Positions 1 through 64,000 of a stretch of 64,000 bases of DNA are shown here, piece after piece. Source of the stretch: Cornus controversa (taxonomy: Eukaryota > Streptophyta > Magnoliopsida > Cornales > Cornaceae); NCBI GenBank assembly GCA_026545225.1, contig CM048845.1:107582533-107646532 (forward strand), written 5' to 3'. Under the pieces are notes generated by a model, which did not search any database, was not told the origin of the DNA, and saw only the letters and a list, made by a program, of their open reading frames with translations. The number at the start of each line of letters is the position of its first letter. Positions within the stretch are counted from its first letter, which is position 1. Position numbers and translations under genes: made by a program.

Positions 1-2795
1 GTACTAGAGAGGGGTAATAGGAAAACTTTCAACAGGAAGGCAAGGGAACGGTATTCAAACATTGGAGCAGAGAGTACGATGAAGATTTTGGAATAGGGAG
101 TTCAAACTCTCATTAGTTATCTTTTTCGATACGTTATGAGAGAAATTATATATCCAAAGGGGACATTGTTGGCATTTTGGACATATTGAGTGGTTGAGGG
201 CGGTCTTTGATTTTGAAAAAGAAGGGTAATAGAATGATTTGAATCGTTATAGTGAAAAGATTATTGAGAGTTTGACAGTCCTTTTTGGTCTTCGTTTTTG
301 AAACCCCCGGTATTAGGATGATTTAAAATCATTACAATAATAATAATATTATTTTTGAATGGGGTCTAAAAAAGATAGTTTTACAAACATAGAATAAGAA
401 GATTTTGGAATATTGAGATAAAGAAATAAATTTGAAAGAGGGAGCGCGGAGCTGAATTTGAAGATATTTTAAACGGGGAATAAAACTATATTTCTTCAAA
501 CAAGGAGTTACAACGAGGATTTTGGAACACGTAGTTAAAACTATCATTGGATCTCTTTTTTGATAGTTTATTGGAGAAATTGTATATCCGTGGGGACATT
601 GTTGACATTTTGGGCATATTGAGAAGTTGAGGGCCCTATTTGGTCCGTATTTTTTAAATTAGGAGGCGGTGAAAGGATAGCTTTGAATACGGTGGTAAAA
701 GAATGATTTTTAAACATTGACGTAAAATGATGATTAGTTGTCATTTTTGATACGTTTATGAGAGAAATTGTACATCCATTGGGGACATTATTGAAATTTT
801 GGACATATTGAGAAATTGAGGGCCCTATTCTGTAACAGAGAGGGGTATTCAAACATTAGAGCAGAGAGTACGACGTAGATTTTGCAATAGGGAGTTCAAA
901 CTATCATTAGTTCTCTTTTATAATAGGTTATGAAAGAAATTATATATCCATGGGGGACATTTTTTGGCATTCTGGACATATTGAGTGTTTGAGGGAGGTC
1001 TTTGATTTTGAAAAAGAGGGGTAATAGAATGATTTGTATCGTTATTGTAATAATATTATTGAGAGGTTGACGGCCCAATTTGGTTTTTGTTTTTGAAACT
1101 GGGAGGGGTAGTAGGATGATTTAAAATCATTACAATAATAATAATATTATTTTTGAATGGGGTCTAAATAAGATAGTTTTAGAAACATAGAGTAAAAAGA
1201 TTTTGGAACATTGAGAAAAAAAGATAAATTTTGAAAGAGGGAGTTGAATTTGAAGATATTTTAAATGGGGAATAAAACTACAGTTTTTCAAACAGGGAGC
1301 TACAACGAGGATTTTTGAACACGGAGTTAAAAGTATCATTGGATCTCTTTTTTGATAGTTTATGGGAGAAATTGTATATCCACGGGGACATGGTTGACCC
1401 TTTGGGCATATTGAGAAGTTGAGAGCCCTATTTGGGCCTTATTTTTGAAATTAGGATGCAGTAAAAGAATAACTTCGAATAGGGCGGTAAAAGAATGATT
1501 TTTAAACATTGAGGTAAAATGATGATTAGTTCTCATTTTTGATACATTTATGAGAGAAATTGTACATCCGTTGGGGACATTATTGAAATTTTTGACATTT
1601 TGAGAAATTGAGGGCCCTATCCTGTAATAGAGAGGGGTAGTAGGATAACTTTCAATAGGAATGCAAGAGAACGGTATTCAAGCATTGGAGCAGAGAGTAC
1701 GATGTAGATTTTGGAATAGGGAGTTCAAACTGTCAGTAGTTATCTGTTTCGATACGTTATGAGAGAAATTATATATCCACAGGGGACATTGTTGGCATTT
1801 TGGACATATTGAGTGGTTGAGGGCGGTCTTTGATTTTGAAAAAGAAGGGTAATAGAATGATTTGAATCGTTATAGTGAAAAGATTATTCAGAGTTTGACA
1901 GTCCTTTTTGGTCTTCGTTTTCGAAACCCCCGGTAATAGGATGATTTAAAATCATTACAATAATAATAATATTATTTTTGAATGTGGTCTAAAAAAGATA
2001 GTTTTACAAACATAGAGTAAGAAGATTTTGGAACATTGTGATAAAAAAATAAATTTGAAAGAGGGAGCTGAATTTGAAGATATTTTAAACGGGGAATAAA
2101 ACTATAGTTCTTCAAACAAGGAGCTACAACGAGGATTTGGGAACACGGAGTTAAAACTATCATTGGATCTCTTTTTTGATAGTTTATTGGAGAAATTGTA
2201 TATCCGTGGGGACATTGTTGACATTTTGGGCATATTGAGAAGTTGAGGGCCCTATTTGGTCCGTATTTTTTAAATTAGGAGGCGGTGAAAGGATAGCTTT
2301 GAATAGGGTGGTAAAAGAATCATTTTTAAACATTGACGTAAAATGATGATTAGTTGTCATTTTTGATACGTTTATGAGAGAAATTGTACATCCGTTGGGG
2401 ACATTACTGAAATTTTTGACATATTGAGAAATTGAGGGCCCTAACCTGTAATAGAGAGGGGTAATAGGATAACTTTCAACAGGAACGCAAGAGAACGGTA
2501 TTCAAACATTGGAGCAGAGAGTACGATGTAGATTTTGGAATAGGGAGTTCAAACTATCATTAGTTATCTTTTTCGATATGTTATGAGAGAAATTATATAT
2601 CCAGAGGGGACATTGTTGGCATTTTGGACATATTGAGTGGTTGAGGGCGGTCTTTGATTTTGAAAAAGAAGGGTAATAGAATGATTTGAATCGTTATAGT
2701 GAAAAGATTATTGAGAGTTTGACAGTCCTTTTTGGTCTTCGTTTTTGAAACCCCCGGTAATAGGATGATTTAAAATCATTACAATAATAAAAATA

Positions 2796-5700
2796 TTATT
2801 TTTGAATGGGGTCTAAAAAAGATAGTTTTACAAACTTAGAGTAAGAAGATTTTGGAACATTGAGGTAAAAAAATAAATTTGAAAGAGGGAGCTGAATTTG
2901 AAGATATTTTAAACGGAGAATAAAACTATAGTTTTTCAAACAAGGAGCGACAACGTGGATTTTGGAACACGGAGTTAAAACTATCATTGGATCTCTTTTT
3001 TGATAGTTTATTGGAGAAATTGTATATCCGTGGGGACATTGTTGACATTTTGGGCATATTGAGAAGTTGAGGGCCCTATTTGGTCCGTATATTTTAAATT
3101 AGGAGGCGGTGAAAGGATAACTTTCAATAGGGTGGTAAAAGAATGATTTTTAAACATTGACGTAAAATGATGATTAGTTGTCATTTTTGATACGTTTATG
3201 AGAGAAATTGTACATCCATTGGGGACATTATTGAAATTTTGGACATATTGAGAAATTGAGGGCCCTATTCTGTAACAGAGAGGGGTATTCAAACATTAGA
3301 GCAGAGAGTACGACGTAGATTTTGCAATAGGGAGTTCAAACTATCATTAGTTCTCTTTTATAATAGGTTATGAAAGAAATTATATATCCATGGGGGACAT
3401 TTTTGGCATTCTGGACATATTGAGTGTTTGAGGGAGGTCTTTGATTTTGAAAAAGAGGGGTAATAGAATGATTTGTATCGTTGTTGTAATAATATTATTG
3501 AGAGGTTGACGGCCCAATTTGGTTTTTGTTTTTGAAACTGGGAGGGGTAGTAGGATGATTTAAAATCATTACAATAATAATAATATTATTTTTGAATGGG
3601 GTCTAAATAAGATAGTTTTACAAACATAGAGTAAAAAGATTTTGGAACATTGAGAAAAAAAGATAAATTTTGAAAGAGGGAGTTGAATTTGAAGATATTT
3701 TAAATGGGGAATAAAACTACAGTTTTTCAAACAGGGAGCTACAACGAGGATTTTTGAACACGGAGTTAAAAGTATCATTGGATCTCTTTTTTGATAGTTT
3801 ATGGGAGAAATTGTATATCCACGGGGACATGGTTGACCCTTTGGGCATATTGAGAAGTTGAGGGCCCTATTTGGGCCTTATTTTTGAAATTAGGAAGCAG
3901 TAAAAGAATAACTTTGAATAGGGCGGTAAAAGAATGATTTTTAAACATTGAGGTAAAATGATGATTACTTCTCATTTTTGATACATTTATGAGAGAAATT
4001 GTACATCCGTTGGGGACATTACTGAAATTTTTGACATATTGAGAAATTGAGGGCCCTAACCTGTAATAGAGAGGGGTAATAGGATAACTTTCAACAGGAA
4101 CGCAAGAGAACGGTATTCAAACATTGGAGCAGAGAGTATGATGTAGATTTTGGAATAGGGAGTTCAAACTATCATTAGTTATCTTTTTCGATATGTTATG
4201 AGAGAAATTATATATCCAGAGGGGACATTGTTGGCATTTTGGACATATTGAGTGGTTGAGGGCGGTCTTTGATTTTGAAAAAGAAGGGTAATAGAATGAT
4301 TTGAATCGTTATAGTGAAAAGATTATTGAGAGTTTGACAGTCCTTTTTGGTCTTCGTTTTTGAAACCCCCGGTAATAGGATGATTTAAAATCATTACAAT
4401 AATAAAAATATTATTTTTGAATGGGGTCTAAAAAAGATAGTTTTACAAACTTAGAGTAAGAAGATTTTGGAACATTGAGGTAAAAAAATAAATTTGAAAG
4501 AGGGAGCTGAATTTGAAGATATTTTAAACGGAGAATAAAACTATAGTTTTTCAAACAAGGAGCGACAACGTGGATTTTGGAACACGGAGTTAAAACTATC
4601 ATTGGATCTCTTTTTTGATAGTTTATTGGAGAAATTGTATATCCGTGGGGACATTGTTGACATTTTGGGCATATTGAGAAGTTGAGGGCCCTATTTGGTC
4701 CGTATATTTTAAATTAGGAGGCGGTGAAAGGATAACTTTCAATAGGGTGGTAAAAGAATGATTTTTAAACATTGACGTAAAATGATGATTAGTTGTCATT
4801 TTTGATACGTTTATGAGAGAAATTGTACATCCATTGGGGACATTATTGAAATTTTGGACATATTGAGAAATTGAGGGCCCTATTCTGTAACAGAGAGGGG
4901 TATTCAAACATTAGAGCAGAGAGTACGACGTAGATTTTGCAATAGGGAGTTCAAACTATCATTAGTTCTCTTTTATAATAGGTTATGAAAGAAATTATAT
5001 ATCCATGGGGGACATTTTTGGCATTCTGGACATATTGAGTGTTTGAGGGAGGTCTTTGATTTTGAAAAAGAGGGGTAATAGAATGATTTGTATCGTTGTT
5101 GTAATAATATTATTGAGAGGTTGACGGCCCAATTTGGTTTTTGTTTTTGAAACTGGGAGGGTAGTAGGATGATTTAAAATCATTACAATAATAATAATAT
5201 TATTTTTGAATGGGGTCTAAATAAGATAGTTTTACAAACATAGAGTAAAAAGATTTTGGAACATTGAGAAAAAAAGATAAATTTTGAAAGAGGGAGTTGA
5301 ATTTGAAGATATTTTAAATGGGGAATAAAACTACAGTTTTTCAAACAGGGAGCTACAACGAGGATTTTTGAACACGGAGTTAAAAGTATCATTGGATCTC
5401 TTTTTTGATAGTTTATGGGAGAAATTGTATATCCACGGGGACATGGTTGACCCTTTGGGCATATTGAGAAGTTGAGGGCCCTATTTGGGCCTTATTTTTG
5501 AAATTAGGAAGCAGTAAAAGAATAACTTTGAATAGGGCGGTAAAAGAATGATTTTTAAACATTGAGGTAAAATGATGATTAGTTCTCATTTTTGATACAT
5601 TTATGAGAGAAATTGTACATCCGTTGGGGACATTACTGAAATTTTTGACATATTGAGAAATTGAGGGCCCTAACCTGTAATAGAGAGGGGTAATAGGATA

Positions 5701-8700
5701 ACTTTCAACAGGAACGCAAGAGAACGGTATTCAAACATTGGAGCAGAGAGTACGATGTAGATTTTGGAATAGGGAGTTCAAACTATCATTAGTTATCTTT
5801 TTCGATATGTTATGAGAGAAATTATATATCCAGAGGGGACATTGTTGGCATTTTGGACATATTGAGTGGTTGAGGGCGGTCTTTGATTTTGAAAAAGAAG
5901 GGTAATAGAATGATTTGAATCGTTATAGTGAAAAGATTATTGAGAGTTTGACAGTCCTTTTTGGTCTTCGTTTTTGAAACCCCCGGTAATAGGATGATTT
6001 AAAATCATTACAATAATAAAAATATTATTTTTGAATGGGGTCTAAAAAAGATAGTTTTACAAACTTAGAGTAAGAAGATTTTGGAACATTGAGGTAAAAA
6101 AATAAATTTGAAAGAGGGAGCTGAATTTGAAGATATTTTAAACGGAGAATAAAACTATAGTTTTTCAAACAAGGAGCGACAACGTGGATTTTGGAACACG
6201 GAGTTAAAACTATCATTGGATCTCTTTTTTGATAGTTTATTGGAGAAATTGTATATCCGTGGGGACATTGTTGACATTTTGGGCATATTGAGAAGTTGAG
6301 GGCCCTATTTGGTCCGTATATTTTAAATTAGGAGGCGGTGAAAGGATAACTTTCAATAGGGTGGTAAAAGAATGATTTTTAAACATTGACGTAAAATGAT
6401 GATTAGTTGTCATTTTTGATACGTTTATGAGAGAAATTGTACATCCATTGGGGACATTATTAAAATTTTGGACATATTGAGAAATTGAGGGCCCTATTCT
6501 GTAACAGAGAGGGGTATTCAAACATTAGAGCAGAGAGTACGACGTAGATTTTGCAATAGGGAGTTCAAACTATCATTAGTTCTCTTTTATAATAGGTTAT
6601 GAAAGAAATTATATATCCATGGGGGACATTTTTGGCATTCTGGACATATTGAGTGTTTGAGGGAGGTCTTTGATTTTGAAAAAGAGGGGTAATAGAATGA
6701 TTTGTATCGTTGTTGTAATAATATTATTGAGAGGTTGACGGCCCAATTTGGTTTTTGTTTTTGAAACTGGGAGGGGTAGTAGGATGATTTAAAATCATTA
6801 CAATAATAATAATATTATTTTTGAATGGGGTCTAAATAAGATAGTTTTAGAAGCATAGAGTAAAAAGATTTTGGAACATTGAGAAAAAAAGATAAATTTT
6901 GAAAGAGGGAGTTGAATTTGAAGATATTTTAAATGGGGAATAAAACTACAGTTTTTTAAACAGGGAGCTACAACGAGGATTTTTGAACACGGAGTTAAAA
7001 GTATCATTGGATCTCTTTTTTGATAGTTTATGGGAGAAATTGTATATCCACGGGGACATGGTTGACCCTTTGGGCATATTGAGAAGTTGAGGGCCCTATT
7101 TGGGCCTTATTTTTGAAATTAGGAAGCAGTAAAAGAATAACTTTGAATAGGGCGGTAAAAGAATGATTTTTAAACATTGAGGTAAAATGATGATTACTTC
7201 TCATTTTTGATACATTTATGAGAGAAATTGTACATCCGTTGGGGACATTACTGAAATTTTTGACATATTGAGAAATTGAGGGCCCTAACCTGTAATAGAG
7301 AGGGGTAATAGGATAACTTTCAACAGGAACGCAAGAGAACGGTATTCAAACATTGGAGCAGAGAGTACGATGTAGATTTTGGAATAGGGAGTTCAAACTA
7401 TCATTAGTTATCTTTTTCGATATGTTATGAGAGAAATTATATATCCAGAGGGGACATTGTTGGCATTTTGGACATATTGAGTGGTTGAGGGCGGTCTTTG
7501 ATTTTGAAAAAGAAGGGTAATAGAATGATTTGAATCGTTATAGTGAAAAGATTATTGAGAGTTTGACAGTCCTTTTTGGTCTTCGTTTTTGAAACCCCCG
7601 GTAATAGGATGATTTAAAATCATTACAATAATAAAAATATTATTTTTGAATGGGGTCTAAAAAAGATAGTTTTACAAACTTAGAGTAAGAAGATTTTGGA
7701 ACATTGAGGTAAAAAAATAAATTTGAAAGAGGGAGCTGAATTTGAAGATATTTTAAACGGAGAATAAAACTATAGTTTTTCAAACAAGGAGCGACAACGT
7801 GGATTTTGGAACACGGAGTTAAAACTATCATTGGATCTCTTTTTTGATAGTTTATTGGAGAAATTGTATATCCGTGGGGACATTGTTGACATTTTGGGCA
7901 TATTGAGAAGTTGAGGGCCCTATTTGGTCCGTATATTTTAAATTAGGAGGCGGTGAAAGGATAACTTTCAATAGGGTGGTAAAAGAATGATTTTTAAACA
8001 TTGACGTAAAATGATGATTAGTTGTCATTTTTGATACGTTTATGAGAGAAATTGTACATCCATTGGGGACATTATTGAAATTTTGGACATATTGAGAAAT
8101 TGAGGGCCCTATTCTGTAACAGAGAGGGGTATTCAAACATTAGAGCAGAGAGTACGACGTAGATTTTGCAATAGGGAGTTCAAACTATCATTAGTTCTCT
8201 TTTATAATAGGTTATGAAAGAAATTATATATCCATGGGGGACATTTTTGGCATTCTGGACATATTGAGTGTTTGAGGGAGGTCTTTGATTTTGAAAAAGA
8301 GGGGTAATAGAATGATTTGTATCGTTGTTGTAATAATATTATTGAGAGGTTGACGGCCCAATTTGGTTTTTGTTTTTGAAACTGGGAGGGGTAGTAGGAT
8401 GATTTAAAATCATTACAATAATAATAATATTATTTTTGAATGGGGTCTAAACAAGATAGTTTTACAAACATAGAGTAAAAAGATTTTGGAACATTGAGAA
8501 AAAAAGATAAATTTTGAAAGAGGGAGTTGAATTTGAAGATATTTTAAATGGGGAATAAAACTACAGTTTTTCAAACAGGGAGCTACAACGAGGATTTTTG
8601 AACACGGAGTTAAAAGTATCATTGGATCTCTTTTTTGATAGTTTATGGGAGAAATTGTATATCCACGGGGACATGGTTGACCCTTTGGGCATATTGAGAA

Positions 8701-9250
8701 GTTGAGGGCCCTATTTGGGCCTTATTTTTGAAATTAGGAAGCAGTAAAAGAATAACTTTGAATAGGGCGGTAAAAGAATGATTTTTAAACATTGAGGTAA
8801 AATGATGATTAGTTCTCATTTTTGATACATTTATGAGAGAAATTGTACATCCGTTGGGGACATTACTGAAATTTTTGACATATTGAGAAATTGAGGGCCC
8901 TATCCTGTAATAGAGAGGGGTAATAGGATAACTTTCAACAGGAACGCAAGAGAACGGTATTCAAACATTGGAGCACAGAGTACGATGTAGATTTTGGAAT
9001 AGGGAGTTCAAACTATCATTAGTTATCTTTTTCGATACGTTATGAGAGAAATTATATATCCACAGGGGACATTGTTGGCATTTTGGACATATTGAGTGGT
9101 TGAGGGCGGTCTTTGATTTTGAAAAGAAGGGTAATAGAATGATTTGAATCGTTATAGTGAAAAGATTATTGAGAGTTTGATAGTCCTTTTTGGTCTTCGT
9201 TTTTGAAACCCCCGGTAATAGGATGATTTAAAATCATTACAATAATAATA
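2796..9250. repeat. higher-order repeat core, ~1,615 bp dimer
   Basis: Equivalent landmarks lie at 2,796, 4,411, 6,025 and 7,640 (type A) and at 3,569, 5,183, 6,798 and 8,413 (type B). This gives a strict 1,614-1,615 bp period made of A (about 842 bp from A landmark to the next A-type landmark minus B) and B (about 773 bp). Copies differ by only a handful of substitutions and single-base indels as read by eye. A is marked by GTGGGGACATTGTTGACA and B by ACGGGGACATGGTTGACC. The high identity implies recent homogenisation by unequal exchange or gene conversion. The outer copies (before 2 kb and after 11 kb) are more diverged. Confidence 0.9.
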
Positions 9251-9254
9251 ATAT

Positions 9255-10060
9255 TATTTTTGAATGGGGTCTAAAAAAGATAGTTTTACAAACATAGAGT
9301 AAGAAGATTTTGGAACATTGAGATAAAAAAATAAATTTGAAAGAGGGAGCGGAGCTGAATTTGAAGATATTTTAAACGGGTAATAAAACTATAGTTCTTC
9401 AAACAAGGAGCTACAAGAGGATTTTGGAAGACGGAGTTAAAACTATCATTGGATCTCTTTTTTGATAGTTTATTGGAGAAATTGTATATCCGTGGGGACA
9501 TGGTTGACCCTTTGGGCATATTGAGAAGTTGAGGGCCCTATTTGGGCCTTATTTTTGAAATTAGGAAGCAGTAAAAGAATAACTTTGAATAGGGCGGTAA
9601 AAGAATGATTTTTAAACATTGAGGTAAAATGATGATTACTTCTCATTTTTGATACATTTATGAGAGAAATTGTACATCCGTTGGGGACATTACTGAAATT
9701 TTTGACATATTGAGAAATTGAGGGCCCTATCCTGTAATAGAGAGGGGTAATAGGATAACTTTCAACAGGAACGCAAGAGAACGGTATTCAAACATTGGAG
9801 CAGAGAGTACGATGTAGATTTTGGAATAGGGAGTTCAAACTATCATTAGTTATCTTTTTCGATACGTTATGAGAGAAATTATATATCCAGAGGGGACATT
9901 GTTGGCATTTTGGACATATTGAGTGGTTGAGGGCGGTCTTTGATTTTGAAAAAGAAGGGTAATAGAATGATTTGAATCGTTATAGTGAAAAGATTATTGA
10001 GAGTTTGACAGTCCTTTTTGGTCTTCGTTTTTGAAACCCCCGGTAATAGGATGATTTAAA
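9255..10060. repeat. chimeric satellite monomer (A head, B tail)
   Basis: This monomer breaks the A-B alternation. It begins with the type-A segment (GGGGTCTAAAAAAGATAG and an A-type linker carrying a short extra GCG-like insertion, also seen near 440). At about 9,495 it switches to the type-B mark GGGGACATGGTTGACC and continues as B. The A landmarks therefore step 7,640 to 10,082 and the B landmarks 8,413 to 10,855, both 2,442 bp, which is one dimer plus about 827 bp. This is the expected product of unequal crossing-over between A and B monomers. Confidence 0.75.
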
Positions 10061-13000
10061 ATCATTACAATAATAATAATATTATTTTTGAATGGGGTCT
10101 AAAAAAGATAGTTTTACAAACATAGAGTAAGAAGATTTTGGAACATTGAGGTAAAAAAATAAATTTGAAAGAGGGAGCTGAATTTGAAGATATTTTAAAC
10201 GGGGAATAAAACTATAGTTTTTGAAACAAGGAGCGACAACGTGGATTTTGGAACACGGAGTTAAAACTATCATTGGATCTCTTTTTTGATAGTTTATTGG
10301 AGAAATTGTATATCCGTGGGGACATTGTTGACATTTTGGGCATATTGAGAAGTTGAGGGCCCTATTTGGTCCGTATATTTTAAATTAGGAGGCGGTGAAA
10401 GGATAACTTTCAATAGGGTGGTAAAAGAATGATTTTTAAACATTGACGTAAAATGATGATTAGTTGTCATTTTTGATACGTTTATGAGAGAAATTGTACA
10501 TCCATTGGGGACATTATTGAAATTTTGGACATATTGAGAAATTGAGGGCCCTATTCTGTAACAGAGAGGGGTATTCAAACATTAGAGCAGAGAGTACGAC
10601 GTAGATTTTGCAATAGGGAGTTCAAACTATCATTAGTTCTCTTTTATAATAGGTTATGAAAGAAATTATATATCCATGGGGGACATTTTTGGCATTCTGG
10701 ACATATTGAGTGTTTGAGGGAGGTCTTTGATTTTGAAAAAGAGGGGTAATAGAATGATTTGTATCGTTGTTGTAATAATATTATTGAGAGGTTGACGGCC
10801 CAATTTGGTTTTTGTTTTTGAAACTGGGAGGGGTAGTAGGATGATTTAAAATCATTACAATAATAATAATATTATTTTTGAATGGGGTCTAAATAAGATA
10901 GTTTTACAAACATAGAGTAAAAAGATTTTGGAACATTGAGAAAAAAAGATAAATTTTGAAAGAGGGAGTTGAATTTGAAGATATTTTAAATGGGGAATAA
11001 AACTACAGTTTTTCAAACAGGGAGCTACAACGAGGATTTTTGAACACGGAGTTAAAAGTATCATTGGATCTCTTTTTTGATAGTTTATGGGAGAAATTGT
11101 ATATCCACGGGGACATGGTTGACCCTTTGGGCGTATTGAGAAGTTGAGGGCCCTATTTGGGCCTTATTTTTGAAATTAGGAAGCAGTAAAAGAATAACTT
11201 TGAATAGGGCGGTAAAAGAATGATTTTTAAACATTGAGGTAAAATGATGATTAGTTCTCATTTTTGATACATTTATGAGAGTAATTGTACATCCGTTGGG
11301 GACATTATTGAAATTTTTGACATATTGAGAAATTGAGGGCCCTATTCTGTAACAGATAGGGGTATTCAAACATTAGAGTAGAGAGTACAACGTAGATTTT
11401 GCAATAGGGAGTTCAAACTATCGTTAGTTATCTTTTTTGAGAGGTTATGAAAGAAATTATATATCCATGGGGGACATTGTTGGTATTTTGGACATATTGA
11501 GTGATTGAGGGAGGTCTTTGATTTTGAAAAAGAGGGGTAATAGAATGATTTGAATCGTTATAGTAATAATATTATTGAGAGGTTGACGGCCCAATTTGGT
11601 GTTTGTTTTTGAAACGGGGAGGGGTAGTAGGATGATTTAAAATCATTACAATAATAATAATATTATTTTTAAATGGGGTCTAAATAAGATAGTTTTACCA
11701 ACATAGAGAAAAGATTTTGGAACATTGAGAAAAAAAGATAAATTTTTAAAGAGGGACTTGAATTTGAAGATATTTTAAATGGGGAATAAAACTATTGTTT
11801 TTCAAACAGGAAGCTACAACGAGGATTTTGGAACACGGAGTTAAAAGTATCATTGGATCTCTTTTTTGATAATTTATGGGAGAAATTGTATGTCCATGGG
11901 GACATTGTTGACATTTTGGGCATATTGAGAAGTTGAGGGCCCTATTTGGTCCGTATTTTTTAAATTAGGAGGCGGTGAAAGGATAGCTTTGAATAGGGTG
12001 GTAAAAGAATGATTTTTAAATAGTGACGTAAAATGATGATTAGTTCTCATTTTTGATACATTTATGAGAGAAATTGTACATCCGTTGGGGACATTATTGA
12101 AATTTTGGACATATTGAGAAATTGAGGGCCCTATCCTGTAACTTTCAACAGGAATGTAAGAGAATGATATTCAAACATTGGAGCCGAGAGTACGATGTAG
12201 ATTTTGGAATTGGGAGTTCAAACTATCATTAGTTATCTTTTTCGATACGTTATGAGAGAAATTATATATCCACGGGGGACATTGTTGGCATTTTGGACAT
12301 ATTGAGTGGCTGAGGGAGGTCTTTGATTTTGAAAAAGAAGGGTAATAGAATGATTTGAATCGTTATAGTAAAAAGATTATTGAGAGTTTGACAGCCCTTT
12401 TTGGTCTTCGTTTTTGAAACCCCCGGTAATAGGATGATTCAAAATCATTGCAATAATAATAATATTATTTTTGAATGGGGTCTGTAAAAGATAGTTTTAC
12501 AAACATAGAGTAAGAAGATTTTGGAACATTGATATAAAAAGATAAATTTTGAAAGAGGGAGTTCAATTTGAAGATATTTTAAACGGGGAATAAAACTATA
12601 GTTTTTCAAACAGGGAGTTACAACGAGGATTTTGCAACAAGGAGTTAAAACTATCATTGGAACTCTTTTTTGATAGTTTATGGGAGAAATTTTATATTCA
12701 TTGGGACATTGATGACATTTTGGGAATATTGAGAGGGGGAAGCCCCTATTTGGTCCTTATTTTTTAACTGAGGAGGGGTAAAAGGATAGCTTTGAATATG
12801 GTGGGAAAAGAATGATTTTTAAACATTGAGGTAAAATGACGATTAGTTCTCTTCTTTGATAGTTTTATGAGAGAAATTGTACATCCATTGGGCATATTAT
12901 TGACATTTTGGACATATTGAGAAATTTAGGGCCTTATTTGGTCTTTGTTTTTGAAACAGAGAGGGGTAATAGGATAACTTTGAACAAGATGGTAAAAGAA

Positions 13001-15659
13001 TGATTTTGAAACATTAAAATAGAGAGTTACAACGTAGATTTTGCAACAGGGAGTTAAAACTATCATTTGTTCTCTTTTTTGATAGGTTATGAGAGAAATT
13101 ATACATCTATAGGGGACATTGTTGGCATTTTGGACATATTGAGTGGTTGAGGGCTGTCTTTGTTTTTGAAATAAAGGGGTAATAGAATGATTTGAATCGT
13201 TAGAGTGAAAAATTATTGAGAGGTTGACAACACTATTTGGTCTTTGTTTTTGAAACGGGGAGGGGTAGTAGGATGATTTAAAATCATTACAATAATAATA
13301 ATATTATTTTTGAATGGGGTCTAAAAAGATAGTTTTACAAACATAGAGTAAGAAGATTTTGGAACATTGAGATAAAAAGATAACTTTTGAAAGAGGGAGT
13401 TGATTTGAAGATATTTTAAACTGGGAATAACACTATAGTTTTTTAAACAGGGAGCTACAACGAGGATTTTGGAACACGGAGTTAAAACTATCATTGGATC
13501 TCTTTTTTGATAGTTTATGGGAGAAATTGTATATCCATGGGGACATTGTTGACATTTTGGGCATATTGGGAAATTGAGGGCCCTATTTGGTCCTTATTTT
13601 TGAACTTAGGAGAGGGTAAAAGGATAACTTTAAATAGGATTGTAAAAGAATGATTTTTAAACATTGAGGTAAAATGATAATTAGTTCTCATTTTTGATAC
13701 ATTTATGAGAGAAATTGTACATCCATTGGGGACATTATTGAAATTTTGGACATATTGGGAAATTGAGGGCCCTATTTGGTCCTTGTTTTTGAAATAGAGA
13801 GGGTAATAGGATAACTTTGAACAGGGTGGTAAAAGAATGATTTTCAAACATTAAAAGAGAGAGTTACGATGTCGATTTTGCAACAGGGAGTTAAAACTAT
13901 CATTAGTTCTCTTTTTTGATAGGTTAGGAGAGAAATTATATATCCATGGGTGGCATTGTTGGCATTTTGGACATATTGAGTGGTTGAGGGCTGTCTTTGT
14001 TTTTAAAACAAAGGGGTAATAGATTGATTTGAATCGTTATAGTAAAAAGATTATTGAGAGGTTGACGACCCTATTTGGTCTTTGTTTTTGAAACGGGGAG
14101 GGGTAATGGGATGATTTAAAATTGTTACAATAATAATAATATTAATTTTGAATGGGGTCTAAAAAATATAGTTTTACAAACACAGAGTTAGAATATTTTG
14201 GAACATTGAGATAAAAAGATAAATTTTGAAAGCGGGAGTTGAATTTGAAGATATTTTAAACGGGGAATAAATCTATAATTTTTCAAACAGGGAGCTACTA
14301 CGAGGATTTTGCAACAAGGAGTTAAAACTATCATTGGATCTCTTTTTTGATAGTTTATGGGAGAAATTGTATATCCATGGGGATATTGTTGACATTTTGG
14401 GCATATTGAGAGGTTGAGGGCCCTATTTGGTCCTTTTTTTAAAAAAAAAGAGAGTAATAGGATGATTTCGAATCGTTATAATAAAAGATTATTTTTGAAA
14501 AGGGTCTGAAAATGATAGTTACACAAACATATAGTTAGAAAGAAGATTTGAACCATTGAGATAAAATATGAATGTTGACAGAGGAAGTTGAATGAAAGAT
14601 TTTTGGAACAGGGAATTAAAACTGTGGTTTTTCAAACAGGGAGCTGCAACGAATATTTTGCAATAGACTTAAATCTATCATTAGTTCTCTACTTTTATAG
14701 GTTTATGGGAGAAATTGTATATCCAAGGGGGACATTGTTGACATTTTGGATATTTTGTGAGGTTAAAGGCTCTATTTGGTCCTTGAATCGTTATAGTAAA
14801 AAGATTATTTTTGAAATGGGGTCTGGAAAAGGTAGTTTTACAAACATATAGTTAGAAAAGAAGATTTTGGAACATGAAGGTAAAAATATGATTTTTGAAA
14901 AAGCGAGTTGAATAGAGGATTTTTTAAACGGGGAATCAAAACCATGGTTTTTGAAAAAGGAAGGTACAATGAAGATTTTGTAACAGGGAGTTAAAACTAT
15001 CATTAGTTCTCTTTTTTGATAGGTTTATGGGAGAAATTGTATATTCATGGGGGACATTGTTGACATTTTGGACATATTGAGAAGTTGAGGGCCCTATTTG
15101 GTCTATGTTATTGAAACAGGGTGGGATAATAAGATGATTTAGAATCATTGTAGTAAAAAGGTTTTTTTTTATAGGGGTCTAAAAAAGATTGTTTTACAAA
15201 CATGGAGTAAGAAGATTTTGGAACAATGAGATAAAAAGATAAATTTTGAAAGAGGGAGTTGAATTTGAAGATATTTTAAACGGGGAATCAAAATTATAGT
15301 TTTTCAAATAGGGAGCTACAATGACGATTTTGCAACAAGGAGTTAAAACTATCATTAGAACTCTTTTTTGATAGATTGTGAGAGAAATTGTATATCCATG
15401 GGGGACATTGTTGACATTTTGGGCATATTGAGAAGTTAAGGGCCCTATTTGGTCCTTATTTTTGAAACACTGAAGGATAATATGATGATTTTGAATTGCT
15501 AAAGTAAAAACTATCATTAGTTCTATTTTTTGATAGGTTTATGGGAGAAATTGTATATCCATGGGGGACATTGTTGACATTTTGGACATCTTTAGAGACA
15601 AAGGGCCCTATTTGGTCCTTGTTTTTGAAATAGAGAGGGGTAATAGGATGATTTTGAAT

Positions 15660-16500
15660 CATTATAGTAAAAAGATTATTTTTTAAATAGGGAGGGGTAA
15701 TAGTATAACTTTGAACAATGTGATAAAAGTATGATTTTGAAACAATGATGTAAAAAGATTATTTTGAAATGGGTGAAAAAACAATAATATTTTAAATAGA
15801 AAACAGATAATTTTGAAACATTGAAGAGAAAATATAATTTTATAAAGATTGATTAAAAAGAGAAAATTTGAAATAGAGAGTCAAAAGACGAAACTAGGAG
15901 TTAGAAAGAAGATTTTTGAAACTGGGAGATAAAAGGATCATTTTGAAACATTGAAGTAAAAATATAGAAAAAAGAATATTTTTCAAACAGGTAGGGGTAA
16001 TAGGATAACCTTGAAGAGGGTTCTAAAAAGATAATCTTGAAACATTGAGGGAAAAAAGATTATTTTTGAAGTGCGTGAAAAAACAGTAAGATTTTGAAAT
16101 AGAAAACAAATAATATTAAAACATTGAGGTGAAAAGATGATTTTATAAAGATAGATTAAAAAAATAATATTTGAAATAGGGAGTCAAAAGACGAAACTAG
16201 AAGTTAAAAAGAAGATTTTTGCAACATGTTTTGAAACAGGGAGATAAAAGGATCATTTTGATATATTGAAGTGAAAATATTATTTTTGAAATGGGGAAAC
16301 AAGGAGATAAAATGATCATTTTGAAACATTGAAGTAAAAATATTCTGAAAAGGATAGTTTTAGAAACAAAGAATTAAAAAGAAGATTTTGGAACATTGAG
16401 GTAAAAAGATTAATTATGAAAGAGGGAGCTAAATAGAAGATTTTGAAATGGGGAGTCAAAACTATGGTTTTTGAAACAGGGAGCTACAACAAAGATTTTG
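15660..16500. repeat. degenerate ~25-30 bp micro-repeat zone
   Basis: Here the large monomer structure dissolves. The sequence is a run of short units of the form (A/G)ATTTTGAAACATTGAGGTAAAA, GATTATTTTTGAAATGGG and GATTTTTGAAACTGGGAGATAAAA, each about 25-30 bp and degenerate. The same short units can be recognised inside the linker of every large monomer. The zone therefore looks either like the ancestral substrate of the satellite or like a decayed edge in which only the micro-repeat survives. Confidence 0.7.
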
Positions 16501-17796
16501 CAATGGGGAGTTAAAACTATCATTAGTTCTATTTTTTGATAGCTTTATGGGGGACATTTTATATTCATGGGGGACATTGTTGACATTTTGGACATATTGA
16601 GATGTTTGAGGGCCCTATTTGGCCCTTGTTTTTAAAACGGGGAAGGGTAATAAGATGATTTTGAATCATTATAGTAAAAAGATTGTTTTTGAAAGGAGGT
16701 CTAAAAAAGATAGTTTTACAAACATAGAGTTAGAAAGAAGATTTTGGAACATTGAGGTAAAAAGATAAATTTCGAAAGAGGGAGTTAAATGAAAGATTTT
16801 TGAAACAGAGAGTTCAAACGATGGTTTTTAAAATAGGGAGCTACAACGAAGATTTTGGAATAGAGAGTTAAAACTATCATTAGTTTTCTTTTTTGAAACT
16901 ATCATTAGTTCTCTTTTTTGTTAGGTTTATAGGAGAAATTGAATATCCATGTGGGACATTGTTGACATTTTGGACATATTGAGAGGTTAAGGGCCCTATT
17001 TGGTTCCTGTTTTTTAAACAGGGAGGGGTCATTGGGATTATTTTGAATCGTTATAGTAAAAAGATTATTTTTGAATGAGAGTCTGAAAAAGATAGTTTTA
17101 CAAACATATAGTTAGAAAGAAGATTTTGGAACATTTAAGTAAAAAGATGAATTTTGAAAGTGGAAGTTTAATAGAAGATTTTTTAAACGGGGAGTTAAAA
17201 CTATAGTTTTTGAAACAGGGAGCTAGAACTTTGCAACATGGAGTTAAAACTATCATTAGTTCTCTTTTTTCATATGTTTATGGGAGAAATTGTATATCCA
17301 CAGGGGACAGTGTCATTTTAGACATATTGAGTGGTTGAGGGCTATATTTGGTCCTTGTTTTTGAAACAGGGAGAGGTAATAGGATGATTTTGAATCATTA
17401 TATTAAAAGATTTTTTTTTGAAGTGGGTCTAAAAAAGATAGTTTTATAAACATAGAATTAGAAAAAAGATTTTGGAACATTGAGGTAAAAAGATGAATTT
17501 TGAAACAGTGAGCTGTACAGACGATTTTTGAAATGGGGGAGTCAAAACTATGATTTTGAAACAGGGAACTACAACGAAGATTTTGCACTAGGGAGTTAAA
17601 ACTATCATTAGTTCTCTTTTTTGATAGGTTTATGTGAGAAATTGTATATCCATGGGGGACATTGTTGATATTTTGGATATATTGAGAGGTTGAGGGCCCT
17701 TTGGTAGTTGTTTTTGAAACAGGGTGGGGTAATAGGATGATTTTGAATCGTTATTATGGTTAATGAGATTTTAAGAGGGTTTGAATACTCAAAAAC

Positions 17797-18455
17797 TCAT
17801 CCCTATGGCTTTTAAAATTGACCTACACAAGGCCTATGATTCTACTTCTTGGAATTTTCTATTTTGCACTTTGAAAACTTTTGGCTTTGGTGATAAATGG
17901 ATTGGGTGGGTAAAGGAATGCCTCTCCACTGCTTGGTTCTCTGTTTTAGTTCATGGATCTCCTGCTGGCTATTTCCAACCACAAAGGGGTTTGAGGCAGG
18001 GTTTGGCTTCATCACCTCTCCTTTTTACTCTCATCACAGAGATTTTTTCTTCTATGATTCTGTATGAGGGTGAGAATGGCAGGTTTTTTGTTCAGTTCAG
18101 TTGCTGTACAAAATGGTATGTCTTTCACTCACTGCTTTTATGCAGTTGATCTGTTTTTAATTTCCAACGCTAATATCAAATTTGTTGGTTGTAGTGTCAA
18201 TATTCTTAAAAAATTCCAACACCTGTCTGGGCTCTCAGATAACTACAATAAAAGCAAGGGCATTTTTCTCTAAATCAGTGAGAAGGAAGAATCAGATTTG
18301 TCGAGTCCTGGGCATGAGCTCTGGGACTCTACCTATGCAGTACTTGGATTTGCCTATGACTGACAGGGGACTGAAGAAAAAGGAGTGCAAAATCTTATTA
18401 AATAAAGTTGCTGCTAAGCTCAATAATTGGGGATCTCTAAGTTTATCCTAAGCGG
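17797..18455 (+). pseudogene. LINE reverse transcriptase fragment
   Basis: The open stretch from about 17,781 reads AFKIDLHKAYDSTSWNFL, GFGDKWIGWVKECLSTAWFSV, GSPAGYF and RGLRQGLASSPLLF. These match RT blocks 1-4 of plant L1 elements. The frame shifts near 18,100, and the catalytic box reads FYAVD where YADD is expected, so one catalytic aspartate is lost. The post-catalytic thumb region (SGLSDNYNKSKG, LGMSSGTLPMQYLDLPM, NNWGSLSLS) continues in other frames to about 18,450. The residues before FKIDL (VNEILRGFEYSKTHP) are in another frame, showing a further shift just inside the truncation point. Confidence 0.85.
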
Positions 18456-18589
18456 GGGACTTGAGTTGATTAAATCAGTGATTTATTCGATAATTCAATA
18501 TTGGTAATGTGCTTTCAAGCTTCATGTTGCTGCTGTATTTGTTATTGAGAAGATGATTAAAACTTCTTGTGGGGGTTGCAGTCAAAATT

Positions 18590-19380
18590 CTAGAAAGTTA
18601 CACCTCTTGAGATGGAGTACGGTTTCTTTTCAGTGTAAATTGTTCCGGGATTTTGTCCAAGAGAATGATAGAATGAGGATCCCCGGTTGAAACAGATCGA
18701 TTTGCAGCATGAATCCATTTGGTCCTGCACTGTGAGGAAAATGCATTCCATGTTCTGGAAACATTTTCTAGAAGTCACAGAATTTATGGCTAGCAATGTC
18801 ACTTCCCAAATTGGTGATGGCCAAGCTCTAAGACTCTTCCTGGGCCCATGGTGGAATGGATATTCTTTAATTCAGACTTTTGGCCATAAGATTAAAAGGA
18901 AATTTGATCTTTTTAGAACAGCTCCTCTTAGTGCTATCCTTCATAATGGTAGATGGAGGAAACCAGAGTTTCTGGCTGAGGAAGTTGAAGATATTTGGAA
19001 TCAAATTGCTGTTGTTCCTATTGTGCAAGGCTCTGACTGTATTAACTGGAAACATGGTGTTGCATCATTCAAATCTATTTGGAAACATTATAGAACAGAA
19101 GGTCCTAAAAAACAATGGTCTAAGTTAGTGTGGAATGGAGGGCCAGCTGTGTGTATCACCTCTTGTTTGGCCATACAAAATAAGTTGCCTTCTCTTTCAA
19201 ATTTACAGCTTTGGGGCATGTGTTACATCTATCTGTCATAATTGTATGAAGAATTCTAACTTGAGAGATCATCTATTTTTCAGTTGTTGTTTTGCTCAGA
19301 AGATTTGGAACTGGTTGGCTAGTTTGTTCAATTGGAATTGGGGCAGTGTGGAACTGTGGATAGCTTTGATAAGCTGATGG
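18590..19380 (+). pseudogene. LINE C-terminal region with zf-RVT-like end
   Basis: An open stretch from 18,687 carries IGDGQALRLFLGPWWNG, the typical plant LINE 'I(G/R)DG..-W.D.W' block, and later SFKSIWKHYRTEGPKKQW. The zinc-finger-like end (CHNCMKNSNLRDHLFFSCCFAQKIWNW, split here by a frame change near 19,230) follows. This module is shared with the RNase-H-less C terminus of plant L1 ORF2. Several frame changes make it non-functional. Downstream to 19,850 there is only 3' untranslated-like T-rich sequence. Confidence 0.78.
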
Positions 19381-20320
19381 GTTGTTTTACTGTTAATTCA
19401 AAGCCTAGAAATACTAAAAGCAAAATGTTGAGACTAATTTTCACTTATACCACTGCTGGCAAATTTGTTGGTCCAGGAATCAGAAATTTCATGATGATAT
19501 TGATGTTAATCCCTATAAAGCTGCAAGGTAGATTTTATGGAATATTGTGGATACTTTAGGTCTTCAACTTTAGGACCTGCTGCAGGTGTTTTGTCTTTAA
19601 GGGGGCCTTCTAACAATGACCAGATTGTTAGAAGGTTTTGTGGATTGTTTTGTCTTCCCATTTGTTCTATTGGTTTCATTGTTTTGTTTCCTTTCGTTGG
19701 CTTTTTTGTTTTGATGTTCTTGTTAGCAAACTTCTGGAAATGGGCTTTTGGTAAGCCTTTTCTGATTTTGATTGAGAACTTTTTTGGTTCTCCTGTTGTT
19801 GTATTTCTGTTTGTTTGTTAATGAAATTATTTGGCTTAGGAAAAAAAAAGACTAAAAAAATATAATTTTGAATATAAATAAGTAGTGTTTGGGTAGGGGC
19901 TGCAGTTGGCTTAAATCAATAGTGTTTGGCTAGACAATGTGGTCTCTCTCCTTTGCGACCAAATATCATCTTTTATTGTAATCCTACAGCAATCTTAACA
20001 AGGGGTACAACACCAATATCCTCTACTAATAAATCCTAAATTCAAATAAATAATAGAGTACAACCATAACATTTAAAAAGTCAAAAGATCATACAGTATA
20101 GTAGAACATGTAAGACATTTTAAAATGTGATCAATTTCCATGAATTGTAGAATCATGTCAGAAATAAACATTTGCACATATAGTATAGTAGTAGCAAGAG
20201 TGAGACTTAGACAAAATATAAATAGAACAAGATTAAAACAGATACATAACCAAATGGACTTAGAGCATAAGAAATCTGGAAACAAATATTTCGCAAATTG
20301 GAAAATAAAGGGTGAACTAC

Positions 20321-20531
20321 CTTGCCTGAATGAATCCTGCACAGCCAAATCCTTATCCTCATTCATGCATAACCCAAAGACCTTGGTGAAAGACCAAAGT
20401 TTTCACCATTCCTACTGTTTGTTTGTTGTAAAGAACAGCTCTATCCTCCTTTCCTGTTGTTTTTCAATACCCGTTTCCAGTTGAGCAACTTGCTTTGGGC
20501 CAATTGCAAATTTCCTCTCTCGTAGACAAAA
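20321..20531 (-). pseudogene. possible decayed host exon (unknown protein)
   Basis: Read on the minus strand, one frame gives RERKFAIGPKQVAQLETGIE then KQQERRIELFFTTNKQ, two stops close together, then KLWSFTKVFGLCMNEDKDLA and VQDSFRQ. A GT immediately after the last residues (TTCAGGCAAG then GTAGTT) looks like a donor splice site. The composition (charged, QVAQLETGIEKQQ) is exon-like and unlike the AT-rich surroundings. I do not recognise the family. It may belong with the 21,901-22,083 frame as a single decayed minus-strand gene. Confidence is low because no homology search was possible. Confidence 0.3.
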
Positions 20532-21900
20532 GAAATACATTCACGATCTTTACTTCGCAAACAACATTTATCTGAGGAAACACCAAGCATTAGGTAAGAA
20601 CCACAAAAAGAAAATAGGATGTGCAAATACATGATGAAATAAACTATAAAAAGCTTATTTTCATGCACCAAGATGGTAGCTTCTCAATAAAAAAATAAAA
20701 TAAAAAATGAGTGCTTCTAAAGAACAGTACGACAAAAACAAAAATTAGATGACAAAAAAGACAAAACTATCAGAAAGCAGAAAAATATTCCCAGACCAAG
20801 TAAAAGAAACATATGATATGTCATCTCATAAAGCCATTAGCATATATCTGCCAACTGAAAACATCACAAATGCCAAAAGCATGTGTTAATCATACATATA
20901 AAACCCCACAGTTACATATCAGCAAACAGCAAACCTACTGAAGAACAAAGTGAATTTAGTGAAACGAAATCCTGGAGTGGGGGACAATCTCGCTATAAAG
21001 TATGCCAATAGGACGTCCCACAATCTAATAATCTTTTGAATACAATATTGTGTCTTGTAAACTAGGAAAAGAAGAAACCCTTTCCACAAATATTTTTTTC
21101 CCAGAGTATAAATAAGATGGAGACGGGAAAACCTTTTGAAAACAATAAAAAATATGCGTATAAATGCCACAAGGAACCCTTCCCAACACATTTAAATCCC
21201 GTCAAGCCCAATGTCAAAACAAGATCTTCCACGAACACCACAACCTACCGGAGTTCATGAAACAAAAAGCACAGCCAAGAAACCACTAATACCACTGATG
21301 CTTCTTGGAGAGTTCAAAAGACATTTGGTGTGCAAGACAAATCCTGTTGTTTTCAATATTATCAGCCTCATATAATATTACCTCAAAAAAAGGCACAACA
21401 ACTACACATACTTGAAACAAAAAGAAAGCAACAAATCTATCATTCCCTTTTTTGTCAAAAGATAGGGAACTTAGATGATTTTTCCAAGCAGAAAACATCA
21501 TAAACATCTCAATAAAAAAAACGCATACTCTGCTTTCAACACATTATGCTTCACAAAGGTGACAACTCAAAACTCAAAGTAGCCATAGACAAATGAAGAC
21601 CCAAAAAGTAGGTAACGAGACTCTAACAACCTCATATATAACTAAATATAACTATTATTTATGGACAATGAGAAAGACCTGAACACACATGTCAAAAACT
21701 GAAAAACATGAGACCGCAACAATAGATTATCAAAAACCTCCAAATCACACGATGTACTGAAAATTACAGACACTGTGTCATACAAATAGAAGTGCGAAAT
21801 ATGAAATCTGATCTAGGGTACTATTAACTAATAATTTCACAAGTAGAATTCAAAAACAAACATAATATAAAGGTCAATACATATTTATTGTAAATAAAGG

Positions 21901-22083
21901 TCAATAGAGCATACGGCGATAAACTTGTTGACCTCTTAGACTCTTCGATGGCCAAGAAATCTGTCTCAAATGCAGAGGCGCTTTGTCGTCGGAAACTTCG
22001 TTTGATTTCGGGCTTAATCTCCGGTGCCGTGGCGGTGGTGTCGCCATTGGAGTTCTTGGTAGAGAGAGAGATTTAAGTTTCAT
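21901..22083 (-). CDS. 60-aa basic, proline-rich ORF; possible first exon
   Basis: An ATG at 22,083 opens MKLKSLSLPRTPMATPPPRH, followed by a serine/lysine-rich segment and QISWPSKSLRG, and stops at 21,903. The DNA is markedly more GC-rich than its flanks. A TATA-like run lies about 75 bp upstream and an in-frame-independent short ATG frame precedes it. The N-terminal half is basic and could be a transit peptide or simply the first exon of a gene whose remainder has decayed into 20.3-21.8 kb. No domain is recognised. It could be an intact small gene, an exon fragment or chance. Confidence 0.35.
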   Translation of the reverse strand: MKLKSLSLPRTPMATPPPRHRRLSPKSNEVSDDKAPLHLRQISWPSKSLRGQQVYRRMLY

Positions 22084-22156
22084 CGATGAATCTGTCGCCC
22101 CAACTCCCAAGAACGTAAAACATGTGAGAGAACAGTAGACTGTCCGCGATTGATCG

Positions 22157-22166
22157 TATATATATA
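22157..22166 (-). promoter_or_regulatory. TATA-like element upstream of the 22,083 ORF
   Basis: TATATATATA on the minus strand, about 75 bp before the ATG at 22,083, at a reasonable distance for a plant core promoter with a 40-50 nt leader. AT-rich DNA gives such runs by chance, so the call rests on position only. Confidence 0.3.
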
Positions 22167-22844
22167 GTTTAAAAATATAACCGTTAATCTAGCTTAAGGC
22201 CCACGCACACAGAACTCGTGAAAACCAAGGGTAAATCTGTACTTCTGTTGAGGTTTTGTGTTGATTAAACTTTAAAAAAAAAAAATGGTGATCGTCGATT
22301 AATTATTTAATCCCGTTAAATAGGTTTTTTTTTAAGTAAATACCAATTTCACCCTTCTTGCTCAAAAGACTTTAGTAGCTTTGTTCATTCTCCTAAAATT
22401 AGATTTTATGCTCCTTATTATAACATTTTCACCTAAAATTTCCCTTGTTTTTGTTTTAAAGTGCTAAAAACTTCCATAAATTATGTCCAACTTTGTAAAT
22501 AACCACATAAACTATATTTTGTACACAAAACCTTTTAAACTATGACATTTTGTTGCAAAATGCTCCTCATACCTAGTTCTTTTTCATTAAATGACCATAA
22601 TATATTTTCTTATTGAATTACACTTAATCCATTTTTTATTAAAATAGATTATTTAAAAAATTCATATTAGTTTGCAGTACTCGACGGGTCTGACAGGGAG
22701 GTTAGTGTAAATTGATAAACAAGAGAAAAACACAACATATATTTACGATAACTCAGGGACGTCAATATAATTTGACTTCCAAAAATCATGTAAGTATTGA
22801 AATTTACTTCCATTAAAGGAAAGCTCCATTCTACAAAAATTTTA

Positions 22845-23964
22845 GGATAAATATCACTAACACCTCTCAGAGGTTTGATGTTTTGACATGCAATTACAAC
22901 TTTGTGAATTTTCGTCACCAACACTCCCTGTCAGCTTTTTCATTTTTTTAATATGTGAAATGTCTTGATTGTCTATAATTATTTAAATATATTTTAATAT
23001 AAAAATATCATAATAAAAAAATGACCACAATACCTTTCTTGATTGCCATTTCAATTAATTTTTTATTTTATGTTAATATTATTATTTATGGAAATAAATA
23101 ATTATATATATTAGGTTATGTATATTATATTCTATATATATAGATGAATAGAGAAAAAGAAAGAAATTTAATTACTTTTTATTTATGTTAACATTATTAT
23201 TTATGAAAATAAATAATTATATATATAGGTTATATATATATATTATTGTATAATGTATATATATAGATTGATAGAGAAAAAGAAACAGAAATTTAATTAC
23301 TTTTTATTTTATATTAACATTATTATTTATGAAAATAAATAATTATATATATATATATATATATATAGATAGATAGAGAAAAAGAAATAGAAATTTAATT
23401 ACTTTTTATTTTATGTTAACATTATTATTTATGAAAATAAATAATTATATATATAGGTTATATATATATATATATATATTATAGTATAGTGTATATATAT
23501 AGATTTATAGAGAAAAAAAATAGAAATTTAATTACTTTTTTTATTTGATATTAACATTATTATTTATGAAAATAAATAATTATATATATATTATAGTATA
23601 CTGTGTGTATATATATACACATATAGATAAAGAAAAAGAAAAAGAAATAGTATATTGTATATATATATTACATATATTGTAGTATATATATATATATATA
23701 TATATAGGTATATTCAAAGGGGTATTTTGGTCCATTAGATAGGGTTAAATGGGTAAATTTAGTATTCAAATGGTTTATGTTAGAAGTCAAAGGGTAACAT
23801 GGCCTTTTCACCGTCAAAAAGTACTCTCACACGTATACTTTTGGTAGAAGGAAGTGTATGTGATATATGGCACAAACCACAAGAGATATTGGTGACAAAA
23901 ATTCACAAAGTTATAGTAGCGCGTCAATACATCAAACATCAGGAGGTGTCAGTAATCTATACCC
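22845..23964. mobile_element. Mutator-like TIR element, 1,120 bp, with 9-bp TSD
   Basis: The left end (GGATAAATATCACTAACACC, then AGGTTTGATG and AACTTTGTGAATTTTCGTCA) and the reverse complement of the right end (GGGTATAGATTACTGACACC, then ATGTTTGATG and AACTTTGTGAATTTTTGTCA) form terminal inverted repeats of about 80 bp. They are flanked by AAAATTTTA (22,836-22,844) and AAAAGTTTA (23,965-23,973), a 9-bp duplication with one mismatch. Long TIRs and a 9-bp duplication are the hallmark of Mutator-like elements. There is no transposase. The interior is a ~115 bp AT-rich tandem array. A second family member lies at 28,102-32,828. Confidence 0.8.
23050..23640. repeat. ~115 bp AT-rich tandem repeats inside the TIR element
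   Basis: Five copies of a unit with the order TTACTTTTTATTTTA, then TTAACATTATTATTTATG, then AAATAAATAATTATATATAT, a (TA)n run, then GATAGAGAAAAAGAAA. Copies start near 23,058, 23,171, 23,297, 23,398 and 23,532. The spacing varies mainly through the (TA)n run. The same unit is repeated at 32,130-32,590 in the second element. Confidence 0.85.
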
Positions 23965-24039
23965 AAAAGTTTAAGTTAACATCTTCAGCCAAATATTTCG
24001 ATGTTCCAATGCATGCTAGCTCCATAATAATTTAACTTC

Positions 24040-26390
24040 CAAAATCATGTAGCTATAGAGTCTATTCATGTTATCAAGTTTGACATTAATTTTTCTTAAA
24101 AGTCTTTTATGTACCATGATTATTGATGATTTTGGATTTTCAAGTAGATACTGTATTATAGAAGTTACTTAATTTCAACAGAGTAGTTCCAAAGCTGATT
24201 ATTCAACCTAACATGTTCATAAGAAAAGCAAATGTTTGAGTACTAGTTTGAGAAGCAAATTAAGAAAAGCTCGAATACGTGAAGTTGCTGAATTTTTTTC
24301 ATTCATCAACATGAGTAACATTCACTGATTCACCACATATATAGTAGCACAATGATTAAGAGATTTCCTTCAAGAAGCATGTGTACACAAACAACAGGTG
24401 CCATTACTAGCAATGAACAGATCCTCTCATGCAATAAATGATGATACCATTCCATATCTCTATTGTACGAAAATAGTTGCATCAAACTTGGTTGCAAAGT
24501 GCCATTGACTGCCACCTCCAACAATAGTAGTCCATTACCATATCCTAGATAAGAAAGAGAAATATGTACACACGTGTATGTAAACATTTGTATAAGCTTG
24601 AAAACATATATACAGTAACATATATATATCAAACGCCTCACGTAAACTGAGAAACATACTCCAATGAGACAGTGAAAAGGAAAAAAAAACAAATAGTGTA
24701 ATAACAAAAAATTCAAATTATTGACCCCAATGGTTCTCAAATTACAATTCTTAAATTCTCATAACAATAAGTTCATCAATAAATACACAACAAATTCATC
24801 AAATTTGCTCTAATAATATTCGTCATCATTACATCATAATCTCACCACAAAATTCAGTCAATATGCATATAAATGAAGGATTGAATTTCTCTAGGACATA
24901 ATCCGATCTTGATTCCCATTTCTCTGATAATTAGTTACTGTAATGCAAAGATACAGTGAACTTAAGGATCAAGGATCGGAAGTAACAACCAATCTTACAA
25001 GAATATTTGTGAGAACTGTACATAAATTCAACGATATTAGGTAATATGCAGTCAGTCAACCAAAAATCCCTTTCACGATTATCATTTTAGTCAATGAACT
25101 CGTCACGAAATACTATATGTCAATAACTTAATGGTCATCTCAAGATTACTCATTACTTGTTAAAATTCAATATTATTCATTTAATTATGGACCGACTTAA
25201 GTCTAATTCTTATTGAATGAGCCCACTAAAGAATAGCACATGGCTCATATTATATTTCTGTGTTACTTAACTCTGTTTTCATATCTCTGTTGCATGCCAA
25301 CAATTGCATAAAACTCTGTTTTAGAAACCAACTTTAGATATAATAATCACATTAAAAAATTATCACAGAATGTAGGCCACACCTTAAAGCGAAAAACTCA
25401 AAAGATATCAATAGTATCAATAGCATCACACTGCATCTGACTTCTCTAATTTCATCAAGAACTTTCTCAACTGCAACCTGCAAGGAGAGCAACCAGCAAG
25501 CAGATGCCTAATAAGAAGAAAACATGGCAAGCTAGGTGTAAGTTTTGGAGCTACATACGGATTGAGATCACATTTTTTTCATCTAACTTGCACTCAAAGG
25601 TGCCTGAAAACATATAAGCAATAAGACAAATATAAAAAACTTTTTGGCTTTTGAAAATTTGTATACTATTCCACCTCAACAACTGTGTAATAGTATATAA
25701 AGAAAGAACTAATTTTACAATAAGTACGGAAACTTCTCCTCAGTCTTCTTCTTTTCTTCTTCTTCTACTTGAAATGTTGGTTTCGTATCAAAAAGTTCGA
25801 AGACAACAATAAGATTGTTAGTGGTTTGTAGACAACACTATTGCTTAAGGTTTTTGTATATCTTAAACAAGATATGACTGGTAAAAGCTATAATTAAAAG
25901 TATATGAGTATATGGTCAAAATTCATTGTTTCTTTTCTTGAGTCGTACAAGCCTTTAGTGGCAATGACATGTCTGCAACCCAAATAAAGATATCATTTTG
26001 TTTGAGATTCTGAAAGTTTTATTTTAAGGACATCAATTTTCAGTAGCCCTTTGATCTACTGAACACTAAGATTTATTTGACTATTGTCCCAAAACAAGCC
26101 ATGGTACTTATCACTCAACATACTTTACCAATTCCACTTAATTTTTATCTCAAGAATAAGCAAGTGATCATGTATTGTAAGTTATAAATGTACATTTAGA
26201 AGAAATACCACTAGTACTCGTTAGAAAAACATTTAAAAATCTATGGTCTGCAAGAAGACAAGAAGCTAGTTTAATTAATTAATTCACACCATCAAAGAAT
26301 GAAAAATTGAACAAACATATATAACAAAAATTCACAGCTAGATCAGAAGTTGCTCACTGAGTAAAAGTTGAGGATTTCATATTGACTTAG
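24040..26390. other. non-coding flank of NLR relic A, duplicated at 47.7-50.2 kb
   Basis: No gene seen. Several stretches match the downstream flank of NLR relic C: CTCTAGGACATAATCCGATC near 24,890 and 48,465; TTCATTCATCAACATGAGTAA near 24,300 and 49,105 (written to 20 bases each in the text); the GCAACCTGCAAG-type block at 25,470 and 49,440; GATTGTTAGTG with GTTTGTAGAC at 25,813 and, less closely, 49,858. These matches show a segmental duplication that includes 3' flanking DNA. Confidence 0.7.
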
Positions 26391-26397
26391 AACCGCC

Positions 26398-28033
26398 TAC
26401 AGTGTTGGACTATCTGCTTTCAGGTAACCCTGAGCATTTATGAGGAATGTGGGCTATCTTCTGCCAATCCTCACCTCTATCATGTGTACATCATTCTTCA
26501 AGCTCAGGATAATCTTGACTGGGCAGGCGTTGTAGTGCAGTGAGTAGTTTCAGACCATCAGGCAAGCATTTAAGATTAGGACAGTCTGAAATTGCCAAAG
26601 ATCTAAGTGAGGCAAGGTTCTCAACATTTTCAGGCAATGCCATCAAATCAGGATAGCTCTATATCTCCAGTCTATGCAGCGTCTTGACATGATGTAGCCC
26701 CAGTGGCAGACATGAAAACTTGGGACACGATATGATGGTCAAACTATAAAGGGCACGGAGGTACTGCAGATCGTCTGGCAAGGAATCTAGACTTGGAAAG
26801 TGCTCAAGGGATGTAAGACATCTCAAACTTGGTGGCAGAGATGACAGATTGGAGCAGTTCTCAATGGACAAAATTTGAAGGGAATTCAAACCTCCAATCT
26901 GGTCATTTGGAAGAGTTGTAGACTGGCAATCACCAATTCCCAGGGACTCCAAAGCTGTGAGGTTTTGCAAACCTTGCAGAAAAGAAGGGAGTTTTTCACA
27001 CCAACGAATGTTTAGTGATTTCAGAGTAGTAAGGTTACCCAACTCCGAAGGAAGTGATTGAAGCTCATGGCAGGAGATGATTTTAAGAGATGAGAGACCA
27101 GATTTGTTTGCAAGAAGTTCTTCTGGGTGAGAGAACAATCCAGGGACTCTTTCAATTACAAGAACTGAAATGGAGGTTGAAATTTCAGTGGAACGTAAAA
27201 TGGATGCAGTGCAATCCTGCAACTCCAAATACCGAAGAGATGAAAAGAATGGCTTGGTGGTCCGATTTTGATATCTGATCATAATTAATTTGGACATGAT
27301 GGGGAATGCATCTTGGCCATCTGGGCTTGACCATTCTTTCAAACTAGGAAATCCATTAAGGCTAGTTCTTTGACTGATCGGAATAATGGTTATTCAACAT
27401 ATTCACCATAAAACTATTTGCCTATTTGCTTCACTGTTGTCATTCCACGAAGAGTAAGAATCTTAAGTAATAGAAGATTCCCAAGGGTAGGAAGAAGCTG
27501 ACATCTATTACACTGGCTCAAATCAACCACAATCAAATTTGAAAGTTTTGCTAGCCAAGCAGGAAACCTGTTTCCAGGATACCCTCTTACAAATAACCGT
27601 TTTAGATTTTTGTGAGGTTGGAACCATAAAATCACTTCTTTTCCCACTGCAGCATCATGCTCATGTTGTTCTGATGGCCATGATGAGGAAGGGCGTTCGT
27701 TTTCCAGGAATCTATCTACATTTGATTCTGTCACACTCTATCATCAATGTCTCCCCAGTATAGGCCCAACAACACTAGGTTTTCCCTTGTCCCCAAACTT
27801 GCTAGACATGCCTCAAATGGTGTCTCTAGTCTCCCTAAGTGTTTAATTTTCAACTCACCTTTAAGGTTTAGAGATTGCAGCTGAGAGATGCTTCTTCCAG
27901 GTGTGTTTTCTACAATGTCTATTGGCAAGGTTTGGAGCATAGATAATTTATCAATATGAGGTGACATCCGAGCCAGTTGTAGAAATCCAATTATATTGAG
28001 ATAAAAAATGTTTTCTACTATACAATTTTTCAT
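26398..28033 (-). pseudogene. NLR relic A: LRR domain of an R13L1-like CC-NB-LRR
   Basis: Only the leucine-rich-repeat half of a coiled-coil NB-LRR immune receptor remains. From 28,033 the minus strand reads KLSMLQTLPIDIVENTPGRS and LKGELKIKHLGRLETP, the conserved start of the R13L1-type LRR region. It continues with LVLLGLYWGDIDDRV, a frame shift near 27,732, then NLKRLFVRGYPGNRFPAWLA, LPTLGNLLLLKILTLRGM, another break near 27,410, and a long LRR run 27,342-26,659 with LESLGIGDC and LQILSIENCSNLSSLP-type repeats. Shreds of the C terminus (SYPDLMALPENVENLASLRS-like, then CTHDRGEDWQKIAHIPHKC-like) continue to about 26,400 beyond in-frame stops. The coiled coil and NB-ARC are absent; a TIR element lies where they would be. 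Confidence 0.9.
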
Positions 28034-28279
28034 TTATTTTAATTACTGACAATTTCCCTTTTGATCCGTCCCTCATGTTTCTTTGTCTTCATTTTTTTAT
28101 AGGTACATATCACTGACACTCCTTGAGGTTTGATGTAATTTCATGCAGATACAACTTCATGAAATTTCATCACAAACACCCCTTTTCAGCTTTTTCATTT
28201 AAAAATGTTGTGAAATGTCCTAATTACCCCTTATTATTTAATTATTTTATAATATAAAACCATCATCTATGTAGAATGA

Positions 28280-28531
28280 CTAAAATGCCCCACAAGTAAC
28301 CACTGCGCACTTTTTTCTATTATGCGCCTTGGGTTTAGGATTATGATCAGTATTCTTCTTCTTATGCTTGTTCATCATCTCTGAGGAAGAAGAGCAAGAA
28401 GACGACATCGTTGGCGACGACACCGGCAACACCATCGACGAAATCTCGAAGTTGGTTCGCCTCTTTGAACCCTTCAGTCGCCTCGTCATTGAGTCATAGG
28501 TTCTTGTCACCTCCTCCGCCATGTCAAACAT
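28280..28531 (-). CDS. gene-like block inside TIR element, 83-aa frame
   Basis: The minus-strand frame begins MFDMAEEVTRTYDSMTRRLK, continues with a serine-rich stretch and ends in a lysine-rich tail. GC content is clearly above that of the flanks and the block is absent from the smaller relative of the same TIR family. I do not recognise the protein. The opposite strand also has a coherent acidic frame (SEEEEQEDDIVGDDTGNTID-like), so the coding strand is uncertain. The most likely reading is host sequence captured by the element rather than an expressed gene. Confidence 0.3.
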   Translation of the reverse strand: MFDMAEEVTRTYDSMTRRLKGSKRRTNFEISSMVLPVSSPTMSSSCSSSSEMMNKHKKKNTDHNPKPKAHNRKKCAVVTCGAF

Positions 28532-29235
28532 CCCCAGCCAGTGTTAGCACCGCCCGATACGGTCTAGTATGAAATAACCCTCCAGAAAATTTCACGCATG
28601 AGGTGGTCAGTCTCATACACAAAACCTGAAAGATACATACAACTGGTAGTAATAAGCATAGAAGATAGAAGACAGAATGAAATAAATTCTAAAAACTGAA
28701 TAGAAAGTTCCTCTAAATTAAAATAATCGATAAATAAATAATTATACGTCTGGTAATACAATTTGAAAGTCCCGTAACCCAAGAACCCTTTAACCAGAAT
28801 GAACAAAAGTTTAAGACTATAATTAAACCAACAACCAAAATCTCCAAACGAGTTCATAGTTTGACTCTTGAATAATAAGATAAGTTCCTACCCTGTGACC
28901 AATGAGAGTAGATGCTTGCCACAACCAACCCTAGTACTATATTCATGCGGGGGAACCTGCTTGAGACCTGAAATATCAACAAAGTAGGTTAAACCCATGA
29001 GCAAGTTCTATCTACTACATCCCAATCAGAGAACCAATATACATACCCTCAATGTGAAGGACACAAGAGATAAATATAGGTGTAAACATTCAGGCCATTC
29101 CTTATTCAGTTCATGTTTTCAAAAAAAAAAAAATCCTCTTATGTATTATCCCAACAGACCCTTATCATTCAACAATGAACACATTCTTTAAGTTCAAAGT
29201 AAAGAAACATATGCATATATTTTATTAAAGCTAGG

Positions 29236-29511
29236 CAATCCTGATATGCCAAATATAATGTATATATACCTTATTAGGTATGGGTGATCCTGACACGCCG
29301 GACAATCCTGACATGCTAAATATAATGTATAGATACCTTATTAGGTATGAGCGATCGGCAATCCTGACACGCCTGACAATCCTGACATGCCAAATATAAT
29401 GTATAGATACCTTATTAGGTATGGACAATCCTGACACACTTGGCGATCCTGACATGCCAAATATAATGTATAGATACCTTATTAGGTATGGGTGATCCTA
29501 ACACGCCTGAC
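29236..29511. repeat. four ~67 bp tandem repeats with a palindromic core
   Basis: Four copies starting at about 29,236, 29,304, 29,378 and 29,445. Each contains CAATCCTGACATGCCAAATA, then TAATGTATAGATACC, then TTATTAGGTATGGG, then GATCCTGACACGCCTGA. The ACCTTATTAGGT core is a near-palindrome. The second copy has an extra ~7 bp. It lies inside the solo LTR. Confidence 0.88.
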
Positions 29512-29869
29512 AATCCTGACATGCCTCCTTCCCAATATGAAACATAAAATAAAAACAAGGTGCATTATGATTTTAATTTGCACAAACAAGGTGATTTAAG
29601 TTATCCGATATGCAATCATCACCATAAGACAGCTAGTTCACAAGTAATCTAAAATCAAGTATTGCATGGACATTTATAACTTCAAAGAAAAATACATTCA
29701 AGTAAATCAAATAACACAATTATTCACTTTAGAAGCAAACACCCAATCAATCCTTCAATTTATCAAAACCTTCAAGGGAGTCAAAACCTATCTCGAATTT
29801 AAGATCTCTGGCATATTCTGCTTCTAAGAACCCTATTTAAACATTCTGAAATTTTTGAGAATTTTTGGG

Positions 29870-30400
29870 AATTTAAAAAATATTTTTCAAGCCAAATAAA
29901 ACAAAACAAAATTTTGAGGCATACATTAAAATCTATAAAACCACAAAGGAAACTCATTTCCACCTAAAATTTAAAACCCAAGTGTATTTCAACTCTATAA
30001 AGTTACCTAAATTTTTCTCGAATTTTTTGGAATTTTAAAATATTTTCTAAAAAATAAAAGAAGGTGAAAACCCAACTTTTAAACACTTTAAAAATCAATT
30101 GAACTCCAATGGAAGCTCATTTCAAGATGAAAATTTAGAACCAAATGTATTTAACCTCCAGAAAGTTACAGAAAAAATTTGAAAATTTTTGGAAATTTTT
30201 AAGTATTTTCTAAAATAAAAGAAAGGGAAAAACCCAACTTTTAGACACTTTAAAAATGAATTGAACTACAAGGGAAGATCATTTCGGCATGAAAGTTTAC
30301 ACTCAATGTCTTTCAACATCTAGGAAGTTACAGTAAAAATTTGGGAATTCTTGGAAGCATAAAAATATTTTAAAAAAATGATTTTTTCAAAATTTCAAGT
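29870..30400. repeat. degenerate ~150 bp tandem units in the solo LTR
   Basis: About three to four copies of a unit containing AAGTTAC, AAATTTTTGGAATTTT, TATTTTCTAAAATAAAAGAA, AAAACCCAACTTTTA and ACACTTTAAAAAT, then TTGAACT with GGAAG and TCATTTC. The copies are diverged. A GC-rich stretch (30,470-30,600) follows, as is usual downstream of such repeats in large gypsy LTRs. Confidence 0.7.
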
Positions 30401-31736
30401 TTTTCCAAAAATTTCAAAAATTCAAAAAAATATCAAAACAATTCGGAATAGGCCAATTTTAGACCCAGAGGTGGGCCCCCATGAGTGGGGTCCAAAAATG
30501 CTTTTCCAACGGCACGAGCCCCCAAGCACCGACGACGGGCGTGGGGTCACGCGCCAGCTGGGGTCATCTTCCCTAGCGCGCATGGCAGTGCTCTGGGGGT
30601 TTTTCTGGTGTATTTTTCGGTGACTTACGACCTTCGTTCATCCTAATTTTTGTACCAACCTTCTCCCCTTGATCCCCTCTACCCTTTGGTGCAAAAAGCC
30701 CTATCAAAAAAGGCCCGAATAAAAAACCCCCAATTCCAAGTCCTAGGGTTCTTTGCAAAATTCAAAATTTTAAACCGAAATTCCTCACGATCTATTTTCC
30801 TAAAGATCAAGGGTCGTTTACTAAACAATCACAACACAGAAGGTTTACGAATTAACATCTTTTCCTTTCTCAAATTCATCCATGAACAAATTCCTATACA
30901 ATTTACACATACATGAAATATATATGCATATATTCTTACATATATATATCTATACTCCTATATATAGTTTAGCATAATAAATTCTCACGAAATTTATCAA
31001 CAGGAAGCAACAGAAAAAAATAAACATACAATTATATATAAATTTTCAATGTAAACATAATCCTCAAACATAGACTATGCATACGAATTCGAAGGGGAAG
31101 AGAAGAATTAAACTTGCCTCTTTGACCATTCAACAACTCGTTCACCCAATCGTTCCTTCACCTCCCTTCTCTCTTTCGTTTACTCTTTTAGTTTATGTGC
31201 ATAACGTAAACGGCAGAAACCCTAACCTCTTATTTTCTTTTGTCTTAATTATTATTCTATATTTCTTTTCTACAAAACTAAATAAACTAAAAAATATATA
31301 TATAATAAAAGAGAACTAAAATATCATAACCATATACCCGAGCCCATCAACTTAAGCATACCCCTAGCCCAACCATTCCAACCTAGATTCCTCCCTAGCC
31401 CAATCTAAAACATTTAAAAGATTTAAAATTAAATAATACACAATCAATAAAATAATTCACATAAAATGATACAATAAAAAAAAATATAAAGCAATGAAAT
31501 TTACATAAATAATTAACATGTATAAAGACCAAACTGTTCACATGAAATGATAAAATATCAAACTTAACAATTCACATAAAATATTAAAATGTATATAAAG
31601 GAAAAACAACTCACATAAAATGATAAAATATAGAGACAAGACATTTCACATGAATTACAAAAAATACATATATATGAAGTAATTTAAATTTTATAAGAAA
31701 TAATTTACGTCCAAATTTTCGAGGTATTACATAGTA

Positions 31737-32125
31737 TCTCCACCAACTACTTCCCCACAGCCTCTTTCTCACACCTCTATAGCTCTTTTACACTGAAATG
31801 TCGCCATTCACAACAATCAGCTTCTCATCATAACCCACCACCATCGTCTTCATTGACGTTTCTGACCCGAAATGCTTCACAGAGCTCACAGCCAACGACA
31901 CCCTCTGTTTTCAATTACTCTCAAATCAATTCTTGAAAAACATTAAAATTCAATTCAAATCGGGGTTTCCAATAGAAACCCAGCTCTGTTCTACACAATG
32001 TTTCTTAACATCGACCTCACTGCCTAATTTATTGTATTTTGACATTGTGTTTGTGGATCTGATGCGTAGAATTTGTGGAGGTGGAGCTAGAAAAGGATTG
32101 GGGATTTCATGGTGTTAGGATTTTG
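31737..32125. other. second gene-like block of the TIR element
   Basis: A GC-richer stretch with open frames in both directions, for example plus-strand FKSGFPIETQLC and minus-strand MKTMVVGYDEKLIVVNGDIS. It adjoins the 28.3-28.57 kb block once the solo LTR is set aside. No family is recognised. Its absence from the smaller TIR relative and its higher GC suggest captured sequence. Confidence 0.35.
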
Positions 32126-32129
32126 AGAA

Positions 32130-32333
32130 AAAGAAAGAAAATTTTAATTACCTTTTTTTATTTTATGTTAACATTAGTATTTATGGAAATAATAATTATA
32201 TATATAGGTTATATATTATAGTATATATATATAGATAGAGAAAAAGAAAGAAAATTTTAGTTCCTTTTTTATTTTATGTTAGCATTAGTATTTATGGAAA
32301 TAAATAATTATATATATAGGTTATATATTATAG

Positions 32334-32391
<58 letters not shown>

Positions 32392-32590
32392 AAGAAAATT
32401 TTAGTTCCTTTTTTATTTGATGTGAATATTAGTATTTATGGTAATAAATAATTATATATAGGTTATATTATTGTGTGTGTATATATATACATAGAAAAAA
32501 AAAGAAAATTTTAATTATTTTTTTATTTTATGTTAACATTATTATTTATGAAAATAAATAATTATATATACAGGTTATATATATTATACT
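32130..32590. repeat. ~115 bp AT-rich tandem repeats in the second TIR element
   Basis: Four copies near 32,145, 32,260, 32,405 and 32,515, each with TTTTTATTTTATGTTAACAT, then TTTATGGAAATAAATAATTA, (TA)n, and GAGAAAAAGAAAGAAAATTT. One copy contains a (TA)n(GA)n expansion at about 32,336-32,391. The unit matches 23,050-23,640. Confidence 0.85.
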
Positions 32591-32828
32591 GTATATATAT
32601 ATACAGGGTTGTTGAAAGGGGCATTTTGGTAAAATAATAAATTTAGTATTCAAATGGGTTGGGTCAGAAGTCGAAGGACAGCATGGTCTTTTCACCATCA
32701 AAAAGTGCTCTGACATGGTGTACTTTTGATAGAAAGGAGTATATGTGATACACGGCACAAACCATATGGGGGTATTGGTGACAAAAATTCACAAAGTTAT
32801 AATCGCGTGGCAATACATCAAACCTCAA

Positions 32829-33210
32829 ATTTTTAGTTAGTCATATATCTTTTACTTTTTCAAAAGATGACATGTGAACCAGACAAGCATTGTAGAAGGA
32901 ACTGTATATAACTTCAAAACTGTCACAATTATGACAACTGAAATGGAGATAAAAGAAATGATGATGAGGACTGAACAAATAATTGTTCTGGAAATAATAT
33001 AGGAGATGATGCATGTTCTGCGCTAATAATTGGTTGGAATGATACTAAAAAGTACAGCCAAGGTTTTACTTACCGCCACAGCTCCACAACATTATCATTG
33101 CTTCATCAATTCAAGTTGACTTTCATATCATTATGTATTCAATCAGATGGCGGGTTCATTGTATTAGGCACAAACGCATTTGACGTCATTTTCCATATTC
33201 TTTGTGCTGT
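32829..33210. other. non-coding interval
   Basis: No coding or transposon signal recognised. From about 33,165 (CAAACGCATTTGACGTCATTTT-like, related to 55,425-55,445) it becomes paralogous to the region upstream of NLR relic C. Confidence 0.5.
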
Positions 33211-33505
33211 TTAATGCCAGAAGTTTTTCAGTTTGTAACAAAAGTACTCTATTGCGAATCTCATATCATCAAACACCTTATGTGCCATCCATGAAACATC
33301 CAAATAAACCTCTTTTTCAAGCCCAAACAGATCAATATTCTAAGCAACCAAAAGCTGCTTAATGCCAAAAGTTTTACAGTAAGTAACAAAAGTACTCTAT
33401 TTTGAATCTCATATCATCAAACACTTTATGCGCCATCCATGAAACATCCAAAGAAACCTCTTTTTCAAGCCCAAACAGATCAATATTCTCAGCAACCAAA
33501 GCACA
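33211..33505. repeat. 149-bp tandem duplication
   Basis: Copy 1 (33,211-33,359) and copy 2 (33,360-33,505) share ATGCCA(G/A)AAGTTTT, GTAACAAAAGTACTCTATT, CATATCATCAAACAC, CATCCATGAAACATCCAAA and CTCTTTTTCAAGCCCAAACA. A single-copy relative lies at 55,475-55,620 upstream of NLR relic C, so the duplication arose after, or only in, this copy of the segment. Confidence 0.88.
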
Positions 33506-33728
33506 GATTATCTCGCATTCACCCAAATCAAGCTGTCACGCCCCAGAACCCGGACTGCCGGGACTCCCCCGGACCTACCCGAATCCCGAGTGTGAGCCCG
33601 TGAGATTACCCTCACGATATAACCATCACTTGATCACATAATCTCAATTTCCTATTATTTTCACAAAAATTGGGCATGACCCATTCTAATAAATCAGATC
33701 CTGATGTCATTCCTGCTTTAAATTCAAA

Positions 33729-33830
33729 TGGACACTTATGGGCACGTGTCCCCCCAGCATTTATATCTAACAATCAGAATGGACACTTCTGGGCACGTGT
33801 CCCCCCAGCATTTCTACAACATACATAATC
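33729..33830. repeat. 51-bp tandem pair with GGCACGTGTC palindrome
   Basis: Two copies of TGGACACTT(A/C)TGGGCACGTG followed by TCCCCCCAGCATTT, starting at 33,729 and 33,780. The CACGTG core is a G-box-type palindrome. The pair lies inside the solo LTR near its 5' end. Confidence 0.85.
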
Positions 33831-36159
33831 ATGACATCTGGAATAATCATCAAGTGAACACCTTTATCATCATCCATAATTGTTCTAATATGAAAACAAA
33901 CATTAAGAGCATAATGTCTATAAACAATATCTCAAAATAGAAATCTCTTTATACATGTCTAAGCGCATCATGTCCACATCCCGGACGCGCATAACTCAAA
34001 ACGTCAAAAATGAGAGATCTTTCTAACTCTAAGTCCAACTCACGATTGCACGCCGCCAACCATCTCCTTGTCATGTCCTGAAAGTGTTAGTGTAGGGGGA
34101 TGAGCAATTTTCAACGGGCTCAAGGTAATACGTTGTGCAATCCGTCCAAATTCATATCTCATATCAACGCATAAACACAATCAACACGCACCGCTTAACT
34201 ACGTGTCATGCTTCCTAGCATTCTAGTCCAAAGACCGAAACTTTCACTTCACATGGCATAGACATCAAGATGCATGACTACCACAAAATTTTCAATTTCA
34301 TACATGCAATAATGCACAGTCTCATCATATCTATAACATATGACCAAATGGGATTTAAACACAAGTTTAACGGAATCATCATAAAACTCACATTTCTACT
34401 CATTTCTTTCAAATCGTGGCATATGCATCAAATGTAACTTGACAACCACATAATTTCAATCCATGCATAAAGCACATTCTCCATCATATAAGTGGCATAT
34501 GACATTTCAAATCGGATAAATATCCACACGAGTCATGTAATTTCACATAAGTTACACATAAGACTCAACACACTCTCTCGGATTTGGTTCACACTCACAC
34601 ACACACACGAGATACGTACCGAAGTCCCATATCTCAAACTCTTAGTTATTTCGGGCTACTAACCCATCCGGTTACCACCCACTTGCGCAAGGTAGAGGTC
34701 TTTCAACCCCAAGGGGATATGTTCCCCCTCTATTTTCCATGAGCCACTTCCGAGACACACCCCACACTCACACAAAATAATTCACATTTTGCACCCACAT
34801 TCACAAGTTCGATGCATTGCACCCATTAAATGTCCTAATTCAATTCTAGCATGTCACACAAGAATCATAAGACATAATTATAAGCCTACTTCCAAAACTC
34901 GATTTTCATCATTTTTCCCAAAATCCCGTACATACTATACATACACCATTTTGCATATTTAATCAATTCATGCTTTGTAACACATACCCCAATCTTTTCA
35001 ACGTAAAAGAATTTCATTCATCTTCTTGTAAAACACGAATTTTAACATAAAAGTTCATATATGCAATACATGTCATATAAGGCACATACAACAGTTCATG
35101 CGATTTAAATCATACATCAATTTAAATCAAAGATGATATCCCAAATTTCATTTAATCATAAATAACATAAGAACATCTACTTTATGTCATTAACATGAAA
35201 TTAAATTTGCAATGAAAGACACAACGCACACCCCCTACCTCAATTTGGAGTGAGAACTCCAAAAATCTCCAATTTCGTCCCAATGTGTATCCGCCAATTT
35301 ACTGCCACTATACTTTCCGCCAAACGAACCAGTCCATTTAATGGGTCCAAATTAATTCTCTAATTGGGTCATGAAAATCAATCCCAATTCATCATTTCAA
35401 TCCACTACTTAAGTCCAAGCCAAACACCACCCATAATGATTCCAAAATAATTGTCTAGCTCAACCATAAAACAAACCCAATTAATTTTGAGGTCTAATCC
35501 CCAAGCCCAGTTCCAACACCAAGTTCAGCCCGTCATTAATTCACATCCAATCCAAACCAAATATTTCAGTCCACCAAGGCCCAAATCTAAACAAATTTCA
35601 ACCTATGCACATTGAGCTCATTCACAACCCATGTATAATTTAGGCCCATAAAAATAATAATTTTAAGACCAACCATCAAGCCTCATGGCTGTCCAAGCAA
35701 GACCCAATTCCAAATTAACCCAATATATCAACTTCAAAAGGCTAAACTTAAATATTTAAATTCAGTCCAAAATATGTAAATTTGCAGCCCAAGTGAAATA
35801 CCAGCAGTGAAGCCCACACAGCCCAGCTGAACCATCACCAGCAGTCTAACAACCTCATTCGGCAGCTACCCCCAAGCCGCCAACTACACAAACCGAGCAA
35901 CCCTTCCTTCCGGAGCACCACCTCAACCTTCAATTTCAGCCATGGCTGCCCCACAAAGAAAGGCCCAGCCATGCACAACCCAGCTGCTGCCAACCTCAAA
36001 GGAACCAATCGAAACTCGCCGAAACCACCGTCGAAGACCAGCCATGAGAACCCAGCCATCATCGGCCGTCGGACACCTGCCACCGTGAAACCGAAGGTCC
36101 TCCACCCTCGGCAGTCTCCATGCCCAGCAACCACTGCTCCACAGCCGTGAACCAGACCC

Positions 36160-36530
36160 TCTTCTTCTCTCTCTGTTTCTCTTCTTTCTCTCTCTATTCT
36201 CGGTTCCCTCTCTCTCTCTAAGTCAAGTTTTCTCTCTCTAAAGTGCTCTCTCTCTCTCTCTCTATATATATATATTTCTCCTCTTTCTCTCTCTCGGTTT
36301 CTCCCTCTTCTCCTTCTCGGCTTCTTCCGAGCTCTCTCTCTCTATCGGTTTCTCTCTCTACCCTTCTCTTCTTCCTTCTTCTTCTCCTCGGCTTCTCTCT
36401 CTTCTTCTCTTTTTCTTTTCTTTCTTTTTTTTTCTTTTCTTTTCCTTTTCTCTTCCCAGCCGACAGCCCACCTACTTCTCTCATTTCAATCTTATCTTCT
36501 TTCTCTTTTCTCCTACTTTTTCTCCTCTCC
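36160..36530. repeat. CT-rich pyrimidine tract
   Basis: Almost pure pyrimidine on the plus strand, dominated by CTCTCT and TTCTTCTT, about 370 bp. It lies in the 3' part of the 33,534-36,937 solo LTR. The long open frames on both strands here are a composition artefact. Confidence 0.9.
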
Positions 36531-36937
36531 ACATGTTTCCTACACCATCTACATCCACATATTATTATTATATATATATATATATGTACATAACTTATAC
36601 ATAATACTACATGTTTCTAATACACATACATATACATACTATAATACATATGCATATTATACCTCATACATACACATATGTATATAACTACACATGCCCA
36701 TCCACATATATTTATAATTAAATATAAATATATTGATCTAATATATATGTATATACATCTCCATATTTATATATATACATATAAATCCTCCACACATACC
36801 ATAATTCCACGTATGAAACTCTCTCTCCATCTTTATATATATATATATCCACACTTTTCCAAAATTAATTAATTCGAAAAAAAGAAACCCGGTCCAAAAT
36901 TAGTTCGGAACCGGCCAAAAATAAACCGGTCCTTACA

Positions 36938-37760
36938 CAAGCAAACATATTTGTAGATCATCACTAAATTCTTAGCTCAATACACATCCTTTATTGGAGT
37001 GAGCTCTTAACTCAATCTTACACTACCTGTAAAAACATCTGCTTCACACGAATCATTCGTTATAAGACTCCAATGGAACGAAACCTCATAATCAAGCCTT
37101 TTCCAAGACACCCAGTTCATAAATCATTATATACCTTTGATCATATGATTTTGCTTAGTGGGCCCACTTCAGCTGTTCCTAAAAGACAAGTACACCAACT
37201 TTGCGCTTGCACCTTGTTTCCCGCCATTCGGCAGTAATTGGTTATGGTCAAAACCTTAAAACATCAACAACAACAACAAAAAAAATTCCTATATGTTGGT
37301 GGATGTTTAATCAATTCCTCTAAGAATGCCTGATCCTATGATTGTTCATGAAATGCCTCACAAAGATTTATTAGCCTCTTCTTTCAAAGAGAGAGTTAGT
37401 GGTTATTTGGAGACCTTTGAAACTTTTTTATTGTAATTTTATGGAACCCCGAGTGTAGGAAGGTAAATTTTGAAGAGCCCTAGTTGAATTCGGACTCTTG
37501 CATGTCAAATTACTTTCTTCATATATTTCTTATATAATAATTCCTAACATGTTTGGTAAATTTTTTTATTACTATTGAGGTATAACAAAATATATAAGAA
37601 TCATCAATTTTTCAGGTTTTGGTGGAACCGTGTGAATTTGCCTCCACATTCACCTATCCTCGGCAGGAATGTTAATTATTATGTATGGATTAAAAAAATC
37701 CTACCATTAGATGAAACTTTTTTCTTTTATTTTGTTCCTTGGACATGTAACGTTGGAAGG
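36938..37760. other. host intergenic remnant
   Basis: The first ~150 bp (AAATTCTTAGCTCAATACACA, ATTGGAGTGAGCTCTTAACT within 20-base spans) continue the paralogy with 55,660-55,760. From about 37,300 to 37,760 I see no gene and no clear repeat; the gypsy remnant starts at about 37,768. Confidence 0.5.
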
Positions 37761-37767
37761 AGAAATT

Positions 37768-40700
37768 TGATGTGGATCCTTTTAATATCGAAGCGATAAT
37801 GAATTGGGAAATGCCGAAGAGCGTATTGTAGATACATAGTTTCTTAGGATTAGCAGGATATTATTGAAGGTTTGTGAAGGACTTTTCGCGGTTAGCAACA
37901 CCTATGACTAAACTTACTCTCAAAGAAGTTAAGTTTGCATGGAATGATTCTTGCGAGCATATATTCATGGAGTTGAGAAAAAGGTTGATTAGTGCTCCAA
38001 TATTGATTATTTCCAAATGTGGGTTAGGATACACTATTAATTTTGACACTTCACGACTCTGTTTGGAATGTGTTTTAATGAAAACTGAAAGGATTGTGGC
38101 ATATGGCTCTCGACAGTTGAAGACACATGAACAGAATTACCCAACTCATGACTTGGAGCTAGTAGCGGTAATTTTTGCATTGAAGGTGCGGAGATATTAC
38201 TTGTATAGAGAAAAGTTTGAAGTGTTCTCCGATCACAAGGGTCTCAAATACTTTTTCTCACAAAAAGATTTGAACACGAGACAACGAATATGGATGGGGT
38301 ACATTGAAGATTATGATTTTGATTTGCAGTACATCTAGAGAAGGCTAATGTGGTAGCTGATGCATTGAGTAGGAAATCATAGGGTAGCTAGCTAGTATTA
38401 CTATACATTAGTGAAAAATGATGAAATATATCTCAGAAATGGGATTGTATTTTACTGAAGAGGGGGAACTGGCAACTTTATTCACTTTTATCGCTCAACC
38501 AACTCTAGTGAATAAAGTGATCGAGGAACAAAGACAAGATAGTGAAATGGAGGTTATTCTCAACTGAATTTCGAATGATGAAGTGGTAGAAAATTGGAGA
38601 GTTCATTTCGATGGTGGTTTGAAATTCAAATGAAATATGTTTGTTCCTTTGGTTTGTAGAGATGATGTACTTAGGGAGTTTCATTACTCTAGACTTGCAA
38701 TGCACCCTAGTGGTACCAATATGTATCACAACTTACGCCGACAGTATTGGTGAAAAGGAATGAAGAAAGATGTTGCACAGTTTGTGGCAAAGGGCCTCAC
38801 TTGTCAATAAGTGAATGTCAAACATCAAAGATCGACTAAGTTATTACAACCATTATCGGTTGTAATGTGGAAGTGGGAACACTTTAATATGGACTTTGTG
38901 ACTAGACTTCCTCTCAGTCGGTTGTGCATTGAACAAATTCTCAAGCTTCATGGTGTACCGGTTATTGTGTCTGATAGAGACCTACAATTTACGTCACAAT
39001 TCTGGTAGAGTTTTCAGATGGCACTAATATGGATCTTCATTTTAGCATAGCCTTTCATCCTCAAACTGATGGTTAGTCCGAGAGGACTATTCAGATTTTA
39101 GAGGATATGCTTCGAGCCTGTGCTTTTGATTTTTGTGGTAGTTGGGAGGACCACCTTTCACTGGTGGAGATTGCCCATAACAATAACTATCAAGCTAGCA
39201 TTGAAATGGCACCATTCGAGGCATTATATGATAAACCTTGAAGGTCGCCCATTTATTAGACTGAAATAGGTGAGACAGTGGTCTTAGGACCTAACATAGT
39301 TTGAAAAATCACAGAAAAGATCAAAGTGATACAACTGCGATTGATTATGACTCAAAGTCATCAAAAAAGTTATGTCGATAGGTGGAGATGTCTTTTGTCA
39401 TTTGAGATTGGTGACCATGTATTTTTCAAAGTCGCTCCAAATTTGGTCATAATGGGAAGTTGTCACCACGGTTTATCGCTCCATTTGAGATTTTAGATCG
39501 TGTTGGTAAGGTTGCTTATCGCTTGGCATTAACACCACAAATGTCAAGTGTGCATAACGTATTTCACGTTTCTATGTTGACAAAATATGAACCAGATCCT
39601 TTACATATGCTAGATTGGATGGATCCTGGGGTTGAAGAAGGCGTTTCATACGAAAAAAGATCGATAAAGGTTTTAGACTCTAGGGAACAAATGCTTCGTG
39701 GCAAGACCATTCCATTGGTCAATGTGCTTTGGAAACATCACGGAGTTGAGGAGGCTACGTGGGAACAGGAACAAAAGGTTCATCCCAAGTATCCACAATT
39801 GTTCGCCACTCAATGTATGTTTTAATTTCGAGGACAAAATTCCTATAAGTTTGGGAGCTTATAAAGCCTTGGAAAATTTTCTCGATTTGATTTCGTTTTA
39901 AATTGACTTTAAGCAAGATTTAGTTATTTAATTGATTTCATACTTAAAGGCTTTTAAGAGTTCCTTAAAGTTTTTGTGTTCAGGTGTCGGACCAGGAAGG
40001 GTCCAAGTAACTCGAAAAGCGTTTATGAGATCTTATAAGTGATGTAAGGGTATAAGTGAACTAAGAGGGACTTAAGTGAAGTTTAGAGAAAAGAGGGAAG
40101 GCTAGCAAGTAATTTGGTGAGAATTGAAAATGGTAGAGTAGCAAAACTAAAGACTTGAGGGACCAACTTGCAAATACTCTCAAAATATCTCATAAATAGA
40201 GATATATGTGTATCTAAAGGTGAGAAATCAGATTTTTCACTCTCTTCTCTCCCTAGGGCCGGCCATATAGTTCTCTCTTTCATATTTTAGTTTTTTTCAA
40301 CATATCTTTGATTTGGAAGGTCTTGAGTGAGATTTAAGTCTTGGTGCAAGAGGGAGAAATGTTTCTTTTCATATTCTTTTCGATTTGATCGGTTCAAAGT
40401 CAAGTTTGATGAACCTTGGAGCTTGGTGAAATAAGGACTTTGAAGTTTAAAGTTTGGAATTGAGGTAGGGGTGTGAATTCCTTCTTAACTTTGATTCTCT
40501 AGGACATATGCTTGTGAATTTTGTGTTTTAACATGAGTTGTATATGTGATAATAGATTTATCTTTGATATTTAAGCTTTCTCACATGTTCTAAGTGAGTT
40601 ATATGTGCCATTATACTTGTTATATGATGTATATGTGTTTAATGTGCACAATATGAGTTCTTTATGCTTGGAAGTGTATATGTTGTGTACTAGTGTGTTG

Positions 40701-41150
40701 TACACTTAGATTTATTGATGCATTTGATGTCTATATTGTTTTAGGAGTATATAGATTGTTATCGAAGTTAATTACATGCAGTTGGAGACATAAGTAAATT
40801 TTAGACTCCATGTGTTTGATAAAATGCCTAAAAGGAGTTTTTCTCAAAAATGAATAATATTTGATTTATCATAAATTGAAAGGCATTGCATTGTGATACG
40901 CATGAATTGAGTATTATGTGCATTAGCTAAATGAGGTTGTAATGAATTTGAAGTGCTTTTTTGAAGAAGACTTAATTTTGTGTGTACTTAATATAATTGT
41001 ACACTTATGTGATGATTGTTGATTTAGGAGAATGTCGAGAAAAACAAGAAAGGCCCAAAGCCCTGGGTTGAAAGGCCAAAAATTTTGCCAAATGAATGTT
41101 GCTACCGTCGGGTTAGTAACCCGTAAAGGATAAGCAAAGTATTTGGCCTC
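37768..41150 (+). mobile_element. Ty3/gypsy chromovirus-like fossil, 5' part missing
   Basis: Fossil of a gypsy retrotransposon, 5'-truncated inside pol. Recognisable parts in order are the RT end and RNase H region (about 37.77-38.38 kb; [25 protein letters not shown] and [15 protein letters not shown] type motifs), integrase pieces (about 38.7-39.4 kb; KWEHFNMDFVTRLP, LHGVPVIVSDRD), and the integrase C terminus with a chromodomain-like end (39.46-39.83 kb; SPRFIAPFEILDRVGKVAYR, HNVFHVSML, EEATWEQE). The region to about 41.15 kb looks like 3' non-coding and LTR remnant (GGGTTAGTAACCCG near 41,110). It is broken in many places (well over five) and clearly old. Confidence 0.85.
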
Positions 41151-41199
41151 CAAAGCACTTACTATGGGTTTTCAACAGTTGACAACTTTTTAATTTGTT

Positions 41200-41715
41200 T
41201 GATTTTGGAGTATACGTAGTGTTGAGTTTTGGTGGTGAATGAGATTTCATATGTAGACAACCACAAGGTTGTTAGTGATTTGTAGACAACCACTATTGCT
41301 TAAGGTTTTTGTATATCTTGAACAAGAAATATGATTCGCAAGTTACAGTTCCATGTAAAGTATATAAATATATATGGTCAGGTTTTTTGTCTTCTTCATT
41401 TATACAAATTTCTACCGGCAATGACATTCTGCAATCTAGATAAAGTTATCATTTTATTTGAAATTCTAAAAGTTTTATTTTAAGTGCATTGATTTTAAGT
41501 AGTTCTTTGATCTACTGAATTTCGAGATATATTAAACTATTGTCATAAAACCTGACATTGTACTTATCACTTAACATAATTTCCCAATTCCACTCATTTT
41601 ATATGCCAAGAGCAAGCAAGTAATTATGTATCCTTATAAATGTACATATAGAAGAAATACCACTAGTACTCATTAGAAAAATATTTAATCATCTATGGTC
41701 TACAAAAAGAATTCA
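41200..41715. other. non-coding flank of NLR relic B
   Basis: The block from GTTGTTAGTGATTTGTAGAC (41,269) through TTAAGGTTTTTGTATATCTT and TTCTACCGGCAATGACATTC to AGAAGAAATACCACTAGTACTC (about 41,650) parallels 25,800-26,220 and, less closely, 49,855-50,130. It is therefore the 3' flank of a third NLR copy. Confidence 0.7.
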
Positions 41716-41719
41716 TGCT

Positions 41720-42830
41720 AGTCTTTGGCCAATCCTCACCTCTATCTTCTTCACATCGTCCTTTGAGCTCAGGACAATCTTAAATGGACGTGCCGGAGTG
41801 CAGTGAGAAGATCCAAACCATTAGGTAAGCATTTCATATTAGAACAGTCTGACATTGCCAAAGATCTAAGAGAGGCAAGGTTTTCAACATGTTTAAGCAA
41901 CGCCATCAAATCAAGATAGCTCCGTATCTCCAGTCTATATAGTGGTTTGACATGTTGTAGCCCCTATGGCAGGCTTGAAACTTGGGACACGATATGATGG
42001 TCAAACTATGAAGGGCAGGGACAATACATGACTGTTAAGTGCTCAAAGGATGTAAGACATCATAAACTCATTAGTAGAGATAACAGATTGGAACAGTTCT
42101 CAATGGACAAAATTCAAAGGGAACTCAAACCTCCAATCTAGTCATTTGAGAGAGCTATTAGACTGTGGCAATCACCAATTTCCAAGGACTCCAAAGCTGT
42201 GAGGTTTCGCAGACCTTGTGGCAAAGAAGAGAGTTTTTCACACTAGCAAATGGTAAGGCTCCGTTTGGATATACACAAGAGAAAAGAAATGAGTGGATAA
42301 CGTTAGTTATGAGAGAAAAGAAAGGATAAGTGAAGATAACAACAAGCTCTATTCATGTTTGGATAAATATGAGAGAAAAGAAAGGAGAAGATAGTGTTCT
42401 TGTTTGGATAAGATATGAGAGAGAAAGGATAACGACCAAATTACTATCATATCCTTTTATATTTATGGGACATGGGTGGAATAACAATTTTTTCTTTCTA
42501 ATTGTTGAAGGCAGTTTTGAAATTATGAAAGTATTACTTAAATACTATCATTTCCCTCCTAATCTTTTCATTTTTGGGAGGATAGGATATGAGAGATAAG
42601 GAGGGATAACTATTATTCCTTATCCCTTCTTATCCTTTCTTTTCTTTTAATAATGTCTATCCAAACACAACATGACCTATCATCTCCTTTCTTTTCTCTC
42701 ATTATCCTTCCAAATCCCTCAATCTAAACGAAGCGTAAGTGATTCGAGAGCAATGAGGTTACGTAACTGTGAATACAGTGATTGAAGCTCAGGGCAAGAG
42801 ATATGAGACTAGAATTGTTTGCAAGAGATG
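41720..42830 (-). pseudogene. NLR relic B: shredded LRR end, split by a MITE
   Basis: The minus strand matches the last ~200 residues of relics A and C. The C-terminal GEDW-type segment lies near 41,730. The blocks around 41,860-41,990 (complement of the AENVEN and HHVKTLHRLEI regions), 42,085-42,240 and, beyond the MITE, 42,739-42,800 follow in the same order as in relic C. It is riddled with frame changes and small deletions, and part of the region corresponding to 50,640-50,750 is fused. Only nucleotide similarity to C makes it recognisable. The 42,257-42,735 MITE interrupts it. Confidence 0.75.
42257..42735. mobile_element. Tourist/Harbinger-like MITE, 479 bp, TSD TAA
   Basis: The ends are GGCTCCGTTTGGAT and, reading inward from the right, CGCTTCGTTTAGAT (11 of 14 matching). 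They are flanked by TAA at 42,254-42,256 and 42,736-42,738. A GG(C/G)NNCGTTTGG-type terminus with a TAA/TTA target is typical of PIF/Harbinger-derived Tourist MITEs. The interior is purine-rich on the left and pyrimidine-rich on the right (GAGAAAAGAAAGGATAA against its complement), so it can fold. The uninterrupted relative at about 50,905-50,960 in NLR relic C shows the empty site. Confidence 0.85.
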
Positions 42831-43036
42831 TGAGACTAGGTTAAATATGGGTTGAGTCAAAACGGGTTGGATTGACCTATAATTACCCATTGACCCCCTT
42901 TCTTTCCTTTCTGTTTTTTTTTTCAAAGAATAAAACATTCTTACTAATTTTTTTAAGTCTAATTCTATCTTTATTTACTAAAAAAATTGAAATTTTATTT
43001 TATTTTAACTACTGTTCAAATGGGATGAATATGAGG

Positions 43037-44334
43037 TGTTGACCCAAATGTTTTAACCAAAGGGCAATCATTTAATTTTGATGATAACAAACCATTAATG
43101 ATGTTAGGTACTAACATTTATATTGAGTGATTGCTTAGAACAATGATCTATTCAAGATAGCATTCACAATGAGGATAAAACATTGAAGATGACATGATTA
43201 AAAGAATCCATTCCATTGAAATGAAGTTGGCACATCAAACTTGAAGAATCATATCAATCAACAAGAATTGGGATAGTTAGAAAATAGTGAGAGCTTAGGT
43301 AATCTTGTAAAGCTTTATTTAAATATCTTGCTTGAATCTCATTTTCTCGAAACAAGTTTTTAAGACAATGTACATATCATTCTTACATTTCATATTGGTC
43401 TCTAGCCTCTTAAGAATATGACTTGATCACATGAATCACATATTTGAAATCCTTGACGGTTTAGGTTTGTTTGGATGTCAAAACTCTGTATTTTTAATGT
43501 TGAGCATAAATCAAACAACTTATACATTCCTCTCAGTCGACTAATTTGGACATAACGTTTTTGGCATTTCTAGATGGGCAAAACAGTCGACTTATCCAAG
43601 TGCATCAGTTGACTTATGTCTTGAAATAATTTTTCAGAAAAGTCTTTTTAACAGTTGACTTATACATATCTATCAGTTGACTAATTTGGACATAATGTTT
43701 TGGCATTTCTAGAGGGGCAAATCAGTCGACTTATTTTGCAACCAAAATATATCTTTGTCTTGAAAGGATGAATCAGACAATTGCTTCTAAATGAATAGTC
43801 GACTTATCAGTCTACTAATTTTCTGCATAAGTCGATTGACTTTACGGGAACAAATCTGAACGACTAGTTGACTGCATTTAATGCTACCCAACCACCCCCA
43901 ACAGCTAGATTTTTGAAATAGACCTTATATATGAGTCTTGATCTGTATTTATGATCTAGAGCTACAAAATATACATTGATTGATCATCATTCACTCATCT
44001 CATCCTCTTTCAACAAAGATTTGAGCTTCAAACTTGAGATTCATTTATTGTTATAGTTGTCAGCTAAAACTTGAGCATTTATCTTTGAGAGATACCACTT
44101 ATTATACTTTAATCTTCCTCTCATTTATAGTAAAAGGGTTGATTTAAATCCTATAAGACTAGGTGAAGGACTTCACTTATCAAGAGAAGGAATAAGCTTG
44201 TAAGCTTCATTGTAAAGATTTGCTCTCCACCTGAAAGGAGAAGCCTTAGTGGATTTGGGTAAATCTCAATAGGGATCTTAAGTCGTGGAGTAGGAGATTT
44301 TGAACCATGCTACATCTTGGTCACTTGTATTTGA

Positions 44335-44375
<41 letters not shown>

Positions 44376-44513
44376 ATTATGCATCAATTTCATTATCCTT
44401 ATTTCACTATTGCTTTTATTTTAATTTGTTCTTGCACTTTAAATTAGTGAAAAATTGTCATAGTTTGTCATTGACCCTATTCACCCCTCTCTAAGGTCAA
44501 CTCTTGGGTAACA
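43037..44513 (+). mobile_element. copia-like solo LTR, 1,477 bp, TSD TGAGG
   Basis: It begins TGTTGACCCAAATG and ends CTCTTGGGTAACA. TGAGG lies at 43,032-43,036 and again at 44,514-44,518, an exact 5-bp duplication. The 3' part (GACCCTATTCACCCCTCT followed by AAGGTCAACTC) resembles the end of Sirevirus/Ty1-copia LTRs. There is no internal coding region. A (CT)n microsatellite occupies 44,337-44,371. The AGT(C/T)GACT word is repeated about nine times between 43,537 and 43,870. Confidence 0.88.
43537..43870. repeat. clustered AGT(C/T)GACT motifs in the copia LTR
   Basis: About nine occurrences of AGTCGACT or AGTTGACT-like words in 330 bp. Within this, ACTAATTTGGACATAA with TTTTGGCATTTCTAGA is duplicated at about 43,540 and 43,676. 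The AGTTGACT form contains the WRKY W-box core TTGAC. Such motif clusters in LTR U3 regions are typically promoter elements; that function is inference here. Confidence 0.65.
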
Positions 44514-44715
44514 TGAGGAAAAGTTTGACAAAACCTGACCCATATACAATTTTATTTTATTTTTAAGAATTCTTTAAATTTTATACTATTTTATAAAATT
44601 TCAACCTTCAAATAATGTGAAATTCAAGTTAACAAGATCTGACCCGTTTACAATATATGATCTGTTTTACAAGACCCGGCCTGTTGAACACTTAAAGTAA
44701 TTGTACTCAGATAAG

Positions 44716-45146
44716 CCTTTCAACCATCCATTTACAAAATCTAAGAACAACTCCCATGACTTCTCTAAATTTAGCTATCCAGATTTAAATTCTGTGCAGC
44801 CACATCAGCATGTCAGGATTTCAGAATTTGACTCCACAAACGCTTCTCTAGATTCCGCTAGCTAAAAATAATAATATTTTAATAAATTTTTAATAATTTT
44901 TAATTAAAATTTATTTTTTAAATTATTTTTTATCTATTTACTAATGGCTATATTTCAAACGGTTATATTCCTAATGGTTTTATTTCAAACGGCTATATTC
45001 CTAATATTTTTTGCACAAATTTTTTTTTCACCCAATACAATATAAGTTAAAATGATACAAAATTCATTATGGATTAAACAAAAATAACATAAGTTAAAAT
45101 GATACAATATCCATTATGAATTAAACAAAATAAAAAGTCCTATGGA
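44716..45146. repeat. AT-rich interval with two short tandem repeats
   Basis: A 30-bp exact-period pair (44,941-45,000: CTAATGG, TTTATTTCAAACGG, TATATTC) and a 47-bp pair (45,042-45,134: ATAAGTTAAAATGATACAA, ATTAT, GATTAAACAAAA). The text CAGCCACATCAGCATGTCAG near 44,800 resembles a transposon terminus, but no partner end was found. Confidence 0.6.
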
Positions 45147-45476
45147 GTGCTAGGTGGGCTAGCGCGTGCGTCCATCTTTATGAGTATCTTCTCTTCTTTT
45201 TTGATAAGTTATGCTCTCCCTGCTTCTGGTGACACTGAATTTGGATCTTTTAGCATCACTTCCTCTTCTCGGATACCTACTTTGTGTCTTATTAGCACCC
45301 GTTATTTTTCAATCTCTTTTAGGTTTGTCTCTAAAATACAACCGGTTCTGTCGTCAAGTTTGGATATTGCTTACATAAAACTATCACAGTATAAAGATTG
45401 TAAGTTGCCAAAATCTGGCTGTGTTTTTTTTATTTTGGGTCTGCTTCGCCGCTTTGAATCTTGTTGGTCAGTTTAA
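45147..45476 (+). CDS. 109-aa ORF of unknown nature
   Basis: An open frame beginning MLGGLARASIFMSIFSSFL, hydrophobic at the start and serine-rich in the middle, ending before 45,477. Its GC content is higher than its neighbours'. No domain is recognised, no promoter or partner exon was identified, and serine-rich frames arise readily in pyrimidine-rich DNA. It may be an exon fragment or a chance frame. Confidence 0.2.
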   Translation: MLGGLARASIFMSIFSSFLISYALPASGDTEFGSFSITSSSRIPTLCLISTRYFSISFRFVSKIQPVLSSSLDIAYIKLSQYKDCKLPKSGCVFFILGLLRRFESCWSV

Positions 45477-45479
45477 TGG

Positions 45480-46928
45480 TTAAGATTTAGTAATACCGAG
45501 TGAATCTTCTGACATGTTGAATTAGCATATGTTATGTTCCACTGAATTAAGTACTGATCAAAGCACCTTGATTTGAAATTTTCTAACACCGAGAATATGA
45601 TTGGGAAATTGCGAAGGGTTGATAGAGAGAGACTCGTCATCATGATTTAACTGAAGATCGAAGCAAGAACTGGTAGTGTTTAATTATGTTTTAATATATA
45701 ATTCTTATACATAAGCTTCTGTTTGTTTTATTTATGTTTGAATTGTACGAGCTTGTTATAGAAGTGTGTGAAGATCTGTGAGTGTGTTGTTTGAATGACC
45801 TAATGTTCATGGAAAATACTTTAGCCAATAACTTATTGTTTGATATTGATCTGCATCTTTATTATGCAATAGCATTGCCATTATTAATTGGATTTGATCA
45901 CTAGAGAAGATCAAATTAGACTTACTTACATTAATTATTGCTAATTGTTCATTCAATGTGTGTGTGTGTGTATATATATATATGTATGGAGCAGATATAG
46001 AGAATCCACATGCATCAAGGTTGTATTATTTGAAGGCCATAGCTCTATCATGTACTTAGGTAGTAGTTCATGCTTAAATTCTAGCTGCTGTACAACTTAA
46101 TTGATCAGAAAAAACCCACCACTGTTATGTAGCCCAGGCAAAGTAGTTTTGATTGAAATTCCCTCTATATATTATTCACGAAAATGAAACTATATATACA
46201 TTAGTGAAGTTGACTTATCTGTGTTTTTGGTGGTCAGTGATAGCTAGCTTCGTCATCTCCAAAACTAGGGCAAGGGCGATGGGTGTTATATATATAAATA
46301 TTGAAGTGGAGTACTGAAACTTAATTTTGAAGTTGCAGTAGACATGAATTCAAGCTGCAGTGTTTTCCGTTATATATATGTTAATTGATCTCATAAATAG
46401 TATTAGGTAAGCACAGAATGCTCTCTCTCTCTCTCTCTCTCTCTCAAACACACACAAACACACAGATCCACCATGGTTCTAAGAAGAGTTCACTGCATGA
46501 AGATAATTTTTTGATACTAACTTGTGAGACTAAACTACTTGGCTCATTTTCCCCAACCATCTATGTTTTTGCATCACACACACACACACACACATATATA
46601 AACATTCTGGCCTCGTACACACATATACATGCATAAACATTCAGCCACTGACACACGCGAGAGAGAGAGAGGGAGTAATAATCCAGTTACTATTATGATT
46701 TTGTAATAATAAGAGCAACAGTGTGATGTTTGCTTAATGTGTTGGTAGTGAGTTGAAAGTTGAAGAAAGCTATAAGAAAACCCCAAAATGTCACTCAAAA
46801 CCATGCAATCTCAACTAAAGCCAGATGAGAAGAATTAGGGAGTATTTCGTTAGTAGAATAATATAGGAGCTAGTAAACCTACGAGTCAAAAGAACATGTT
46901 TAGTCTTCACATTATGAAAACGCAGCTC

Positions 46929-46974
<46 letters not shown>

Positions 46975-47070
46975 TCACGCACAAACATAAAAGAAGATCA
47001 TGATCATATATATAGATACACATGCATGTAATTAGTAACATATTATTATTGTTATTCTAACAATTAAAAC
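45480..47070. other. non-coding interval with microsatellites
   Basis: No gene seen. Simple repeats include (GT)n(AT)n near 45,957-45,985, (CT)n at 46,422-46,446, (CA)n at 46,576-46,594 and (CT)n(AT)n at 46,929-46,973. The remainder is unstructured AT-rich plant intergenic DNA. Confidence 0.6.
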
Positions 47071-47072
47071 AG

Positions 47073-47165
47073 GAACTTAGGATTCTCACTCTTCGTGGAA
47101 TGAATGGCGTGAAGCAAATAGGCAAAGAGTCTTAGGGTGAAAACGTTCCACATCCAAAAGTGAAT
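47073..47165 (+). pseudogene. inverted NLR relic: one LRR segment
   Basis: The plus strand reads ELRILTLRGMNGVKQIGKES, a stop, then GENVPHP. This is the same segment found on the minus strand in relic C (LRILTLRGMDGVKQIGKEF with ENVGHP, about 51,330-51,415) and relic A (LKILTLRGMTTVKQIGK). It is about 90 bp long and in opposite orientation to the other three copies, so it is a separate translocated scrap. Confidence 0.8.
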
Positions 47166-47169
47166 GATT

Positions 47170-47179
47170 TGAAACAACT

Positions 47180-47214
<35 letters not shown>

Positions 47215-50200
47215 TATGTGAACTAACCTTTTAGTGAAACAAAAACATTAACCACTCCACCTGATTCTTATTGGTCAAAACTCATATATGTCTCTCCTAA
47301 ATATCCCAACCTATTCCTTTGTCATTTTTTGTCAATGCAAAAGGAACGCATGAATAATTAATTGTTCATGTATTTGACCTTACAACAATCAAAGAAAGAG
47401 ATTCAAGTTGTAGCTTTCATATAACTTAAATACATAGCCTCATCTTTGATCAAACCACAAATTCTGATTATGCTAATTTCTCTTCTCTTCAACACACCTG
47501 GCTTCAGGAGAATGAATATACACCAAAAGGGTAAGATATGATTTTCAAGTCACTGAATATTCTAAATACTTCTCATCATCATTTGAAACAAACATAGCTG
47601 ATATTAAAACAGTCATTGTATTACTGACCATTTATGCCCAGCTTTCAAACTAATTCCAAGTTAACTAAAATCTGATTATGGTTATGTAGATTAATATTAT
47701 GAAAAATCTGTGCACCCAAGTTTCCTGTTTATTGTGCAACTATGTGATACATACTCTTCTAGAACATTGATTACTGACGAATAGATACAGTATTGTACTT
47801 TTTTTTCAACCCCACTCCTCATTATTTCATAACCAAGCACTCTGTGAAGCCTTTTACATACAAGGCTCCCTTCAGTGAGTCTTGTTAAAATCGAACATGT
47901 TATAAAACCCTCACCTCTAATTGAATGCCACTAGTTTTTGCATATAACCCCTCAACCCCACCACTTTTAAGATTCTCATACAATAGACATTGATTTTTGT
48001 AATGAGGGATTCTTTTTTATTTTAAATTATTAATGATTTTGGATTCTCAATTAGATACTCAAATCTAAAAGTTAATAAATTTCAACAGAGTAACTCCAAG
48101 ATTGATTATTCAGTTAAATTAAACGGGTTCAAAAGAAAAGCATATGCTAAATAAGAAAACAAAATGATATATAAGAGTGCGTGTGTTTACTCATATAGTA
48201 TGATGTTTCATGTGAACTGAGAAACATATTTCAATATGACAGTGAAAAGAAAAAAAAATGCAAGATTAGATAATAGGGTAATAACAAAAAAATAAAATAA
48301 TCAACCCCAGTTATTCTCAAATTAAAAGTCTTAAATTCTCATGAATACACAATGAGTTCATCACACATCCATGATAAATCTGCTCAAATAATATGTCATC
48401 ATTACATCATAATCTCACCATAAAGTTCACTCAATATGCATATAAATGAAGTAGTTCAATTTCTCTAGGACATAATCCGATCTTCATTCCCATTTATCTG
48501 ACTTGTAAAGCAAAAATATAAACAAGTGTACGTAAACTCCATGATATTAGGTAATAAGCACTCAGTCAACCTAAAATTCCTATCATGATTATCATTTTAA
48601 TCAATGAAGTAATATAAGTGATCACTAAATATTATATGTCAATAACTATTGTCACCACAAGATTACTCATCACTTGTAAATCTGCAATATTAAATCATCG
48701 ACTTAATTCTAAATCCTTACTGAATGAACCCACCAAACAATAGCACATGACTCATATCATTAATTAATAACTCTAATATATAATTTATTGATGTATTTTG
48801 TTTTTTTTTTACAAGTGGTTGTTTTCATATTCAAACTTACATTCTCATGCTTATCAGCCCAAACTTTTACCAATCAACGAGAGTACTTCTAGACATAAAT
48901 AATGTAAATTCTCATTAATTTTGTATTCCCAGGCAATTACTGTATTGTAGAGGTTAATATCATTCCAACATGCAAGTCGGAGTCAATATGATTTTTCAAG
49001 CATTTACTGTATTGTAGGAAAGAAAATGTTGGAGTACTTCTTTAAGAAGCACATTAATAATGCATCTAGAGAAGCCTGCATAAAGGCACATTGCCCATGA
49101 GTTTCATTCATCAACATGAGTAAACTTCACCAATGTGGCGTCTACTAGCACAATGAATAGGAGACATCCTTGAGAAGTATTTGAAAACACAACACGGTTG
49201 CAGTTACAAACAATGAACAGAACCCTCTAACACACACACAAAAGATGATGCAATTCATTCTCTGTTGTATGCCAACAGTTGCATAGACTTCTGTTCTAGA
49301 AACCCACTTGGGATATAATATTAACATTATAAGAATATGAAAGAACATAGGCCACACCTTTAAGAGATATTTTCCAAAGATATCTATAGCATCACACTGC
49401 ATCAAACTTCTCTAATTTTTCCAAGAAAATTTTCAACTGCAACCTGCAAGAAGAGCAACCAATAAGCATATGCCTAATAAGAAGAAAACTTGCCAAGCTA
49501 GATAGAAGTTTTGGATCTACATAAGGATGGAGATTACATTTTCATCCATCTAAACTATCTTTCGAAGGTGCCTGAAAACATACAGGCAATAAGACAGATG
49601 AAAAACTGTTTGGCTTTTGAATGTTTGTATACTATTCCACCTCGACAACTGTGGAATAGCATACAAAGAAAGAACTAATTTTACAATAATGAATGCACTT
49701 AATTTTTATCCACCTCCATTGATTTGAATCCTGACATTGTCAAGGAAGCCAAATTGGTTGCCCTTCTAACTGGTTTTGTCTTCTTTTTTCTTCTTCTTTT
49801 CCTACTAGAAATGATGCTTTCATATCAAAAAGTTTATAGACCAGGCTGATCAGCATAAGATTGTTAGTGATTTGTAGATGACCACTATTGCTTTAGGTTT
49901 TTGTTTATCTTTAACAAGAGATATGATGGGCAAGTTAGAGTTACCATTAAAAGCATATAAATGTGTATGGTCAAAATTTATTGTTTCTTTTCTTGATTCA
50001 TACAAATTTTTAGTGGCAATGACACTTCTGCAACCGCGATAAAGTTATCCTTTTGTTTGAAATTCTAAAAGTTTTATTTTAAGTGCATCGATTTTCAGTA
50101 GTGCTTTAATATACTGAATTCCGAGATTTATTAAACTATTGTCACAGAACCAGCCAAATGAAAATAACTATAAAAACACAAGAAACAACAGAGAGAATGT

Positions 50201-50260
50201 TGAAAAAACATAATAATACAAATTTACAGCTAGATCAGAAGTTGCTCACCGAGTAAAAAT
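47170..50260. other. non-coding 3' flank of NLR relic C
   Basis: No gene seen. It holds an (AT)n tract at 47,181-47,210 and long stretches paralogous to 24.1-26.2 kb, for instance 48,100-48,700 and 49,440-49,700. The order of the blocks is not fully collinear: the TTCATTCATCAACATGAG block lies after the CTCTAGGACATAATCC block here and before it near 24 kb, indicating a rearrangement. AGAAACAACAGAGAGAATG near 50,190 has no assigned role. Confidence 0.65.
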
Positions 50261-52519
50261 TAAGGATTTCATATTGATGTAGAACTGCCTGCTGAGCTGG
50301 ACTGCCTGCTTTCAGGTGACCCAATGCATTTATGAGGAATGTGGGCTATCTTCGGCCAATCCTCACCTCTATATTGTGTACATCGCTCTTCAACCTCAGG
50401 ACAATCTTGAATAGACAAGTGCTGGAGTGCAGTGAGAAGTTTCAGACCATCACGCAAGCAATTCAGATTAGGACTGTCTGAAATTGCCAAAGATCCATGC
50501 AAGGTTCTCAACATGTTCAGACAATGCCATCAACTCAGGACAGCTCTGTATCTCCAGTCTATGCAGCGTTTTGACATGTTGTAGCCCCTGTGGCAGACAA
50601 GAAAACTTCGGACAGGATATGATGGTCAAACTATGAAGGGCGGGGAGGTGCTGCAGATCCTCTGGCAAGGAATCTAGACTTGGACAATACATGACAGTTA
50701 AGTGCTCAAGGGATGTAAGACATTGCAAACTCGTTGGTCTATGACAGATTGGTGCAGTTCTCAATGGACAAAATTCGAAGGGAACTCAAACATCCAATAT
50801 GGTCATCTGAGAGAGCTGTCAGATTGTGGCAATCACCAATTTCCAGGGACTCCAAAGCTGTGAGGTATTGCAAACCTTGTGGCAAAGAAGAGAGATTTTC
50901 ACACCAGCGAATTGTTAGTAATTTCAGAGTACTAAGTTTACCCTACTCTAAAGGTAGTGATTGAAGCTCAGGGCAAGATATAATTTCAAGAAATCCGAGG
51001 TTAGATTTGTTTGCAAGTTGTTCTCCTGAGAGAGACAGCAATCCAAGGACATTTTCAATTACGAAAACTGAAATGGAGGTTGAGATTTCAGTGGAATTCA
51101 ATATCGATACTCTACAATACTGCAACTCCAAATGTTGAAGGGACGAAAAGAATGGCATGGCCTTCAGGTTTGGACATCGGTTGATAATTAATTTGGACAT
51201 CCTTGGGAATGCATCTTGGCCATCTGGGCTAGATCATTCTTCCAAACAAGGAAAATCTATTAAGGCTAGTTCTTTGAGTGATTGGAAAAATGGTCTTCCT
51301 TCTCCTGGCAATATAACTGATGGGGCTATTGGATGTCCAACGTTTTCACAATAAAACTCTTTGCCTATTTGCTTCACGCCATCCATTCCACGAAGAGTGA
51401 GAATCCTAAGTAATGGAAATTTTCCGAGGGTAGGAATAGACAGACAGTTATTACACTGGCTCATATTAACCACAATCAACTTTGAAAGTTCCGCTATCCA
51501 AGCAGGAAACTTGGTTCCTGGATACCCCTAGAAGAAACCCTTTTAGATTGATGTGTGGTTGGAGGTCTGAAATAACGTCTTCTCCCACTGCAGCATCATG
51601 CTCATGTTGTTCTGATGGTCTTGATGACGAAAGGATTTCTGCTTTCAGGAGACTAGCAACATCTGATTCCATCACTCTCTCATCATCAATGTCTCTCCAA
51701 TAAAGGCCCAACAATTCTAGGTTTTCCCTCTTCCTCAAAATTTCCCTCCCTGCTTCATATGGAGCATCTAGTTTCCGTAAGTGTTTAATTTTCAACTCAC
51801 CATGACGGTCCAGATTTCCCAGCCGAGAAATGCTTCTTCCAGGTGTGTTTTCTACAATGTATATTGGCAAGGTCTGAAGCTGATATAATTACGACATCCA
51901 GTTTTATTGAGATGTCTTAGCCTTTTCATGTTTGCCATATAATATGGCAACTCCCTGAGATTGTAGCAACCAGATAAGTTCAGCGTCTGCAAATGTTTGA
52001 GATTGCCGATAGTGATGGGTAATTAATTGATTTGATTGAATGAGAGGTCAAGGTACTTCAACAACATTAAGTCACCAATTGACTCGTGCAGTACTGCAAT
52101 GCCACAGTGACTCAAATCCAGTATCTCTGAGGTCTCTCCCCGACAAGAAAATTAGAGTTTGCAAATGTTTGGTTTCATCTAAGGCATTTGGAAATGAATT
52201 GATCTGAAAAGAGACACATATATGACGATACTCACTTTTAATTGGATGATCAGGATGCTCAAGAATCATTATTTCATTTGCTCCAATAGATCGTGCAAGA
52301 TCATGGATGAGATCATGCATCTTGAACTCTGTTATGTTGCTGCTGCCATCATCATCATCATCGTCATCACTTTTCTTGACAACTTCAAAGAAAGACATCC
52401 ACAACAAATCATTGAAGTACTCATTACCAATGTCCTCTGGTATTCTGAATGCCTCTCATGGCATAAAGTCTTCCGCCATCCAAAGATGTATTAACTTCAC
52501 TCACTTCAGAGTCAGTTAA

Positions 52520-53970
52520 CAAAGTATCAGTGCAGGAGGTGCAGAAAAGGGTAGTCAATGTCGATTTAGGAAAGGAATAGGTAGTAAGATTTCATTTACA
52601 AGAAAAGAGACTCTCATGAGTGCGACTATGCGCATGGATTAGAACCATAAAAGAGTTTCCGTATCACTGCATTTCGTAACATCCATTCGGCTTAAAAGCA
52701 ATGTAGTCATAATGAAAGTAATCCTTCCCTGAGAATAAAGCAGTATTCCCTTCAAAAGGATCGATCCCTATGAAGTAGTCTCCATCAGGCAGGCCGGTAA
52801 GGCTTTTAAGACTTTGAAACCCTTTCAGTAGAACTACTCACTAGTCCTAACTTTTTGCAAATTTAAACCAGACCCACCTAGTTTGAAAGGCTTAGTAAGA
52901 GGCAGTCTCTAGTCCAGTCTAGCGGTCATGTTTGAATCTGAACTAGCTGGAGATTCGCACATGACTCTACGCAATTTCATGATGCAAAAGTCAGACTAAG
53001 CCCTAAATGAGTAAGGCAACCAGAAAATAAACCTAGTTGATAAAAAGAAATGTCCGCTTTCCGCTTCCAAAGCAGGGAACTCAAAACGTGGTTACCGGGG
53101 ATGAAGTTAACTTGCCTTTGCTTAGAGGAAAGACTGAAACCTGCCTTTGCGTTTTCTCGTCTTCTCCTTAATTCCCACTAGCATCTTTCTTTCGTCTAGC
53201 TGGCCCCTCTTAAACCTCTTCTTCGTAATCAAGCCGAAGCAAGGATGATGAGAGCCTATAAGTGTAAAGAATAGTCTTTCTAATCCCTATTGAATTGGGG
53301 CCTATCGGATTACCTCAGCTAGCTCTTCATAAAGGCTTAAAGAAAAAGAGGAAGACAGCCATAAAGTAAAGCCATGAAAGCGTTCCAACCCAATGAGAGA
53401 GCTCTTGGTCCTATTTAGATGGTCCTATTCTAAACCAGCAAGCAGCTTCATCTTATGGTTCTGGTTCGAAACCATTCTTGTTCTACACCCTCTGCTTATG
53501 GTTATGTATTGTTCTAAACAAACCCTCTGCTTTGGAATGGGGATCAAACAAATGAAATGTATCATCGCTTGCTTATTGCATCCGGGTGTTAGATCGGAAA
53601 AGGTGAGCAGCTGGAAGCGGAGTAGAGCCTACTCGTGATGGAATCCCCTTAATAAGGCGACAGAAGAAAAAGACAAAGAAAGAAATGAGCGGCTAAGCCA
53701 GAAGTGGAGCGATCGGACGGAGTAAGCTTCTTAACTGATCAAATGAGCGGTCACAAAGGCAGGCATAAATGATTGTGTTCCGAAAGGAAGGGTGGCGTAA
53801 GCCACATGTATCTAATAGTGAGGTAAAGCTTGAGGATAGGATGTCCAAGCAATTGGTCAAGTAGCGGGGTTGGGTAGGTAAGAGCTGTGCCACTCCTCTT
53901 TGCTTTTTCGTTCTGACTGACTTCGATCCTGATCTCTGAGCAACAAAATCATACTTGGCTGATGTCAGCA
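52520..53970. other. probable mitochondrial-DNA insert (NUMT) in NLR relic C
   Basis: About 1.4 kb whose composition contrasts with everything around it: more GC-rich, with few A/T runs, and purine/pyrimidine words such as CTTTCCGCTTCCAAAGCAGG, CTAGCTGGCCCCTCTTAAAC and GGTTGGGTAGGTAAGAGCTG. This style is typical of plant mitochondrial intergenic DNA. It lies exactly between two parts of an NB-ARC domain and replaces about 130 codons. No mitochondrial gene or tRNA was recognised in it, so the origin is inferred from composition and style only. Alternatives are an unrecognised transposon or captured nuclear sequence. Confidence 0.55.
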
Positions 53971-54375
53971 ACATTTCCACGCCGTTAGCTTCTCCCACTC
54001 ATCAATATCTTCATTCCAGACATCGTCTAGCACAATCAAGTACCTCTTCCTGCTTAATAAATACAGCAAATGAGACTGGAGGGCATCCATGCCTGAGATC
54101 TCACACTTGCTCTTGGTTCCAGTCTCAATAGCTTCTTTCACGATTTTTCTCAGGTTAAAATCTTGAGATACACAAACCCACAATTTCAAGTCAAAGTGTT
54201 GGCTTACTTTCTTATCATTGTATACTAGTTGAGCTAGTGTCGTCTTGCCTAATCCACCGATCCCAACTATTGTAATGACTGAGACATCATTCGCAGTAGC
54301 TGCTTTACATGCATCAATCAAAGATTCTACAATCTTCTCTTTATCCTCCTGTCTTCCACAAACTTCTGATTCCAT
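53965..54375 (-). pseudogene. NB-ARC N-terminal half of NLR relic C
   Basis: An open minus-strand frame of about 136 codons starting VCGRQEDKEKIVESLID, the usual linker between CC and NB-ARC. It holds Walker A GIGGLGKTTLAQLVYNDKKV, RNBS-A FDLKLWVCVSQDFNLRKIVK and Walker B/kinase-2 LIVLDDVWNEDIDEWEKLTA. The family then expects a G(A)xGSxILVTTR motif, but sequence similarity ends at about 53,975. The preceding CC part is in a different frame. The NTP-binding half is intact in sequence but cut off from the rest. Confidence 0.93.
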
Positions 54376-54704
54376 AACAATAGATCCCGTTTGTCTCTGA
54401 TCAAATGCACTTCAACAGATACTCAATGTGCAGAATTGGGCAGCTCCTCTATTTCCAGGACCAAATTATACAACTCATGTGCAACTAGTGCATACTTGGG
54501 TTGCGGCACCATTGAAGGGTGCAACTCTGAGTGAAGCCTTATCAGTTACATGGTTCTCTGCATCACTTGAATCCCCGGTAATGTGATCTGCAGCTTTTTT
54601 ACATTCTTATTGAGAACATGGAGTTCACCAAACAATGCCGTGGCAGTAGATACTAATCTGTCAAGGATCACCTGCAAAAGCGGAGATAGAAATATCTCTG
54701 CCAT

Positions 54705-56255
54705 TTTTTTCTTCTTTCGGGACAAAGTTTTCAGCGAGTTTGAATGTCAATGTCACAGTATGAAGAAAGATTATGACTTCTTCAAGATAATTGCATTGTA
54801 TCATTGTCATTCCTTTACTTTGATCATGGCAAGCTTCCAGCTGGAACTAAGTGGACCCCGAGGCTGACCTTTTTGTCTTGTTTTAACTTCTTTTGATAAA
54901 ATCACTAAGTTTTGACCCCACACACATCCTTACCAATGTCGCCTGTGGGAAAAAAAATATAAGCAAAAAGATAAAAGAACCAATAGGATTTATTCTAAAT
55001 CTACAAAACTAGTAAGATTCAATCAATACATTGAGAGTGTAACTTAAGTATTAGATGTTAAAGAGAATGCAACTTAAGTATTTGAATACTATAACATGTC
55101 CCCTTAAGTGTGATTAGAATTTCACTTTTCAAAACTAGCAAGAATTCTCCGGATGATGTTCTCATAACTTTGTTCGCTATGATACAAGATTAACTACCAT
55201 TTACTCTCAAAGCTTAACTTATTAAAGAGAGTGTAACTTTTAGTATTTTTACACTAACAAATCAAGTTGTGTAGAATTGTATGATTTTAAATCAATTACC
55301 AACCCTGCCGGCGCATTTAGTGCTTCTTATTCTCATTAAGTGCCCTGCTTTAGAAAACAGATGCGGTTTATATACATATTTTCAACTCTTTTGCTCTGTT
55401 AGAAAATGAAGTATTAAATTAGCCACAAATGCTTTTGATGTCATTTCCCACTCCCTTCCATGTCCAATGCCAAAAGCTTTACACTCTTGAGTTAAAAAAA
55501 ATACTCTCTTGTACATCTCATAGAACAGCTTATGTTCCACGAAACATCTAAAGAAGCCTCATTTTCAAGTCTAAACAAGCAGATCAATAGTCTCAACTAG
55601 TAAAGCACAGAGCATCAAGAAAAATCACGCAACATATGCCCAAATTATCGCTCAATCCTTAGCTCAATACTCATCTCTCATTTGAGCTCTAACACAATCT
55701 TCCAATACATGTAAACACCTCTGCTTTACAAGAAAAACTACAGTGTAACGGTGATATATGCCACTTCATCAAGCAGAATGGTATCAATAATTAGTCCAAT
55801 CTTGTCTTACAAGTACAGGGAGAGCACAAAATACAAATAGTTAGTTACATGACATTTAATTTATATGCAAGTGTTATTTATTTTACCAAGTCAAAAAAAT
55901 TTCATGATCATGATTATTAAATATTTCTTTAGATATATATATATATATAAATCTTATTTAAAATTGGTTTAAGATTGATTTTTTTTCTTAAAAATTATTT
56001 GGACAGTCAAAGCTGCCCATCTTAATGCAATACAGGGTAAATCAATATAGTGAATTAGTTATTCATTAGCGCACACACAAAAACACACACTCATAAAGGA
56101 CAAGTTGAACCCACGAACACCATAAGCAAAACAATATTACTTTTCAAACCGTTTTCTTTAGTTATTGCAAAACTTCAAATGCATGTGATTCTATGGTCCA
56201 AACCCACTTTCTTTATAGCTCATTTCAAACACTTCAAACATAGAACTAGTCACTC
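54705..56255. other. non-coding interval between NLR relic C and PPR relic
   Basis: No gene seen. 55,425-55,760 is paralogous to the split segment 33,165-33,533 plus 36,938-37,080, in single unsplit copy. 55,930-55,955 is a short (AT)n tract. Nothing else was recognised. Confidence 0.6.
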
Positions 56256-57916
56256 ATGAACCACCTTTCCCGCCACTTTCAAACCAACCTACCCAGACCC
56301 ATTTGTCCTCCCTAATAGTAATCTGCACACACTCTCTCACCTTCTGAAGCAACACCCACCACTTTCTCATCTCAAAAAAAATTCATGCCCAAGTTGTCAC
56401 TCAAGCATTATCATTAAATCCTTCTCTAACTGACTCTCTCATCCGTTGCTTAGGTCTACGCAAGGTACCTCACCACTGCAAGAACCATATTTGATTGATA
56501 TCCTTTGTTTTCTCCGCCAATTCTACTATGGAATCTCATGATCAGAATTTACTCCAAACTGCAAAGTTCTCAAGAACTCATCGATCTATACCATCAAATG
56601 GTTGCGTTAGACCATCCATTGCTGGTTGTCCTGGACAAGTACACATTCACTTTTGTGATCACTTCACGTGCTCATAAAAAATCAGTATTATATGGAGAAA
56701 ATTTTCATGGGTTGGTGTTGAAAAATGGGATTGATTCTAATTCGTTTGTGGGCAATTCATTGTTGAATATGTGTACTCTGTTTTTGGGAAAATGGAAGAT
56801 GCCCACAAAGTATTCAGTGGAATGTCTGAAAGGGACGTGTGCTCGTGGACTAGTCTAGTATGTGGGTATGCAAAGCATGAGGAGATGGATAGAGCTTGTG
56901 AAATCTTTGACTCAATGCCAGTGCATAATGACGTATCGTGGGCTGTTATGATTTCTGGTTTTGCTGGAGGTGGAAGATACATTGAAGCCCTGAGATATTT
57001 CCAAGAAAATTATGTGATGATAATGTGAAGCCCAATGAGGCTGTTCTTGTTTGTGGTCATCTGGGAGCCTTAGATCAAGGGAATTGGATTCATGTTTACA
57101 TCGACAAGAATGGAATTTCAGAGAGCTGAAACATTTCTACTGCTCTTATTGATATGTATGCGAAATGTGGAAGGATAGATTGTGCAAGTCGAATTTTTTT
57201 ATGGAATTTCTCGACGTGATCTCAATTTTACAAGCATGATTTCAGGGTTATCAGTTCATGGGCTTGGTAAGGATGCACTCCGTGTTTTTGGTCAAATGTT
57301 ATCTGAGAACATTTTAAGCCTAATGAGATCACCCTCTAGGGGGTTCTAAATGGATGCAGCCATTCAGGTTTAGTGAAAGAAGGTTCATCAATCTTCTACA
57401 GAATGGAAATATCATGGGAGGTTTCACCCAAGATTGAGCACTACAGAAGCTATATTGATTTACTTGGCTGTGCCGGTTACTTAGAAAGGCATATGAAGTT
57501 GTTAAGAGCATGCCCAAGGACCCTGATATTTTTATATGGAGGGCTCTGCTTAGTGCCTGTAGAATCCATCGCAATGTGAATCTTGGAGAGCAGATTTTAA
57601 ATCATACTGAGCAACTGTACTCTGGTGGTCATAGTGGAGTTGAGCTACTTCTTTCTAGGTAGATGGGAGAGAGTTGCTGAACTGAGGAAGCTAATAGGTG
57701 AGAGAGAATAATTCAAGCCCTGGTTGTAGTTGGATTGAGGTGAATGGTGTCGTTCATGAGTTTCGAGTTGCTGATCAGTTGCGTCCACAGATTTTGGAGA
57801 ACCGAGAAAAGTTGAATCAAATTATGGAAAGAGTAAGCCTTGGAGGCTATGTTGCTAATACAATGCATGTTTCATTTGATTTAAGCGAGGAAGATAAAGA
57901 GCAAGCAGTGGCTTGG
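56256..57916 (+). pseudogene. PPR (PLS-class, E-type) pseudogene
   Basis: The ATG at 56,256 opens MNHLSRHFQTNLPRP; after early stops a conserved PPR-type N terminus (IHAQVVTQALSLNPSLTDSL) follows. PPR motifs then run in several frames: LWNLMIRIYSKLQSSQELID, ENFHGLVLKNGIDSNSFVGN, KMEDAHKVFSGMSERDVCSW, ACEIFDSMPVHNDVSWAVMI, GNWIHVYIDKNG, LIDMYAKCGRIDCASRIF, then GCSHSGLVKEG and an E-domain-like end SPGCSWIEVNGVVHEFRVAD. Family members are organelle-targeted RNA-binding proteins that guide RNA editing or processing. At least six stops or frame shifts are visible. The 3' end is cut by the LTR element at 57,917, after EEDKEQAVAWC. Confidence 0.9.
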
Positions 57917-60900
57917 TGTTACACCCGTGACATCCTCTCACACCAGGGCTTAGGCCATGACATGCCCATGGCTAAGCCCTTGATAGCCAACTGGTGCACA
58001 ACAGGTTGTCAATATGTCACAAGTATGCGGCGGTGGCATTTCGGTAATTATTTAGAAGTCTTCAATTGGCTCTGGCATAGTGGTGCACCTCACCAGAGGT
58101 GGCATCACATCATGGTCCAACAGCAGCTAGCCTCATGGGCGGGCAACGCTAATGGGTGCGCCCTAAGCCGTGCGCGTGGCAGGCATGCCACGTGCATATG
58201 GACCCATGGGTGTGCAAACTTGCCCTTGGGCAAGGTGATGGCTTGAGACATAGGCAGTGGGCTCGGTTATGGCTCACAAGCTCATGTGCGCGCAAGCATG
58301 GGCTCAGACAGACTTCATAGGCATGGCACCAGCATGATCCAACAGACTAAGTCATGGTGCAGGCTTGGTCAATACAGGTGGGCTTCAATCCACAAGAAAG
58401 GGAATGTAAGATATGGGTTTGGCATGGGGCAAAGTCTCCACCAAGCGGGCCTCAAATATTGGTGGACATAGACTTGGGCATAGGCATGGGTTAAACGATG
58501 GGCACATAACCCAACTTGACTTGACACATGGTATGCAATGGGCAAGTCAACAAGTGGTTCCTAGTATCACTCCTACTAATGCTAACATTATGGGAGGTGG
58601 AGAAGACTATGGCATATACATATATGTCCAACAATATATATAGGCAAGAGGTGGCAAAGAAATCTTCCACAAGAGCTATTTTGGGGGAGTCAAAACAAGT
58701 GGTTGCAACTTCCTTGACATGTGGCGCGATTTTGATGGTTCAACATTACCCTAGCATTTTGTGTCACAATCCTAACGGATGAGAGTGTCATCCACTAAGT
58801 TAGTGGGCACTAAATTAGTGGGATGTACAGGTATTGAGAGTCTATATAAATCCCATTTGGTAGTTTGCATATGCATTAGAAGATAATTGAGAGTTGCCTT
58901 GTAAGCTTGTGTAGACATCATTTGAGAATTCCTTTGTATCTATTATTGATTTATAGTGAAAGGTTGGAGGACAAAGCCTTTTGTAAATTCGTGTCCCTTG
59001 TGCCTTATTATATACATTGTGTGCGCGTTTGGCTGAGACTTAGTGCGCAACCAAGTGCCATCACAGCGGCGACATTTTGGTATTTAATTGAACCCTGTGA
59101 TAGTTGGTATCAGAGCAACAGTTTGACATCCATGGCAGGCCCAACAACTTCTGAACAGTTGAGGGAATGTGTTGCTAGATTGGAGGACTTTGTTGGTCCA
59201 CCCCAATCCGATTATGCTACTGCTTTGTCGATTCAAGTAAAACAAACTATTGCTGAGATGCAGCAAATTCGTTCTGATGTCGATGAGTTCATCTTGGAGA
59301 CGAACAAGAAGATTTCCACCATCATGAATGATGTTCTGTCCTTGGCAGAAGTTTTCAAAGCCAATTTGAAGGACGTGAAAGATGAGCTTGCTCTTGTCAA
59401 GAGAGCTTTTCATAGTCAGACGGTGCTGGGAGAAGCACCACCTTCGAAACTCAAGGTGCCAGAACCTAAGCCTTTCGGAGGCACTCGGAGTGCCAAAGAG
59501 TTGGAGAATTTCCTATGGGATGTCGAGCAATACTTTAAGGCTGCTCGCGTGCCAGTGGCGGAACAGGTAACCATCACTTCTGTGTATCTTTCTAGTGACG
59601 CCAAACTTTGGTGGCACACTCAAATGGAAGACGATGCAAGTGCTAGAAGGCCCAGGATTGAGACCTAGGAGACCTTGAAGAATGAATTGAAAGATCAATT
59701 CCTCCCTTGCAACACTGCTTAGGTTGCTAGGGAGGCCCTTAAGAAGCTAAGACACACTGGTACGGTAAGGGATTATGTGAAAGAGTTTAGTTCTTTGATG
59801 TTGGACATCAAGAACATGTCAGAGGAAGACAAACTCTTCAATTTCATGTTTGGGTTTTAGACTTGGGCACAAGCTGAGTTGAGACGGCAAGCTGTGCGAG
59901 ACTTGCCTATAGCCATGGCTGCTGCCGATGGCTTAGTGGACTTCAAATTCAGTGGGTTTAACGAACGTTCAGACAAGAAGAAGTTCAATGGAGGTAAGGG
60001 TAACTCCAAATTCAACAAAAAAGGTGACAAAAAGAAGAAAGTCGTTGGTAATTCCAACAAGTACAAAAAGGACCCGAAACAAGCTAGCACTAGTGGTGAG
60101 AAGCCATACAATACTGGTTGTTTCATTTGCAGCAGACCACATCATGTCAGAGATTGCCCTAAGCGTGAAAAATGCACTTGTGGCTGACAAAGACACTGAC
60201 TCGGAAGGAGATGTCCCAACCCGCGTCAATCCATTGCAATTACTTAATGCCATTACTACAGAGAAGGAAGGCACAACCACAGAAAGGGTTGATGTATGTT
60301 CGAGCATTGCTTAATAGCAAAGAGGGGTATATGCTATGGTTGACACTGGTGCTTCCCATAACTTTATTGCTGAAAGGGAAGTTAAGCATCTTGGCTTGAA
60401 GCTCTCGGAGAACACAAGTAAGATACAGGCGGTCAATTCAGAAGCCAAACCTGTGCAAGGCATGGCATCTGCCACTCTCAAAATGGGAAGTGTGAAGGCA
60501 AGGTCAGTATTATGACAGTTCCATTGGATGATTTTGATGTAATCCTTGGTAACGAATTCTTCTTAAAGGCAAAGGTAGCACTTATGCCTCACTTGGGTGG
60601 ATTGCTGATTGCTGATGAGCAAAGCCAATGCTTTGTACCGGCGATTTCCAAGGTGCATTGCAAAGACAGCAAAGGTAAAGGCATACTTTCTGCTTTACAA
60701 GTGAAAGCAGGATTAAAGAAGGGGGAATGTACTTATCTGGTAGCCCTAATTGAAATTAAACCAGATGTACATGTCGAAGTCTCGGATGCAATTGCAGATA
60801 TTTTTGGTGAGTTTTCTGATGTTATGCCCCCAGAACTCCCTAAGAAACTACCCCCAAGGCGTGCAGTTGACCACAAAATTAAGCTGGAGCCTAGCACAAG

Positions 60901-61811
60901 GCCCCCAGCCCAAGCACCATATCATATGGCTCCTTCAGAACTCGCGAAGTTAAGGAAGCAATTGAATGAGTTGCTGGATGCAGGTTTGATTCAGCCCTCT
61001 AAAGCTCCTTATGGTGCCCCAGTCTTATTTCAGTAGAAGCAAGATGGGTCTATGAGAATGTGTGTTGACTATAGAGCTCTTAACAAAGTTACTGTGAAAA
61101 ACAAGTATCCGATTCCCAATTCTGCAGACTTGTTTGACCGGTTGTCAAGAGTCTCCTACTTTACCAAATTAGACTTGCTGCAGGTTATTGGCAAGTCAGA
61201 ATTGCAGAAGTAGATGAAGCCAAAACAACTTGGGTGACTCGTTATGGCACCTATTAGTTTCTTGTCATGCCGTTTGGGCTTACTAATGCTCCGAGAACTT
61301 TCTGCAATTTGATGAACGGTGTGTTTAATGAGCATATTGGACTTCATTGTGGTATACTTAGATGATATTGTAATATACAGCGAGTCCTTAGAGGATCATC
61401 TGCTTCATCTAAGATGGGTGTTCTAATGGCTTAGAGAGCGCCAGCTTTTTGTTAAGAAAGAGAAGTGTGAGTTCTGCCGTAGTGAAATCATGTCCGGATG
61501 GATCATCGGAAGGTGCAGGTTATTATTGAATGGCCAGCTCCAGGTAAGGTAACAGAATTACATTCTTTTCTTGACCTTGCTAACTATTATCGCAGGTTCA
61601 TCAAGGGTTATTCGAAAATGGTAAACCCCTTGACGGACTTGTTAAAGAAGGATCAGAAATGGTACTGGACAGAGGCATGCGAAGATGCTTTTGAAAATGT
61701 GAAACATGTCATTGCATCTGAGCCGGTGTTATGGCTTGCAGACTTCAACTTGCCATTCGAAGTTCATACAGATGCGTCTAATCGGGCTATTGGTGGCGTA
61801 CTGATGCAGGA
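57917..61811 (+). mobile_element. Ty3/gypsy retroelement fossil with 5' LTR
   Basis: The LTR starts TGTTACACCCGTGACATCC at 57,917 and ends shortly before the primer-binding site TGGTATCAGAGC (59,105-59,116, initiator-Met tRNA type). TATATAAATCCC at 58,846 fits an LTR TATA box. Parts in order: gag from ATG 59,132 with a retrotransposon gag core (about 59.45-59.9 kb) and a CCHC zinc knuckle (about 60.12-60.16 kb), aspartic protease (VDTGASHNF, about 60.34 kb, and LGNEFF), RT (about 60.85-61.5 kb, with YLDDIVIYS) and the beginning of RNase H (to about 61.8 kb). The integrase end and 3' LTR are missing. It is broken in several places. It inserted into, or recombined into, the PPR pseudogene. Confidence 0.88.
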
Positions 61812-61913
61812 GCATCCGAGTCAGATGATGCTGAGCTGTCAGACGACACGTTGATGGCACTGAAATATCTTGAGTTGGCAGATCAGCGTAAAGATGGCAG
61901 GAAACCGTGACCT

Positions 61914-62605
61914 TGTCACTAATTAGGGTATTTTTGGATGTGCTTCAGTATTTTGGCCATAACTTTGGCTACAGGTGTCAGAATCGCCTTTATGACCACA
62001 ATTCGGAAAGCTTGGTTCGGCGCGCACGTCGTGGGCACCTAGCTAAAGCTAGGTGTGTATTTTTTCGAGGCCAAAATCCACTGTTTCCCCTCCGAATCCC
62101 TAATTTTAGTTATTTCTTTCCTTTTTTGGTAATATTTATTTTGTTGATTAGGAAGAGATTCTGGGCTTGATTTGGACCAGAATTCTGGCAACTTTCTTCT
62201 TTTATTTCGTATTTTATTTTGGCAAAAATATTAGGTTTTTCCTATTTTTGGTAATGTTGACGAAATTCAGCTATATAACCCGACTTGTGGGTTGATTCGA
62301 AGGTACTTTTGATTTTGAATAATAATATTGAATACCAGAGATTTTTCTCTGAGTTTTTGGGCAATTCTCGTGCTTTCTTTCTGTTTATTTTCTATTGCCC
62401 TTAGCCTACAGAATAATCATTATTTTGTCCGGCGTCAGTTGGTATCAGAGCTTTCAGCATCTTCCTGGGTGAGATTTCATCAGTTTTCATGCTGGTGGTC
62501 GTGGTCGTCATGGGCAGGTTCCGAATGAGGAAGTCCCACACCGTGATCGTAGTGTTCAGGATTTGATGATCGAAGATGACAGAGGCACCAGTTTTGGCAC
62601 TTCCC
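61914..62605 (+). mobile_element. second LTR retroelement head (LTR, PBS, gag start)
   Basis: A probable LTR from TGTCACTAATTAGGG (61,914) to CCGGCGTCA (62,437) with a TATA-like CTATATAACC near 62,270. It is followed directly by the primer-binding site TGGTATCAGAGC (62,440-62,451) and a short arginine/glycine-rich gag-like start to about 62,605. The rest of the element is absent and satellite sequence begins at once. The family is probably Ty3/gypsy from the PBS and the basic gag start. The LTR start is the least certain boundary; 61,812-61,913 is unassigned. Confidence 0.65.
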
Positions 62606-62610
62606 GACTT

Positions 62611-64000
62611 TGAGAAGTTGAGGGCCCAATTTGGTCCTTATTTTTTAAATTAGGAGGGTGTTAAAGGATAACTTTGAATAGGGTGGTAAAAGAATGATTT
62701 TTAAAAATTGAGGTAAAATGATGATTAGTTGTCATTTATGAGAGAAATTGTACATCCATTGGGGATACTATTGAAATTTTGGACATATTGAGAAATTAAG
62801 AGCCCTATTCTGTAACAGAGCTCTTTATGGCCCTATTTCGTCTTTGTTTTTGAAACGTGTAGGGGTAATAGGATGATTTAAAAATGTTATAATAATAATA
62901 TTATTAATTTTGAATGGGGTCAAAGAAAGATAGTTTAAAAACATAGAGCAAGAAGATTTTGGAACATTGAGATAAACAGATAAATTTGGAAAGAGGGAGT
63001 CGAATTTGAAGATATTTTAAACAGGGAAAAAAATAATAGTTTTTCAAACAGGGAGCTACAACGAGGATTTTGCAACTTCGAATTAAAACTATCATTCGAT
63101 CTCCTTTTTGATAGTTTATGGGAGAAATTCTACATCCATTGGGGACATTATTGAAATTTTAGACATATTGAGAGCCCTATTCTGTAACTGAGAACTTGAC
63201 GGCCCTATTTGGTCTTTGTTTTTGAAACGTGTAGGGGTAATAGGATGATTTAAAATCGTTATAATAATAATATTATTAAGTTTGAATGGGGTCTAAAAAA
63301 TATAGTTTTAAAAACATAGAGCAAGAAGATTTTGGACCATTGAGATAAACGGATAAATTTTGAAAGAGCGAGTCGAATTTGAAGATATTTTAAACGGGGA
63401 ATAAAACTATAGTTTTTCAAACAGGGAGCTACAACGAGGATTTTGCAACTCGGAATTAAAACTATCGTTGGATCTCTTTTTTGGTAGTTTATAGGAGAAA
63501 TTGTATATCCATGGGGACATTGTTGACATTTTGGAAATATTGAGAAATTGAGGGCCCAATTTGGTCCTTATTTTTGAAATTAGGAGGGTGTTAAAGGATA
63601 ACTTTAAATAGGGTGGTAAAGGAATGATTTTTAAAAATTGAGGTAAAATGATGATTAGTTGTCATTTTTGATACATTTATGAGAGAGATTGTACATCCAT
63701 TCGGGACATTGTTGATAGTTAATGGGATAAATTGTATATCCATGGGGACATTGTTGACATTTTGGGCATATTGAGAAGTTGAGAGCCCAATTTGTTCCAT
63801 ATTTTTGAAATTAGGAGGGTGTTAAAGGATATTGTTGACATTTTGGGCTTATTGAGAAGTTGAGAGCCCAATTTGTTCCATATTTTTGAAATTAGGAGGG
63901 TGTTAAAGGATAACTTTGAATAGGATGGTAGAAGAATGATTTTTAAAAATAGAGGTAAAATGATAATTAGTCGTCATTTTTGATACATTTATGAGAGAGA
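62611..64000. repeat. satellite array, right block (same family)
   Basis: From GAGAAGTTGAGGGCCCAATT onward the same boxes as in 1-17,756 recur (GAGAAATTGTACATCCATTG, GGGGACATT, TTTTGGAACATTGAGATAAA, TTTTTCAAACAGGGAGCTAC) in the same orientation. The copies are diverged from the homogenised core and carry deletions and local duplications, resembling the decayed 11-15 kb part. The block continues past the window. Confidence 0.92.
63735..63915. repeat. ~90 bp direct duplication in the right satellite block
   Basis: TTGTTGACATTTTGGGC(A/T)TA, TTGAGAAGTTGAGAGCCCAA, TTTGTTCCATATTTTTGAAA and TTAGGAGGGTGTTAAAGGAT occur twice in succession, at about 63,741-63,829 and 63,832-63,910. This is a very recent sub-monomer duplication, nearly identical between copies. 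Confidence 0.85.

Follow-up and report, generated by a model that had tools for sequence, protein, structure and literature searches.

What kind of tandem repeat occupies this locus of Cornus controversa, from what was its unit built, and how did its higher-order arrangement come about? Most work on higher-order repeats concerns centromeres, where effects of selection and chromatin make interpretation harder. The stretch of DNA analysed here, referred to as the window, spans 64,000 nucleotides (C1:107,582,533-107,646,532) of a 771.7 Mb assembly of 61 contigs, in which contig C1 measures 129,126,409 bases. Positions 1-17756 of the window are a head-to-tail array with every core anchor on the plus strand, and this array consists of the following parts.

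1..12683, plus strand: higher-order part of the array, made of composite monomers A (791 bp) and B (824 bp) together with hybrids and a single older variant, extending left past the window
3014..9475, plus strand: four consecutive A-B dimers with a period of 1614-1615 bp; the last B measures 827 bp, so the last step is 1618
12684..14360, plus strand: two older composite monomers of 837 and 840 bp, grouped in the monomer tree with monomers of other arrays
14361..17756, plus strand: array edge, mostly single units of ~350-380 bp, composed of a LINE-derived core and 27-28 bp motifs

The array runs left of the window to about C1:107,520,300 and ends on the right at 107,600,288, for a total of ~80 kb with all cores on the plus strand in the parts read; in C1:107,524,033-107,532,532 and 107,542,533-107,552,532 it is traced by pattern matches. 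At least one non-satellite interruption lies before C1:107,523,706. Over positions 1-14360, identity at lag 1615 reaches 53%, the highest of all lags from 700 to 5000, compared with a shuffled background of ~29% (from lags 5-119). Between 3014 and 9475, 16-mers recur at spacings of 1615 (2203 times), 1614 (1404 times) and 1618-1619 (22 times, at the last dimer), which bears out an earlier, sequence-only reading of the locus as a higher-order satellite with a 1,614-1,615 bp period over at least four dimers. The decay towards the right edge described in that reading is likewise present, with monomers of 837-840 bp at 12684-14360 followed by mostly single ~350 bp units up to 17756. The monomer lengths of ~842 and ~773 bp given there have to be replaced by 791 bp (A) and 824 bp (B), as spacings of 773 and 842 each occur zero times among the 16-mers of 3014-9475 and the lag identities at these two values equal background. 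When cut at the best-conserved anchor, the array yields 17 monomers between 574 and 14360, in the order A B A/B A B A B A B A B B A B/A followed by three older ones. The ABAB core that had been proposed for 1-17756 therefore stands for the four dimers of 3014-9475, where A (790-791 bp) alternates with B (824-827 bp), and strict alternation is restricted to them.

Copies of the multimer are far more alike than the monomers inside it, in agreement with the homogenised higher-order repeat anticipated from the sequence: A copies are 98.9-100% alike, whereas A and typical B share 85-86%. Among typical copies, A (m4, m6, m8, m10 and m13; n=5) is conserved at 99.4-100% and B (m5, m7 and m9) at 99.8-99.9%, the identity between these two sets is 85.3-86.0%, and 114 alignment columns, 73 substitutions and 41 gap columns, separate A from B. 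Two monomers combine both types.

2190..3013, plus strand: hybrid monomer m3, A-like to ~2370 and B-like from ~2394, a register switch inside a core
11091..11879, plus strand: hybrid monomer m14, B-like to ~11295 and mostly A-like from ~11345, mixed between

Additionally, m12 starts with two A columns and is then mostly B, switching at 9493-9502. The switch points of m3, m14 and m12 each fall inside or beside a conserved core, three cases being too few for a claim of hot spots. To the left of the window, the succession of monomers is locally broken, with steps of 637, 397 and 381 bp. Over 47.8 kb of array, comprising the window's array and L001, L002 and L003, there are also repeated blocks of 10.6-11.3 kb that are 98.3-98.4% identical and offset by 29.2 and 5.7 kb. 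Broken order, recurring blocks and hybrids together would be the trace expected of repeated unequal exchange. Near-identical dimers might instead reflect an assembly artefact in which the repeat was collapsed or over-expanded, given that m4 (start 3014) and m13 (start 10300) are identical at 791 of 791 bp and that the sequence is known from the assembly alone. We regard such an artefact as barely credible, in view of the irregular order with its hybrids, the diverged edges that grade into the core, and the different period of a paralogous array.

Four levels of organization are nested within one another, namely a 27-28 bp motif, a unit of ~350-380 bp, a composite monomer of ~790-840 bp and the A-B dimer. 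The ~800 bp monomer contains three anchors ~430, 188 and 172 or 209 bp apart, and a fourth core, truncated, can be made out by eye. Aligned in wrap-around fashion to a 28 bp motif, 16600-17693 resolves largely into 27-28 bp copies, with one core interrupting. Shuffled sequence also attains high totals in this scoring, up to 261 versus 442 for monomer m2, and therefore the lag test is the better support for the motif: lag 28 at the edge lies 14.8 SD over mononucleotide shuffles, compared with 4.5 SD at lag 27 in a control stretch of the window. Rfam returned 0 matches at gathering scores and viral contigs returned 0 matches to the exact core pattern; there are no telomere tandems in the window and no G-quadruplex runs in 1-17756. 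Four exact satellite strings had no occurrence in the literature searched, a comparison that included no plant repeat library; to this extent the earlier impression of an uncatalogued sequence is not contradicted. Literature on the unit lengths gave nothing relevant by title and a search on nested composite satellites found none.

The ~113 bp core of the units is homologous to the 3' end of an L1-like LINE, covering the end of ORF2 and the start of the 3'UTR. Its best-scoring copy in the window is as follows.

15510..15622, plus strand: ~113 bp core homologous to LINE ORF2 end and 3'UTR start, E 2e-31

Allowing up to 3 mismatches, a 24-base pattern from the core occurs in the genome at 939 forward and 167 reverse places (control 0 and 1), and among the 100 matches listed, 30 are single places outside three clusters on C1, found on both strands of C1-C6, C8-C10 and C12. 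Nine of these 30, from contigs other than C1, were examined and, having been picked by the core pattern, all nine were bound to contain the core. Each of the nine is a LINE end with, by eye, an A-rich tail. In BLAST comparisons seven have matches to other copies both left and right of the core, L051 matches only rightwards from the core and L055 only leftwards. L052 and L056 can be aligned over 2.2 kb upstream at 71%; the ORFs of L056 match RVT_1 (1.9e-21), with zf-RVT below cut-off (2.8e-5), and those of L052 match zf-RVT (5.4e-16), with RVT_1 below cut-off (1.7e-6). The core spans the last ORF2 codons, the stop and ~20-25 bases past the stop in L050 and L056; L052 and L053 are frame-shifted or reading on at the core.

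With a profile of the nine LINE ends, 66 places are detected in the window; all are on the plus strand and none falls in 17757-62609. Mean scores are 89.2 bits at the edge (n=8), 68.1 bits at 12600-14360 (n=7), 59.8 bits left of that (n=46) and, lowest of all, 49.0 bits in a second array at the right end of the window (n=5). Because the edge units score highest, the edge looks nearest to the origin, and since the second array scores lowest, a low score need not mean a young one. In a tree of 26 units, five of the six edge units stand apart with support of 100/100 and the sixth stands beside all others, a placement that holds for a midpoint root only. Homology to a dispersed LINE applies to the ~113 bp core only and excludes the motif, which shows no resemblance above shuffles to the LINE tail or upstream sequence. 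Derivation of the motif from the LINE tail or from the region upstream was rejected, with 160 to 326 of 500 resampled tails reaching the observed score in six tests.

The sequence-only reading had set its satellite against a dispersed transposon, and here part of the opposition dissolves: the core does match a LINE 3' end, yet the tandem array is real. One could still suppose that the array is a transposon's internal tandem repeats, such as those of Ogre 3'UTRs, moved by transposition and not a satellite. The core is transposon-derived, and such origins are common in Lathyrus sativus according to the available part of one report (PMC7004042). However, the nine dispersed LINE copies align to the window in the core only, bar one 59-base match, and the 28-mer at the motif-core junction (up to 3 mismatches) occurs at 270 forward and 0 reverse places, all of them on C1 among the 100 matches listed. 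Arrays also share flanks on both sides where compared, which is the pattern of segmental duplication, and we judge transposition of internal repeats to be quite improbable. The lists of 100 junction and 100 core-pattern matches lack even exact places known in the window, two of them in the case of the junction, and therefore weaker copies may exist on other contigs.

Satellites with retroelement parents are on record. In animals, the common cetacean satellite (from L1) and chicken HinfI (from the CR1 3'UTR and partial ORF2) derive from LINE 3' ends or ORF2, as far as the accessible text of PMC9659126 describes them. Like these, the present unit draws on the 3' region of a LINE, in this case on the end of ORF2 and the beginning of the 3'UTR; unlike them as they appear in that text, it belongs to a plant, the LINE piece makes up about one third of a ~350 bp unit with the 27-28 bp motif as the rest, and the higher-order repeats of the family differ between arrays. 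Among the papers listed by one literature search, neither titles nor the starts of abstracts describe a LINE-derived plant satellite, and a narrower search found no paper, which is weak evidence of novelty. In the excerpted account of Lathyrus sativus (PMC7004042), the Ogre-derived satellites descend from an LTR element, through expansion of tandem repeats internal to it. The shared features are a plant satellite and a parent retroelement still dispersed in the genome, the difference from what that excerpt covers being that here a LINE coding end lies beside a separate motif.

Exact 40-mer cores map to C1 in 63 of 63 cases (complete list), all on the plus strand, in clusters at 80.70 Mb (n=4), 97.51-97.63 Mb (n=16) and 107.52-107.89 Mb (n=43). 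Copies had been expected beyond this locus, and those found are confined to one contig, but at several loci. A 121-base query across the satellite/LINE border gave the same picture, with 46 of 46 scored matches on the plus strand of C1 (40 of 239 candidates scored), six of them extending over the whole border or nearly so. At a seventh border, 80.7236 Mb, only 69 bases match, with a LINE deletion just inside and the LINE continuing; this border (L058) aligns with L010 over 3.97 kb at 94.5%. Seven arrays in three clusters of C1 thus have one common satellite/LINE right border. Probes of 1.5 kb each at 107.93-108.20 Mb (n=6) and 107.20-107.46 Mb (n=5) had no match to the window, and the extent of the 107 Mb cluster is bounded only at this sampling. 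A genome-wide centromeric satellite would be present on most or all chromosomes; with all 63 exact cores and all 46 scored borders on C1, the array does not qualify as one, even if diverged copies may occur elsewhere. The end of the contig (L036, C1:129124910-129126409) holds a degenerate G-rich repeat with no telomere tandem, and the first 10 kb of C1 are N.

To the right of the array, the window contains the following features.

17757..19850, plus strand: LINE fragment at the array border, with RVT_1 and with zf-RVT below cut-off; the border recurs at seven arrays
24119-27948, 41255-42257 and 48026-51890, ORFs on the minus strand: NLR (LRR) gene fragments, three related broken copies
53965-54411, minus strand: NB-ARC ORF between the two arrays
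62610..64000, plus strand: beginning of a second array, a different subtype of the same family, with units of 372-380 bp, continuing past the window

The 3' end of the border LINE fragment differs by eye from that of the core's LINE. The string ATTTTGAAT flanks this fragment at 17740-17757 and 19849-19875 and may represent a target-site duplication, although no clear continuation of the satellite follows on the right of the fragment. Pieces of the three NLR blocks are 67-84% identical, and a stretch left of the array (L005, 107.48 Mb) has 76-88% identity to NLR and other pieces of the middle region. Also between the arrays are two fragments of inferred Ty3 type (Pfam RT_RNaseH and SH3_Tf2-1) and AT-rich tandem repeats, of which the blocks at 23048-23941 and 32125-32827 have a period of ~102-112 bp and are 74-81% alike. 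Next to the 107.70 and 97.56 Mb borders, parts of this middle region are found again at 79.9-96.1% identity. Beyond the window the second array has spacings of 381 plus 177, 187 or 231, with a top lag of 557 in L009, and within it two 81 bp copies at 63746-63912, 97% alike, represent a recent local duplication. A primer-binding-site-like string, which we take to be of the tRNA-Met type, stands at 62440, 170 bases before the start of the second array, and the left boundary of this array may fall within the beginning of a Ty3-type element. That a single array was split by insertion of the 45 kb middle was rejected, as the two array ends differ in phase and subtype.

NB-ARC and LRR fragments between two arrays recall khipu of common bean, a 528 bp subtelomeric satellite in NLR clusters that occurs on most terminal knobs, as reported in the available portion of PMC6102362. 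The likeness to khipu as portrayed there lies in arrays interleaved with NLR sequences and in segmental duplications carrying both. In contrast to that portrayal, the present family occupies one contig, its last exact core is ~21 Mb from the end of C1, which places it away from a chromosome end if C1 is a whole chromosome, and it has higher-order repeats; the two are set apart by description.

These surroundings also bear on the centromeric or pericentromeric site suggested from the sequence, which finds no support: the 63 exact cores fall in three clusters over 27 Mb of one contig, and in the window the arrays have NLR-gene and transposon fragments as neighbours. It could nevertheless be argued that the array serves this single chromosome as its centromeric or pericentromeric satellite. 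Its exact cores are on one contig only and it is homogenised, and there is a precedent in the chromosome-specific centromeric satellites of Vicia faba, at least in the part of PMC5895790 available, which the present family resembles in being confined to one chromosome as far as found. According to the same part of that source, all but one of the Vicia faba monomers are without internal subrepeats, a difference from the window family. Against a centromere of this chromosome, the clusters are three and widely spread, the arrays measure tens of kb and not Mb, and NLR and LINE fragments surround those in the window. The window has no CENP-B-like box, and the 10 bp WW signal (A 4.0, B 2.8) is not clearly above that of three controls (1.9, 3.6 and 2.9), neither feature being required of a centromere. 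We therefore consider this reading unlikely.

Flanks and interiors of the compared arrays have diverged to very different degrees, the interiors differing far more. The left flank of the window's array matches that of the 97.50 Mb array at 94.7-95.5%, its LINE matches L010, L029 and L040 at 94.9-98.5%, and its edge matches L010 and L040 (the 107.70 and 97.56 Mb edges) at 94.2-95.2%. Pieces of edge plus LINE match three more borders (L059, L060 and L061) at 91.8-98.7%, with an edge-like piece in L019 more distant at 89.6%. The interior of the array at 97.62-97.64 Mb has a period of 1,664 bp, and its monomers are further removed, A and B matching L037 at 82.9% and 84.1% and L041 at 85.0% and 87.4%, respectively. 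To the right of the window, exact cores spaced 2305-2306 bases apart in four steps (C1:107,684,827-107,694,050) and 1369 and 1367 bases apart (C1:107,821,288-107,824,024) hint at additional private higher-order periods.

A monomer tree was built from 49 distinct sequences of the 52 cut from five arrays, monomers of other spacing being excluded; the 80.72 and 107.85 Mb arrays, represented by no more than 3 and 1 monomers with the chosen spacing, carry little weight. A and B form one clade (23 rows, support 99/97) and are sisters, and therefore the window's dimer arose locally. Two seven-row clades are private to the 97.64 Mb array, and the older monomers of several arrays intermingle. Taken with the A and B clade, these private clades indicate that the dimers of the two arrays arose separately. 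Array labels are clustered on the tree, with 8 changes compared with a shuffled mean of 20.3 and a least possible 4, and they are only partly monophyletic, each of four tested arrays needing 2 to 4 changes. As an alternative account of the interior differences, each array could have fixed different old variants. Human alpha satellite has higher-order repeats with diverged monomeric flanks, and the present family is like it in a homogenised core grading into older single edge units and in higher-order repeats specific to each array. Alpha satellite is a different repeat as far as is known, and no kinetochore role is attributed to the present family.

Together these observations point, at a probability we place near 0.8, to a composite, transposon-derived, chromosome-specific satellite that was spread by segmental duplication with NLR fragments and homogenised array by array through unequal exchange. 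Its history may have begun with amplification of a LINE fragment and the short minisatellite next to it into ~350 bp units, after which unequal exchange with deletions would have fused several units into ~800 bp monomers. Segmental duplication, NLR fragments included, could then have spread the array along the chromosome, and unequal crossing-over or conversion within single arrays could have multiplied a local monomer pair into a higher-order repeat private to the array. The data fit passive amplification, and most likely the array has no specific cell function beyond that of a repeat-rich, probably heterochromatic block. A bolder proposal, which we offer only tentatively, is that sister arrays with common borders, once copied by segmental duplication, each invented their own higher-order repeat, and that the arrays may serve as exchange substrates helping to duplicate the intervening NLR fragments.

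The locus keeps the likely steps from transposon scrap to dimeric satellite, and satellite growth is linked here with the copying of disease-resistance gene fragments. With paralogous arrays that lie away from any shown centromere and have alignable flanks, duplication age and interior turnover can be measured separately. If the proposal is true, this chromosome would be a set of replicate natural experiments on the birth of higher-order repeats.
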